Assembly: GCA_019429385.1 (NCBI GenBank)
Contig: JAHYIS010000016.1
Location: 1-46,535 of the forward strand
Length of the DNA: 46,535 nt
Source of the DNA: ANME-2 cluster archaeon
Lineage (GTDB): Archaea; Halobacteriota; Methanosarcinia; Methanosarcinales; Methanocomedenaceae
Direction of reading: 5' to 3'
Position numbers and translations under genes: made by a program. This document shows, in pieces, positions 1 through 46,535 of the stretch (its first letter is position 1; every line of letters begins with the position of its first letter). Under the pieces are notes generated by a model. That model was given only the letters and a program-made list of their open reading frames with translations, had not been told where the DNA came from and did not search any database.

Positions 1-127
1 CCGTTCGCATGACTTAGATCACCGTAACCGGTATCGTTATGGCAATCTGTACATGTGGGAGCACCGGGGTTGAGGCTCTGGTTGTGCTGTGTGGACAATA
101 CGGCTGTACCATAGGCTGCATGGCAGC
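1..127. repeat. Exact 127-base direct repeat, copy 1 (at window edge)
   Basis: Bases 1-127 are identical to 1231-1357 and first differ at 128 versus 1358. The offset of 1230 is 410 codons, so the repeat is in frame within the cytochrome and encodes the same CTDCH-containing segment. It may extend left of the window. Confidence 0.97.
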
Positions 128-3100
128 TTGCACAGGCATCACCGGATAACACCGGTGCAATGGGCAGATCGGTAACGATCGATTTGGCTCCGTGGCATTT
201 GGCACAGGTGACATCCCTACTGATATTATGGGGTTTGAACGTTGCCGGTGCACCGTGGGAAAGATGCCAGGTGGTGACAATTCCGCTATCGTTCCAGACA
301 CCATAATTACCGTCTGCTGTTACGGCATACCCGGTCACGTTCGCAGTGGTATACATCTGGTCATGACAGCCCAGACAATCCACTTTGTCGGTATGAAGAG
401 CGGTTGAGGTGAAGGTATGGTCGGCTGGGTTATGGCAGACTTCACAACCGGTTTGGGCGGACGTGATGTTCTCGACCTTAAACTCATGCATTCCTTTGCT
501 GAAACTGGCGTTCATGTGGCAGTCGGTACAGGTGAAATTCAAGGTATCCCTGTGGGGTCCGGCGAATTTACTGTCGTGACTGCCGCCAGGCTGGTGACAT
601 TTCTCGCACAGTTCAGTATTGTTGGAGATCTCATCATAGACCGAGTAGTTCGCATATGAACTGGCTGTCGCGTTATAGAATGCTATCGGTGCTCCACTGG
701 TACCGGTATTGTTCGGATACTTCCGGTCATGCAGGTTATGGCAGACCCTGCACTGGATGCCGTCCCAATCTTCTTCTGCTATAACGGGATTGAGAGCAGA
801 GAGAAGAACATCGTAATTCGTTGGCGATTTGCATTTGGCACAGTTGTTCTTACTGTCTGAGGCTCCGGCCCGGGAATTGGCATGTGAGCTGTTGAGCCAG
901 GTGCGGGAGGCCAGATCGACTTTTTCCGGACTGCGGGTTGCGTGGCACGGTAACGAACAGGTATACTGCGGGAACATGCCGACGCCGGTACCGCCATTGA
1001 GCGCAAGTGGCATACCGCCGCTGGTGTTGTATTCATAGTAGCTATGCTCAACGACCAGGTTGTGGTCATGTGCGTACAGTGATGCGTTGAGAGTGAATGG
1101 CTGGGTGGTATTGGCAAAGTGACATGTCGTACAGTCGGACGAACTGGTATGGCGTTCGTAGAAGCCGTTGACACCGTCGATATGGCAGTTCCGGCATGTA
1201 TTGGTCTCGTTCACGGTGTACACTTTGGGACCGTTCGCATGACTTAGATCACCGTAACCGGTATCGTTATGGCAATCTGTACATGTGGGAGCACCGGGGT
1301 TGAGGCTCTGGTTGTGCTGTGTGGACAATACGGCTGTACCATAGGCTGCATGGCAGCGTGCACAGGTCATACCACTCGCTTTCTTAACTTCATGCATAAG
1401 TGGAGTGATCTCTGTAGCAGTGCTTTTATGGCATTCTGTACAATCTGCATCTGTGAACCCGCTTATGGTTGAATGGTCATAATAAGATGTTCCATCCTGG
1501 GCTCCTGTTGAATAATTCCCATATAAGGAATCACCTGTTATTTCAGGTGGTACATTGCTAAGAGTGGTGAGCATATCATTGTAATTGGTACTGCCTTTCT
1601 TGTGGCATGATGAACACCAATCGCCGGAAAGGTCGCCACCCATCACATTGGCACCCTTGAAGCTGGCAATGTAACCTGCAGCGACAGCGCTGTGTTTGGT
1701 CTCGCCGTGACAGTACAGGCACTTGGATTCATCATCGGATGCAGTCCAGAAATCAGCACCTCTATCCCACAGCGTACCATTGAGGATGTTATTGCTGTGG
1801 GTTATTTGTGTTATTTTGGGTGCAGTGGCAAATGATGCCAGCCCGCTGCCCACGTGGCAATCAGGACATGAGGCAGCATTGGTCCTTGTGGTGGCAAAGT
1901 TATTGTCGTTCTGGATGAACTTGATCACGTGTACATCCTGGGTATGACACTCAGTACATGCTACTGTAGTATTATGCTGGGTCAATCCCTGATGGCAGGT
2001 AGTACAATGGGAGTCCTCTGTGGGTCCTAAAGTTCCTGCTGAAGGATCAGGTTTAGTAATGTTGTGCATGGGACCGTGGCAGATGACACAAGGAATGGCG
2101 GGATTAGAGTGGTATGTTGAAGTCGTGGAATAAGTGGATACGATACCGTTCAGAGTACTCTTCATGGTTGTGTTTGCACTACTATGGCAGTTCGTACAGC
2201 TACCAATAATCATGTTGGTATTATGAGAAGATATACTGCCATGACAGTTGGCATTGTCGCAACTCAGGCTGCTGTGTGCACCGATTGTATTCACAGACTG
2301 GGATAAACCCTGCCCATTATAGGATAAATGGCACACAGTACAGGTAGTTGCATGTTGACTTCTGTCACCCACCACAGCATCGGAACCACCTGCATATGGT
2401 GAACTGATGGGAGCACCACTGCCAAGGTTCTCATTACCATGACCGCTACAACCATTTCCACCAACACAACCCCACCAGTTGTAGATGAACTGGGCACTTC
2501 CGGTTACACCAGAAGCATTGACCTCTACCTGCCATTTTCCATAATAATTCTTAGCATTGAGGTCACGTGGTACATTAATAAGTCCATTGCTGTCTGTGGA
2601 AGTCGGAAGTGTGTAATCAATGGCTCCACCTGGATTCCTAAGAGTTAATGTCACATTTGAAGAGGGGAGGGGCATCCCATCAGCATCTAGTACAAGAGCA
2701 TACATATTTACTGTCGTCCTGACACCCGGCCCAAAAGCATTAGTCCAAGTTCTCGATGGTACGATAAAACCAGTCCCTGAAGCTTGACCGCTCGTAGTTG
2801 CATCATCCAGCACTACATACCTGTTGGTTGCGACCAATATCTTAGAAGGACCTGTAAACACAGTGGTAGTCACCAGGTTACTGGTGTCCGAAGCACTTCC
2901 TGTGGCTGTCACCGACTGCTGGTGAGAGCCAGTAGCACCCGCAGATGCGGTCACTGTCATGGTCTTAATGGACTGCTGTCCCGGATTAAGCGTTCCAGTC
3001 GTAGAAGAATTAAGTGAATAGGAAAAATCGGCAGTATTGGCATTGGTAAGGGAAAGAGTATAAGAGTCGGCTACATTTCCGGTGTTCTGCACTGTAACAG

Positions 3101-4277
3101 TATACGATACCTGACTCCCGGGTGCTACATTCTGGGATGGTGGTGTCAGGGTAACACTGACAGAAGGATTTGGCACAATCACAGTTGTTATAACCTGTCC
3201 TGAGCCGGTAAAATTGGCAGGATCTTCCACAGATGTCGCTGTCACTGTTGTGGTATCAGATGTACCAGCACCGCCATTTGTAACATTAAGTGTTGTCTGC
3301 GCACTTCCGCCAGAGAGTACTGCTAAAGTCGTTGTGCCAAGCGAGGACCCGAAATTGGTGGGGTCGGAGTCAACTGCACTGAGACTATAATTGCCATCAG
3401 TGTTACCGTTATTATTGACTGTGATTGTATATTCAGTACTGCCACCTGCAACCACACCTGCTGATGTTGGAGATGGGGTAACTGTGACATTGTATGTTGG
3501 AGCTGTTGAACCAGCTACTTCATCCACTGAGAATTGCCCACTGTTCGAGTTGCTAGTACCCATGTATATCCTCTGTTCGCCACTTGTTGAAGCAACTGAA
3601 ACTTTCAGGGCTAGATAGGAGTTTGCGGGGGCACCTCCCGAAATACTGCTCATATCAACCACATATGCCTGCTGTACACCGGAAGGTACTACCTGATCCA
3701 CAAATCCAAACGATGTAAAGGCACCTGATTGCGCATAGCCAAGTTCAAAACGATATGTGACGGGACCAATTGAAGTTCGTTCCCTGAGATAAAAGTTAGC
3801 TCCTGATTGGCCGGTGACCTGGGTCTGAACCGTATATGCTATAGGGAATATCGCTAAAAACTGATCACCAGTTGTCGTGGTTGTCAGCCTGTCATCAGCA
3901 CAATTCAATCCTACATCATTAAGCGTGGTGACCCGATATGCTGTGGGCCGGGCGTTGCAAGCACCCCAATCAGCAGTATAGCCCGAAGCATCTATTGCCC
4001 CTGAAGAAGGCTCCCAATAATATGCGGTAACTGCCGCACTCGCCGATCCCGCGAACAGCATCATAATAAGCATTGTGACAGCCAGGATCATCCCGGCCCT
4101 GGGAATAGAGCGGCAGGCTTCGCGAGGTGGACTTCGAGACCGTCCGGTATAGCATGCAGGGGATTGGTGTTTCTTATTTAACGAAAAAGTGGTCAGAAAC
4201 GTTGCTTTAATAGAATTCTGCTTGATATTTCCAAATCCATCGATGTATTTTTTCTGGTAATCTCTAATCCAATCCAT
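1..4277 (-). CDS. Giant extracellular multiheme cytochrome c with Ig-like domains (5' part, runs off left edge)
   Basis: An open frame of 1425 codons without a stop continues beyond base 1. The chosen ATG at 4277 has a strong AGGTGG site just upstream. After a basic stretch, a hydrophobic segment near residues 63-81 ending in AGSASA looks like a signal peptide; an ATG at 4091 directly before it is an alternative start. Residues about 258-475 hold two Ser/Thr/Asn-rich CARDB/Ig-like beta domains, followed by a third beta-rich domain. From residue 646 onward there are 24 haem-type motifs: 21 CXXCH, one CX4CH (2241-2261), one CX3CH (942-959) and one CXXCK (828-842). By family knowledge such proteins carry electrons through or outside the archaeal cell envelope to a partner or mineral; that role is inferred. 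Total length and any C-terminal S-layer or membrane anchor cannot be seen. Confidence 0.93.
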   Translation of the reverse strand, partial: MDWIRDYQKKYIDGFGNIKQNSIKATFLTTFSLNKKHQSPACYTGRSRSPPREACRSIPRAGMILAVTMLIMMLFAGSASAAVTAYYWEPSSGAIDASGYTADWGACNARPTAYRVTTLNDVGLNCADDRLTTTTTGDQFLAIFPIAYTVQTQVTGQSGANFYLRERTSIGPVTYRFELGYAQSGAFTSFGFVDQVVPSGVQQAYVVDMSSISGGAPANSYLALKVSVASTSGEQRIYMGTSNSNSGQFSVDEVAGSTAPTYNVTVTPSPTSAGVVAGGSTEYTITVNNNGNTDGNYSLSAVDSDPTNFGSSLGTTTLAVLSGGSAQTTLNVTNGGAGTSDTTTVTATSVEDPANFTGSGQVITTVIVPNPSVSVTLTPPSQNVAPGSQVSYTVTVQNTGNVADSYTLSLTNANTADFSYSLNSSTTGTLNPGQQSIKTMTVTASAGATGSHQQSVTATGSASDTSNLVTTTVFTGPSKILVATNRYVVLDDATTSGQASGTGFIVPSRTWTNAFGPGVRTTVNMYALVLDADGMPLPSSNVTLTLRNPGGAIDYTLPTSTDSNGLINVPRDLNAKNYYGKWQVEVNASGVTGSAQFIYNWWGCVGGNGCSGHGNENLGSGAPISSPYAGGSDAVVGDRSQHATTCTVCHLSYNGQGLSQSVNTIGAHSSLSCDNANCHGSISSHNTNMIIGSCTNCHSSANTTMKSTLNGIVSTYSTTSTYHSNPAIPCVICHGPMHNITKPDPSAGTLGPTEDSHCTTCHQGLTQHNTTVACTECHTQDVHVIKFIQNDNNFATTRTNAASCPDCHVGSGLASFATAPKITQITHSNNILNGTLWDRGADFWTASDDESKCLYCHGETKHSAVAAGYIASFKGANVMGGDLSGDWCSSCHKKGSTNYNDMLTTLSNVPPEITGDSLYGNYSTGAQDGTSYYDHSTISGFTDADCTECHKSTATEITPLMHEVKKASGMTCARCHAAYGTAVLSTQHNQSLNPGAPTCTDCHNDTGYGDLSHANGPKVYTVNETNTCRNCHIDGVNGFYERHTSSSDCTTCHFANTTQPFTLNASLYAHDHNLVVEHSYYEYNTSGGMPLALNGGTGVGMFPQYTCSLPCHATRSPEKVDLASRTWLNSSHANSRAGASDSKNNCAKCKSPTNYDVLLSALNPVIAEEDWDGIQCRVCHNLHDRKYPNNTGTSGAPIAFYNATASSYANYSVYDEISNNTELCEKCHQPGGSHDSKFAGPHRDTLNFTCTDCHMNASFSKGMHEFKVENITSAQTGCEVCHNPADHTFTSTALHTDKVDCLGCHDQMYTTANVTGYAVTADGNYGVWNDSGIVTTWHLSHGAPATFKPHNISRDVTCAKCHGAKSIVTDLPIAPVLSGDACASCHAAYGTAVLSTQHNQSLNPGAPTCTDCHNDTGYGDLSHAN
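1231..1357. repeat. Exact 127-base direct repeat, copy 2
   Basis: Internal copy of the repeat at 1-127. It covers the CTDCH haem motif at 1269-1283 and ends inside the CARCH motif at 1350-1364, where the other copy reads CASCH. Confidence 0.97.
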
Positions 4278-4581
4278 TTGTCCACCTTGAATTTTTTATT
4301 ATTTACTGTGTGAATTCATTGATACTTAAATGTATCTAAAAATTTTTATAATTATCATAATAATGCTTATAATCATCACCATGGGGTCGGTCGTAGTCTT
4401 ACTATAAAATACATAAAACCCCAATTGTAACCCAATCACTGTATAGACCTTTTTAGTAACAACCCATTTGAAATAAATGATACATTAAATCCGTTTTTTG
4501 AAGCTAATAGAAATCTCTTCACTATTCGAAACCTATATAGAATAAAACTCCCTTATAAGACCCCTCTGATTTTGAGGTAAC
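4278..4581. promoter_or_regulatory. AT-rich divergent promoter region between the cytochrome and pus10
   Basis: About 300 bases without a gene, much richer in A and T than the flanking coding DNA. On the plus strand CTATATAG at 4533-4540 is a plausible TATA box for pus10, with GAGGT just before its ATG. On the minus strand the cytochrome has an AGGTGG ribosome site directly upstream of 4277, and several T/A-rich stretches at 4320-4370 could serve as its TATA box. No clear operator palindrome was found. Confidence 0.5.
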
Positions 4582-5895
4582 ATGACAAATCATATCTTTG
4601 AAACTGCATCCAATATCCTGTCCGAGGGCCCCATCTGCGACCACTGCATGGGCAGGATGTTCGCAAAGCTCTCCACAGGATTGTCCAACGACCAGCGAGG
4701 AGCTGCTATTAAACTCTCACTTGCAATGGAAGCGGACCGAATACGCAACGAGACCTCAGACGATTCAATGTTACAATTACTATCACATAGCAGTGTCAAT
4801 GCCAGGAAAAGCCTGAAAGAAGAAGGTACATCCGGAAAATGCTGGGTATGCAACAGCCTGTTCGAACAACTTGATATCTGGGCTGACCGGGTGGTCGATG
4901 CCCTTGAGGGTTATGAATTTGATACATTCCTTATCGGCACCCGCCCGTCGGGTCTGCTTATCGAGAACGAAGAGATACTCTGGGCCGCCTCGGGAACCGC
5001 CTGGCCAGAACCCTTAAAGACCGAAATGAACCGTGAAGTAGGTCGGCGGGTGGAAGAAAAACTGGGCAAAAAAGCTGACCTCAAAACTCCCCACATCACA
5101 GCATTGCTGGACATAGACCGCGAGGATGTTGAACTTGAAATACGCTCACAGTATATTTATGGTCGTTACCGCAAATTGATACGTGGCATCCCACAGACAC
5201 GCTGGCCATGCCGTGAATGCCACGGCAGGGGGTGTGAGCGCTGTAATTTCACTGGAGCCATGTACCCCGAATCAGTAGATGAACTCATCAAACCCGAAGT
5301 GATAAAAGCTACCGAGTCTGTAGATACCGTATTCCACGGCGCGGGCCGGGAAGATATAGATGCCCTGATGCTGGGAAGGGGCAGGCCTTTTATTGTAGAA
5401 GCTGAGGAACCACTCCGCCGCCACATTGACCTGACAAGGCTACAGCATAGGATCAACCGCCATGCAGCAGGTAAAGTTGAAGTCGAAGGACTCAAATTTG
5501 TATCCCACCGGGCAGTTGAAGCCATCAAACAGGCAAAAGCAGATAAAGTTTATAGATTAAGAGTTACATTTAAAGTGCAGGTATCAGAAGAAAAGCTTAT
5601 ATCAGCTATTGACGTACTTGCCCGAACTCCCATAAACCAGCGAACACCCACAAGAGTATCTCACCGCAGGGCTGATCTTGAACGGGTGCGTGCGATACAC
5701 AATATAGAACTGGAACAAATATCTCCCGACGGCCGAATAGCCACCATAGTGGTGAGCTGCCAGGGAGGACTATACGTAAAAGAACTGGTATCCGGGGACG
5801 ACGGACGTACAGTACCCAGCCTTGCCCGGAATCTGGATGTCGAGGCAACCGTTACCGAACTGGACGTAATAAAAGTAGAAGAAACATTCATTTAA
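4582..5895 (+). CDS. pus10: tRNA pseudouridine synthase Pus10
   Basis: A 437-residue protein, usual length for archaeal Pus10, which makes pseudouridine 54 and 55 in the T-arm of tRNA. The N-terminal half has the zinc-binding cysteine pairs C19-C22 and C87-C90 and a THUMP-like region. A further Cys-rich stretch lies at about 210-221 (CRECHGRGCERC). The catalytic core follows: GREDID with the probable catalytic Asp258, then the GRGRPF segment and a C-terminal CQGGLYVKEL strand. It opens a six-gene run ending at 8641, the conserved archaeal neighbourhood pus10, L21e, rpoF, DUF655, ksgA and hemK-like. GAGGT lies seven bases before the ATG. Confidence 0.96.
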   Translation: MTNHIFETASNILSEGPICDHCMGRMFAKLSTGLSNDQRGAAIKLSLAMEADRIRNETSDDSMLQLLSHSSVNARKSLKEEGTSGKCWVCNSLFEQLDIWADRVVDALEGYEFDTFLIGTRPSGLLIENEEILWAASGTAWPEPLKTEMNREVGRRVEEKLGKKADLKTPHITALLDIDREDVELEIRSQYIYGRYRKLIRGIPQTRWPCRECHGRGCERCNFTGAMYPESVDELIKPEVIKATESVDTVFHGAGREDIDALMLGRGRPFIVEAEEPLRRHIDLTRLQHRINRHAAGKVEVEGLKFVSHRAVEAIKQAKADKVYRLRVTFKVQVSEEKLISAIDVLARTPINQRTPTRVSHRRADLERVRAIHNIELEQISPDGRIATIVVSCQGGLYVKELVSGDDGRTVPSLARNLDVEATVTELDVIKVEETFI

Positions 5896-5915
5896 CTTAA
5901 TTGGAGGATATAACA

Positions 5916-6206
5916 TTGTCAAAATCACACGGCGAGAGAAGGAAGACCAGGTACAAATTGAAGAAAAGCGTGCGGGAAAGAGGGCTTAGTCCCGTATCAC
6001 GTGCCATCCAGGAATTTGAAGTTGGACAATCGGTCCATATAAAACTGGACCCCAGTGTTCACAGAGGTATGTCAAATCCAAAATTCCATGGCAGGACCGG
6101 TAAAGTACTCGGACAGAGAGGCCGTGCTTACATTGTAGCGGTCAGTGATGGGAACGCCACAAAACAGGTTATTCTGTTTCCGCAGCATCTGAGCCCCCAG
6201 GTATGA
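5916..6206 (+). CDS. rpl21e: 50S ribosomal protein L21e
   Basis: A 96-residue basic protein of the large ribosomal subunit, with the family start [14 protein letters not shown] and the SH3-like core that includes [17 protein letters not shown] chose the TTG at 5916 as start because GGAGGA at 5903-5908 sits seven bases ahead and the N-terminus then matches the family. An in-frame TTG at 5901 would place the ribosome site inside the gene. It lies 20 bases after pus10 and is very probably co-transcribed with it. Confidence 0.96.
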
Positions 6207-6237
6207 TTACAGATACTCAATATCCAGGTAGTTTTTT

Positions 6238-6588
6238 ATGATAGTCAAACAGGTATTTAATGAAGAAATGTTGACCATTGCAGAAGCAAAGGAAATTCTG
6301 GTAGATATCAGGGAGACCCGTACCGAACAGGAACTAGAACTGGGATATGAGCTCAGAAGAGCCATTAACCATGCCGAAAAATCCTCTAAGACGGACGGAG
6401 CAAGTTCCAGGAAATTAGTAGAAGAACTGCTCAAACTGGAGAAAATGAAACCGGATATTGCATTCCGTCTTGCTGATATAATGCCGACTTCCTTTGACGA
6501 GATACGGTCAATATACGCAAAGGAAAGATTTACGCTATCTGAAACAGAACTTACGCAGATTTTGGATGCTGTTACTGCTGCATACTAA
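6238..6588 (+). CDS. rpoF: DNA-directed RNA polymerase subunit F (Rpb4-like)
   Basis: A 116-residue protein matching archaeal RpoF, the partner of subunit E in the polymerase stalk. The N-terminal half is a helical tip-associated region starting MIVKQVFNEEMLTIAEAK; the C-terminal half is the HRDC-like domain, with KPDIAFRLADIMPTSFDEIR and ending ILDAVTAAY. It lies 31 bases behind the L21e gene, the same order as in many Euryarchaeota. Confidence 0.95.
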   Translation: MIVKQVFNEEMLTIAEAKEILVDIRETRTEQELELGYELRRAINHAEKSSKTDGASSRKLVEELLKLEKMKPDIAFRLADIMPTSFDEIRSIYAKERFTLSETELTQILDAVTAAY

Positions 6589-6693
6589 ATTCTTAACCTG
6601 GGTAATGTAAAAGTTTATATGCAATGCTATGTATAAATTTTAATTCCGATTTGAAAAAATAGATATTTGAAATAAGGTTATGAGTGGATAGGT

Positions 6694-7290
6694 ATGGTAT
6701 TGGAAAAAAAACCTCGAAGTGAAGATTGGGCATTTGTATTGGATTATTTACCCTATGGAAGCTCGGAGGATTCCAGGCCATTGCACCAGAAAAAACCACT
6801 GGTACAGGCAGTGGGTGAATCACATTTTGTGCTGATGGAACTGATGCCAAAAGAAGGAGTTGTACCTGAATCTCAGGACAAGGTCTATATTGGTGATGGT
6901 GACCGGGATATTATCGACCATGTCAAGCGCAGAATTACCTACAATGAACTTACCCACGGAGCACAACTTGAACTCCCATATATCCTTGAAAAAGTTATAG
7001 CCGAAAACGAACCAAAATATGTCCGTTTCTTCAGTGATGCCTACCCCATAACAAACCGGCTTCACATGCTGGAACTTCTTCCCGGTATAGGTAAGAAACT
7101 TATGTGGGGCATTATAGATGAGCGGAAAAAAGGAGAATTCCATAGTTTCAAGGAACTCACAGAAAGGGTCAAGGGCCTGCATACTCCCGAAAAGTTGATA
7201 GTTCACAGGATCATTGATGAATTAAAGGACGAGAATGTAAAGTACCGCCTTTTCACAACCCCTCCGAAGCCTCGCACTCATAGCCGATGA
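6694..7290 (+). CDS. DUF655 protein (OB-fold plus helix-hairpin-helix)
   Basis: A 198-residue member of the archaeal DUF655 family. The N-terminal part carries the family's beta-rich region (VYIGDGDRDIIDHVKRRI) and the C-terminal part a helix-hairpin-helix nucleic-acid-binding motif, LELLPGIGKKLMWGIIDERK, near residues 128-147. The cellular role is not established. Constant linkage to ksgA and to L21e and rpoF suggests work in rRNA or tRNA handling, which is inference. The stop overlaps the ksgA start (ATGA), so the two are translationally coupled. A TTTATA stretch at 6614-6619 in the 105-base gap could be an internal promoter. Confidence 0.9.
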   Translation: MVLEKKPRSEDWAFVLDYLPYGSSEDSRPLHQKKPLVQAVGESHFVLMELMPKEGVVPESQDKVYIGDGDRDIIDHVKRRITYNELTHGAQLELPYILEKVIAENEPKYVRFFSDAYPITNRLHMLELLPGIGKKLMWGIIDERKKGEFHSFKELTERVKGLHTPEKLIVHRIIDELKDENVKYRLFTTPPKPRTHSR

Positions 7291-8048
7291 AGCCCAGGCT
7301 TGGACAACATTTTTTAGTTGACCACCACATACTTGAGAGGATAATCCGCTACGCAGACCTGAAAGCTTCTGATACCGTTCTGGAAATCGGAGGTGGTAAC
7401 GGCATTCTAACAAAGAAACTGGCTGAATATGCCGGGAATGTAATCACTATAGAGCTGGACCGCGTCCTCGCTGATGGACTGTCATTCATGTGCAGAAATT
7501 CCAATGTATCCGTGATACATGGAGATGCACTGAAGGTCAAGCTGCCATATTTTAATAAAATTGTTTCAAACTTACCCTACCAGATATCTTCAGAGATTAC
7601 TTTCAGGCTTCTTGATGCCGGATTTGAATATGCCATTCTTATGTACCAGCTGGAGTTTGCAAAACGCATGGTTGCTGCCCCAGGAACTCCGGACTACAGC
7701 AGACTTTCAGTGACGGCACAGTACCATACCAAAATAGAAATGCTGGAAAGTGTGCCCCCTTCAGCCTTTAAACCTCAACCCAGGGTTAAATCTGCCATAT
7801 TGAAGCTCACACCCAGGGAAGCACCATATCATGTCAATGACCTGGATTTCTTTAACCAATTATTAAGGGTAGTATTCGGACAACGCAGGAAAATGTTGAA
7901 GAATTCCATCACTTCTGCGTTACCCGTATTGGGCATTCCCCCTGACAACATATCACGACTGGATGAAGCAATACTACAACGCCGACCTGAATCCCTTTCA
8001 CCGCACGAACTCGCGCAAATCTCCAACATCATCAGGGATGAAATATGA
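7287..8048 (+). CDS. rsmA: 16S rRNA (adenine(1518/1519)-N6)-dimethyltransferase KsgA/Dim1
   Basis: A 253-residue Rossmann-fold methyltransferase that dimethylates two adjacent adenines near the 3' end of 16S rRNA using S-adenosylmethionine. Visible family signatures are GQHFLVD at the N-terminus, the SAM-binding loop VLEIGGGNGILTKKL, the acidic ITIELD strand, and the catalytic NLPYQISSE motif. The C-terminal helical domain contains FGQRRKMLKNS. Length is normal for the archaeal enzyme. It overlaps both neighbours by four bases. Confidence 0.96.
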   Translation: MKPRLGQHFLVDHHILERIIRYADLKASDTVLEIGGGNGILTKKLAEYAGNVITIELDRVLADGLSFMCRNSNVSVIHGDALKVKLPYFNKIVSNLPYQISSEITFRLLDAGFEYAILMYQLEFAKRMVAAPGTPDYSRLSVTAQYHTKIEMLESVPPSAFKPQPRVKSAILKLTPREAPYHVNDLDFFNQLLRVVFGQRRKMLKNSITSALPVLGIPPDNISRLDEAILQRRPESLSPHELAQISNIIRDEI

Positions 8049-8641
8049 CATCCATCAACTACCGCAACAAAACCATACAGGTACTGCCAAATGTCTATGA
8101 ACCGGCCGAAGACAGTTTCCTGCTGGTCGATGCCCTGCTCGAAATTATCGAAGGCAAGAACCGTTTGCTTGAAGTAGGTTGCGGCAGCGGTATTGTTTCA
8201 GTATTTGCCAAAGACCACAGTCCGAAAGTGTTGGCCACTGACATCAACCCGCATGCAGTACACTGTGCCCGACTCAATGGGATAGAAGTTGTAAGGACAG
8301 ACCTGTTTGCAGGTATAAAAGGCACTTTTGACATAGTGGTTTTTAATCCCCCTTACTTGCCCACCTCAGAAGATGAGCATGTAGGGGGCTGGGATGACCT
8401 TATGCTAAATGGCGGCCCTGATGGCAGGGAAACGGTCAGGCGGTTTGTAGCAGACGTGGGTGCACATCTTAACCCGAACGGACAGGTATTATTGTTAATA
8501 TCCTCGCTTACAGGTATAAAAGAAGTATGCGACCTGATGCACGGTGAAGGCATCTCAGTAAAAAAAGTCGCAGAATCCAGGCATTTTTTTGAAAAACTGG
8601 TAGTACTAAAAGGCCTTAAAGTTCCTGAAAAACAAGTATAG
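8045..8641 (+). CDS. HemK2/Mtq2-type protein methyltransferase
   Basis: A 198-residue SAM-dependent methyltransferase with motif I LLEVGCGSGIVSVFA and the diagnostic NPPYLP motif near residue 101, which binds the side-chain amide of the methylated Gln or Asn. It matches the short archaeal/eukaryal HemK2/Mtq2 branch, which methylates the GGQ glutamine of the translation termination factor with Trm112. The substrate is inferred from the family. Its ATG overlaps the ksgA stop. It is the last gene of the plus-strand operon and converges with the next gene, only two bases away. Confidence 0.9.
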   Translation: MTSINYRNKTIQVLPNVYEPAEDSFLLVDALLEIIEGKNRLLEVGCGSGIVSVFAKDHSPKVLATDINPHAVHCARLNGIEVVRTDLFAGIKGTFDIVVFNPPYLPTSEDEHVGGWDDLMLNGGPDGRETVRRFVADVGAHLNPNGQVLLLISSLTGIKEVCDLMHGEGISVKKVAESRHFFEKLVVLKGLKVPEKQV

Positions 8642-8643
8642 AC

Positions 8644-8925
8644 TTAAATCTCTACTACCTTATACTTGTCAATATCAGTCCTGTGTCCCCAGACATTTCC
8701 CACAATTATCTCTATATTATTCATAGAGAGTATTTTTTTCGTGGTATTGGACAGAGTATTGTAATAAGATACCGGAAGCTGGATCATTTTTATTCTCGGA
8801 TTTTTGCGGATTACATTGAATATATCCTTTTCTGAGGGTCTGAAACAGAAATGGATATTATCATCCTTGGATGTTACCTCTTCCACATCTTTTTCAGAAG
8901 CTACTACACGAAATAATACTTCCAT
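8644..8925 (-). CDS. DUF1699-like small protein
   Basis: A 93-residue protein. The central run HFCFRPSEKDIFNVIRKNP, then IQLPVSYYNTLSN and VGNVWGHRTDI, resembles DUF1699 proteins known mainly from Methanosarcina relatives; this is from memory and unverified. No function is known and no membrane segment or metal motif is visible. The ATG at 8925 lies in an AT-rich stretch with no clear ribosome site, so the transcript may have a short leader. Confidence 0.72.
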   Translation of the reverse strand: MEVLFRVVASEKDVEEVTSKDDNIHFCFRPSEKDIFNVIRKNPRIKMIQLPVSYYNTLSNTTKKILSMNNIEIIVGNVWGHRTDIDKYKVVEI

Positions 8926-8976
8926 AATAAGTACTTATAGTCGTTTAAACTACTTATATTTTTTGAATAGTATGAC

Positions 8977-10548
8977 TTAAAGGTATACCATCTTCGCATC
9001 AATTATACCTTTTACACCACGGATCTCATCCAGGATATTCTCATTGACCTCAGAATCTACATTGAGCACCATAATAGCCGTACCGCCTGCCTTGATGCGC
9101 CCAACCTGCATACCCGCAATGTTGATGTCATGCTTACCCAACACAATACAGCACGGGCCGATAATATTAGGGTGGTCCTCATGCAAAGCTACCACCATGT
9201 GTCCAGAGGGCAACACATCTATACTGTATTCGTTTATCTGCACTATCCTGGGATTCGTGCCAACCATAGTTCCCGCTACCGTCTTCACAGTACCGTTGTT
9301 GGTAAGACGAAGCACCACCAGGTTGGAATAACTCTCAGATGTTTTGGACTTTGACTCCACAACTTTGATCTTACGCTCCCTGGCAATTACCGGCGCGTTA
9401 ATATAATTCACTGATGACCCCATGGCAAATTCAAGCACTCCCTTCAGGGCAGCTACGGTCAAAGGCCCGGTATTCCTGTCAGCGATCTCGCCGCTATATG
9501 ATAGCTCGATGCGCTCGTATTTATTTTCCATCAACTGCGCAGCCAGTCTTCCGATCTTCTCTGCCAGTGGCAGGTATGGCTGAAGGACTTTCATTACCTC
9601 CTGTTTCACATATGGCATATTGATAGCGTTCTGGACAGGGAGCCCTTTACTATAATTTATGATCTGCTCTGCCACATCCACTGCTACGTTAACCTGTGCC
9701 TCCTCGGTGGAAGCGCCCAGATGCGGCGTGACTATGATCTTGTCCTGCTCAAGCAGAGGTGACCCGAGAGGAGGTTCGTTGACAAATACATCAATTGCAG
9801 CACCTGCGACCTTACCGCTGGCAACGGCCTCGGCCAGAGCTTCCTCGTTGATGATACCGCCACGGGCACAGTTTATGACACGGAGGCCGGGTTTAGCCTT
9901 ATCTAACTGTTTCTTGTCGATGAGGTTCTTTGTATCTTTGGTAAGTGGCGTGTGTACAGTGATATAGTCTGAATTTTGTACAATATCATCTACCGTGGTA
10001 AGCGTAACACCCAGTTCCCCTGCCCGTTCCTCGCTGATGAACGGGTCGAAAGCCAGTATCTTCATTTCCATACCCTGGGCTCGTTTGGCTACCTCAGCAC
10101 CTATCCGCCCCAATCCAACGACTCCCAGTGTCTTGCCCCTTACCTCAACACCGGTGAATGACTTGCGGTCCCATTTGCCTGATTTGAGGGATTGGTTTGC
10201 CTGCGGGATGTTCCGTGAAAGTGACATCATCATGGCAATGGTATGCTCGGCAGCCGATATCATGTTACCTTCGGGAGCATTTACCACAATAATACCATGC
10301 TGGGTGGCGGCTTCAACATCAATATTATCTACACCCACACCGGCACGCCCGATTATCTTCAGGTTCGCAGCCGCCTCGATCACGTCAGCTGTCACCTGGG
10401 TCTGGCTCCTGACAACCAGGGCATCATACTCGCCGATACAGCTTTTCAGTTCATCAGGGCTCATTCCTGTCTTAATATCAACTTCAACTTCCTTTTTCAA
10501 TATTTCAATACCCTTGTCAGAAAGGGAATCACTAATCAGAACTTTCAT
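8977..10548 (-). CDS. serA: D-3-phosphoglycerate dehydrogenase
   Basis: A 523-residue enzyme oxidising 3-phosphoglycerate with NAD as the first step of serine synthesis. The catalytic domain has the NAD-binding [16 protein letters not shown], the signature [23 protein letters not shown] in two halves, and catalytic His in VTPHLGAST. The C-terminal third is the ASB insertion followed by an ACT domain ([19 protein letters not shown]), which usually binds serine for feedback control. Length equals the archaeal long form. GGAGGA precedes the ATG by six bases. It heads a minus-strand run away from argJ; the 84-base gap to argJ may carry its own promoter. Confidence 0.97.
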
Positions 10549-10632
10549 CGATTGTCCTCCATTGTCTATCTTGAATCTGGAGTGTTAATATTACTCTTAG
10601 CACTTCATTGTTTCGTTAGGAACATTTACCGT

Positions 10633-11802
10633 TCATGTAGTGTATTCGGCATTGATACGCACATAATCGTAGGACAGGTCACATCCCCAGGCCTTAGCAC
10701 TCTCACTTCCTAACCCCAGGTCAACATTAATTATTACTTCTTCGGAATTCATGATCTCCTTAAGAATCCCGGATATCACTTCCATGACCTTACCCCCGTG
10801 TACCAGCTCAACCGAAATGTTCTGGCCTGCAAATGCCAGGCTGATAAGGTCAGGTTCCACCTGTGCACCTGAATATCCTACTGCTGCCACCACCCGGCCC
10901 CAATTTGGGTCACATCCGAATATCGCCGATTTCACCAGGGGTGAACGAACAATGGCCTTTGCAGCCCGTACCGCATCACTATGACTGGCAGCCCCCTTTA
11001 CCCTGGATTCGATGAGCCTGGTAGCACCTTCACCGTCCCTCGCTATCATCCTGGCAAGAGTTATACATACGTTATCAAGTCCGGCCTGGAACTTGTCAGG
11101 GTCAGGTGTACCCGACTGTCCGGTAGCAGTTATCAATGTCATGTCATTGGTGCTGGTATCGCCATCCACCACCACCATATTGAAACTTTTATCCACAGCA
11201 GATTGCAGACACTTCTTTAATGTTGCCGGATCCATAATAGCATCAGTATAAATAAACGCCAGCATGGTACCCATATTCGGTTCAATCATGCCACTCCCTT
11301 TGGCAATGCCCCCGATATGTATACCGTCGGAAAGCTCCACAGCCACTTCTTTTCTGAAAGTGTCAGTGGTCATGATGGCCCTTGCAGATTGCTCACTACC
11401 CTCATAACTATTGGTCAGGCCTTTTTCAACCTGGTTCAACTGGGAAAGTATAATGTCCATATCAAGCCTGTGGCCAATAATACCTGTGGACGCAACACCT
11501 ACACTCTTTTCATCAATACCCAGTTTCTCAGCAGCCAGTGCAGCCATTGACCTGGCATCCTTAATACCGTCCAAACCTGTGAAAGCATTGGCATTACCGC
11601 TGTTCACAATAACAGCAGACAGCTTGCCATCTTCAAGATGCTGCCTTGTCACAATAAGAGGCGCGGCAATAATGCGGTTTCGGGTGAATACCCCTGCTGC
11701 ATTGCCCTTAGCACTGATCAAGGCAAGACCGTACTTGCCCTGCTTTACACCCCAGGCACTGACACCCTTAACAGCACAGATTCCGCCTTCTATCTCGTTC
11801 AT
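10633..11802 (-). CDS. argJ: Bifunctional ornithine acetyltransferase / N-acetylglutamate synthase
   Basis: A 389-residue ArgJ, which moves the acetyl group from N-acetylornithine to glutamate in the arginine pathway and, in the bifunctional form, also uses acetyl-CoA. The protein autocleaves before the conserved Thr in KGSGMIEPNMGTMLAF, giving alpha and beta chains; that motif is intact. SGNANAFTG and CDPNWGRV are further family signatures. Whether it is mono- or bifunctional cannot be decided here. It forms a close run with the CBS protein and argC upstream, with gaps of 16 and 6 bases. Confidence 0.96.
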   Translation of the reverse strand: MNEIEGGICAVKGVSAWGVKQGKYGLALISAKGNAAGVFTRNRIIAAPLIVTRQHLEDGKLSAVIVNSGNANAFTGLDGIKDARSMAALAAEKLGIDEKSVGVASTGIIGHRLDMDIILSQLNQVEKGLTNSYEGSEQSARAIMTTDTFRKEVAVELSDGIHIGGIAKGSGMIEPNMGTMLAFIYTDAIMDPATLKKCLQSAVDKSFNMVVVDGDTSTNDMTLITATGQSGTPDPDKFQAGLDNVCITLARMIARDGEGATRLIESRVKGAASHSDAVRAAKAIVRSPLVKSAIFGCDPNWGRVVAAVGYSGAQVEPDLISLAFAGQNISVELVHGGKVMEVISGILKEIMNSEEVIINVDLGLGSESAKAWGCDLSYDYVRINAEYTT

Positions 11803-11818
11803 CGAGTTTCACCTCCGA

Positions 11819-12295
11819 TCAGGCAGACAGTGCCATACCAGAGATTATATCCTGGCGTGTTACGATACCTACAAGTTTGCCCTTGTCCAGTACTGGCATC
11901 CGGTTGATGTTATGTTTGACCATCCTGGATGCCACTGTTTCAAGACTATCGGAAACATCTGCAGTCACGACCGGACTGCTCATCACATCGGACAATCTCC
12001 TGGAACCGACATCCTCAAGGGAACGTTTTGCTTCTTCCCAGCTGATGAGTTCCCGCAGGGGCACCTCGATAACTTCAAAAGGACTTGGCAGCCATAACTG
12101 GCTGGATTTTTCAGGTACCTGAAGTAGCTTCAGTATATCGCTTCCAGTGACCATACCCACTACCCTGCCATCTTTTACCACAGGGATACCACTTATCTTA
12201 TGTTCCCGAAGCAGTAGCGCAGCATGTTTGACCATGTCATCCGGGCTGCATATTATTACATTTGTTGTCATTATCTCTTTTATCAGCATGTTCAT
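11819..12295 (-). CDS. CBS-domain pair protein
   Basis: A 158-residue protein made almost only of two CBS domains, residues about 8-60 (IMTTNVIICSPDDMVKHAAL, HKISGIPVVKDGRVVGMVTG) and about 95-155 (VMSSPVVTADVSDSLETVA, INRMPVLDKGKLVGIVTRQD). Such pairs bind adenine nucleotides or SAM and regulate partners; no catalytic domain is present. It sits between argC and argJ with almost no spacing, so an arginine-pathway or energy-sensing role is possible but inferred. Confidence 0.92.
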   Translation of the reverse strand: MNMLIKEIMTTNVIICSPDDMVKHAALLLREHKISGIPVVKDGRVVGMVTGSDILKLLQVPEKSSQLWLPSPFEVIEVPLRELISWEEAKRSLEDVGSRRLSDVMSSPVVTADVSDSLETVASRMVKHNINRMPVLDKGKLVGIVTRQDIISGMALSA

Positions 12296-12301
12296 TACTT
12301 C

Positions 12302-13312
12302 CTACGGAAAAATTGCCGGATTCCACAATCCTGAGGTCTCATCAAGCCCGAACATAAGGTTCATGTTCTGGACTGCCTGCCCCGATGCCCCTTTAACCAG
12401 GTTGTCGATGGCAGATACCACGACCAGCCGCTGCCCGTCAGCATCCATCTCAAATCCGATATCACAGAAATTAGAACCACGAACATGCCCCAGCATGGGA
12501 ATGCCATCCAGGAGCCTGACAAATGGTTTGCCAGCATAGAACTGACGGTAGATATCAGCCACCTGTGCAGCTTCGGTCCTTGTTTTCAGGAACAGGTGCG
12601 CAGTGGTCAGGATACCCCTGACAGACGGGATGACGTGGGGTGTGAAACTGACCTTGATGTTACTGTCAAGGCGCCCCAGTTCCTGCCTCATTTCAGCACC
12701 ATGGCGGTGTGTGGTTAGTTTATATGCCTGTATGTTCTCGGCCATGTTAGGATAATGTGAAACAGGGCTTGGCTCTACACCAGCTCCTGAGATGCCGCTT
12801 TTGGAATCAAATACCACACGTTCTATCAATCCGGCCGCGGCCATTGGTGCGGCTGCCAGCGTGGCTCCGGTCGGGTAGCATCCTGGATTAGCTACAAATG
12901 AGGCATCATGCACCTCGGGATGGAGTTCAACCAGCCCGAAGACAGCATCGAGCGGTGCCCTGTGCCTGAGTCCGTACACCTGCTCAAAAACACTGGCAGG
13001 CAGCCGGTAATCTGCACTGAGGTCTATCACTTTAGTCCCTGACTCCAACAGGTCCGGCACAATATCCATGGCGCTGCCGTGGGGTACTGCAGTGAACACG
13101 ACATCGCACTGACCTGCAACGTCACCAGCATCAAGGTTCTGGAACTTCAGGTCTGTAAAACCCTTAAGGTGGAGGTGGGTCTGGCTTACCTGTTTACCGT
13201 CAAGGCGGCGCGATGTAGCACATACCACTTCTGCCCGGGGGTGACTTCCCAGCAGGCGCATCAGTTCGCCGCCAGTATAGCCGGATGCACCCATAATCCC
13301 TGCGCGTATCAT
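12302..13312 (-). CDS. argC: N-acetyl-gamma-glutamyl-phosphate reductase
   Basis: A 336-residue NADPH-dependent reductase making N-acetylglutamate semialdehyde in arginine synthesis. Residues 1-15 hold the nucleotide-binding GASGYTGGEL; the catalytic Cys is in NPGCYPTGATL, and HRHGAEMRQELG follows. I chose ATG at 13312 because GGAG lies seven bases ahead; a longer frame from 13333 lacks a ribosome site and adds seven unlike residues. First gene of the argC-CBS-argJ run. The start faces the divergent exonuclease gene. Confidence 0.96.
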   Translation of the reverse strand: MIRAGIMGASGYTGGELMRLLGSHPRAEVVCATSRRLDGKQVSQTHLHLKGFTDLKFQNLDAGDVAGQCDVVFTAVPHGSAMDIVPDLLESGTKVIDLSADYRLPASVFEQVYGLRHRAPLDAVFGLVELHPEVHDASFVANPGCYPTGATLAAAPMAAAGLIERVVFDSKSGISGAGVEPSPVSHYPNMAENIQAYKLTTHRHGAEMRQELGRLDSNIKVSFTPHVIPSVRGILTTAHLFLKTRTEAAQVADIYRQFYAGKPFVRLLDGIPMLGHVRGSNFCDIGFEMDADGQRLVVVSAIDNLVKGASGQAVQNMNLMFGLDETSGLWNPAIFP

Positions 13313-13350
13313 GCTTACTCCTACTATTCTCAATGATAATTAATGTTGGG

Positions 13351-13359
13351 ATATTTATA
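13351..13359 (+). promoter_or_regulatory. TATA box for the exonuclease gene, leaderless transcript likely
   Basis: ATATTTATA lies centred 27 bases before the GTG at 13382, the normal distance between an archaeal TATA box and the transcription start. No ribosome site precedes that GTG, so translation probably starts at the mRNA 5' end. Confidence 0.6.
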
Positions 13360-13381
13360 CCGGTATGCCCTATATTCAAAT

Positions 13382-14146
13382 GTGCTAACCAATAGTTATA
13401 TTCACATTCCCCGCATCGGCGCTTCCACCGAGAAAAAGATATGGAGCAGTGGGATACGTTCATGGGATGAATTTTGCGAAAACCACCATCGAACAGGCAT
13501 GTCAAGACCAAAGATAGACCAGTTGCTTGAAGGTATTGAAGAATCCAGGCAGCGGCTTGAAGTTTCTGACCATATCTATTTTGCCAATACCCTGCCATCA
13601 AAGGAACACTGGCGGGGATACCGGCATTTCAAGAAAGATACATTATTCCTGGATATTGAAACTACCGGGCTGTCCATGGACCGTGATGAAATTACCATGA
13701 TCGGGGTGTACGGTGGTGGCGAGAGCCGGGTATATATAAACGGAATCGACCTGGATGAGTTTCCGCAGGTACTTGAAGGCTGCAAGACCATTGTTACGTT
13801 CAATGGCGCACGGTTCGACCTGCCATTCATCTCCCGGTATTTTCCGGAAATATGCTTTGACCAGTTGCACATTGACCTTATGTACCCTTTGCGCAGGATA
13901 GGTTTGTCAGGGGGCCTCAAGCACATTGAGACCCTGCTGGGCCTTGCAAGAAGCACCGAGACAACAGGTCTTACAGGATTTGATGCCGTACGATTGTGGC
14001 ACCGGTACAGGCGGGGTGACCAGGGCGCACTGGACACCCTGATAAAGTACAATCTGGAAGATATTTCTCATCTCGAGACAATAATTGACCTGACGTATGA
14101 ACAGATGATGCAAAATGCGTATGAGCAAGACCAGGCGGATAAATAG
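13382..14146 (+). CDS. DEDD-type 3'-5' exonuclease, ribonuclease H-like (YprB-like)
   Basis: A 254-residue protein of the RNase H-like exonuclease group often annotated ribonuclease H-like domain-containing. The N-terminal region (HIPRIGASTEKKIW) resembles the helix-hairpin segment of this family. The nuclease core has the metal-binding acidic residues in FLDIETTG, FNGARFDLPF, and the last Asp in KYNLEDI, the DEDD order. Substrate is unknown. An ATG at 13343 gives 13 more residues but lies upstream of the TATA box at 13351, so the GTG start is preferred. It is divergent from argC. Confidence 0.88.
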   Translation: MLTNSYIHIPRIGASTEKKIWSSGIRSWDEFCENHHRTGMSRPKIDQLLEGIEESRQRLEVSDHIYFANTLPSKEHWRGYRHFKKDTLFLDIETTGLSMDRDEITMIGVYGGGESRVYINGIDLDEFPQVLEGCKTIVTFNGARFDLPFISRYFPEICFDQLHIDLMYPLRRIGLSGGLKHIETLLGLARSTETTGLTGFDAVRLWHRYRRGDQGALDTLIKYNLEDISHLETIIDLTYEQMMQNAYEQDQADK

Positions 14147-14221
14147 CTTTATATATTATAACCGTAATTTATATAATAACAAACAGTAAATTTAAAAAAA
14201 CATTTAGCAGGGGATGCAAAA

Positions 14222-14326
14222 ATGGACGTTTTTTGGACAATATATACTACATTAGATGAGATAGGAAGAAGAAAACTTATAAAGAGATTAATGGTCAGAC
14301 CACTTAAGAACGACAATATCGATTAA
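14222..14326 (+). CDS. Small ORF, 34 residues
   Basis: Encodes MDVFWTIYTTLDEIGRRKLI and then a basic tail ending NDNID. GGGGAT lies about eight bases before the ATG, and A/T-rich TATA-like sequence (TTTATATA near 14150-14176) lies upstream. No family is recognised. It could be a real small protein or a leader peptide for the downstream ligase, because alternative hairpins follow it. Confidence 0.45.
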   Translation: MDVFWTIYTTLDEIGRRKLIKRLMVRPLKNDNID

Positions 14327-14337
14327 GTTAACGGACA

Positions 14338-14388
14338 GACAGGTAGCCTGTGTGAAAACCACAGGTTTTAATCTGCAGGCCACCTATC
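14338..14388 (+). promoter_or_regulatory. Two mutually exclusive hairpins before the CoA-pathway ligase
   Basis: Hairpin one pairs CCTGTG (14347-14352) with CACAGG (14360-14365) around a seven-base loop. Hairpin two pairs AGGTAGCCTG (14341-14350) with CAGGCCACCT (14376-14385) with one mismatch. They share 14347-14350 and cannot form together. They lie between the mini-ORF and the start at 14399. No long T run follows. Confidence 0.4.
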
Positions 14389-14398
14389 TTTAGTCTTA

Positions 14399-15148
14399 AT
14401 GACCGATATTCCGCAAGACCATCCCAGATACCTCTCTTTGATGACAAGGCATCGTATAGTCAGCGGAGTGGATAAAGGCATTACCAGTCAGGAGGGACTG
14501 ATTGCACAGGGTAGGGGCGAGGCTTTTGATTACCTTATCGGTGAGGAAACACTACCTTTTGCCCGTGCTGCCGAATATGCTGCCTCGGCCATGATACTTT
14601 TAGCCGGGAGGCGGATTATTTCAGTGAACGGCAATGCTGCAGCGCTGGTCCCTGCCGAACTGGTGCGACTATCAGAACTAACTGGCTCCCCCCTGGAAGT
14701 GAACCTGTTCTACAGGACCGAGGAGAGGGTATTGAAGATTATCAAGCACCTGCAGGCTCACGGAGCAGGACAGGTGCTGGGGGCCAATCCTGATGCTTCC
14801 ATTCCCGGCCTGGCATCACAAAGGAGCAAAGTTTGCCACGACGGGATCTATTCGGCAGATGTAGTGTTCGTCCCGCTGGAAGATGGTGACCGGTGCGAGG
14901 CTTTGGTGAGAATGGGAAAACAGGTCATTGCCGTGGACCTGAACCCCCTGTCAAGAACAGCACAACAGGCCACGATATCTATTGTTGACAACGTTGTCAG
15001 GGCAGTACCAAACATGATTGAAATGGTCCGGGAATTGAAGGACATGGATACATGGTATCTGCAGGATATCGTACGGTATTTCAATAATAAAAAAGGGCTT
15101 GCTGATGCCATGGATTCAATTTCCAGGCATTTGAGCGGGATGCAGTAA
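14399..15148 (+). CDS. 4-phosphopantoate--beta-alanine ligase (archaeal CoA synthesis)
   Basis: A 249-residue member of the archaeal phosphopantothenate synthetase family (former DUF137), which joins 4-phosphopantoate and beta-alanine using ATP. It replaces bacterial pantothenate synthetase and kinase. Family signatures visible are HPRYLSLMTRHRIVSGV at the N-terminus, INGNAAAL-like SVNGNAAALV, GANPDASIPGL, and the nucleotide-contacting VDLNPLSRTAQ. Length is typical. The only ribosome-site candidate is weak, so the hairpins upstream may matter for expression. It converges with the JAMM protease gene across a short tandem repeat. Confidence 0.92.
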   Translation: MTDIPQDHPRYLSLMTRHRIVSGVDKGITSQEGLIAQGRGEAFDYLIGEETLPFARAAEYAASAMILLAGRRIISVNGNAAALVPAELVRLSELTGSPLEVNLFYRTEERVLKIIKHLQAHGAGQVLGANPDASIPGLASQRSKVCHDGIYSADVVFVPLEDGDRCEALVRMGKQVIAVDLNPLSRTAQQATISIVDNVVRAVPNMIEMVRELKDMDTWYLQDIVRYFNNKKGLADAMDSISRHLSGMQ

Positions 15149-15233
15149 CTTCAACCACTTCAACTAACTTTCTCTGACTTCAAATGACTTCGACTGATTC
15201 CAACTGACTTCAGCTTATTTCAATTACCTCAAC
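15148..15233. repeat. Degenerate tandem repeat, about 10-base units
   Basis: About eight imperfect copies of ACTTCAACTG-like units fill the space between the converging ligase and JAMM genes and include the last codons of the JAMM gene. Units vary from nine to eleven bases. Confidence 0.7.
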
Positions 15234-15611
15234 CGGTTTAATACCGCCGTCCCATTCAAATCCATGTATCCCGTCAATACCGACAATGACCCAGAGGGTC
15301 TGGTAATTCTCCATACTTTCCCTGTCCCAGGCTGAAGGACTTGCTTTTGAATGAGGGTGGGTGTGGTACACCCCGACAATTTCCATCCCCTCCTCCTCTG
15401 CCCGGTTCCAGGCGTCATAATGTTCCCTGGGATCCAGTTCAAAACTCCTGTCCGAGGGTCTGGAGTTCTTAATTGGCACAACAATCTCGACTATGATACT
15501 GCTTTGTTCTTTCCTGCCAATCAGTATACCACACGCCTCATGAGGGGCATGGAGGGCCAATTCATCATCAAGCAGCCTGAAATGGTCGTTCCTGAACTGC
15601 ACGTCAGTCAT
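15210..15611 (-). CDS. JAMM/MPN domain metalloprotease
   Basis: A 133-residue single-domain JAB1/MPN protein. The zinc site is complete: an upstream Glu in HEACGILIG and the motif HTHPHSKASPSAWD (H-x-H, then S and D). Archaeal members of this size remove small ubiquitin-like modifiers (SAMPs) from proteins; that substrate is from family knowledge. The frame is open to 15710, but ATG 15611 gives the correct domain length and follows the radical SAM stop by 13 bases. The upstream extension overlaps that gene and is not family-like. Confidence 0.88.
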   Translation of the reverse strand: MTDVQFRNDHFRLLDDELALHAPHEACGILIGRKEQSSIIVEIVVPIKNSRPSDRSFELDPREHYDAWNRAEEEGMEIVGVYHTHPHSKASPSAWDRESMENYQTLWVIVGIDGIHGFEWDGGIKPVEVIEIS

Positions 15612-15624
15612 AGTACCAGCCGGC

Positions 15625-16602
15625 TTACATGTCGATATGGGGATTGATGTCGCAACCAGTACAGGGCAGGCACATTGTCTGGGACACATCAGCGCGCAGG
15701 CCGTGTTCATCCAGTATATGGCGCAATATTTTTGTCAGTTTTAATAACCGTGAGGCTGTAGGGCGCTGTACATCGATCTCCCCCTCACGCAACGGATGCA
15801 TGCCTCCGGCCCTGACAATAGGCACCACACCCATTGAAGCCAGTTCTTCCAGCCCCGCTTCCACGATCTGGTCGTTTTCACCCAGACCGACTATGAAATT
15901 AGAATATACCCGGTTCCTGCCAAACATGCTGACCGCTTCTTTGAGACTATCCTTGATAAAGTCCAGGTCCATGCCAGGGCAAACCCGGTCGAATATCTCC
16001 CTGTCCATGGTCTCAACATTATATTTTACCTCGACAGCTCCGGCTTCCTTTAGCAACCGTGTTGAATCTGCTGTCGGGTAGACCGACACACCAATAGGCA
16101 CATGATATTTTACGAGAGCCCTGACCGCTTCAACAGCACGGTCAACCTCGTTCTCGGGAGTATCAGCAATACCAGAAGTAATTGAGATAGCATGCAGGTT
16201 CCCGCTTTTGCTGGCTTCATCTACCATACCCACTATCTTGTCCAGGCTTTTAATATCGCCGGCCAATTTAGGTACCGGACAGTATTTGCAGTCAAATACA
16301 CACCGTTCACTGATAGTGATATATGCCTGTCCTGGACAGTGGATAAGTTCCACTTCCAGCTGTCCCCGCACCAGTTCCTTGCCACCTTTAATTATCACTA
16401 TATCGCCATTATCCTCTACAGCCCTTAATGGAGACCCATCATCAACAGATAACCTGACCCTGTGCCCGTCCCAGGTAAAGAAAAAGGCAGTGTTGCCTGC
16501 TCCAGGCCCTGCGGTAGGAACAGTGATATTGCCCAGCAATGCCCTGTCGATATCAACAGCACCCACAGCCAGAAGTTCGGCTTTTATTTCTGCATCTGTC
16601 AT
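15625..16602 (-). CDS. Radical SAM protein, function unknown
   Basis: A 325-residue protein with the radical-SAM cluster motif CVFDCKYC (C-x3-C-x2-C) near residue 108 and an N-terminal beta domain before it. A second cysteine group, CLPCTGC near the C-terminus, could hold an auxiliary iron-sulfur cluster. The core includes GVSVYPT and a VKYNVETMD strand typical of the TIM barrel. It resembles the BioB/lipoyl-synthase-like methanogen proteins but I cannot name a substrate. ATG at 16602 follows GAGGA by 12 bases. Likely one unit with the JAMM gene. Confidence 0.85.
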   Translation of the reverse strand: MTDAEIKAELLAVGAVDIDRALLGNITVPTAGPGAGNTAFFFTWDGHRVRLSVDDGSPLRAVEDNGDIVIIKGGKELVRGQLEVELIHCPGQAYITISERCVFDCKYCPVPKLAGDIKSLDKIVGMVDEASKSGNLHAISITSGIADTPENEVDRAVEAVRALVKYHVPIGVSVYPTADSTRLLKEAGAVEVKYNVETMDREIFDRVCPGMDLDFIKDSLKEAVSMFGRNRVYSNFIVGLGENDQIVEAGLEELASMGVVPIVRAGGMHPLREGEIDVQRPTASRLLKLTKILRHILDEHGLRADVSQTMCLPCTGCDINPHIDM

Positions 16603-16707
16603 AAACAAAACATTCCTCGTTGACTCTAATATTTGATATTTGATAAACCTATTTAGTGATGACCCCTGAAATCTGATTCGTCAAATGTCGATATTGCATT
16701 CGTTATG

Positions 16708-16715
16708 TTTATATT
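16708..16715 (+). promoter_or_regulatory. TATA box of the regulator gene
   Basis: TTTATATT is centred about 29 bases upstream of the ATG at 16740, so the transcript is nearly leaderless. No ribosome site is seen. Confidence 0.6.
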
Positions 16716-16739
16716 GAGTGCAGATAAATTAGACATAGA

Positions 16740-17474
16740 ATGATAGGGGATAAGCACGAGGCAGACATTAAGAACCGTCTCGCTGAGAAAATGGCAGGTG
16801 AAATAACCCTGTCTGAGAAACCTGGCGAGGTAATGAAAAAATGGCGCGTGAATTTTGACGTGGCCCAGTCGGACCTATCGAGCCACCTTGAAGTATCCCC
16901 TTCGGTTATAAGCGATTATGAAAGCGGGCGAAGAAAATCCCCTGGTACGGTCATTGTAAGCAAGATAGTCAATGCTTTGCTTGAGATTGACAGACAGCGA
17001 GGTAGTAAGAAAATACATGCCTATGAGAGCATGGTATCAGTGAGTTATGATCCAAATATCATCTATGATATTCATGAATATACCACTCCCATGTCCCTTG
17101 ATGAGTTATCGACCCTCATAGATGCCAGATTTATTTACCGACCCATTTCAGAAAGTGAAAAACAGATATACGGATACACCATCATCGACAGTCTGAAAGC
17201 TATCCTCGATATGCCCTTCTATGAATTTCAAAAACTGTATGGCTGGAGTACTGAACGGGCATTGATCTTTACGGGCATCTCAACTGGCAGGTCACCGATG
17301 GTCGCAATAAGGGTCACCAATCTCAAACCCAGGGTAATCGTTCTTCATGGTCTTGACGGGAACGAAGTGGACCCGGTGGCAAAGAAAATCGCCCAGGCCG
17401 AGAACATTCCTTTAATGTCGACAAATATGTCAATTGAATCGATAATAAAAGCACTTCAGGAACGCAAGGTGTGA
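16740..17474 (+). CDS. HTH (XRE-type) transcriptional regulator with C-terminal ligand-type domain
   Basis: A 244-residue protein. Residues about 30-90 form a helix-turn-helix of the Cro/XRE type (VAQSDLSSHLEVSPSVISDY). The C-terminal half, with FTGISTGRSPMVAIRVTNLK and VIVLHGLDGNEVD, resembles the archaeal regulators next to the mevalonate operon; the ligand is unknown. It lies 85 bases upstream of HMG-CoA synthase in the same direction, a recurring archaeal arrangement, so control of isoprenoid lipid synthesis is a reasonable inference. Confidence 0.85.
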   Translation: MIGDKHEADIKNRLAEKMAGEITLSEKPGEVMKKWRVNFDVAQSDLSSHLEVSPSVISDYESGRRKSPGTVIVSKIVNALLEIDRQRGSKKIHAYESMVSVSYDPNIIYDIHEYTTPMSLDELSTLIDARFIYRPISESEKQIYGYTIIDSLKAILDMPFYEFQKLYGWSTERALIFTGISTGRSPMVAIRVTNLKPRVIVLHGLDGNEVDPVAKKIAQAENIPLMSTNMSIESIIKALQERKV

Positions 17475-17559
17475 CCACAATAGATTTATTTGTTAATTAT
17501 TATCATCTTAGTAATATTAATAAATCAGTAATAAAATTCCGGATAAAAAGGTGTACCAT

Positions 17560-18600
17560 ATGAAAGTAGGAATTGTCTCGTACGGTGTGTATGTCCCCAG
17601 ATATCGCATTAAACTAGAAGAGATTGCAGCCGTTTGGGGAGATGATGCACAAAGTATTATCGGCGGATTGAAGGTAAAAGAAAAGTCGGTCCCAGATCTG
17701 GACGAGGATGCAATAACCATTGCAGTAGAGGCTGCACGCAATGCCATAAACAGGGGCAATATCGACGCTTCCAGGCTTGGAGCTATTTACTGCGGGTCTG
17801 AAAGTCACCCATACGCCGTGAAACCCACCAGCACCATTGTGGCAGCAGCTGTGGGAGCAGAACCCAACCTGACAGCCGCGGATTTTGAGTTCGCATGTAA
17901 AGCAGGTACAGCTGCCATTCAGGCCTGTATGGGTCTGGTCGGTGCAGGCATGATTGATATTGGACTGGCCATCGGTTCTGACGTCTCCCAGGGTGCGCCA
18001 GGGGATGCACTGGAATATACTGCAGCAGCAGGAGGGGCAGCTTATATCATAGGGAGCAGTGACCTGGCAGCCGTTATCGAGGATACTTTTTCATTCACAA
18101 CCGATACTCCTGATTTCTGGAGAAGAGAAGGCATGCCCTACCCGGAACATGGAGGCAGGTTCACGGGAGAACCGGGTTATTTCAAGCATGTAACCTCTGC
18201 AGCATCCGGCCTGATGGATAAGCTCGGTACAAAACCTTCAGATTATGATTATGCAGTGTTCCACCAGCCTAATGGCAAATTCCCCCAAAATGTGGCAAAA
18301 ACATTGGGATTCACTCCTGAACAGATTAAGACCGGACTGGTCGTTCCCAGATTGGGGAACACCTATTCCGGCTCATGTATGATAGGACTGGCTGCCATAC
18401 TTGACCAGGCTGTGGAAGGAGACAGGATATTCATGACTGCATTTGGCTCTGGTGCCGGCAGTGATGCTTTCAGCATCACCGTTACCGACAGGATTGAAGA
18501 GATACGTGATGCCGGGCCGAAAGTTGAAAAACTGCTTGAGAATCCGATTTACATGAATTATGCCTCCTATGCCAAGCATAAAGGCAAAATAAAGGTGTGA
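17560..18600 (+). CDS. Hydroxymethylglutaryl-CoA synthase
   Basis: A 346-residue archaeal HMG-CoA synthase that condenses acetoacetyl-CoA with acetyl-CoA in the mevalonate pathway to archaeal lipids. The catalytic Cys113 is in [11 protein letters not shown]; the conserved His is in [23 protein letters not shown] is a thiolase-fold signature. AGGTG lies just upstream of ATG 17560, preferred over the GTG at 17551. Known archaeal homologues bind the following thiolase and DUF35 protein in one complex that channels acetoacetyl-CoA. The stop overlaps the thiolase start region. Confidence 0.96.
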
Positions 18601-18605
18601 TGAAA

Positions 18606-19778
18606 ATGAGAGACGTAGCTATTATTGGAATTGGCTGTACTAACTTTGGTGAACTGTGGGACCGTTCCTTCAGGGACCTGTTCGTGGAAGCAGGTGTGAT
18701 AGCGATCGAGGATGCAGGCATCCAGGGTGAAGAGATTGACAGCATGTATGTTGGTAACATGAGCGGCGGCAGGTTTGTTGAACAGGAACACATAGGCAGT
18801 CTCATCGCGGATTATGCCGGGCTAGCCAGTAACCTGCATGTACCTGCTACCAGGGTAGAGGCGGCATGTGCTTCAGGTGGTCTCGCCCTGCGCCAGGCCA
18901 TTCTTTCCGTAGCTTCCGGACATGATAATATTGTGGTGGCAGCGGGTGCAGAGAAGATGACGGACGTGGGTATGGATACGGCCACTGATGCACTTGCAGC
19001 AGCTGCTGACAGGGAATGGGAAGGCATAATGGGCGCCACATTTCCGGGATTGTATGCCATGATAGCAAAACTTCATATGCATACGTATGGCACTACTTCT
19101 GAGCAACTTGCAGCAGCCTCTGTGAAAAACCATCATAACGGTACCATGAATCCCATCGCCCAGTTCAAGAATGAAATAAGCATAGATACCGTGCTGAACT
19201 CAAATATGGTGGCAGACCCTCTGCATATGTTCGACTGTTCGCCAATATCGGATGGTGCGTCTGCTGTTGTGGTGGCAGCGGCTGATATTGCCAAAAAATA
19301 TACTGATACACCGGTGTACGTGAAAGCTACAACCCAGGCCAGCGGAACTATCTCCCTGCATGACAGGGCAGATATCACTACACTGGATGCCACAGTGGCA
19401 GCAGGACAGAGAGCCTATAAAATGGCACGGATGACACCGGACGATATCGACATGGTAGAGGTTCATGACTGCTTTAGCATAGCTGAGATCTGTGCCATCG
19501 AAGACCTGGGATTTTTCAGGAAAGGGGATGGCGGCAGGGCCACCGAAGCAGGCGATACTGCTATTGGCGGGCGAATACCGGTGAATACATCAGGCGGCCT
19601 GAAAGCGTGCGGACACCCGGTCGGCGCCACAGGTATCAAGCAGGCTGTGGAAATTACCCAGCAATTGCGTGGAACTGCAGGCAAGCGCCAGGTGGACGGC
19701 GCCGAAGTTGGCATGACCCATAACGTGGGCGGTTCCGGCGGTACTGCTGTTGTGCATATACTTTCGAGGAACAGGTGA
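18606..19778 (+). CDS. Acetyl-CoA C-acetyltransferase (thiolase)
   Basis: A 390-residue archaeal thiolase making acetoacetyl-CoA for HMG-CoA synthase. Nucleophile Cys88 is in [21 protein letters not shown] holds the catalytic His; [11 protein letters not shown] closes the fold. It is of the SCP2-thiolase-like archaeal type rather than bacterial AtoB. AAAGGTG at 18591-18597 gives eight-base spacing to ATG 18606; an ATG at 18600 overlapping the previous stop is an alternative. Together with the neighbours on either side it forms the archaeal thiolase/synthase complex. Confidence 0.95.
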
Positions 19779-19783
19779 TCTAA

Positions 19784-20173
19784 ATGACAGTAGCGAGATT
19801 CTGGAGAAAGATTCCCAACAGGTATAATCTGATAGGTACCCACTGTACCACCTGTGGAGAACATTATTTCCCGCCAAGGCAGATGTGTCCTACCTGCCGC
19901 AGGGATGGAAAAATGGAAGACCACAAGTTCGAGGGTAAAGGCAAAGTTGTTACCTATACTGTTATTCATACTGCCGCCAAGGGCTATGAAATGCAGACAC
20001 CCTATAACCTGGCGATCATAAAACTGGACGAGGGGCCGTCCCTGACCGGACAGGTGGTATGTGACCAGAACGAAATGGAGATTGGGATGAGGGTCCGCTC
20101 AGTGTTCAGGAAACTTGGCGAAGAAAGCGAGAAAGGCATGATCTATTACGGTACGAAGTTCATACCGGAATAG
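19784..20173 (+). CDS. DUF35 OB-fold, zinc-ribbon scaffold protein of the thiolase/HMG-CoA synthase complex
   Basis: A 129-residue protein with an N-terminal zinc ribbon ([18 protein letters not shown], two Cys pairs, residues about 23-40) and a C-terminal OB fold ([14 protein letters not shown]). In a solved archaeal complex this protein holds thiolase and HMG-CoA synthase together around a shared CoA site. The position directly after both genes supports the same role. It ends the operon before a T-rich terminator. Confidence 0.94.
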
Positions 20174-20247
20174 GTCATTTTATTTTTGCTTCTTTTATTT
20201 TGTGATTCATTTTTTGTTGTTTTTCTTTTTTTTACTTTTTTGATTTT
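20174..20247 (+). terminator. Long T-rich transcription terminator
   Basis: About 70 bases very rich in T, including runs of five to eight, directly follow the last gene of the mevalonate operon. Archaeal RNA polymerase terminates at such T tracts without needing a hairpin. On the other strand it lies beyond the KaiC-like gene's stop, so it also separates the converging units. Confidence 0.75.
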
Positions 20248-20249
20248 TG

Positions 20250-21632
20250 CTATTTCACGGCAAATCCTTTCTGGACTATCTCAATTCCTCTATCCCCGAT
20301 AATATATTTCCGCGCAGACCTGTCATGGTCGGTGCCCCTCAGTTTCAGGATAGACATGGCACGTTCGTACCGGTTTTGATGGTCCAGGAAATAGAGCATG
20401 ATGATGCCGTCTGCAAGGGATGATATTCCCGGTCCGGGCATCTTTTCCGGACTGAACAGTTCTGGAACTTCGTTGGTAAGCATTGTCGTGACTCCCCTGC
20501 CTTTTAAGAAATCGATGAGCAGACGGATATGGTTCTTGAGGTCGAGTGCATCTGGCAGTGCAGATTCAAGGTTGTACACACCATCATAGAACAACCGCTT
20601 TGCATCCAACTCCTCCACATAGGATTTTATTATCAGGTTATGTTCGTCAGGCAGGATAGTGTTAGGATTTGAATAGAAAATATGTAGCTGCCCGTTCTTG
20701 ATAAATCCATCAAGGTCCCATCCCATCCTGCTTGCCTCATGCATCAATTGTTCCTGCTTCTCCTCAAAAAGCACAATGATGCCGTGTTCGCCCAGTTCAA
20801 GACCTGCACACATAAATTGAAGCCCCATTATGGTCTTGCCTGCACCGGCACCGCCATTGACAACGATAAAAGATTGCTCTGGAATGCCCCCCCGCATCAT
20901 ATCGTCAAGGTCTTTCACACCAGTAGATAATCTTCCCTGGCCTACCGACCGGGGGGCGGAAGTGGAATCCAGTTTAGGGAATATGGATATGCCCTTTGAG
21001 TTGATCTTGAACTCATGCGCAGAAGACGTATTGTTCATATTGTGCCCCATCCCGCGCCATTTCATTATTTCCATCTTCCGGACTACTCTATCCCCGCTCA
21101 ATTCCCTGTCAAGAAAGATGATACCATCGGCAATATGGGGGAGTATGGACTGGTGTAACTGGGGCCGGTTCAGCTCTCCTGTGACCATGGTCTGGGCGGA
21201 CCAGTCCTGTATCATGGCATCAAAAGAGTAGGCGAAACGACGTTTTTCGTGAGATGGAAACCCAAATCCCAGGGTATCAAGGGGATTTATTACAAGCCGG
21301 TCCGGATTCGTGGAAGCAAGGATATTCCCCATATCGAGCAGTGTTGTCAGCGGGTCTTTTTCGGCTGTAGAACGGTCTATGGGCCGGACAAGTACTTTTT
21401 CACTGAAAAAAGGATAACAACGGAGATAATCCATCAATTTGTTGAACGATTGGGAGGTAATAGGCATATATACTGCCGTTTCCCCGTTCTCTGCTGCATG
21501 TGATAATGATTGAAGCACAAAGGTGGTCTTTCCCGCTCCCGCAGTCCCTGCGATGAGTATCAGGGAGGGTTTGGGCAGACCACCGCCCAGCACTTCGTCC
21601 AGATATGCAATACCACTGGGGCAGTGTTTCAT
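20250..21632 (-). CDS. KaiC-like protein with two RecA-type ATPase domains
   Basis: A 460-residue protein with two KaiC domains. The first starts CPSGIAYLDEVLGGGLP with P-loop GTAGAGKTT near residue 30; the second has STGVKDLDDMMRGGIP and P-loop GGAGAGKTI near residue 260. The Walker B strands are unusual (RLVINPLDTL and RLFYDGVYNL) without the common ID/DS pattern, so ATPase activity may differ. Archaeal double KaiC proteins act in signalling or motility regulation, but no partner is adjacent. A longer start at 21680 adds 16 unlike residues; neither start has a clear ribosome site. Confidence 0.87.
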   Translation of the reverse strand: MKHCPSGIAYLDEVLGGGLPKPSLILIAGTAGAGKTTFVLQSLSHAAENGETAVYMPITSQSFNKLMDYLRCYPFFSEKVLVRPIDRSTAEKDPLTTLLDMGNILASTNPDRLVINPLDTLGFGFPSHEKRRFAYSFDAMIQDWSAQTMVTGELNRPQLHQSILPHIADGIIFLDRELSGDRVVRKMEIMKWRGMGHNMNNTSSAHEFKINSKGISIFPKLDSTSAPRSVGQGRLSTGVKDLDDMMRGGIPEQSFIVVNGGAGAGKTIMGLQFMCAGLELGEHGIIVLFEEKQEQLMHEASRMGWDLDGFIKNGQLHIFYSNPNTILPDEHNLIIKSYVEELDAKRLFYDGVYNLESALPDALDLKNHIRLLIDFLKGRGVTTMLTNEVPELFSPEKMPGPGISSLADGIIMLYFLDHQNRYERAMSILKLRGTDHDRSARKYIIGDRGIEIVQKGFAVK

Positions 21633-21720
21633 ACTAGTACCATTATGTTTTAACCTATTAAACTTGTGCAAAATAGGCATTAACTACTTTTATTCGATAC
21701 GTACTTCGATGGAACGACTG

Positions 21721-23673
21721 CTAATTCTTGTTATTCACAGCATCTTCTATTCCTTTCACAGCTTCAGGATTTGCCAGTGTGGAGATATCACCCACTTCTT
21801 TTGAAATGAGGGCTGAACGCACTACCCGTCGCATGATCTTGCCGCTTCGGGTCTTGGGAAGGTCGTCCACGAAATAAATGATGTCTGGCCTGGCTATCTT
21901 GCCTATCTCTTCTCCGACATGATTGCGAAGGGTCTTCATCAGTTCATCTCCTGGCTCAACACCCATCTTTAACACCACGAATGCTGCAATGCTCTCACCT
22001 TTAATATCATCGGGCCTGCCTACCACAGCGGCTTCGCTCACTGATGAATGGCTGACCAGGGCTGATTCAACTTCAGAATTCCCTATCCTGTGCCCGGATA
22101 CATTGAGCACATCATCACCCCTGCCCTGTATCCAGAAGTAGCCGTCACTGTCTACCCTGGCGATGTCGCCTGATTTGAAATCACCCTGTTCGGTCCAGTA
22201 TTTTTCCACGTATCGCCGGGGTTCATTATAGAGAGTGCGCAGCATGGATGGCCAGGGTGATGTGAGTACCAGGCTACCCCCTTCATTCACAACGGGTTTG
22301 CCTTCAGGGTCATGCACTTTTGCACCGAAACCGGGTAGTGGCCTAGTCGCAGACCCGGGTTTCAATGGCAAAAATGGCAGCGGAGAAATGACAAAACACC
22401 CGGTCTCGGTCTGCCACCACGTGTCCATGATCGGGCACCGGCTTTTACCAATTTTTTCATAGTACCACATCCAGGCTTCCGGATTGATGGGTTCGCCCAC
22501 AGTACCAAGCAGTCTCAGGCTGCTCATATCATCCTTTTGAGTCCATTCATCACCAAAGCGCATATGCATCCTGATGGATGTTGGGGAAGTATAGAGCACG
22601 GTAATACCGTGACGTGCTACCATTTCCCACAGCCGGTTCGGTTCGGGATGGGCTGGAGCGCCTTCATAGAGCACCGAAGTGATACCCAGCATGAGCGGCC
22701 CAAACACAATGTAACTGTGTCCAGTGATCCAGCCTATGTCAGCGGAACACCACCACACGTCCTCCGGTTTGAGGTCAAAGACCCATTTAAGGGTGAGGGC
22801 TACTCCTACCGAGTAGGTGTGCACGTGTACTACGCCTTTGGGTTTACCTGTGGTACCCGAGGTATACAGGATAAAGAGAGGGTCTTCCGAGTCCATGATC
22901 TCTGCGTTGCATTCATCAGGCTGGTCAGCGAGCAGGTCGTGCCACCATATATCCCGTTTACGCATGGGTACATCGCACTGCGCCCATTGATAGCAAATAG
23001 TATGTTCAATGCCAGTACCCTTGACTGCTTCATCGGCCAGGGCTTTAAGGCTGATGACCTTGCCTTTTCTCCAGAACCCATCTGCTGTGATGAGGACCTT
23101 CGCGCCCGAATCCTGTATCCTGTCCTGGAGTGCGCGGGGGCTGAAACCCGAGAATACGACACTGTGTATGGCACCTATCCGGGCGCAGGCGAGCATGGCA
23201 ATGGGCAAGGCTGGTATCATAGGCATATAGAGGGCCACCCGGTCGCCTTTACCCACACCCAGGCGTTTCAGGCCGTTGGCCAACCGGTTGACTTCGTGAT
23301 ACAGGTCATGGTAGGTGAGTTCAGTGACGTTGCCCTGTTCCGATTCAAAGATGTATGCCACTTTGTTCTCGGTGGATGTTCCCATGTGACGATCGAGGGC
23401 ATCATGAACGATATTGTACTTGCCCTTGGTGAACCAGTGGTAGAAAGGGGCATCTGAACTGTCCAGTACTTTGTCATAGGGGCTGTACCATTCTACAAGG
23501 TCTTTTTCCACTTCTCCCCAGAACCATTCGATGTCCTTACTGCGCTGGTAGAGGGTCTCAATGTCAGGGATGTTATGTGCATCCATCCACTGCTTTACAT
23601 TGCTGTTCTCAACGATCTCTTTCGGGGGATAGAACGTGCGTTTTTCCCCAAGTAGTACATCCACGTTTGACAT
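21721..23673 (-). CDS. acs: Acetyl-CoA synthetase, AMP-forming
   Basis: A 650-residue enzyme that activates acetate with ATP and CoA. The AMP-binding motif [11 protein letters not shown], the WWQTETG segment and the C-terminal [11 protein letters not shown] with the acetylatable catalytic Lys are all present. [20 protein letters not shown] is typical of true Acs rather than longer-chain ligases. GGAG lies about nine bases upstream of the ATG. Length is the usual 650 or so. It could supply acetyl-CoA to the neighbouring mevalonate genes or allow acetate use; direction in vivo is inference. Confidence 0.96.
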
Positions 23674-23756
23674 TTTTAATACTCCGTTTTAGTTATGATA
23701 ATGCTAATTTCGTGGTTAGGGGGGATAAGCATTTCTGATGGGAAGGGACAGGAATC

Positions 23757-23903
23757 GTGAATGAAATTGATTTATTCAAGATAATTTCCGAACATCCATG
23801 CATATACCTCGAATTTTGTGAAGGGGTTGTTGACCATGGTGTATCTCCTAAAAGGAAAAATCGGTACTGCCCTGAATTATTCCACATAATAAGGAAACAA
23901 TGA
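23757..23903 (+). CDS. Possible small ORF, 48 residues
   Basis: A GTG-started frame in the 270-base gap between the oppositely placed acs and J-protein genes, reading opposite to both. It encodes an even-looking peptide with IISEHPCIYLEFCEG and RYCPELFHIIRKQ. AGGA lies close to the GTG. No family is recognised. It may be a gene remnant or chance. Confidence 0.28.
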   Translation: MNEIDLFKIISEHPCIYLEFCEGVVDHGVSPKRKNRYCPELFHIIRKQ

Positions 23904-23944
23904 ATAATTAAATGAATTTTTAATACCGCGAGGTCTGAAGTGAC

Positions 23945-24478
23945 CTAAGTCAATTCTCTCTTCAGTATCTTATGTGCAATATTAAGCATCTTGAATTTTT
24001 CAGTGTCCCCCGTTGACATATCCGGGTGCAATTCTTTTGCCATCGCCTTGTATTTTGTATGAATTATCTCAAAATCAGTCTCATCCGGGTCGCAACCAAA
24101 GAACTCTCGCGCCTCTTTGCGCCTAATATCAACATCTTTATCCTCTTTGAACTCTGAAATAAAATCGGATAATGTATTTTTCTCAGACATCACCAGATTT
24201 GCCTGGATCTCAATTACTTTGAATATAACATGAAGATTTTCTACATATTTACTTTGCAGGTTATGACTATACTGCATTCGATAACCTGACAGGTACCAGG
24301 TTGCAGAAGCCTTGGCTTTTTTAGTCGCTATATTTTCAAGAGGGATGTGAATGTCATTTTCGTTAACACCGATCCTTCTCAAAACCGTAACAATATTATT
24401 CTTATATTGCAGAGCTCTTCGATTACCAGCGTTGTTAACAATTATTGGACCGATTTCGTGTCCTTTTATTTTTACCAT
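23945..24478 (-). CDS. C-terminal J-domain protein
   Basis: A 177-residue protein. The last 65 residues or so form a J domain with helix II, the HPD tripeptide (AKELHPDMS) and helix III (MLNIAHKILKRE), so it should stimulate a DnaK-type Hsp70. The first 110 residues are of unrecognised fold without glycine-rich or zinc-finger DnaJ parts. Having the J domain at the C-terminus is unusual for bacterial DnaJ but seen in small archaeal proteins. GTGA lies seven bases ahead of the start. The client is unknown. Confidence 0.82.
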   Translation of the reverse strand: MVKIKGHEIGPIIVNNAGNRRALQYKNNIVTVLRRIGVNENDIHIPLENIATKKAKASATWYLSGYRMQYSHNLQSKYVENLHVIFKVIEIQANLVMSEKNTLSDFISEFKEDKDVDIRRKEAREFFGCDPDETDFEIIHTKYKAMAKELHPDMSTGDTEKFKMLNIAHKILKRELT

Positions 24479-24579
24479 GTTGATTCACTCATTTTTGTTT
24501 GTGAAGACTTCTCTAGGGTTATGCTCCTTTATAAGATAATATGTAGATTCAAAAATTAGTACCCTTTTTTAACTATCAC

Positions 24580-24741
24580 ATATATTTATGTATAATCACC
24601 CCCACATATAATATGTATCTGTTCTCATGATTACAGATATCTGCAATCCATGGGAAGGGGTATCATCTTGGATATGATTTTCGTCACAGCAATTGCTGCT
24701 GTTTGACGAAGAGAAATAGAAAATATAAGAGGTGAATTGAA
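24580..24741 (+). promoter_or_regulatory. Promoter and structured 5' leader of the 30-residue protein gene
   Basis: ATATATTTATGTATAAT at 24580-24596 is a TATA region, placing transcription start near 24610-24620. The presumed leader then contains GATTACAGATATCTGCAATC at 24629-24648, a 20-base palindrome with one mismatch; an ATCAT/ATGAT hairpin near 24662-24678; and CGTCACAGCA (24682-24691) pairing with TGCTG and TGACG up to 24708 with a small bulge. The ribosome site GAGGTG follows at 24729-24734. Confidence 0.55.
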
Positions 24742-24834
24742 ATGGCGGATAAAGTTTCAAAAGCAGAAAGTGATAGATTGAAGAAATTCAATGAACAGCT
24801 CAGAGCAAGAAAAGCTCCTCTGCCTAAGAAATAA
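24742..24834 (+). CDS. Small basic protein, 30 residues
   Basis: Encodes MADKVSKAESDRLKKFNEQL followed by RARKAPLPKK, rich in Lys and Arg and probably helical, with no membrane segment. GAGGTG seven bases before the ATG, a TATA box upstream and terminator hairpins directly downstream together make a convincing independent small gene. No family is recognised; RNA, DNA or ribosome binding is possible given the charge, but unproven. Confidence 0.7.
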   Translation: MADKVSKAESDRLKKFNEQLRARKAPLPKK

Positions 24835-24840
24835 TTTTTT

Positions 24841-24860
24841 ATCCAATCGTATAATTGGAT
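24841..24860 (+). terminator. Hairpin after the small gene
   Basis: ATCCAAT pairs perfectly with ATTGGAT around the loop CGTATA, six bases after the stop codon, preceded by six Ts. Confidence 0.6.
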
Positions 24861-24877
24861 TAATTAGGATGGAAATG

Positions 24878-24942
24878 AGAGTCCAGTATCACTATAGCAA
24901 AGTTTGAATAAGACTTTAATATAGTCAATGGACTCTTTTTTT
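24878..24942 (+). terminator. Long interrupted hairpin with T tract
   Basis: Three nested stems pair in register: AGAGTCCA (24878-24885) with TGGACTCT (24929-24936), ACTATA (24891-24896) with TATAGT (24920-24925), and AAAGT (24899-24903) with ACTTT (24913-24917). Seven Ts follow. It is either a terminator or the 3' part of a small structured RNA. Confidence 0.6.
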
Positions 24943-25196
24943 CAATATTTTTTTTCATTATGCTCCCCAAAGTAAAATCACCCAATTAACGTGACTCAAT
25001 TTAATCCTGAGTTTACACCATGAAACGAAGGAAGAGCCCTTATCCATAAAAAAATCGTATTTAAAAATTCCCGAAAATTTTAAATACTTGTATAACCTCA
25101 AGATTTACCTGTTTATTATAAAAAGCTGGTATTTCACTATCGAGTTCGATTGCGGATATGACTATAACAGAATAGCAGAGGTCTGAAATTTTTTTA
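24943..25196 (+). promoter_or_regulatory. AT-rich upstream region of the Ehr-like operon
   Basis: About 250 bases without a gene. TTTAAA- and TATA-like stretches occur at 25058-25090 and 25117-25125 and could be the promoter. GAGGTC at 25178-25183 is the only ribosome-site candidate for the first subunit, with a long 13-base spacing. Confidence 0.4.
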
Positions 25197-27224
25197 ATGA
25201 TGATATCTACGAATCTGTTTTTTGGAATAGTAGGTACATATTTATCAGGTGCAGTGCTGGCCATCATCCTTCATAAAAAAGATTATCTCGCCACGTATGC
25301 ATCTTTCGTAAGCTCGATCATTGCATCCATTCTCGGAACTGTTTTTTCCTTATCAGTGATATTCGGAAGTGATATTTCCTTTGAATTGCCCGGAACATCC
25401 CTGATACATTTCGGCTTTTTTATCGATAAGCTTTCCGCATTTTTCATATTAGTTATATCCATTACCGTTTTTGCAGTCTCCATCTATTCCCTGGGTTATG
25501 TAAAGGAGTATTTTGGGAAAAAGGATATCGGTTACCTTGGTTTTTTGTATAATACATTCATCCTGTCAATGATCCTTGTAACCACCTGCAATAATGCCAT
25601 CTTCTTTTTGATCGCCTGGGAAGTGATGTCAGTAATATCTTATTTCCTTGTATTATATGAACATGAAAAACCGCAAACAAGGAAAGCCGGTTTTATCTAC
25701 ATAGTGATGACCCATATCGGAACAGGGTTCATAATCATATCATTCCTGATATTTATTGGTGCAAGCGGCAGTTTCGATTTTGATACGTTCGTGGGTGCTG
25801 GTACACAACTGCCACCATTTTTAAAGAACCTCGCATTTTTATTCGCACTTCTCGGTTTCGGGACAAAGGCCGGTATCGTCCCATTGCACATCTGGCTCCC
25901 TTATGCTCACCCGGCCGCACCCAGCAATGTATCGGCACTGATGTCCGGGGTAATGATCAAGACTGCTATATACATGTTCATCAGGGTCTTTTTTGATTTC
26001 CTGGGAGCTACTGAATTGTGGTGGGGAATACTACTTCTGGTCTTAGCCTCGGTATCGGCGCTTGTGGGAGTAATGTATGCATTGATGGAACATGATATGA
26101 AACGACTGCTTGCCTACCACAGCGTTGAAAATATTGGCATCATCCTGATTGGAGTGAGCATTGCCATGATCTTCATGTCTTCGGGACAGCCTGAACTGGC
26201 GGCATTTGGATTGATCGCCGGGCTCTATCACCTGGTAAACCATGCAGTATTCAAATCCCTGCTCTTTATGGGAGCCGGTTCATTGATCTATTCGACCCAT
26301 ACAAAAAATATCGAAGATTACGGAGGACTCATAAAAAAGATGCCCTGGACTGCCCTTTTTTTCCTGATCGGAGCCATCTCGATTTCGGCTCTGCCCCCAT
26401 TTAATGGTTTTGTGAGCGAATGGCTTACGTTCCAGGCCCAGTTGCTCAGTATCAATCTTACTGATAACATTACGAAAATTGCGGTACTTTTCAGCGGGGC
26501 AGGTCTCGCCCTCACCAGTGCCCTGGCAGCAGCTTGTTTCGTTAAGGCATTTGGCATAAGTTTTCTTGCAATCCCAAGAAGCCATCACGCAGAGGACGCA
26601 AAAGAGGTACCCATCTCAATGTTGACCGGAATGGGCATTCTTTCAATTGCATGCATTGCTCTTGGCGTTTTGCCATGGTATATTGTCAGGATTCTTGATT
26701 CAATATCCATGCAACATGTAGGAACAAGTATAGGTTCCAGGATGGGGGGTGGACTTTTTATTACTTCACTGTCTGAGCATCCTGCAAGTATTTCCCCCCT
26801 TGTTATCGCCCTCCTGGTATTCGTTGTACTGCCCCTGCCATTCATTGTGTATCTTTATGTACGCCGGACCTCCATACGGGAATATGAGACCTGGGGATGT
26901 GGCCAACCCGTAATTGGTTCACGAAATGAATATACTTCAACAGCTTTCTCAAAACCCATACGCATGTGGTTCGCCAATATCTACCGGCCTCACAGGGAGA
27001 TCCAGACCACGTACACTGATTCCCCGTACCTTAAAAAAAGGATTATTTTCGATTCACAAATAAATCCGGTATTTGAAAAGTATTTGTATGGTCCTGTCAT
27101 CTGGATCGTTCTTAATATATCAAGACTGATGACGCTTATCCAGACCGGATACATACAAACATATCTCCTTTACATACTCATCACCCTGGTAATTGCATTG
27201 ATATATGTAGGTAGTGGAGGATGA
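25197..27224 (+). CDS. HyfB/NuoL-like antiporter-type membrane subunit, copy 1
   Basis: A 675-residue integral membrane protein of the Mrp/NuoL family with well over a dozen hydrophobic segments. Ion-channel residues are conserved: Glu in IAWEVMS and Lys in GTKAGIVPLHIWLP, with SGVMIK further on. The C-terminal part, with YETWGCGQP, EYTSTAFSKP and a final membrane helix, is the extension characteristic of the HyfB type rather than of free Mrp antiporters. It should translocate protons or sodium ions as part of the membrane arm. It is the first gene of the operon, and its paralogue follows 168 bases later. Confidence 0.93.
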   Translation: MMISTNLFFGIVGTYLSGAVLAIILHKKDYLATYASFVSSIIASILGTVFSLSVIFGSDISFELPGTSLIHFGFFIDKLSAFFILVISITVFAVSIYSLGYVKEYFGKKDIGYLGFLYNTFILSMILVTTCNNAIFFLIAWEVMSVISYFLVLYEHEKPQTRKAGFIYIVMTHIGTGFIIISFLIFIGASGSFDFDTFVGAGTQLPPFLKNLAFLFALLGFGTKAGIVPLHIWLPYAHPAAPSNVSALMSGVMIKTAIYMFIRVFFDFLGATELWWGILLLVLASVSALVGVMYALMEHDMKRLLAYHSVENIGIILIGVSIAMIFMSSGQPELAAFGLIAGLYHLVNHAVFKSLLFMGAGSLIYSTHTKNIEDYGGLIKKMPWTALFFLIGAISISALPPFNGFVSEWLTFQAQLLSINLTDNITKIAVLFSGAGLALTSALAAACFVKAFGISFLAIPRSHHAEDAKEVPISMLTGMGILSIACIALGVLPWYIVRILDSISMQHVGTSIGSRMGGGLFITSLSEHPASISPLVIALLVFVVLPLPFIVYLYVRRTSIREYETWGCGQPVIGSRNEYTSTAFSKPIRMWFANIYRPHREIQTTYTDSPYLKKRIIFDSQINPVFEKYLYGPVIWIVLNISRLMTLIQTGYIQTYLLYILITLVIALIYVGSGG

Positions 27225-27392
27225 CATTTGAAGATGATTTTCTTAGGGTTAGGATTAAATACTGGATTGCATGTAATACAGAGCTCTATTAATAAAAAAT
27301 AAATGATTACAAGAGTTGATTTTCAAAACAATTAGGTCATGCCTTGTTTGTGCCAATAGCGTTTGTTGGTAAAATATTTTTTTTGGTGAATT
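27225..27392 (+). other. Spacer between the two HyfB-like genes
   Basis: AT-rich, 168 bases, the only long gap in an otherwise compact operon. GGTGA lies a few bases before the next ATG. Only a trivial 20-odd codon frame is present. An internal promoter is possible, or the gap is a scar of the gene duplication. Confidence 0.5.
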
Positions 27393-29408
27393 ATGATACA
27401 TGATTATTTATTTATTGGACTAATAGTTTTTTATATTGCAGGTGCCTCATCATCACTCATACTGAACAGAAACGATAGACTATGCACGTATACTGCTTTC
27501 ACCAGTGCTGCTCTTGCAGCCATTATCGGGATTGTGTTTTCGATTTCAGTGATTTTTGGTGACACATACACCTTCGATCTTCCAAGCTCCAGCTTCCTGG
27601 CTAATGGCCTTTTTATTGACAACCTATCAGCATTTTTTATTCTCGTAATATCAATATCCGTATTTGCAGTTTCCCTATACTCGATCGGGTATGTCAGGGA
27701 ATATTTCGGAAAAAAAAATATCGGGTACCTGGGTTTTCTCTATAACCTGTTCATTATTTCAATGATCCTGGTGGTAAGTGCAAATAATGCCATCATGTTC
27801 CTGATAGTCTGGGAAGTGATGTCAATAATTTCCTATTTCCTTGTGGTTTATGAACATGAAAAGCAGGAGAACAGGAAAAACGGTATTATCTATTTGATAA
27901 TGACCCATATCGGTACTGGTTTTATTATCATGTCCTTTCTGATATTTGCCGGGACCAGTGGCAGCTTCAGCTTTGACTCTTTCCGCCTGGCAGGCTCGAA
28001 TATGCCGTTCATGCTCAGGGATGCAGCCTTCCTGTTTGCCCTTATTGGTTTTGGAACAAAGGCAGGTATCGTCCCCCTTCATATCTGGCTTCCGTATGCC
28101 CACCCAGTGGCGCCCAGTAATGTTTCAGCACTCATGTCAGGAGTCATGATCAAGACTGCCATCTTTATGCTTATAAGGGTCAGCTTCGATTTTCTCGGAG
28201 CAAGCGAACCATGGTGGGGTTATCTGGTACTTATGGCCGGCACCGTATCAGCTTTGCTGGGCATTTTATATGCCATAATGGAACCTGATATCAAGAAGAT
28301 GCTTGCATTCAGCAGTATTGAGAATATTGGTATTATCCTGATCGGTATCGGTGCTTCAATGGTCTTTTTGTCTGGCGGTCATCCAGGTCTTTCATCCCTG
28401 GCAGCAATTGCCGCCCTTTACCACCTGCTGAACCATTCAGTATTCAAGAGTCTATTGTTCATGGGGGCGGGTGCAGTCATATTTTCAACGCATACAAAAA
28501 ATCTGGAACATCTGGGCGGACTTATCAAGAAGATGCCGGTTAGCAGCGTCCTTATCCTGATCGGGATATTATCCATTTCAGCATTACCGCCGTTTAGCGG
28601 TTTTGTAAGCGAGTGGCTTACATTCCAATCATTGCTCCAGAGTTTCAATGTGCATGATAACTTTGCCATGATCACATTATCGGTCAGTGCAGCAGTGCTG
28701 GCATTGACTGGCGCCCTTGCTGCCTATTGTTTCATAAAGACCTTTGGCATAGGATTCCTGGCACTTCCGCGAAGTGAACATGCGGCAAATGCAATTGAAG
28801 TAAACAGACCAATGCTTTTGGGAATGGGAATTCTGGCATTATTATCGTTATTACTGGGGATACTGCCCGTATATGTCCTGCCTGTATTGGATAGAATTGT
28901 CAGGACATTCACCGGTGCAAACAGCCCCGTAGTATCAGGGTCTGTCGGGACCATTATTCTACCATCCCAGATCTCTCTTTCCCCACCAGTGCTGTTACTG
29001 TTGCTGTTAGTGCCTTTATTGATACTGATTCTGATTCTGACACGCGCAGGTAATCAGCGAGTATATGAGACCTGGGGTTGCGGCCAGCCCCGATCCTGTG
29101 CGAGACAGGAATATACTTCAGCAGCATTTTCAAAACCGGTTCAGATATGGTTTAAAAACCTCTACAGGCCGGTAGATGAGACCCAGGCAACATATTCCTC
29201 ATCCACATTTATTAAAGATTCATTCAAATTTGAATCTTCAATAGCGCAATTATTTGAGCTCTATCTCTATAACCCTGTAATCAGCTTCGTCCAGTCAAGG
29301 TCAAGAAGGGTCAAGATCATCCAGACAGGCAGTATCCATGCATATCTTGCATATATCTTCGCAACACTTGTTATTCTTTTCATGACCGTGATAGCAGGAG
29401 GTACCTGA
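27393..29408 (+). CDS. HyfB/NuoL-like antiporter-type membrane subunit, copy 2
   Basis: A 671-residue paralogue of the preceding protein, alike along its whole length including the C-terminal YETWGCGQP extension. The key Glu (IVWEVMS) and Lys (GTKAGIVPLHIWLP) are both kept, so it should be active in ion transport. The two copies differ most at the N-terminus and in the long loop before YETWGCG. Both being intact suggests two distinct pumping subunits in one complex, or alternative use. Two bases separate it from the next gene. Confidence 0.93.
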   Translation: MIHDYLFIGLIVFYIAGASSSLILNRNDRLCTYTAFTSAALAAIIGIVFSISVIFGDTYTFDLPSSSFLANGLFIDNLSAFFILVISISVFAVSLYSIGYVREYFGKKNIGYLGFLYNLFIISMILVVSANNAIMFLIVWEVMSIISYFLVVYEHEKQENRKNGIIYLIMTHIGTGFIIMSFLIFAGTSGSFSFDSFRLAGSNMPFMLRDAAFLFALIGFGTKAGIVPLHIWLPYAHPVAPSNVSALMSGVMIKTAIFMLIRVSFDFLGASEPWWGYLVLMAGTVSALLGILYAIMEPDIKKMLAFSSIENIGIILIGIGASMVFLSGGHPGLSSLAAIAALYHLLNHSVFKSLLFMGAGAVIFSTHTKNLEHLGGLIKKMPVSSVLILIGILSISALPPFSGFVSEWLTFQSLLQSFNVHDNFAMITLSVSAAVLALTGALAAYCFIKTFGIGFLALPRSEHAANAIEVNRPMLLGMGILALLSLLLGILPVYVLPVLDRIVRTFTGANSPVVSGSVGTIILPSQISLSPPVLLLLLLVPLLILILILTRAGNQRVYETWGCGQPRSCARQEYTSAAFSKPVQIWFKNLYRPVDETQATYSSSTFIKDSFKFESSIAQLFELYLYNPVISFVQSRSRRVKIIQTGSIHAYLAYIFATLVILFMTVIAGGT

Positions 29409-29410
29409 CA

Positions 29411-30361
29411 ATGTTAACACAAATCGCCATTATTTTTCTCCAGATACTTATCATCCTTACCTTGGCCCCGCTCTTAAGTGGAATTATTAAAAAAATAAAA
29501 GCCGTCTTCCAGATACGTAAAGGCCCCGGCATTTTCCAGCCATATTTCGATCTTGCAAAGCTCATGCGCAAAGATTCAGTGGTATCGAAAGAAGTATCCT
29601 GGATATTCCATGCAGCACCGCTCGTTTCTTTTGTAGCGGTACTCACAGCGGGTCTTATGGTCCCTATCTATATTACAATAATGCCCTTTGGCTTTGCCGG
29701 GGACCTCATCGCAGTCGTCTACTTATTCGCCCTGGCCCGGTTCTTTATTGCCCTGGCGTCGCTGGATGCAGGAAGTGCGTTCGGGGGGATGGGCGGCAGC
29801 CGTGAGATGTTCGTGGCTGCAATGGTGGAACCTGCATTGATGCTGTCCATTTTTGCAGTGGCGCTCAATGTCGGCTCAACAAACCTCGGCTACATTGCAC
29901 AGACCGTGTCGATGATGGGATTTGAAGGTCTGTCCCCATACCAGATGCTGGCATTTGTGGCATTATTTGTCATTGCAATAGCAGAGACCGGACGCATCCC
30001 GGTGGATAATCCAGCTACGCATCTTGAACTTACTATGATACACGAGGCCATGATATTGGAATACTCGGGCCGGCAGCTGGCAATAATCGAACTGGGGTCA
30101 ATGATGAAACAACTGCTGGTCTTCTCTCTCCTTGCGAACATATTTTTCCCCTGGGGAATAGCCACAGGCTGGAATGCAACAGCCATACTTGTGTCCATCA
30201 TGGTTTTCGCCATAAAGATAGTGATCCTCGGCGCGTTCATGGCCGTGATCGAAACCTCTACTGCAAAATGGAGGTTGTTCAGGCTGCCTGAATTATTATC
30301 GTTCTCGCTTATGCTTTCGTTCCTGGCAATTGTTTCGTTCATTATTGTAAAAGGAGGATAA
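29411..30361 (+). CDS. HyfC/NuoH-like membrane subunit
   Basis: A 316-residue membrane protein of the NuoH/HyfC/EchB family, which links the soluble redox arm to the ion-pumping arm and lines the quinone-type cavity in complex I. Signatures are VFQIRKGPGIFQPYFDLAKL in the first loop, and RIPVDNPATHLELTMIHEAM, the acidic loop facing the cluster arm. About eight hydrophobic segments are visible. AGGAGGT precedes the ATG. It starts two bases after the second HyfB-like gene. Confidence 0.94.
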   Translation: MLTQIAIIFLQILIILTLAPLLSGIIKKIKAVFQIRKGPGIFQPYFDLAKLMRKDSVVSKEVSWIFHAAPLVSFVAVLTAGLMVPIYITIMPFGFAGDLIAVVYLFALARFFIALASLDAGSAFGGMGGSREMFVAAMVEPALMLSIFAVALNVGSTNLGYIAQTVSMMGFEGLSPYQMLAFVALFVIAIAETGRIPVDNPATHLELTMIHEAMILEYSGRQLAIIELGSMMKQLLVFSLLANIFFPWGIATGWNATAILVSIMVFAIKIVILGAFMAVIETSTAKWRLFRLPELLSFSLMLSFLAIVSFIIVKGG

Positions 30362-30363
30362 AC

Positions 30364-31023
30364 ATGTCAGAACTGATACTCGGGTCTGAACTGGTACAAT
30401 TGATCATAGCCTTGATCCTGGTCACCACGTTTATGATACTGAGCTCGAAACGATTGTATTCATGTGTCAGGGCATTTAGCATCCAGTCATTATTACTGGC
30501 GTGCGTTGCCGGTATTGTTGCATATTCTACAGGAAAATTTGATATTTATATCGTGGCATTCTTGACCCTGGTAATAAAAGCAGCCATAATCCCGTATATA
30601 TTCATTTATATAATCAATGAGATAAAGGTCAAGAAAGAAGTGGAACTGTATGTCAACATCTCACCCTCATTGATCATTGGCGGTGTGCTGTTTGTTATTT
30701 CGTATTATTTAATTAAATCCATCCATATCCTGTCAGAACTGTCCAGCCTGAGCCTGTCAGCTTCCATGTCACTGGTCTCCATCGGGCTTTTCATAATGAT
30801 AAGCCGCAAAAAGGCATTGATGCAGATGCTGGGGATCCTGATAATGGAAAACGGGTTGTTCCTGGGAGCTATATCGCTTACCTATGGTATGCCGCTGCTC
30901 GTTGAATTGGGTATCTTTTTTGATGTATTGATAGGTGTGCTGATAATGGGTATACTGATCTTCAGGATAAACCGGACGTTCGAAAGTATTGATACAGACA
31001 TGCTAAAAACATTGATCGGGTGA
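30364..31023 (+). CDS. HyfE-like membrane subunit
   Basis: A 219-residue membrane protein with six or so hydrophobic segments, corresponding to HyfE, the NuoK-like subunit of group-4 hydrogenase complexes. FLTLVIKAAIIPYIF carries a buried Lys, and MENGLFLGAISLTYGMPLLVE the conserved acidic residues expected in the ion path. AGGAGG lies seven bases before the ATG. It is sandwiched between the HyfC- and HyfF-like genes with the standard hyf gene order. Confidence 0.92.
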   Translation: MSELILGSELVQLIIALILVTTFMILSSKRLYSCVRAFSIQSLLLACVAGIVAYSTGKFDIYIVAFLTLVIKAAIIPYIFIYIINEIKVKKEVELYVNISPSLIIGGVLFVISYYLIKSIHILSELSSLSLSASMSLVSIGLFIMISRKKALMQMLGILIMENGLFLGAISLTYGMPLLVELGIFFDVLIGVLIMGILIFRINRTFESIDTDMLKTLIG

Positions 31024-31028
31024 TAAAA

Positions 31029-32483
31029 ATGATAGAATATCTTCTCCTTGCTCCCTTGCTTACCAGTATATTGTGCGCCTTCACAAACAGTCGAAAACAG
31101 ATTGAGACCATAAGCATCGCAGGTTCCATTACCACCCTGGGTCTTGGCCTGGTACTCGTATACAACGTGTTCAGATACGGGCCTATCGTCACATGGGAAA
31201 ATTCCCTCTTTGCCGACGCTTTCAGCGCATTTATTGTATTGATCGTTTCCCTGGTCGGTTTCGTGGCATCGATGTATTCGATCGGGTATATGGGCCACGA
31301 ATTCGAACATGGCATAATGGATGTCAAAAAGCTGAAACTGTATTATATCCTGTACCATCTCTTCATGTTCACGATGCTGCTGGTGGGTGTTACCAATAAC
31401 CTGGGATTATGGATAGCCATCGAGATGACCACCCTGGTATCAGCACTCTTAATGATCCTGTACTCCAGGAAATCCTCAATTGAAGCTGCCTGGAAATATA
31501 TGGTTATCTGTACCGTAGGTATCACGTTCGCACTCTTCGGGACCATACTCACCTATTATGCTGCAGTAAAGATACTGGGAGAAACAGGAAATGCACTGAA
31601 CTGGACCTCTCTTATCGAAGTTGCCGACCAGTTCGACCCCACTATAATGAAGCTGGCCTTCATATTCATCCTTATTGGATACGGTACCAAGGCAGGGCTT
31701 GCCCCCATGCATACCTGGCTGCCTGATGCCCACAGCGAGGCACCCACTCCCGTCAGTGCCCTGCTCTCAGGCGTGCTGCTCAACTGTGCCATGTACGGTA
31801 TCATCCGTTTTTATACCATTGCTACGGCTTCCACAGGTGATGCCTTTACCAGCAACCTCCTGATCATATTCGGGCTGTTGTCCCTGGGTATTGCGGTACC
31901 GTTCATTATCCTGCAGGAAGATTACAAACGCTTACTGGCGTACAGCAGCGTGGAACATATGGGAATAATAGCCATAGGGATCGGGTTTGGTGGTACGTTC
32001 GGCATCCTTGGCGCAATACTTCACATGTTCAATCACGCCATGACAAAATCCCTGATGTTCTTTGCTGTGGGGAATGTCCTGCTAAAGCATGACACAAAAG
32101 AGATCAGCAAGGTGAGCGGGATCGTGAAATCAATGCCAGTGACCGGTACGATGCTCATTCTGGGAGGGCTTGCCATCACTGGTTCACCTCCATTCAGTAT
32201 CTTCATAAGTGAATTTACCATACTTGCATCAGGGTTCTCGCAGGGGCATGTGGTCTCGTCAGTACTGTTATTGTTATTTATTATCATGATATTTGCCGGC
32301 TTTTTCAATCATATCAGTAACATGGCATTCGGGATACCAAAAACCGGGATAATAACTGGAGATATGAGCAGATGGACGCTGGGAGCCATGGGAATTTTAC
32401 TTGTGTTCGTACTGTTCCTGGGAATATATATTCCCACGTTCTTCTATGATATGCTGATGCAAGTGGTCGAGATTGTGGGATGA
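31029..32483 (+). CDS. HyfF/NuoN-like antiporter-type membrane subunit
   Basis: A 484-residue third antiporter-like subunit, shorter than the two HyfB-like proteins and of the HyfF type. GTKAGLAPMHTWLPDAHSEA with its Lys, and Glu in WIAIEMTTLVS, are preserved, as is YSSVEHMGIIAIGIGFGG. I chose the ATG at 31029 (MIEYLLLAPLL) over GTG 31020, since GGGTGAT lies just ahead. With this gene the membrane arm has three antiporter-like units, so it could move several ions per turnover. Confidence 0.93.
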   Translation: MIEYLLLAPLLTSILCAFTNSRKQIETISIAGSITTLGLGLVLVYNVFRYGPIVTWENSLFADAFSAFIVLIVSLVGFVASMYSIGYMGHEFEHGIMDVKKLKLYYILYHLFMFTMLLVGVTNNLGLWIAIEMTTLVSALLMILYSRKSSIEAAWKYMVICTVGITFALFGTILTYYAAVKILGETGNALNWTSLIEVADQFDPTIMKLAFIFILIGYGTKAGLAPMHTWLPDAHSEAPTPVSALLSGVLLNCAMYGIIRFYTIATASTGDAFTSNLLIIFGLLSLGIAVPFIILQEDYKRLLAYSSVEHMGIIAIGIGFGGTFGILGAILHMFNHAMTKSLMFFAVGNVLLKHDTKEISKVSGIVKSMPVTGTMLILGGLAITGSPPFSIFISEFTILASGFSQGHVVSSVLLLLFIIMIFAGFFNHISNMAFGIPKTGIITGDMSRWTLGAMGILLVFVLFLGIYIPTFFYDMLMQVVEIVG

Positions 32484-32487
32484 TACG

Positions 32488-34053
32488 ATGAGAATCTATA
32501 GAGAAGCATTACGCAAAGAATTTGGCAGCACTATCATTGAAGAGTCCCTGAACCTGAACGAGGTCTATCTCACCGTAGAGAAGGAATCGCTCATTAAGAT
32601 GTGTAACTGCCTGTACTACCATTTTGGTCTGCCCCTTATCCTCATCTTCGCCACCGACGAGAGGAAAAAGACAGGCAATTTTATCCTGCATTATGTATTT
32701 TCCGTTGATTCCGGGGACTCGTTCATTATCCTAAAGATACATGTCAATGAAACTATGCCGCAGTTCCGCTCCCTTACTCCCGTGATCCCGGCAGCCAACT
32801 GGTACGAGCGGGAGATACAGGATATGTTCGGACTGCGGCCGGTGGGTCATCCAGACCCGAGGCGCCTGGTCATGTTCGAGGACTGGCCTGATGGATTGTA
32901 TCCTTTGAGAAAGGATTTTGATATCGCTGCAAAACCGCCACGCGTGGAGGGGGAGTATGTGTACCGCCGTGTGGAAGGCGAGGGCGTCTATGAGATACCG
33001 GTGGGGCCCGTGCATGCAGGGGTAATTGAACCCGGACACTTCAGGTTCAGCGTGGCAGGAGAGCCTATCATCAATCTGGAGATACGGCATTTCTATACCC
33101 ATAAGGGTGTGGAAAAGCTGTTCGAGAATATCTCAATAGATAAAGGGGTATTCCTGGCAGAACGGGTATCCGGTGATAACTCGGTGGCACATGCCGTGGC
33201 TTTTTGCCAGGCCATAGAAAAGCTGGCAGGTATCGGGGTCCCGTCCCGTGCGCAATATATCAGGACGATACTGCTGGAGCTTGAACGGCTGTACAATCAC
33301 CTGGGAGACATTGCAGGGATCGCTACTGATGTGGCCTTTGCAGCCGGTGCAGCTCATGCCAACAAACTGAAAGAAGATGTTATGCGATTGAACGAGGTTG
33401 TTACCGGAAGCAGGCTGTTAAGAGGCATGAACGCCATCGGAGGCGTGAGGCGGGATATCGGTCATAAGAAAGAAGAAATCCTGCTTGCACTCACCTCACT
33501 GGATGATCATTTCCGGGAGTTTATCGAGATGCTGCTGGAAACATCTTCTGTGCTGGAAAGGATTGAAACCACGGGTCGCATCAGTAATGATACGGCAAAA
33601 GCCTTGCATGTGGTTGGTCCGGCAGGACGTGCATCAGGAATAGACAGGGATACAAGGCGGGACCATCCGTATGCAGCGTATCCAAACCTTGATTTCAACG
33701 TGCCGGTGCGCAATGACGGGGATGTGTATGCACGGACAAGGATACGCTCTCATGAGGTGTTTGAATCCATCAGTATAATACAGCAGGCACTTGCATCTTT
33801 ACCGGAAGGTGATATTGATGCCAGGGTAAAGGATGTCCCTGACGGGTATGCATTCGGATATACTGAAGCCCCGAGGGGAGAGAACCTGTACTGGGTGATG
33901 GTCAGGGACGGGAGGATCGAACGGTGTAAGGTACGTGACCCCTCATTTTGCAACTGGCTTTCAATTGAATATGCAGTGCTTGATAATATCGTGCCTGACT
34001 TTCCCATTATCAACAAGAGCCTGAGCCTGTCCTACTCTGGCAATGATATGTAG
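32488..34053 (+). CDS. HyfG-like NuoC-NuoD fusion large subunit lacking NiFe ligands
   Basis: A 521-residue fusion. Residues about 10-150 are the NuoC-like domain (YEREIQDMFGLRP, WPDGLYPLRKDF); the rest is the NuoD/hydrogenase large subunit. In true group-4 hydrogenases the N-terminal motif has two cysteines (RVCGIC); here the stretch reads ERVSGDNSVAH with Ser228 and Asn231 in their place. The C-terminal motif, normally DPCxxC, reads NKSLSLSYSGND, so both remaining cysteines are also absent. This protein therefore cannot bind a NiFe centre. The rest of the fold is intact with no frameshift, suggesting a retained non-hydrogenase function of the Ehr type. The former active-site cavity may bind another substrate such as a quinone; that is inference. 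Confidence 0.94.
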   Translation: MRIYREALRKEFGSTIIEESLNLNEVYLTVEKESLIKMCNCLYYHFGLPLILIFATDERKKTGNFILHYVFSVDSGDSFIILKIHVNETMPQFRSLTPVIPAANWYEREIQDMFGLRPVGHPDPRRLVMFEDWPDGLYPLRKDFDIAAKPPRVEGEYVYRRVEGEGVYEIPVGPVHAGVIEPGHFRFSVAGEPIINLEIRHFYTHKGVEKLFENISIDKGVFLAERVSGDNSVAHAVAFCQAIEKLAGIGVPSRAQYIRTILLELERLYNHLGDIAGIATDVAFAAGAAHANKLKEDVMRLNEVVTGSRLLRGMNAIGGVRRDIGHKKEEILLALTSLDDHFREFIEMLLETSSVLERIETTGRISNDTAKALHVVGPAGRASGIDRDTRRDHPYAAYPNLDFNVPVRNDGDVYARTRIRSHEVFESISIIQQALASLPEGDIDARVKDVPDGYAFGYTEAPRGENLYWVMVRDGRIERCKVRDPSFCNWLSIEYAVLDNIVPDFPIINKSLSLSYSGNDM

Positions 34054-34061
34054 GTGATACT

Positions 34062-34400
34062 ATGTTAAAAATCCTAGAAATGACCCTGAAAACGGGAATC
34101 CAGACCACGAAATATCCACAAGAACCGGATATTGCCCCGCTCGATTTCCGTGGAAAACCGGACCTATTCCCAGATACATGTACCTTTTGCGGGGAATGTG
34201 CCGCAGTGTGCCCTTCCAACGTGATAGAACTCAGGGAAGAGAAGGGGGAAATGGTGCTTACTTTGTCATACTGTGGATGTATATTCTGTGGCCGTTGCGA
34301 GGAGGTATGTTCTCAAGATGCGATCAAACTTACACAGGAATATGAAATGGCTTCCAGGACAAGGGATGACCTGTTGAGTATAATTCGGAGGAACGTATGA
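34062..34400 (+). CDS. HyfH/NuoI-like ferredoxin subunit with two 4Fe-4S clusters
   Basis: A 112-residue polyferredoxin. Both C-x2-C-x2-C-x3-C motifs are complete, CTFCGECAAVCP and CIFCGRCEEVCS, with an additional Cys just before the second. It carries electrons between the NuoB-like subunit and an outside donor or acceptor. The stop overlaps the NuoB-like start (ATGA). The N-terminal 40 residues are the NuoI-type extension that anchors to the membrane arm. Confidence 0.94.
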   Translation: MLKILEMTLKTGIQTTKYPQEPDIAPLDFRGKPDLFPDTCTFCGECAAVCPSNVIELREEKGEMVLTLSYCGCIFCGRCEEVCSQDAIKLTQEYEMASRTRDDLLSIIRRNV

Positions 34401-34885
34401 CGATTGAAGATGAGGTCCAGATAATGGGGCAGCAGTTGCGCTCCAGAATAACGAAGATATTCGGCCGCTCGCTGCATATACGTGAAGTGGATGCTGGTTC
34501 ATGCAATGGCTGCGAGGTTGAAGTGAACTCACTCTCAAATCCAATCTACGATATTGAGCGGTTCGGTGTACATATCGTGGCTTCTCCCCGCCATGCGGAT
34601 ATGCTGCTGGTGACCGGTCCGGTTACAAGGAACATGGAACTTGCCCTGCTCAAGACCTATAATGCAACCCCTTCACCCAAACTGGTGGCCGCCATGGGGT
34701 CATGTGCATGCAATGGCGGGATATTTGGCGATACGTACGCAAGCGGCGGTGGTGTTGACAGGGTATTGCCGGTGGATATCTATATCCCTGGCTGTCCCCC
34801 CAGGCCCCAGGCCGTGATATTCGGCCTGATGATGGCAATGAATAGATTCGAGCAGAAGATCAAAAGAACAGAGGTAGTAGCATGA
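34397..34885 (+). CDS. NuoB/HyfI-like subunit (small hydrogenase-type, one 4Fe-4S cluster)
   Basis: A 162-residue protein of the NuoB/hydrogenase small subunit family. The four cluster ligands are visible in SCNGCEVE (two Cys), GSCACNGG and IPGCPPRPQ. This cluster lies next to the large-subunit cavity. With its ligands intact while the large subunit has lost the metal ligands, electron transfer to the cavity is still possible. Overlaps of four bases exist on both sides, with the ferredoxin and the stress protein genes. Confidence 0.95.
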   Translation: MTIEDEVQIMGQQLRSRITKIFGRSLHIREVDAGSCNGCEVEVNSLSNPIYDIERFGVHIVASPRHADMLLVTGPVTRNMELALLKTYNATPSPKLVAAMGSCACNGGIFGDTYASGGGVDRVLPVDIYIPGCPPRPQAVIFGLMMAMNRFEQKIKRTEVVA

Positions 34886-35316
34886 CGAAATACGAGATCC
34901 TAATGGCGACCGACGGCTCGGTATGGGGCAAGAAAGCTGAGATAGCGGCCATGAAGATAGCCAGGTCCTACAATATTCGTATTGCAGCTATTTACGTAGC
35001 CGTGGCAAGGAAGGATTCGACCCGGGAGGAGCTGGTGGCAAAAGGGGAGGAAGTGCTCAAGCGTGTGGTTGAGATCGGGGAAGAGATGGGCGTCGAGGTG
35101 CACAAGATCCTGGTGGGGGTCAGCATACAGCGGATGCCGAAGAAAGGGCAATGTGCAGAATCCATTGCCAGGGCCATTCTGGACGCTGCAGACCAGTACA
35201 AAGTACATACTATTGTAATGGGCAGCAAGGGTGAGAGTGAGTTCGACCGTGAGATGGGAAGCGTGGCGCTTGAAGTGGTCAGAAAGGCCAGGTGCACTGT
35301 ACTGGTGGCACGATAA
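34882..35316 (+). CDS. Universal stress protein (UspA family)
   Basis: A 144-residue single-domain USP. LMATDGSVWGKKAEIAA opens the fold, and VMGSKGESEFDREMGSVALE is close to the ATP-binding pattern (G-x2-G then a Gly-Ser), with eight rather than nine residues between. Its ATG overlaps the NuoB-like stop, so it is translationally tied to the complex. Nucleotide binding and a regulatory link to the complex are inferred. Last gene of the operon; an AT-poor, gene-free patch follows. Confidence 0.92.
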   Translation: MTKYEILMATDGSVWGKKAEIAAMKIARSYNIRIAAIYVAVARKDSTREELVAKGEEVLKRVVEIGEEMGVEVHKILVGVSIQRMPKKGQCAESIARAILDAADQYKVHTIVMGSKGESEFDREMGSVALEVVRKARCTVLVAR

Positions 35317-35742
35317 TACTTTTGTTGGTACAAGGCCCGAAGCGATCCGTTGGACTGTAACCTGCCGCACAGGTCCGGTCTTTCAATCCTGACTTTCAGG
35401 CTGTATATGTATTACTGGAATCAAGCAAAGCCGATGTAAGGTCGTTGTTGATCTAAATTCCTTTTCCAGTATCTGCCCGATATGTTCTTCTGAAATAAAG
35501 CTGTCCTTGATGATCGGTACTATTCACACCTGAATTTCAGATTCAGGAAGATTTAACTAACTTCATATCCCTTTCCAAGAAAATGAAGAACCGCCCACCT
35601 GCAGTCAACGACCACGGACGTTGCTTCACTCTATCTGGGGCATCCAATGGTGGCTTCTCGTATACGCATAGTTGAAATGCTTTTGGATTTGTCGGTTATA
35701 CCTATATTTTAAAACTTGACACCCCGGCCGAACACCTGATCG
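35317..35742. other. Gene-free patch, probably degraded mobile-element sequence
   Basis: No intact gene is seen in about 425 bases. Hairpin-like elements occur, such as CCTGA/TCAGG near 35389-35401 and CCTGAA/TTCAGG near 35529-35549. Several short open frames on both strands stop within 30-40 codons. The proximity of a transposase remnant suggests element debris, but no IS family can be named from this stretch. Confidence 0.45.
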
Positions 35743-35874
35743 CTAGCCAAGCACTTTCACTTCCATTATGGTCCGCTCTTTCTTTTTATAATGCACAGTC
35801 TCTCGCTTTGTCCAGCCGAACCGTTCATAGAAAATTGGGAACGTTCCCGAGGTATACAGGGAACGGTATACCCC
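35743..35874 (-). pseudogene. GNAT acetyltransferase, C-terminal remnant
   Basis: Reading the minus strand from 35874 to a stop at 35743-35745 gives about 43 residues including SGTFPIFYERFGWTKRETV and MEVKVLG at the end, the last strands of a GNAT N-acetyltransferase. A stop sits directly upstream and the acetyl-CoA-binding part is missing. GGTATAC (35851-35857) and GTATACC (35866-35872) form a perfect inverted repeat inside it. Truncation by the adjacent insertion element is the likely cause. Confidence 0.6.
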
Positions 35875-35914
35875 TTACAAATGTACCGAGCCTGTATATA
35901 GCGTTTTTTCAGGA

Positions 35915-36250
35915 TTATCTCCTGTTATGCTCAAATGAATTGTGTGCTGAGATATATTTCTCAACCACATCCCAGCCATTGCCAACAGAGCCGTGGTAAC
36001 AATTCGGAGCCCAAAAATGGTCACCACACCACTCCTTCAAATGGGGAAACTCCTTCCTGAGCACTCTGCTACTTCTACCTTTGATCATCTTTGATATATA
36101 ACCTACGGAATATTTTGGAGGATATTTCATAAATATATGGACATGGTCAGGATTGACCGCCATATCTATGATCTCGATATCCGACTTGACACAGGTCTTG
36201 CGCATAATCGCCTCAGCCACCATCCCCACATCGCCCACCCACTCACACAT
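35915..36250 (-). pseudogene. IS200/IS605-family Y1 transposase, N-terminally truncated
   Basis: The 111 residues match the C-terminal two thirds of a TnpA of about 140-150 residues. The HUH pair is in DHVHIF, KGRSSRVLRKEFPHL follows, and the nucleophile Tyr lies in VEKYISAHN. The N-terminal strand (around YHLxWxxKYR) is absent. The frame starts with an ATG overlapping the thiDN stop (TAATG) and has an apparent GGAGAGGAG site, so the fragment may still be translated, but it probably cannot transpose. No TnpB gene is intact nearby. Confidence 0.82.
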
Positions 36251-37590
36251 TACTCCTCTCCCAGCCCCCTCGCAATCTCCAGCACCCTGCCAGCAGCATC
36301 CACAGCCCTGTGCGCCAGCAACCGAACCATAGGCTCCTTGCCTACCGCGCCCAGGTCAAACACCACATCAGGCACCCGGTTATGGAGCTTTCGGTACGAA
36401 TCAATAGCAATCCGGGTGCCCCATTCCATAGTACTGACACCCTCCGGCTCGTGCGCCCGGTCAAATGAGGTAACAGCCAGCCCTATATCCTCGATAACAC
36501 CCAGTATATCCTCAGAGTACCTGATGTTCAGTGCAGCCCGCAATCCTGCATCATGATGCATGGCAGCCAGCACGATCCTGGCCACATGGCTGCTGGCCCC
36601 GAAGGCCGGGCAACCTACGGCCCGGGCGCGGTCATGGAGCCTGACGATACGGCCCCTCACTGCACATACCTCGTCCACCGAGGCTGCGTGGGGTACTGCG
36701 GCTGCCACATTGCAGCCCACCTCAGGAATGAGGGCGGCAAAACCAGCAGACGATTCCAGCATGGCAACCGCTTCCCTGACATCATTGAGCGCTTCGTACA
36801 TCTGGGCGGTTCTCAGGGTATGCCTGCCGGGATTTACCGGGCCTACACCCCTGCCCACCGAACGGCTCTCAAGAATGGCCCTGGTCACGAACAGCTTGGC
36901 ACCTGCCGCCGCATCCCTCAATGAATGTCCCGTCGCCAGGAAAACTGTCAGGGCCGCCGAGTAGGTGCATCCTGCCCCGTGTGTCCCGCCCCTGACCAGT
37001 TCCCCCTCTACCAGGGTAAAATCCAGCCCGTCATAGAGCAGGTCGGAACCATCAAGATGCCCGCCCGTGATGATCACAGCATTGGCCCCCGCATCTGCTA
37101 TACGGCGGGCGGCTTCCTTCGCATCCTGCCAGTCATTGACCTTTATCCCTGCCAGCATGCCTGCTTCATGGATATTAGGCGTCACCACCTTTGACAGAGG
37201 GATGAGTTCCTCCTGCAAGGTTTTCACGGCATCACTTCGCAACAGGCTGCCTCCCGCTTCTGCCGACATGACCGGGTCAACAACCAGGGGTATCCTGTAT
37301 TCCCGCACCATTTCTGCCACGGCCAGGATGATTTCAGAAGAGGAGAGCATACCGGTCTTGGCATAGGCAATATCCATATCCGATGCCACGGCCCTTATCT
37401 GGGATGCAATGGCCGATGGCGGCAGGTCATAGAAATCCAGCACTCCGGTGGTGTTCTGTGAAGTAATTGAAGTGAGCGCACATGTGCCGTGGGCTCCCAG
37501 TGCCGAAAAAGTCTTCAGGTCAGCCTGTATGCCTGCACCACCGCCGGAATCAGAGCCGGCGATGGTCATTACTACCGGGTACTCTCCCAT
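36250..37590 (-). CDS. thiD: Bifunctional HMP(-P) kinase / thiamine-phosphate synthase ThiD-ThiN
   Basis: A 446-residue fusion for thiamine synthesis. Residues 1-260 are ThiD, which phosphorylates hydroxymethylpyrimidine twice: [19 protein letters not shown] binds substrate, [10 protein letters not shown] and [13 protein letters not shown] form the active-site and anion-hole parts. Residues about 275-446 are ThiN, the archaeal enzyme that joins the pyrimidine and thiazole phosphates, recognised by [23 protein letters not shown] and [11 protein letters not shown]. The ThiD-ThiN fusion is usual in Archaea. Its stop overlaps the truncated transposase start; the 3' end appears complete. Confidence 0.95.
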
Positions 37591-37635
37591 ACTATCACTT
37601 CAGGTCAAGCCATAATGGGTTAATGGTAACATTAT

Positions 37636-38397
37636 TTACTCTACATTAGTAACATCAAGCAATACTTCATAATAATACCCGCTACCCAGGTCAACATCTG
37701 TCCTGACAATACCGGTGACCACGACATTGTCGCCGCCTGAAACTACAAAGGAATTCGGGCACCTGACTTTCAACTGCCCTGTGCCATCGTCCAACGTAAG
37801 GAACAATTCGCTAATGAGGGGAGTAGATTTCACAACAACCGCAGTCACTTTTACTTCCTGTCCTTTCAGAGATTCAGCATTTGAAATAATATCTGATATC
37901 TGTGTACTTCCTTCGACTGGTGTGACATTGATGTCATTTATAACAACATCATTGTTGCTGCTGCCATGAGGTGATTCAGAAGTGGTAGTGGATGAACCAT
38001 CAGAAACAGAATCAGCCATAAGCAGGACTTCGAATGTCCTGCCCAGCGATGTGCTTGGGAAGTTTATCATCAGACTGCCCGAGGCAGTGACCTCAGTACC
38101 ATTCTCAAGCGACGTTGAGTATCCTGCTACCCATATACTCTTGTTCTCATCGGTCAATTCCATGTATGTATACCCGCTGACATCCAGGGTCTGGTTAACC
38201 GTACCTGTAATTCGGATATTGTTATACGCAAAAGGATCGGACAACACTTCAGCGATGGAAACATCCTCTACGGTTTCAGGGGGTGTGAATGGCGAAATGG
38301 TATTACCGGTACTTGTTTTATTATCGGTGCAGCCCGAGATCAATAACCCCGCCAGAACGATACAGGTTATCAACGTGATGGATACTATTTTTTTCAT
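37636..38397 (-). CDS. Lipoprotein with two OB-fold domains
   Basis: A 253-residue secreted protein. Residues 1-22 are a signal peptide ending in a lipobox, LLISGC, so it is probably lipid-anchored outside the cell. Two similar beta-rich OB-type domains follow at about 44-135 (NIRITGTVNQTLDV, YMELTDENKSIWVAG) and 165-253 (GQEVKVTAVVVKS, FLTLDDGTGQLKVR), separated by a Ser/Thr-rich linker. The pattern recalls archaeal membrane-bound OB-fold proteins annotated nucleic-acid binding; the ligand outside the cell is unknown. Divergent from the methyltransferase gene. Confidence 0.8.
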   Translation of the reverse strand: MKKIVSITLITCIVLAGLLISGCTDNKTSTGNTISPFTPPETVEDVSIAEVLSDPFAYNNIRITGTVNQTLDVSGYTYMELTDENKSIWVAGYSTSLENGTEVTASGSLMINFPSTSLGRTFEVLLMADSVSDGSSTTTSESPHGSSNNDVVINDINVTPVEGSTQISDIISNAESLKGQEVKVTAVVVKSTPLISELFLTLDDGTGQLKVRCPNSFVVSGGDNVVVTGIVRTDVDLGSGYYYEVLLDVTNVE

Positions 38398-38463
38398 GTC
38401 ATGTCCTCAATATATTATTTTACATTCGAAAAGCCATACTTGCTTAGCTGATTAAAATTCACA

Positions 38464-38470
38464 TTTATAC
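38464..38470 (+). promoter_or_regulatory. TATA box of the methyltransferase gene
   Basis: TTTATAC is centred 33 bases before the ATG at 38500, implying a leader of only a few bases. No ribosome site is seen. Confidence 0.5.
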
Positions 38471-38499
38471 ATAAACGTTGTTATACTATTGAGCATTGT

Positions 38500-39147
38500 A
38501 TGGGTCGAACATTCAGCCATATCATGGCATGGGAAGAAGAACACCGCCGAGGCATCTGGAAAGGACCCTATTCACTGGATTATTTCCACCAGTATGCTCC
38601 TTCTTCAGGTATTATACTGGATGCAGGTTGCGGAATTGGCAGATATACCATACCACTTGTCATGCAGGGATATACCATGGTCGGAATAGATATCTCGCGG
38701 GTCGCCCTGGGTGAACTGGATAAAGCGAAACGGCGCCGTCATCTTGAGATGGAACTGGTAGCAGCCGATACTTGCCATCTACCATTTCAGGATAATATTT
38801 TCAAGGGAATGGTTTGTTTTGGTGTTTTGCAGCATTTGCTTGAAACTGAGCAAAAAGCAGCACTGGATGAGTTCAACAGGATACTGGAACCAGGTGGCAT
38901 ACTTATTATGGAAGTGCTGGGCAGAGAGGATATGCGAATGGGCGGACGTGAAGTGGAACCTTTCACATACAGGCGGGATACGGGTTCAGTGTATCATTAT
39001 TTTACTCTTTCCGAGTTGTCAGGGTTACTCGGAGATTTCGACGTGCTGGATATCAAAGAAAAAAAGACCATTAAGAACCTCGGTGGCTCGCAACGCCTGA
39101 GACATACAATATCCGCAGCTGCTAAGGTGACAGAAAGAGATAAATAA
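38500..39147 (+). CDS. SAM-dependent methyltransferase (class I)
   Basis: A 215-residue Rossmann-fold methyltransferase. ILDAGCGIGRYTIPLVMQG is the SAM-binding loop, VGIDISRVAL the acidic second strand, and FGVLQHLLETEQKAALDEF the motif of the methyltransferase-11 group. The final strand region includes VYHYFTLSELSGLLGDF. Substrate cannot be told from sequence. The upstream TATA box and missing ribosome site suggest a nearly leaderless mRNA. Confidence 0.88.
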   Translation: MGRTFSHIMAWEEEHRRGIWKGPYSLDYFHQYAPSSGIILDAGCGIGRYTIPLVMQGYTMVGIDISRVALGELDKAKRRRHLEMELVAADTCHLPFQDNIFKGMVCFGVLQHLLETEQKAALDEFNRILEPGGILIMEVLGREDMRMGGREVEPFTYRRDTGSVYHYFTLSELSGLLGDFDVLDIKEKKTIKNLGGSQRLRHTISAAAKVTERDK

Positions 39148-39220
39148 TTTGCTCGATGATATTATTATTATTGAGTATTAGCTATATACCTAGTATGAAT
39201 AAAAACGGATGGAATTGACA

Positions 39221-39679
39221 ATGAAACGTATGATCCTGTTGGTGCTGGTGTTATTCAATGCCACATTACTTATTTCCCCTGGTCCTGCAAGTGCAGATTC
39301 GCCCAGGTATCTTCATATTACTGAAATCAGCATGCAACCACAGGGATCCAATGTTTCATTTACTGTCGAATATAGACTTGACTTCATTGCCCGGTTATAT
39401 GTACTCTTCCTGGGCAGCGGAAACATTGAACCTGCCATGACCGACCTGTTCTACGATTTTGATGATATTAAGATAATCAGCATAAAAGAAAATCATGCCC
39501 GGGTAATGGCATACAATGTAGGATACCAGGATGAAGATATTGAAGGCGTTTTTTTCTATGATTCCCACAAACTTGGTTCCACGGTGGACACTTTTATCAT
39601 GTTCCCTGGCAAGGAAAATCCCGAGATGTTATATAATGTCGCATCAACCCCCAACGTGTTTTTCAGACAGGATGAATAG
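39221..39679 (+). CDS. Secreted protein of unknown function
   Basis: A 152-residue protein with a clear signal peptide, MKRMILLVLVLFNATLLISP then cleavage after the ASA in GPASADS. The mature part is probably all beta (FTVEYRLDFIARLYVLFLGS, RVMAYNVGYQ), without cysteines or membrane anchor. No family is recognised. ATG 39221 is preferred to ATG 39209 because GGATGG lies upstream and the basic n-region then starts the signal peptide. It converges with the Zn-ribbon gene six bases away. Confidence 0.7.
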   Translation: MKRMILLVLVLFNATLLISPGPASADSPRYLHITEISMQPQGSNVSFTVEYRLDFIARLYVLFLGSGNIEPAMTDLFYDFDDIKIISIKENHARVMAYNVGYQDEDIEGVFFYDSHKLGSTVDTFIMFPGKENPEMLYNVASTPNVFFRQDE

Positions 39680-39685
39680 ACTGGC

Positions 39686-40105
39686 CTATCTCTTTCTCTT
39701 TTTCTTCAGATTTTTATTATCGAAGACCGAAGGCAGATGTACCATATAGGTACCATCTTCTTTCATTGCCATTATGATCTCCTTGCGTTCCAGCAGGGCA
39801 TCAAGATTGAGTTCATAGGAACCGGGACCCATTATCCTTACTGATTCGATCCGGTCTTCTTCAGGTTCCTGCTCAACCTTTTCTTTTACTTCAACTCCGT
39901 GGTCAACCAGGAAGTCATCGATCTCTTTCAAGAACTTCTTTGCAGGTTCGCGCTCCACATCTTCTGCTACTGTATCGGACTGTGGCGTTTTGGGCTCTTC
40001 ACGGACAAAGAGGAACTTGTTCCAGCCACACTTAGGGCAGCCGTTAAGTATCTCCACGGCTCCATCCGTGAAAATGTTCTCACACCTGGTACATTTATGG
40101 GGCAT
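39686..40105 (-). CDS. Zn-ribbon protein (COG3364-like)
   Basis: A 139-residue protein with an N-terminal zinc ribbon, HKCTRCENIF and NGCPKCGWNKF. A Glu-rich middle follows, then a conserved C-terminal part (IRIMGPGSYEL-like VRIMGPGSYELNLDAL) and a basic tail KKKRKR. Archaea keep this protein next to a DUF2073 protein and an Era-like GTPase, as here, so the three likely act together, perhaps in ribosome-linked work. The function is not established. Confidence 0.87.
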   Translation of the reverse strand: MPHKCTRCENIFTDGAVEILNGCPKCGWNKFLFVREEPKTPQSDTVAEDVEREPAKKFLKEIDDFLVDHGVEVKEKVEQEPEEDRIESVRIMGPGSYELNLDALLERKEIIMAMKEDGTYMVHLPSVFDNKNLKKKRKR

Positions 40106-40139
40106 ATTTCCACTCTGCTATGAAATTCTGTTTTTTTCA

Positions 40140-40499
40140 TCACTGGGAAGATACCAGTGCGCTGATAAGGTCCCGGTCTTTTTTCAGGGTCTTTAACTGG
40201 TTTGCAGGGCCGATGACCGTTAATCTGGTCCTGAGGACAGGTTTTCTGAATAATTTATCTAATAGTTTCTGGTTCTTTTTACTGGGATAACTCTCTATCT
40301 CAATACCTGCAAACTCATCAGGTGCGATCTCTGTCATGGTCATTTCGATAAGTTTAGCTTCTTCTGAAGGGGTCAGTCCTCGCTCAAGCACCAGTATCTT
40401 ACCTTCCTTGACCCCATCAAGGATCAGCCGTATCTTCTCCATGGGTGTCAGTCGAGACAGTTTGTCTTCAGAAATCAGGTCCATCTGTACGCCTATCAT
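40140..40499 (-). CDS. DUF2073 protein
   Basis: A 119-residue archaeal DUF2073 protein, with LTPMEKIRLILDGVKEGKIL and a central GLTPSEEAKLIEMTMTEI. No catalytic motif is visible. ATG 40499 is chosen because GGGTGAT stands five bases ahead; a frame from 40532 would overlap the end of the GTPase gene. It starts five bases after the GTPase stop and is followed by the Zn-ribbon gene, the standard archaeal trio. Confidence 0.88.
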   Translation of the reverse strand: MIGVQMDLISEDKLSRLTPMEKIRLILDGVKEGKILVLERGLTPSEEAKLIEMTMTEIAPDEFAGIEIESYPSKKNQKLLDKLFRKPVLRTRLTVIGPANQLKTLKKDRDLISALVSSQ

Positions 40500-40503
40500 A
40501 ATA

Positions 40504-41139
40504 TCACCCGAAATGATTCGCAATCTCTTCATAAAGAGTATCTATGTTCTGTCCTTCCAGCGCTGATATGGGTACCATAGGATGCTGTGGGAATGCACTG
40601 CGTATCCTTGCCGGAGAAGATTCAGGCAGGTCTATCTTATTAGCCGCAATGAGGAGTGGCAGACTTCTGGCTTCCATATTGCCGATAACGGTCACATTCA
40701 CCTGGGTGAACGGGTCTTCGGTGGCATCCATTACAAGGATGACCCCGTCAAGGTCTTCCAGCCATTTAACAGCTTCTATGATGCCTTCTGTTGCTTCTTT
40801 TGCCCGTCGCTTTGCCTCTTCTTCCTCCAATCCATGAGCCATGAACTCATGGAAATCTATCTTGGTGGCCAGTCCTGGTGTATCCACAATATCCAGGGTG
40901 ACCTTTGAACCGTTCGATTCGATCGTCACACCTTCACGACGGCGCGCCCGCCTGGTCTCATGCGGTATTTCAGATACGGCACCCATAGCATCCCCGGTCC
41001 AGTCCCTGATGATCCTGTTTGCAAGTGTGGTCTTTCCGGCATTGGGCGGACCATAGATTCCAATCCTTGCCACTTTCTTTTTGAATATACCTTTGAATAC
41101 AGAAGATAGATTCTTTTTAACTTTTTTTATTAATCCCAT
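40504..41139 (-). CDS. Era-like GTPase
   Basis: A 211-residue small GTPase. The P-loop is GPPNAGKT near residue 29, G3 is DTPGLA, and G4 is NKIDLP; SALEGQNID matches G5. It lacks the Era KH domain and has a basic N-terminal segment instead (KKVKKNLSSVFKGIFKKK). Archaeal relatives are annotated Era/Obg-type GTPases of unknown cellular target. Upstream gene of the DUF2073 and Zn-ribbon run. GAGGA lies upstream of its ATG. Confidence 0.93.
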   Translation of the reverse strand: MGLIKKVKKNLSSVFKGIFKKKVARIGIYGPPNAGKTTLANRIIRDWTGDAMGAVSEIPHETRRARRREGVTIESNGSKVTLDIVDTPGLATKIDFHEFMAHGLEEEEAKRRAKEATEGIIEAVKWLEDLDGVILVMDATEDPFTQVNVTVIGNMEARSLPLLIAANKIDLPESSPARIRSAFPQHPMVPISALEGQNIDTLYEEIANHFG

Positions 41140-41190
41140 TCATGTTCCTCCTTATATATCCCCTCACGGGATTATTATTTTATCTAACAT

Positions 41191-42183
41191 TTATCTTGAT
41201 ATAGTTGAATTTATCGCTATTTCTGCGATATTAGCCCCATAGTCACCAATACGGTCAATACTGTCCGAGACAATACGCAGGTGCAGCGCATCCCGGGCAT
41301 CCATGGTTGTCAGTTTGCGATTTATGGCATGCAGTGCTTCTTCAACGTCTTTTTTCATTCCTATTGCCATATTGGCCCGTTCGATATCTGATGTGAACAA
41401 TGAATCTGCAGCATTCCCGAACAGTACACTGGCCTTTTTCCCCGCATCTGTGAACATCGTATTCGTATCTTCAGGGAGTTCCCGGTCCAGTTTTGCGGTT
41501 GCAAGGGCAATCTTTCGCGCATGGTCTGCTATCCTTTCGATGGGACGTGCTGCCAGACTCAGGTCAAGACTCATTTCTGGAGTAATATCCTTTTGTGAAT
41601 CAATGACCTGGCCACTGCGCAACATCAAACGCAGTTGTTTTTCTATGAGCAGGTTAAGCCTGTCTACTTCGTCGTCCCTTTGTGCCACGTCCATGGCAAG
41701 GTCAATGTCATAGGATGAAATTGCCTGTATTGCATCGGTATGCATGGATGCAGCTATTGAATACATACGCCTTACACTCTGGCGTAAAGAAAGTTCATTC
41801 GGGTTAAGCAGGTCCTGTATAGTCATATGATTCGCAGTATCTTCAATGATCTCGGGTCCAATGAGCTTGTGGGTAATTTGCCTGATGGTCTGTTTTTGTT
41901 CTGTCGAGATACGCTGTGAAATTAATTCAATTATATTGAACCCGGCGATATATGAAGCAATAATTTCCCTTACCAGAGGTTCCCCGTGTTTCCCTGTAAC
42001 ATCAAGTTGCTTTTTAGAAGGGGAGGGAGACGAAACATCGGGTGTTATGATAAGTGCCCCGTCTGGTCTGATAGTAATCCCTACATTCGTGCCATTGGTC
42101 ACACCTACCCTGTCAGCCCATCTTTTTGGAAGGGAAACAATATATGTAGCTCCTCCTGTCCGCTGGATTTTACGAATATCCAT
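41191..42183 (-). CDS. AbrB/SpoVT-domain PhoU-type regulator
   Basis: A 330-residue archaeal PhoU protein. Residues 1-50 form a swapped-hairpin AbrB-like DNA-binding domain (TGGATYIVSLPKRWADRVG). Two PhoU helical domains follow, with metal-binding E/DxxxD patterns such as RDDEVDRLN and RIADHARKIA near 170 and 225, and DRIGDYGANIAEIA at the end. PhoU proteins control phosphate uptake; no pst genes are adjacent, so its targets are elsewhere or differ. AGGAT precedes the ATG at 42183. Confidence 0.92.
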   Translation of the reverse strand: MDIRKIQRTGGATYIVSLPKRWADRVGVTNGTNVGITIRPDGALIITPDVSSPSPSKKQLDVTGKHGEPLVREIIASYIAGFNIIELISQRISTEQKQTIRQITHKLIGPEIIEDTANHMTIQDLLNPNELSLRQSVRRMYSIAASMHTDAIQAISSYDIDLAMDVAQRDDEVDRLNLLIEKQLRLMLRSGQVIDSQKDITPEMSLDLSLAARPIERIADHARKIALATAKLDRELPEDTNTMFTDAGKKASVLFGNAADSLFTSDIERANMAIGMKKDVEEALHAINRKLTTMDARDALHLRIVSDSIDRIGDYGANIAEIAINSTISR

Positions 42184-42382
42184 ATTTATATCCTGTTATA
42201 TATTGAATATATAAAATATATGGTAAATATATATGAGTTTCGGACATTTTGTCACCAGACTTATTGTATACTGACATAATATCCTAAACTCACAGGTAAT
42301 GGAAGTGTTTTGATCCCGGAACTGTTTGAATAGTAAGATTCTTATTTACCTAGCATATATCAATACGTTGATGTCTGAAAAT
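42184..42382. promoter_or_regulatory. Divergent promoter region of PhoU-type regulator and unknown gene
   Basis: About 200 bases, very AT-rich near 42190-42235 with repeated ATATAT stretches that probably serve the PhoU-type gene. CATATAT at 42354-42360 is centred 26 bases before the ATG at 42383 of the rightward gene. Confidence 0.45.
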
Positions 42383-42868
42383 ATGCCCGGGTCGGTTGAG
42401 GACATTATTAAACCTGGCAGAGACATACTGTCTGTTGAAATGGGATGTGCTGAGGTTCATTTATACTGCACTACCGGTAAGATTAGATTATGGTTTGGCA
42501 GACAGACTACCCGTGATGTGGTATCGACAGTATTACAATGTTTTGCAAAGATCGATTCTTCTTTTACCCATGAAAAGGAAATAATCTGTAATTATGACAG
42601 GATTCCTGTGTATGAAAACCATGATTATGTCCTGATGTCGTACGGAAAGACGAAAGGTGGTTATCGCGCCCTGTTCAATATACAGTTTTCAAAACAGCAT
42701 GCTCTGAATCATTTTATTGAAAATACGGCAAGGGAATTGAAAAATGGTGAATTGGATAAAACCTTCCACTGGAACGGAAGCATCGCCAGAATAATTTTGA
42801 TTGGCAAGGAACTGGAATCACTTGATGGTTGGAAGATATCAAGAGTTGAATATAAGGATGAAGCATGA
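42383..42868 (+). CDS. Hypothetical protein coupled to aminotransferase
   Basis: A 161-residue protein I do not recognise. It is mixed alpha/beta with no membrane segment; features include VEMGCAEVHLYCTTGKIRLW and VLMSYGKTKGGYRALFNIQF. ATG 42383 fits a leaderless mRNA from the TATA box at 42354; ATG 42371 and TTG 42326 are in-frame alternatives with no ribosome site. The stop overlaps the aminotransferase start (ATGA), so the two are translated together. Confidence 0.65.
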   Translation: MPGSVEDIIKPGRDILSVEMGCAEVHLYCTTGKIRLWFGRQTTRDVVSTVLQCFAKIDSSFTHEKEIICNYDRIPVYENHDYVLMSYGKTKGGYRALFNIQFSKQHALNHFIENTARELKNGELDKTFHWNGSIARIILIGKELESLDGWKISRVEYKDEA

Positions 42869-43980
42869 CAATGAACCGAAAATTTGCGAAAAGGGTTGAA
42901 AGTATCGATATTTCAGGTATAAGGAAAATATTTGAATCTGCCGGACCGAATGCTGTTAATATGGGTCTTGGACAGCCCGATTTTGACACCCCATATCATA
43001 TAAAACAGGCAGCAATTGATGCGATTATTGACGGGTTCACAGGATATACAGCAAACCTGGGAATACTTGAACTCAGACAGGCCCTTCGTGACAAATTCAT
43101 GCAGGAGAATCATTTTGACGTAGCCCCTGATGACATTATTATCACATCAGGAGCTTCCGAAGCGCTTCATATCGCCCTGCTGGCACTGGTGGAACCAGGG
43201 GATGAAGTGCTGGTCCCTGACCCCGGCTTTGTGTCCTATCGGGCACTGAGCGGATTTGCAGGAGGTAATGTGGTAGGTGTGCCACTGAGCGAGAACTTCA
43301 CCCTTACTGCCGATACTGTGGCAGAACACATCACTGGCAGGACCAGGGTGCTTATTATCAATTCCCCGTCCAATCCCACGGGAAGTGTGCAGACACGGGA
43401 CGAGATCAGGGACCTGTGCCGGCTGGCAGAGGACCATAATATCACCATACTATCGGATGAGGTTTATGAACATTTCATATATTCGGGCGAACATGTCAGT
43501 CCTGCCAGTTTATATGAAAATACGGTAACCATCAATGCCACTTCCAAGACATATGCAATGACCGGGTGGAGACTGGGTTACGTGGCCGCACCCCATGACA
43601 TCACCGAGCAGATGGTCAAGGCTCACCAGTATGTGCAGGCTTGTGCAAACAGTATCGCCCAGAAAGCTGCACTGGCAGCAATAACCGGACCCCAGGACTG
43701 TGTGACAGATATGTACAGGAGCTTTTTACGCCGCCGTGACCTGTTAATGAAGGGGTTGAAAGATATTGGTATTCCATGTGTGGAGCCCCAGGGCGCCTTC
43801 TACGCATTCCCTGAAGTTGAAAATTCCATGGAAGCTGTCCAGAAACTGCTGGAAGCAGGAGTTATTACCGCACCTGGCGAGGCGTTTGGACCCCGGGGAG
43901 CAGGGCATATCAGGCTTTCCTATGCCACCGGTGATGAGGATATCCTGCGGGCACTGGACATAATGGGGCAGGTGCTGTAA
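42865..43980 (+). CDS. Class I/II PLP-dependent aminotransferase
   Basis: A 371-residue fold-type I aminotransferase of the archaeal AspB-like group. The PLP lysine is in ATSKTYAMTGWRLGY; other signatures are GLGQPDFDTP near residue 33, NPSNPTG-like INSPSNPTG, SDEVYEHF with the PLP-pyridine Asp, and the Arg in HIRLSYAT that binds the substrate carboxylate. Broad aspartate or aromatic amino acid specificity is possible. A second in-frame ATG at 42871 is also usable. Confidence 0.93.
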   Translation: MTMNRKFAKRVESIDISGIRKIFESAGPNAVNMGLGQPDFDTPYHIKQAAIDAIIDGFTGYTANLGILELRQALRDKFMQENHFDVAPDDIIITSGASEALHIALLALVEPGDEVLVPDPGFVSYRALSGFAGGNVVGVPLSENFTLTADTVAEHITGRTRVLIINSPSNPTGSVQTRDEIRDLCRLAEDHNITILSDEVYEHFIYSGEHVSPASLYENTVTINATSKTYAMTGWRLGYVAAPHDITEQMVKAHQYVQACANSIAQKAALAAITGPQDCVTDMYRSFLRRRDLLMKGLKDIGIPCVEPQGAFYAFPEVENSMEAVQKLLEAGVITAPGEAFGPRGAGHIRLSYATGDEDILRALDIMGQVL

Positions 43981-43985
43981 GTAGA

Positions 43986-44783
43986 ATGATTATCGGAGCA
44001 TCATCCTTTGCGTCCACGCTCGAGGAATTGATAGCTGAAGTTGACTCTGTGGAACTATACGTTCCCAAAATGGGATTATATGAGGGGCGTGAACTTCAGC
44101 ATGACCGTGTAGAGGATGTTAGGGATATATTGTCCACGTCCGGAGGAATTACATCGGTCCATGCCCCATATTATGCTGATGCACAGACATATCCAAAATC
44201 CCTGCGTGTGGATATGGCACACATGAATGGTTCTGATTTCAGGCTCATTGAAGAGTCCATTGAAATGGCTGTCTATTTCCAGTCAAATGTGATGGTGGTG
44301 CATCCAGGTCTTGCAGGGGATGACCGCCAGGGAAATTTTAACAAAATGATCGATAACCTTAAACGCCTGTCAGGATTTGCAGAGGACCATGGCATAGTGC
44401 TTGGCCTGGAAAATAAGGAAGGTACTGCTCCCGGCAACCTGTGCTGTGAGGCAGCTGAACTGGTAATGGCCGTGGAGGAAGTAAATTCAGGTAATCTGGG
44501 TGTAACGTTTGATGTGGGACATGCCAACCTGACCTCGGGGGGCGATTCCGGGCTGGTGAGGGCGTTCATGAAGAGAGTGCGGGAATGGGTTGTGCATGTA
44601 CATGTACACGATAATATGGGTGTATGGACCGGTGAGTATGATGGCGATATACACATGGCCCCCGGAACAGGTACGGTTGATTTGTCAATAATCGGAGACC
44701 TGGATTATGGGGGCATACACAACCTGGAAGTGTTTTCCCTGGAAGATGTGATATCCGGTCGGGAGAGGCTGCTGGCACTTTAG
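43986..44783 (+). CDS. Sugar phosphate isomerase/epimerase (AP endonuclease 2 fold)
   Basis: A 265-residue TIM-barrel protein of the xylose-isomerase-like/AP-endonuclease-2 family. Metal-binding candidates are MVVHPGLAG, LGLENKEG, TFDVGHANL, and HVHVHDNMG, the typical four-site order with His and Glu. The substrate is unknown. It lies five bases behind the aminotransferase and probably shares its transcript. Confidence 0.86.
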   Translation: MIIGASSFASTLEELIAEVDSVELYVPKMGLYEGRELQHDRVEDVRDILSTSGGITSVHAPYYADAQTYPKSLRVDMAHMNGSDFRLIEESIEMAVYFQSNVMVVHPGLAGDDRQGNFNKMIDNLKRLSGFAEDHGIVLGLENKEGTAPGNLCCEAAELVMAVEEVNSGNLGVTFDVGHANLTSGGDSGLVRAFMKRVREWVVHVHVHDNMGVWTGEYDGDIHMAPGTGTVDLSIIGDLDYGGIHNLEVFSLEDVISGRERLLAL

Positions 44784-44786
44784 GTG

Positions 44787-45248
44787 TCATTTTTCGTCCA
44801 ATAATTTTGGTGCGAACTGGGCTCCCATTCCAGAGTCCAGTGCAGCAATAATGTTAGGATCGTCACCTACATAGAGAACAATAACTTCTTCTGAGTTGTA
44901 GAAATGCGGTGTTCCGGTCCAGTGCATTCTGGCACTATCAATGTACTGTGCATCAGGGGAGACCAATGCCATATCCTCCCTGGCTCCTGAAACGTTGGAA
45001 TAGTCGAACACAAGGACCAATTCTCCATTCAATGTGAGGTTCATGCTCCGGATCGAGAAGAATGGCTGTTGGCTGATACCCAGGGTTTTAACTTCAAGAC
45101 CTTCTGACTGGAAGTGATTTATCAAACTCACATAACCAATTATATGTTTTGTATCATCTTCGGTAGCTGGTTCTTTTTCATAGAATATGCACCCAGGGGA
45201 TAGGACCATTACAACCAGGAAAATAGAAATTAGTAGTACTTTTTTCAT
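44787..45248 (-). CDS. Small lipoprotein, unknown function
   Basis: A 153-residue protein with signal peptide MKKVLLISIFLVVMVLSPGC, whose last Cys gives a lipobox. The mature region is short and mixed, including FFSIRSMNLTLNGELVLVFD and a VLYVGDDPNIIAALDSG ending. No family is recognised. ATG 45248 has GGAG eight bases ahead; an upstream frame from 45287 adds 13 residues and lacks a site. It converges with the sugar-isomerase gene three bases away. Confidence 0.75.
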   Translation of the reverse strand: MKKVLLISIFLVVMVLSPGCIFYEKEPATEDDTKHIIGYVSLINHFQSEGLEVKTLGISQQPFFSIRSMNLTLNGELVLVFDYSNVSGAREDMALVSPDAQYIDSARMHWTGTPHFYNSEEVIVLYVGDDPNIIAALDSGMGAQFAPKLLDEK

Positions 45249-45365
45249 AATAAACTCCGACCGTCCCACAAATGTAAGTGGATCCATGGGTGATATGTTT
45301 ATCGGGATTACTCCGATAATTTCAGTAATTCAGATTATAAATTTTTTTCTGACCATTCGGATTGG

Positions 45366-46535
45366 TCACGAATTATCTTCTCTTACTTTCCATTCTGTGT
45401 ATGCTTTTTTCATAGCTCTTCTCATTGGTAATTGTTTCATGAGCGAGAGAAGATGTGTCATTGGGAAACCGGACCACGGTATTTCGGTTAGATGATTTAG
45501 TATCCTCGGGAGACTCAACAGTTCAAGGGATATTTCATAATATTTCTTTTCTCTTACAAAAGGAGTCATTTCGGGGTCAGGGTGATCGAAGAGAGCATTT
45601 ACACCTGTGTAGTATTCCCATCCCCTGTTTTTTATTAAATAAGGCTCGTACTCATCATACAGTTCTGTTCCCGGTAAAGGAGTTAACAGCACAGGGTGGA
45701 CTCCCACACCAAGTCTTTTTGCCAGTTCCATGGCATTGTCAAAATCTTTAAGTGTATCCTGTCGCCCTCCCAGGACGACGAACAGGACCACATCAATTCC
45801 ATATGATTTTATCTTCTTAATGGCGTTTTCCCTATTGCGTCCCTGTTTGGTTTCGGCATGGTAATTATCAAGCACATCACATGATGATGTTTCCCACCCC
45901 ACCCACACTGAAAATAGCCCACTTGCCCTGGCAGCCTTTAGCATTTCATCTCCTTTAGGGGATTGGGGTGCACGTAGATCACCGAATCCGTACCACCGTT
46001 TTTTACTACCCTTCGAAAGGGCAGTAAACAGTTCAATGGACCGTTCAATGTCTCCACCCCAGATGGTGTCATCTCCATTGAAATATACCTTTCCGGTATG
46101 GTTCTCTACTTCTTCAACAACCTTATGGACTGGACGGTAACGGATGGTATCACCGAAGAATTTCCTGACAGAGCAAAACGAGCACCTGTACGGGCACCCC
46201 CTTGCGGTAAAGACCGCTCTGAACCGGTATGGATTGTGGTCAAAAGAAGTATAGGGCATGGGCATATTGTCGAGGGGAAATCTTTCACCGTGATAAAATG
46301 GTTTCAGAATACCATGTGCAGCATCATTGAGCACCTGTGGCCAGACAGATTCTGCCTCACCCACAATAACAGAATAAGCATGTTCCTTAGCTTCAAAAGG
46401 AAGAGCCGTAGGGTGTATTCCTCCCAGTACAACCTTTTTCCCCATTTGTCTTAACAAATCGCCTAATCTGTAACACCAAGTAATGGTAGCGGTCATTGAG
46501 CTCAGGCAGATGAGGTCGGCATCGATATCTTCTGG
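45366..46535 (-). CDS. B12-binding-type radical SAM protein (5' end cut by right window edge)
   Basis: 389 in-window residues, open to the edge with no start there, so the gene begins beyond base 46535. The first part is the end of a B12-binding domain (VVLGGIHPTALP, VIVGEAESVWPQV). The radical SAM cluster motif CPYRCSFC (C-x3-C-x2-C) follows at about residue 112 of the visible part, with DDTIWGGDIE, VGWETSSCDVL and LLTPLPGTELYDEY typical of the BchE/HpnP-like group. Such enzymes do methylation or cyclisation of lipids or cofactors; the substrate is unknown here. Confidence 0.88.
   Translation of the reverse strand, partial: PEDIDADLICLSSMTATITWCYRLGDLLRQMGKKVVLGGIHPTALPFEAKEHAYSVIVGEAESVWPQVLNDAAHGILKPFYHGERFPLDNMPMPYTSFDHNPYRFRAVFTARGCPYRCSFCSVRKFFGDTIRYRPVHKVVEEVENHTGKVYFNGDDTIWGGDIERSIELFTALSKGSKKRWYGFGDLRAPQSPKGDEMLKAARASGLFSVWVGWETSSCDVLDNYHAETKQGRNRENAIKKIKSYGIDVVLFVVLGGRQDTLKDFDNAMELAKRLGVGVHPVLLTPLPGTELYDEYEPYLIKNRGWEYYTGVNALFDHPDPEMTPFVREKKYYEISLELLSLPRILNHLTEIPWSGFPMTHLLSLMKQLPMRRAMKKAYTEWKVREDNS

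Follow-up and report, generated by a model that had tools for sequence, protein, structure and literature searches.

An Ehr-type complex without NiFe ligands in an ANME-2 cluster archaeon, and its relatives with and without iron-sulfur ligands

Ehr complexes and the operon of the window

Complexes of the Ehr kind have already been described: they combine group-4-hydrogenase-like subunits with antiporter-like subunits, and the NiFe cysteines are absent from their large subunit. Such complexes were reported in ammonia-oxidising archaea (PMC10432482), Margulisbacteria and Saganbacteria (PMC6349859), comammox Nitrospira (PMC10284858) and Sulfobacillus (PMC4378227). A study on CPR bacteria (PMC7304191) describes an Ehr large subunit without cysteines, and an Ehr gene cluster is known in Geobacter, with its role uninvestigated (PMC7894505). 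Methanoperedens has been described as having an "Ech hydrogenase lacking EchD" (PMC4683180), and freshwater ANME-2d have been said to possess Ech (PMC9012536).

Here we describe an Ehr operon on a stretch of 46,535 nucleotides (JAHYIS010000016.1, hereafter the window), which is contig C16 of the 2.40-Mb, 70-contig genome of an ANME-2 cluster archaeon (GCA_019429385.1). This genome encodes methyl-coenzyme M reductase and carries a separate, complete-looking Fpo operon on another contig, so the Ehr complex of the window represents a second complex-I-like enzyme. The locus (25197-35316) comprises nine forward-strand genes in the order HyfB1-HyfB2-HyfC-HyfE-HyfF-HyfG-HyfH-HyfI, followed by a universal stress protein (Usp) gene. 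All nine reading frames are open at the coordinates given in the preliminary description, which had reported a group-4-hydrogenase-like gene order without frameshift, and the Pfam and NCBIfam matches to Hyf- and Nuo-like families bear out that order.

Among the membrane subunits, the first HyfB-like antiporter subunit (25197-27224, 675 aa) matches Proton_antipo_M of Pfam at 2.4e-55 and the NCBIfam model of hydrogenase 4 subunit B above its cut-off, and the second copy (27393-29408, 671 aa) is 59% identical to it. They are followed by a HyfC/NuoH-like subunit (29411-30361, 316 aa; NADHdh, 7.7e-45), a HyfE/NuoK-like subunit (30364-31023, 219 aa; hydrogenase 4 membrane subunit, 2e-27, under the cut-off) and a HyfF-like antiporter subunit (31020-32483, 487 aa; Proton_antipo_M, 8.6e-54) whose best NCBIfam match is hydrogenase 4 subunit F. 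The lysines and glutamates of the ion path are kept, as had been claimed: E142, K224, K302, K353 and E408 in HyfB copy 1, and E135, K224, K303, E312 and K343 in HyfF. In HyfC, the acidic residues E140, E192, D199, E206, E212 and E281 are invariant across the Ehr clade; in HyfE, E162 is invariant and E181 almost invariant.

The HyfG-like large subunit, a fusion of NuoC and NuoD with Complex1_30kDa and 49kDa domains, spans 32473-34053 when read from a TTG (526 aa). Its end agrees with the range of 32488-34053 proposed before, and its start may be either the ATG at 32488 or the TTG at 32473. The ferredoxin subunit HyfH (34062-34400, 112 aa; Fer4_7, 2.1e-15) has two 4Fe-4S motifs and, as the alignment shows, no counterpart to the C-terminal part of E. 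coli HyfH. The HyfI/NuoB-like small subunit (34397-34885; Oxidored_q6, 7.6e-34) retains its four proximal-cluster ligands. The last gene (34882-35316; Usp, 4.6e-14), which lies within the range given before, encodes a universal stress protein and not a subunit of the complex. A Usp gene also ends the Methanoperedens-type Ehr operons in the gene-order comparison, and in one genome another stands at the start (L003, 1095-1514). The operon contains no NuoEFG or FpoF gene, and its immediate surroundings, as noted before, are free of hydrogenase-maturation, NADH and F420 genes.

The E. coli Hyf and Hyc (FHL-1) systems share with the window the gene order, the NuoC-NuoD fusion, the fold of the large subunit (TM 0.88) and the EAPRG motif. 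In contrast, the window lacks the four Ni ligands, the C-terminal extension of the large subunit, HycI, and HyfA, HyfD and HyfJ, has a doubled HyfB, and belongs to a separate clade. The Ehr of ammonia-oxidising archaea (PMC10432482) is like the window in having a group-4a-like large subunit without ligand cysteines, the HyfBCEFGI order, 42-48% identity and the SGD and NKS...SYSGND signature; it differs in that a ferredoxin domain with one cluster is fused to HyfI, whereas the window has a separate two-cluster HyfH, the doubled HyfB and the Usp.

The former NiFe site of HyfG

In a full-length pairwise alignment with E. coli HycE (7z0s, 345 bits), RVCGIC pairs with RVSGDN and DPCYSC with SLSYSG, and a multiple alignment of HyfG, HycE, NuoCD and the archaeon's own FpoD gives the same pairing. 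The four ligand positions hold no cysteine (0/4): the N-terminal motif ERVSGDN (33160-33180, forward strand) has Ser233 and Asn236, and the C-terminal site, NKSLSLSYSGNDM followed by the stop (34012-34050, forward strand), has Ser520 and Gly523. Neither alignment places a cysteine at a shifted position, and the earlier claim that all four NiFe ligands are gone stands. Because the protein stops three residues past Gly523, it has no cleavable C-terminal tail. Shifted cysteines, a frameshift and an annotation error were each rejected after the ORF check and the alignments.

A tree of 61 D-domain sequences, 52 of them Ehr, places the 52 in one monophyletic group (100/100) on a branch of 1.36, among which the Uhrbacteria sequences of our analysis join the clade of the window; other published Ehr lineages (Geobacter, Nitrospira) lie outside this sample. 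The Ehr clade is sister to, and outside of, E. coli HycE and HyfG (100/99), the two group 4a hydrogenases in the tree, and the window HyfG accordingly does not branch among Cys4 group 4a proteins as represented by these two. Outside Ehr plus HycE/HyfG lie complex I and three further group-4 proteins of the Cys4 type. Neither outcome that the preliminary description had named as refuting it was seen: the cysteines are not shifted, and the tree gives a clade beside the tested hydrogenases, not inside them. HycE is the best PDB match of the window HyfG by sequence, and also the best PDB fold (TM 0.88, with complex I NuoCD next) of a model built from 14 sequences; its mean pLDDT is 82.6, and the stretches 160-210, 504-511 and 521-526, where part of the pocket lies, are modelled with low confidence.

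A group 4a hydrogenase carries four cysteines in RxCGxC and DPCxxC and is accompanied in the genome by HycI and HypABCDEF. The window HyfG lacks these cysteines, and a genome-wide search turned up no further NiFe large subunit. The genome-wide search for maturation proteins, which covered HycI and HypD, recovered no functional set: there is no HycI-type endopeptidase, and HypD is present only as a 205-residue fragment (model length, 351). The window complex is almost certainly an Ehr complex and not a hydrogenase, as the preliminary description had held, and it is unable to form a NiFe centre. The HypD fragment (L136 7102-7719, contig C20) stands alone, without an obvious hyp neighbor, and is probably what remains of a NiFe hydrogenase system that was lost.

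Six HyfG residues, Asp235, Asn514, Lys515, Ser520, Gly523 and Asp525, are invariant in 56/56 clade members, while HycE has Ile at Asp235, Ile-Gly at Asn514-Lys515 and Cys at both Ser520 and Gly523. The replacement signature reads GD in the N-terminal motif and NKS...SY.G.D at the C terminus; D235, N514-K515-S516, S520, Y521, G523 and D525 would make up the HyfG pocket. The 56 members come from Methanoperedens-type archaea (ANME-2d), ammonia-oxidising archaea (Nitrosotalea, Nitrosopumilales and Nitrososphaeraceae), Uhrbacteria, Omnitrophota, Ruminiclostridium papyrosolvens and many methanogens; those beyond the phylum of the window were collected in one scan of genome contigs with a few short peptide patterns, which is a non-exhaustive sample. 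The ion-path residues of HyfB, HyfF, HyfC and HyfE are conserved in the clade as well. Since the signature is invariant in all 56 members, the loss of the NiFe site is not decay. Judged from the sequences, archaea and bacteria alike carry one invariant signature in place of the lost NiFe site.

At this locus, the MAG "ANME-2 cluster archaeon B4-08" is most closely related to the window (92-94% in HyfG), followed by Ca. Methanoperedens (73-74%). The Ehr operon is present in almost every sampled genome of the Methanoperedens-like family but in few of the window's own family. The split between HyfB1 and HyfB2 predates the divergence of the sampled Methanoperedens-type genomes, and both copies persist in several. 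In B4-08 (L021, 9495-10854), residue 167 of HyfB1 is joined to residue 242 of HyfG, and HyfG has a frame break; this may be a deletion or a misassembly.

Among 24 Methanoperedens-type genomes, we found no Ech-sized NiFe large subunit, and in 16 of the 24 a PF00374 scan finds the Ehr protein alone. The "Ech lacking EchD" of Methanoperedens (PMC4683180) is probably this Ehr complex, whose fusion of NuoC to NuoD would make it seem that an EchD homologue is lacking. If the two are the same, the "Ech hydrogenase" in metabolic models of Methanoperedens may be a non-hydrogenase.

Iron-sulfur ligands in the window and their loss in relatives

The window operon keeps 12/12 Fe-S ligands, in agreement with the earlier statement that the small subunit and the ferredoxin retain their cluster cysteines. 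Eight lie in HyfH (Cys40, 43, 46, 50 and Cys73, 76, 79, 83) and four in HyfI (Cys36, 39, 103 and 133). Every Methanoperedens-type operon with complete subunits retains all 12, and because the ligands of three clusters are kept in this way, electron transfer is probably used in the lineage of the window.

In 25 relatives from methanogens and Uhrbacteria, all four cluster cysteines of HyfI are gone (0/25, versus 30/30 in the other HyfI proteins), and no HyfH or ferredoxin gene is present in their operons. The methanogen operon consists of six genes, HyfB-C-E-F-G-I, and occurs in Methanosarcinaceae and further methanogen families; an example is L069 4810-12133, on a contig of 5,751,492 bases (G148:C1), and further loci are L070-L076, L117-L128 and L131-L133. 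At the ligand sites, methanogen HyfI reads GSDNSTE, VGDDAC and PGNPP (or near variants), and Uhrbacteria HyfI reads GSTNAEE, VGDGAC and PGDPP. The Uhrbacteria operons (L013, L020) also have HyfI relocated to their front end. Intermediate states were seen too: Thaumarchaeota have the fused ferredoxin domain with four cysteines for one cluster in addition to the HyfI cluster, and Omnitrophota retain the HyfI cluster alone. The tree demands two losses of the ligands, one in Uhrbacteria and one in methanogens, and its starred branches force both.

The HyfG signature is unchanged in the 25 cluster-free relatives, and their ion-path residues are at or near 100%. Arg231, three residues ahead of Gly234, is missing in 23 of the 25; its complex I counterpart touches cluster N2. 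Over the six operon genes in five methanogen pairs, dN/dS is about 0.03-0.16, a range that plainly marks the Fe-S-free operon of methanogens as being under purifying selection. Because signature, ion path and purifying selection persist without Fe-S ligands, the conserved HyfG pocket need not be a redox site. Our limited literature search, which left aside the founding papers (Marreiros 2013, Batista 2013), found no account of Fe-S-ligand-free Ehr members and none of a Methanosarcina complex of the Ehr kind. The available portion of PMC7304191 makes no mention of ligand loss in Uhrbacteria HyfI.

The Fe-S-free members separate redox from ion translocation within one protein family, which bears on how the two are coupled in complex I. 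The genome carrying the L069 operon we take to be that of Methanosarcina acetivorans C2A. Gene deletion is routine in this species, and the Methanosarcina version, which appears functional without any metal cofactor, makes the long-open question of the role of Ehr pumps directly testable.

Mechanism of the complex

According to the reading that we favour, with about even confidence, the window encodes an Fe-S-fed, ion-translocating Ehr complex that is driven by redox chemistry and has an acceptor other than protons. The complex would be a hydrogenase-derived, complex-I-like ion translocator on the branch nearest Hyf/Hyc (group 4a). Electrons would enter HyfH from a soluble low-potential carrier, for which ferredoxin is the simplest candidate, and pass through the two 4Fe-4S clusters of HyfH and the single cluster of HyfI to the remodelled HyfG pocket, where the putative acceptor would be reduced. 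Acidic residues of HyfC and HyfE would then couple this reaction to the three antiporter-like subunits HyfB1, HyfB2 and HyfF, with donor, acceptor, direction and ion all inferred. Ehr complexes have been proposed to couple a cytoplasmic redox reaction to the translocation of charge, and the window has the ion-path residues.

The first candidate acceptor would be a membrane quinone-type carrier entering via HyfC. The archaeon's own Fpo (F420H2 dehydrogenase) is complex-I-like as well, but FpoD has the quinone-motif tyrosine of complex I (RICY), whereas the window HyfG has Gly at this NuoD position (RVSG); with the tyrosine missing, the pocket of HyfG contains no standard quinone site. In none of the lineages does the operon have a conserved neighbor that could be the donor or acceptor, and most neighbor clusters are antisense ORFs.

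These two points speak against a redox-driven complex, and so does the pocket of the 25 relatives, which is unchanged although they have no Fe-S ligand set; a non-redox core fits this better. The core function might then be ion transport that is not redox-driven, as in an Mrp-like antiporter or a gated channel, with the pocket as a ligand-binding or coupling element and the retained Fe-S clusters as a sensor or regulator. We hold this to be a possible but less probable account of the window. The loss of the HyfI cysteines and HyfH on two separate starred branches under a constant HyfG signature (56/56) is consistent with it, as are the near-complete ion path of the 25 relatives, the low dN/dS of the five methanogen pairs, the graded Fe-S loss from Thaumarchaeota to Omnitrophota and the Usp proteins within the operon. 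However, the retention of 12/12 ligands in every complete Methanoperedens-type operon is hard to explain if electrons are dispensable there, and the cofactor-free relatives, whose function is read from sequence, may have switched function. The preliminary description had proposed a working pump with a different substrate site. Invariant ion-path residues and the clade-wide replacement site support the pump; as for the substrate site, the pocket shared with the 25 Fe-S-free relatives may not bind a redox substrate.

For the clade as a whole, the HyfG pocket may serve in coupling or in binding a ligand, and redox input may be optional. We tentatively suggest, while giving it somewhat less than even weight, that the clade is an ion transporter built around an invariant non-redox pocket with an optional electron chain, which is complete in the archaeon of the window. 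Ammonia-oxidising archaea and Omnitrophota would have lost part of this chain, and two groups, Uhrbacteria and the methanogens with Methanosarcina among them, would each have given it up entirely. If so, methanogens would have a complex-I-like pump or antiporter without any redox cofactor.

Improbable, in our judgment, is a ferredoxin oxidoreductase whose pocket reduces a soluble substrate such as a sulfur compound or a disulfide. Mbs/Mbx of Pyrococcus, a group-4 relative with an altered site, would be a precedent by analogy, and the invariant polar C terminus borders the pocket. Nevertheless, the window HyfG scores higher against FHL (345 bits) than against Mbh (177) or the NuoD-like chain of 6u8y (129), its former NiFe site has no cysteine, and no substrate gene is adjacent. 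More improbable still, and largely refuted, is a cryptic hydrogenase that uses unusual ligands, or else a pseudogene being lost: the broken operon of B4-08 and the absence of the operon from most members of the window's own family would fit it, but the B4-08 break may be a misassembly, no ORF of the window is interrupted, the signature does not vary between phyla, and the genome has no other NiFe protein, no HycI and a fragmentary HypD.

Several minor observations were made in the window and around other Ehr loci. At 1175-4581 the window has 3.4 kb without an ORF of at least 80 aa and without Rfam or tRNA matches. An acetyl-CoA synthetase gene (21721-23673) lies near the operon, as in three close relatives (L002, L003, L021); AcsA was rejected as a conserved neighbor partner because it recurs in these three only. 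At L116 (G193), HyfH and HyfI are fused, a divergent Usp gene (12138-12623) stands beside the Ehr operon, and the operon adjoins F420-hydrogenase-like and formate-dehydrogenase-like genes.
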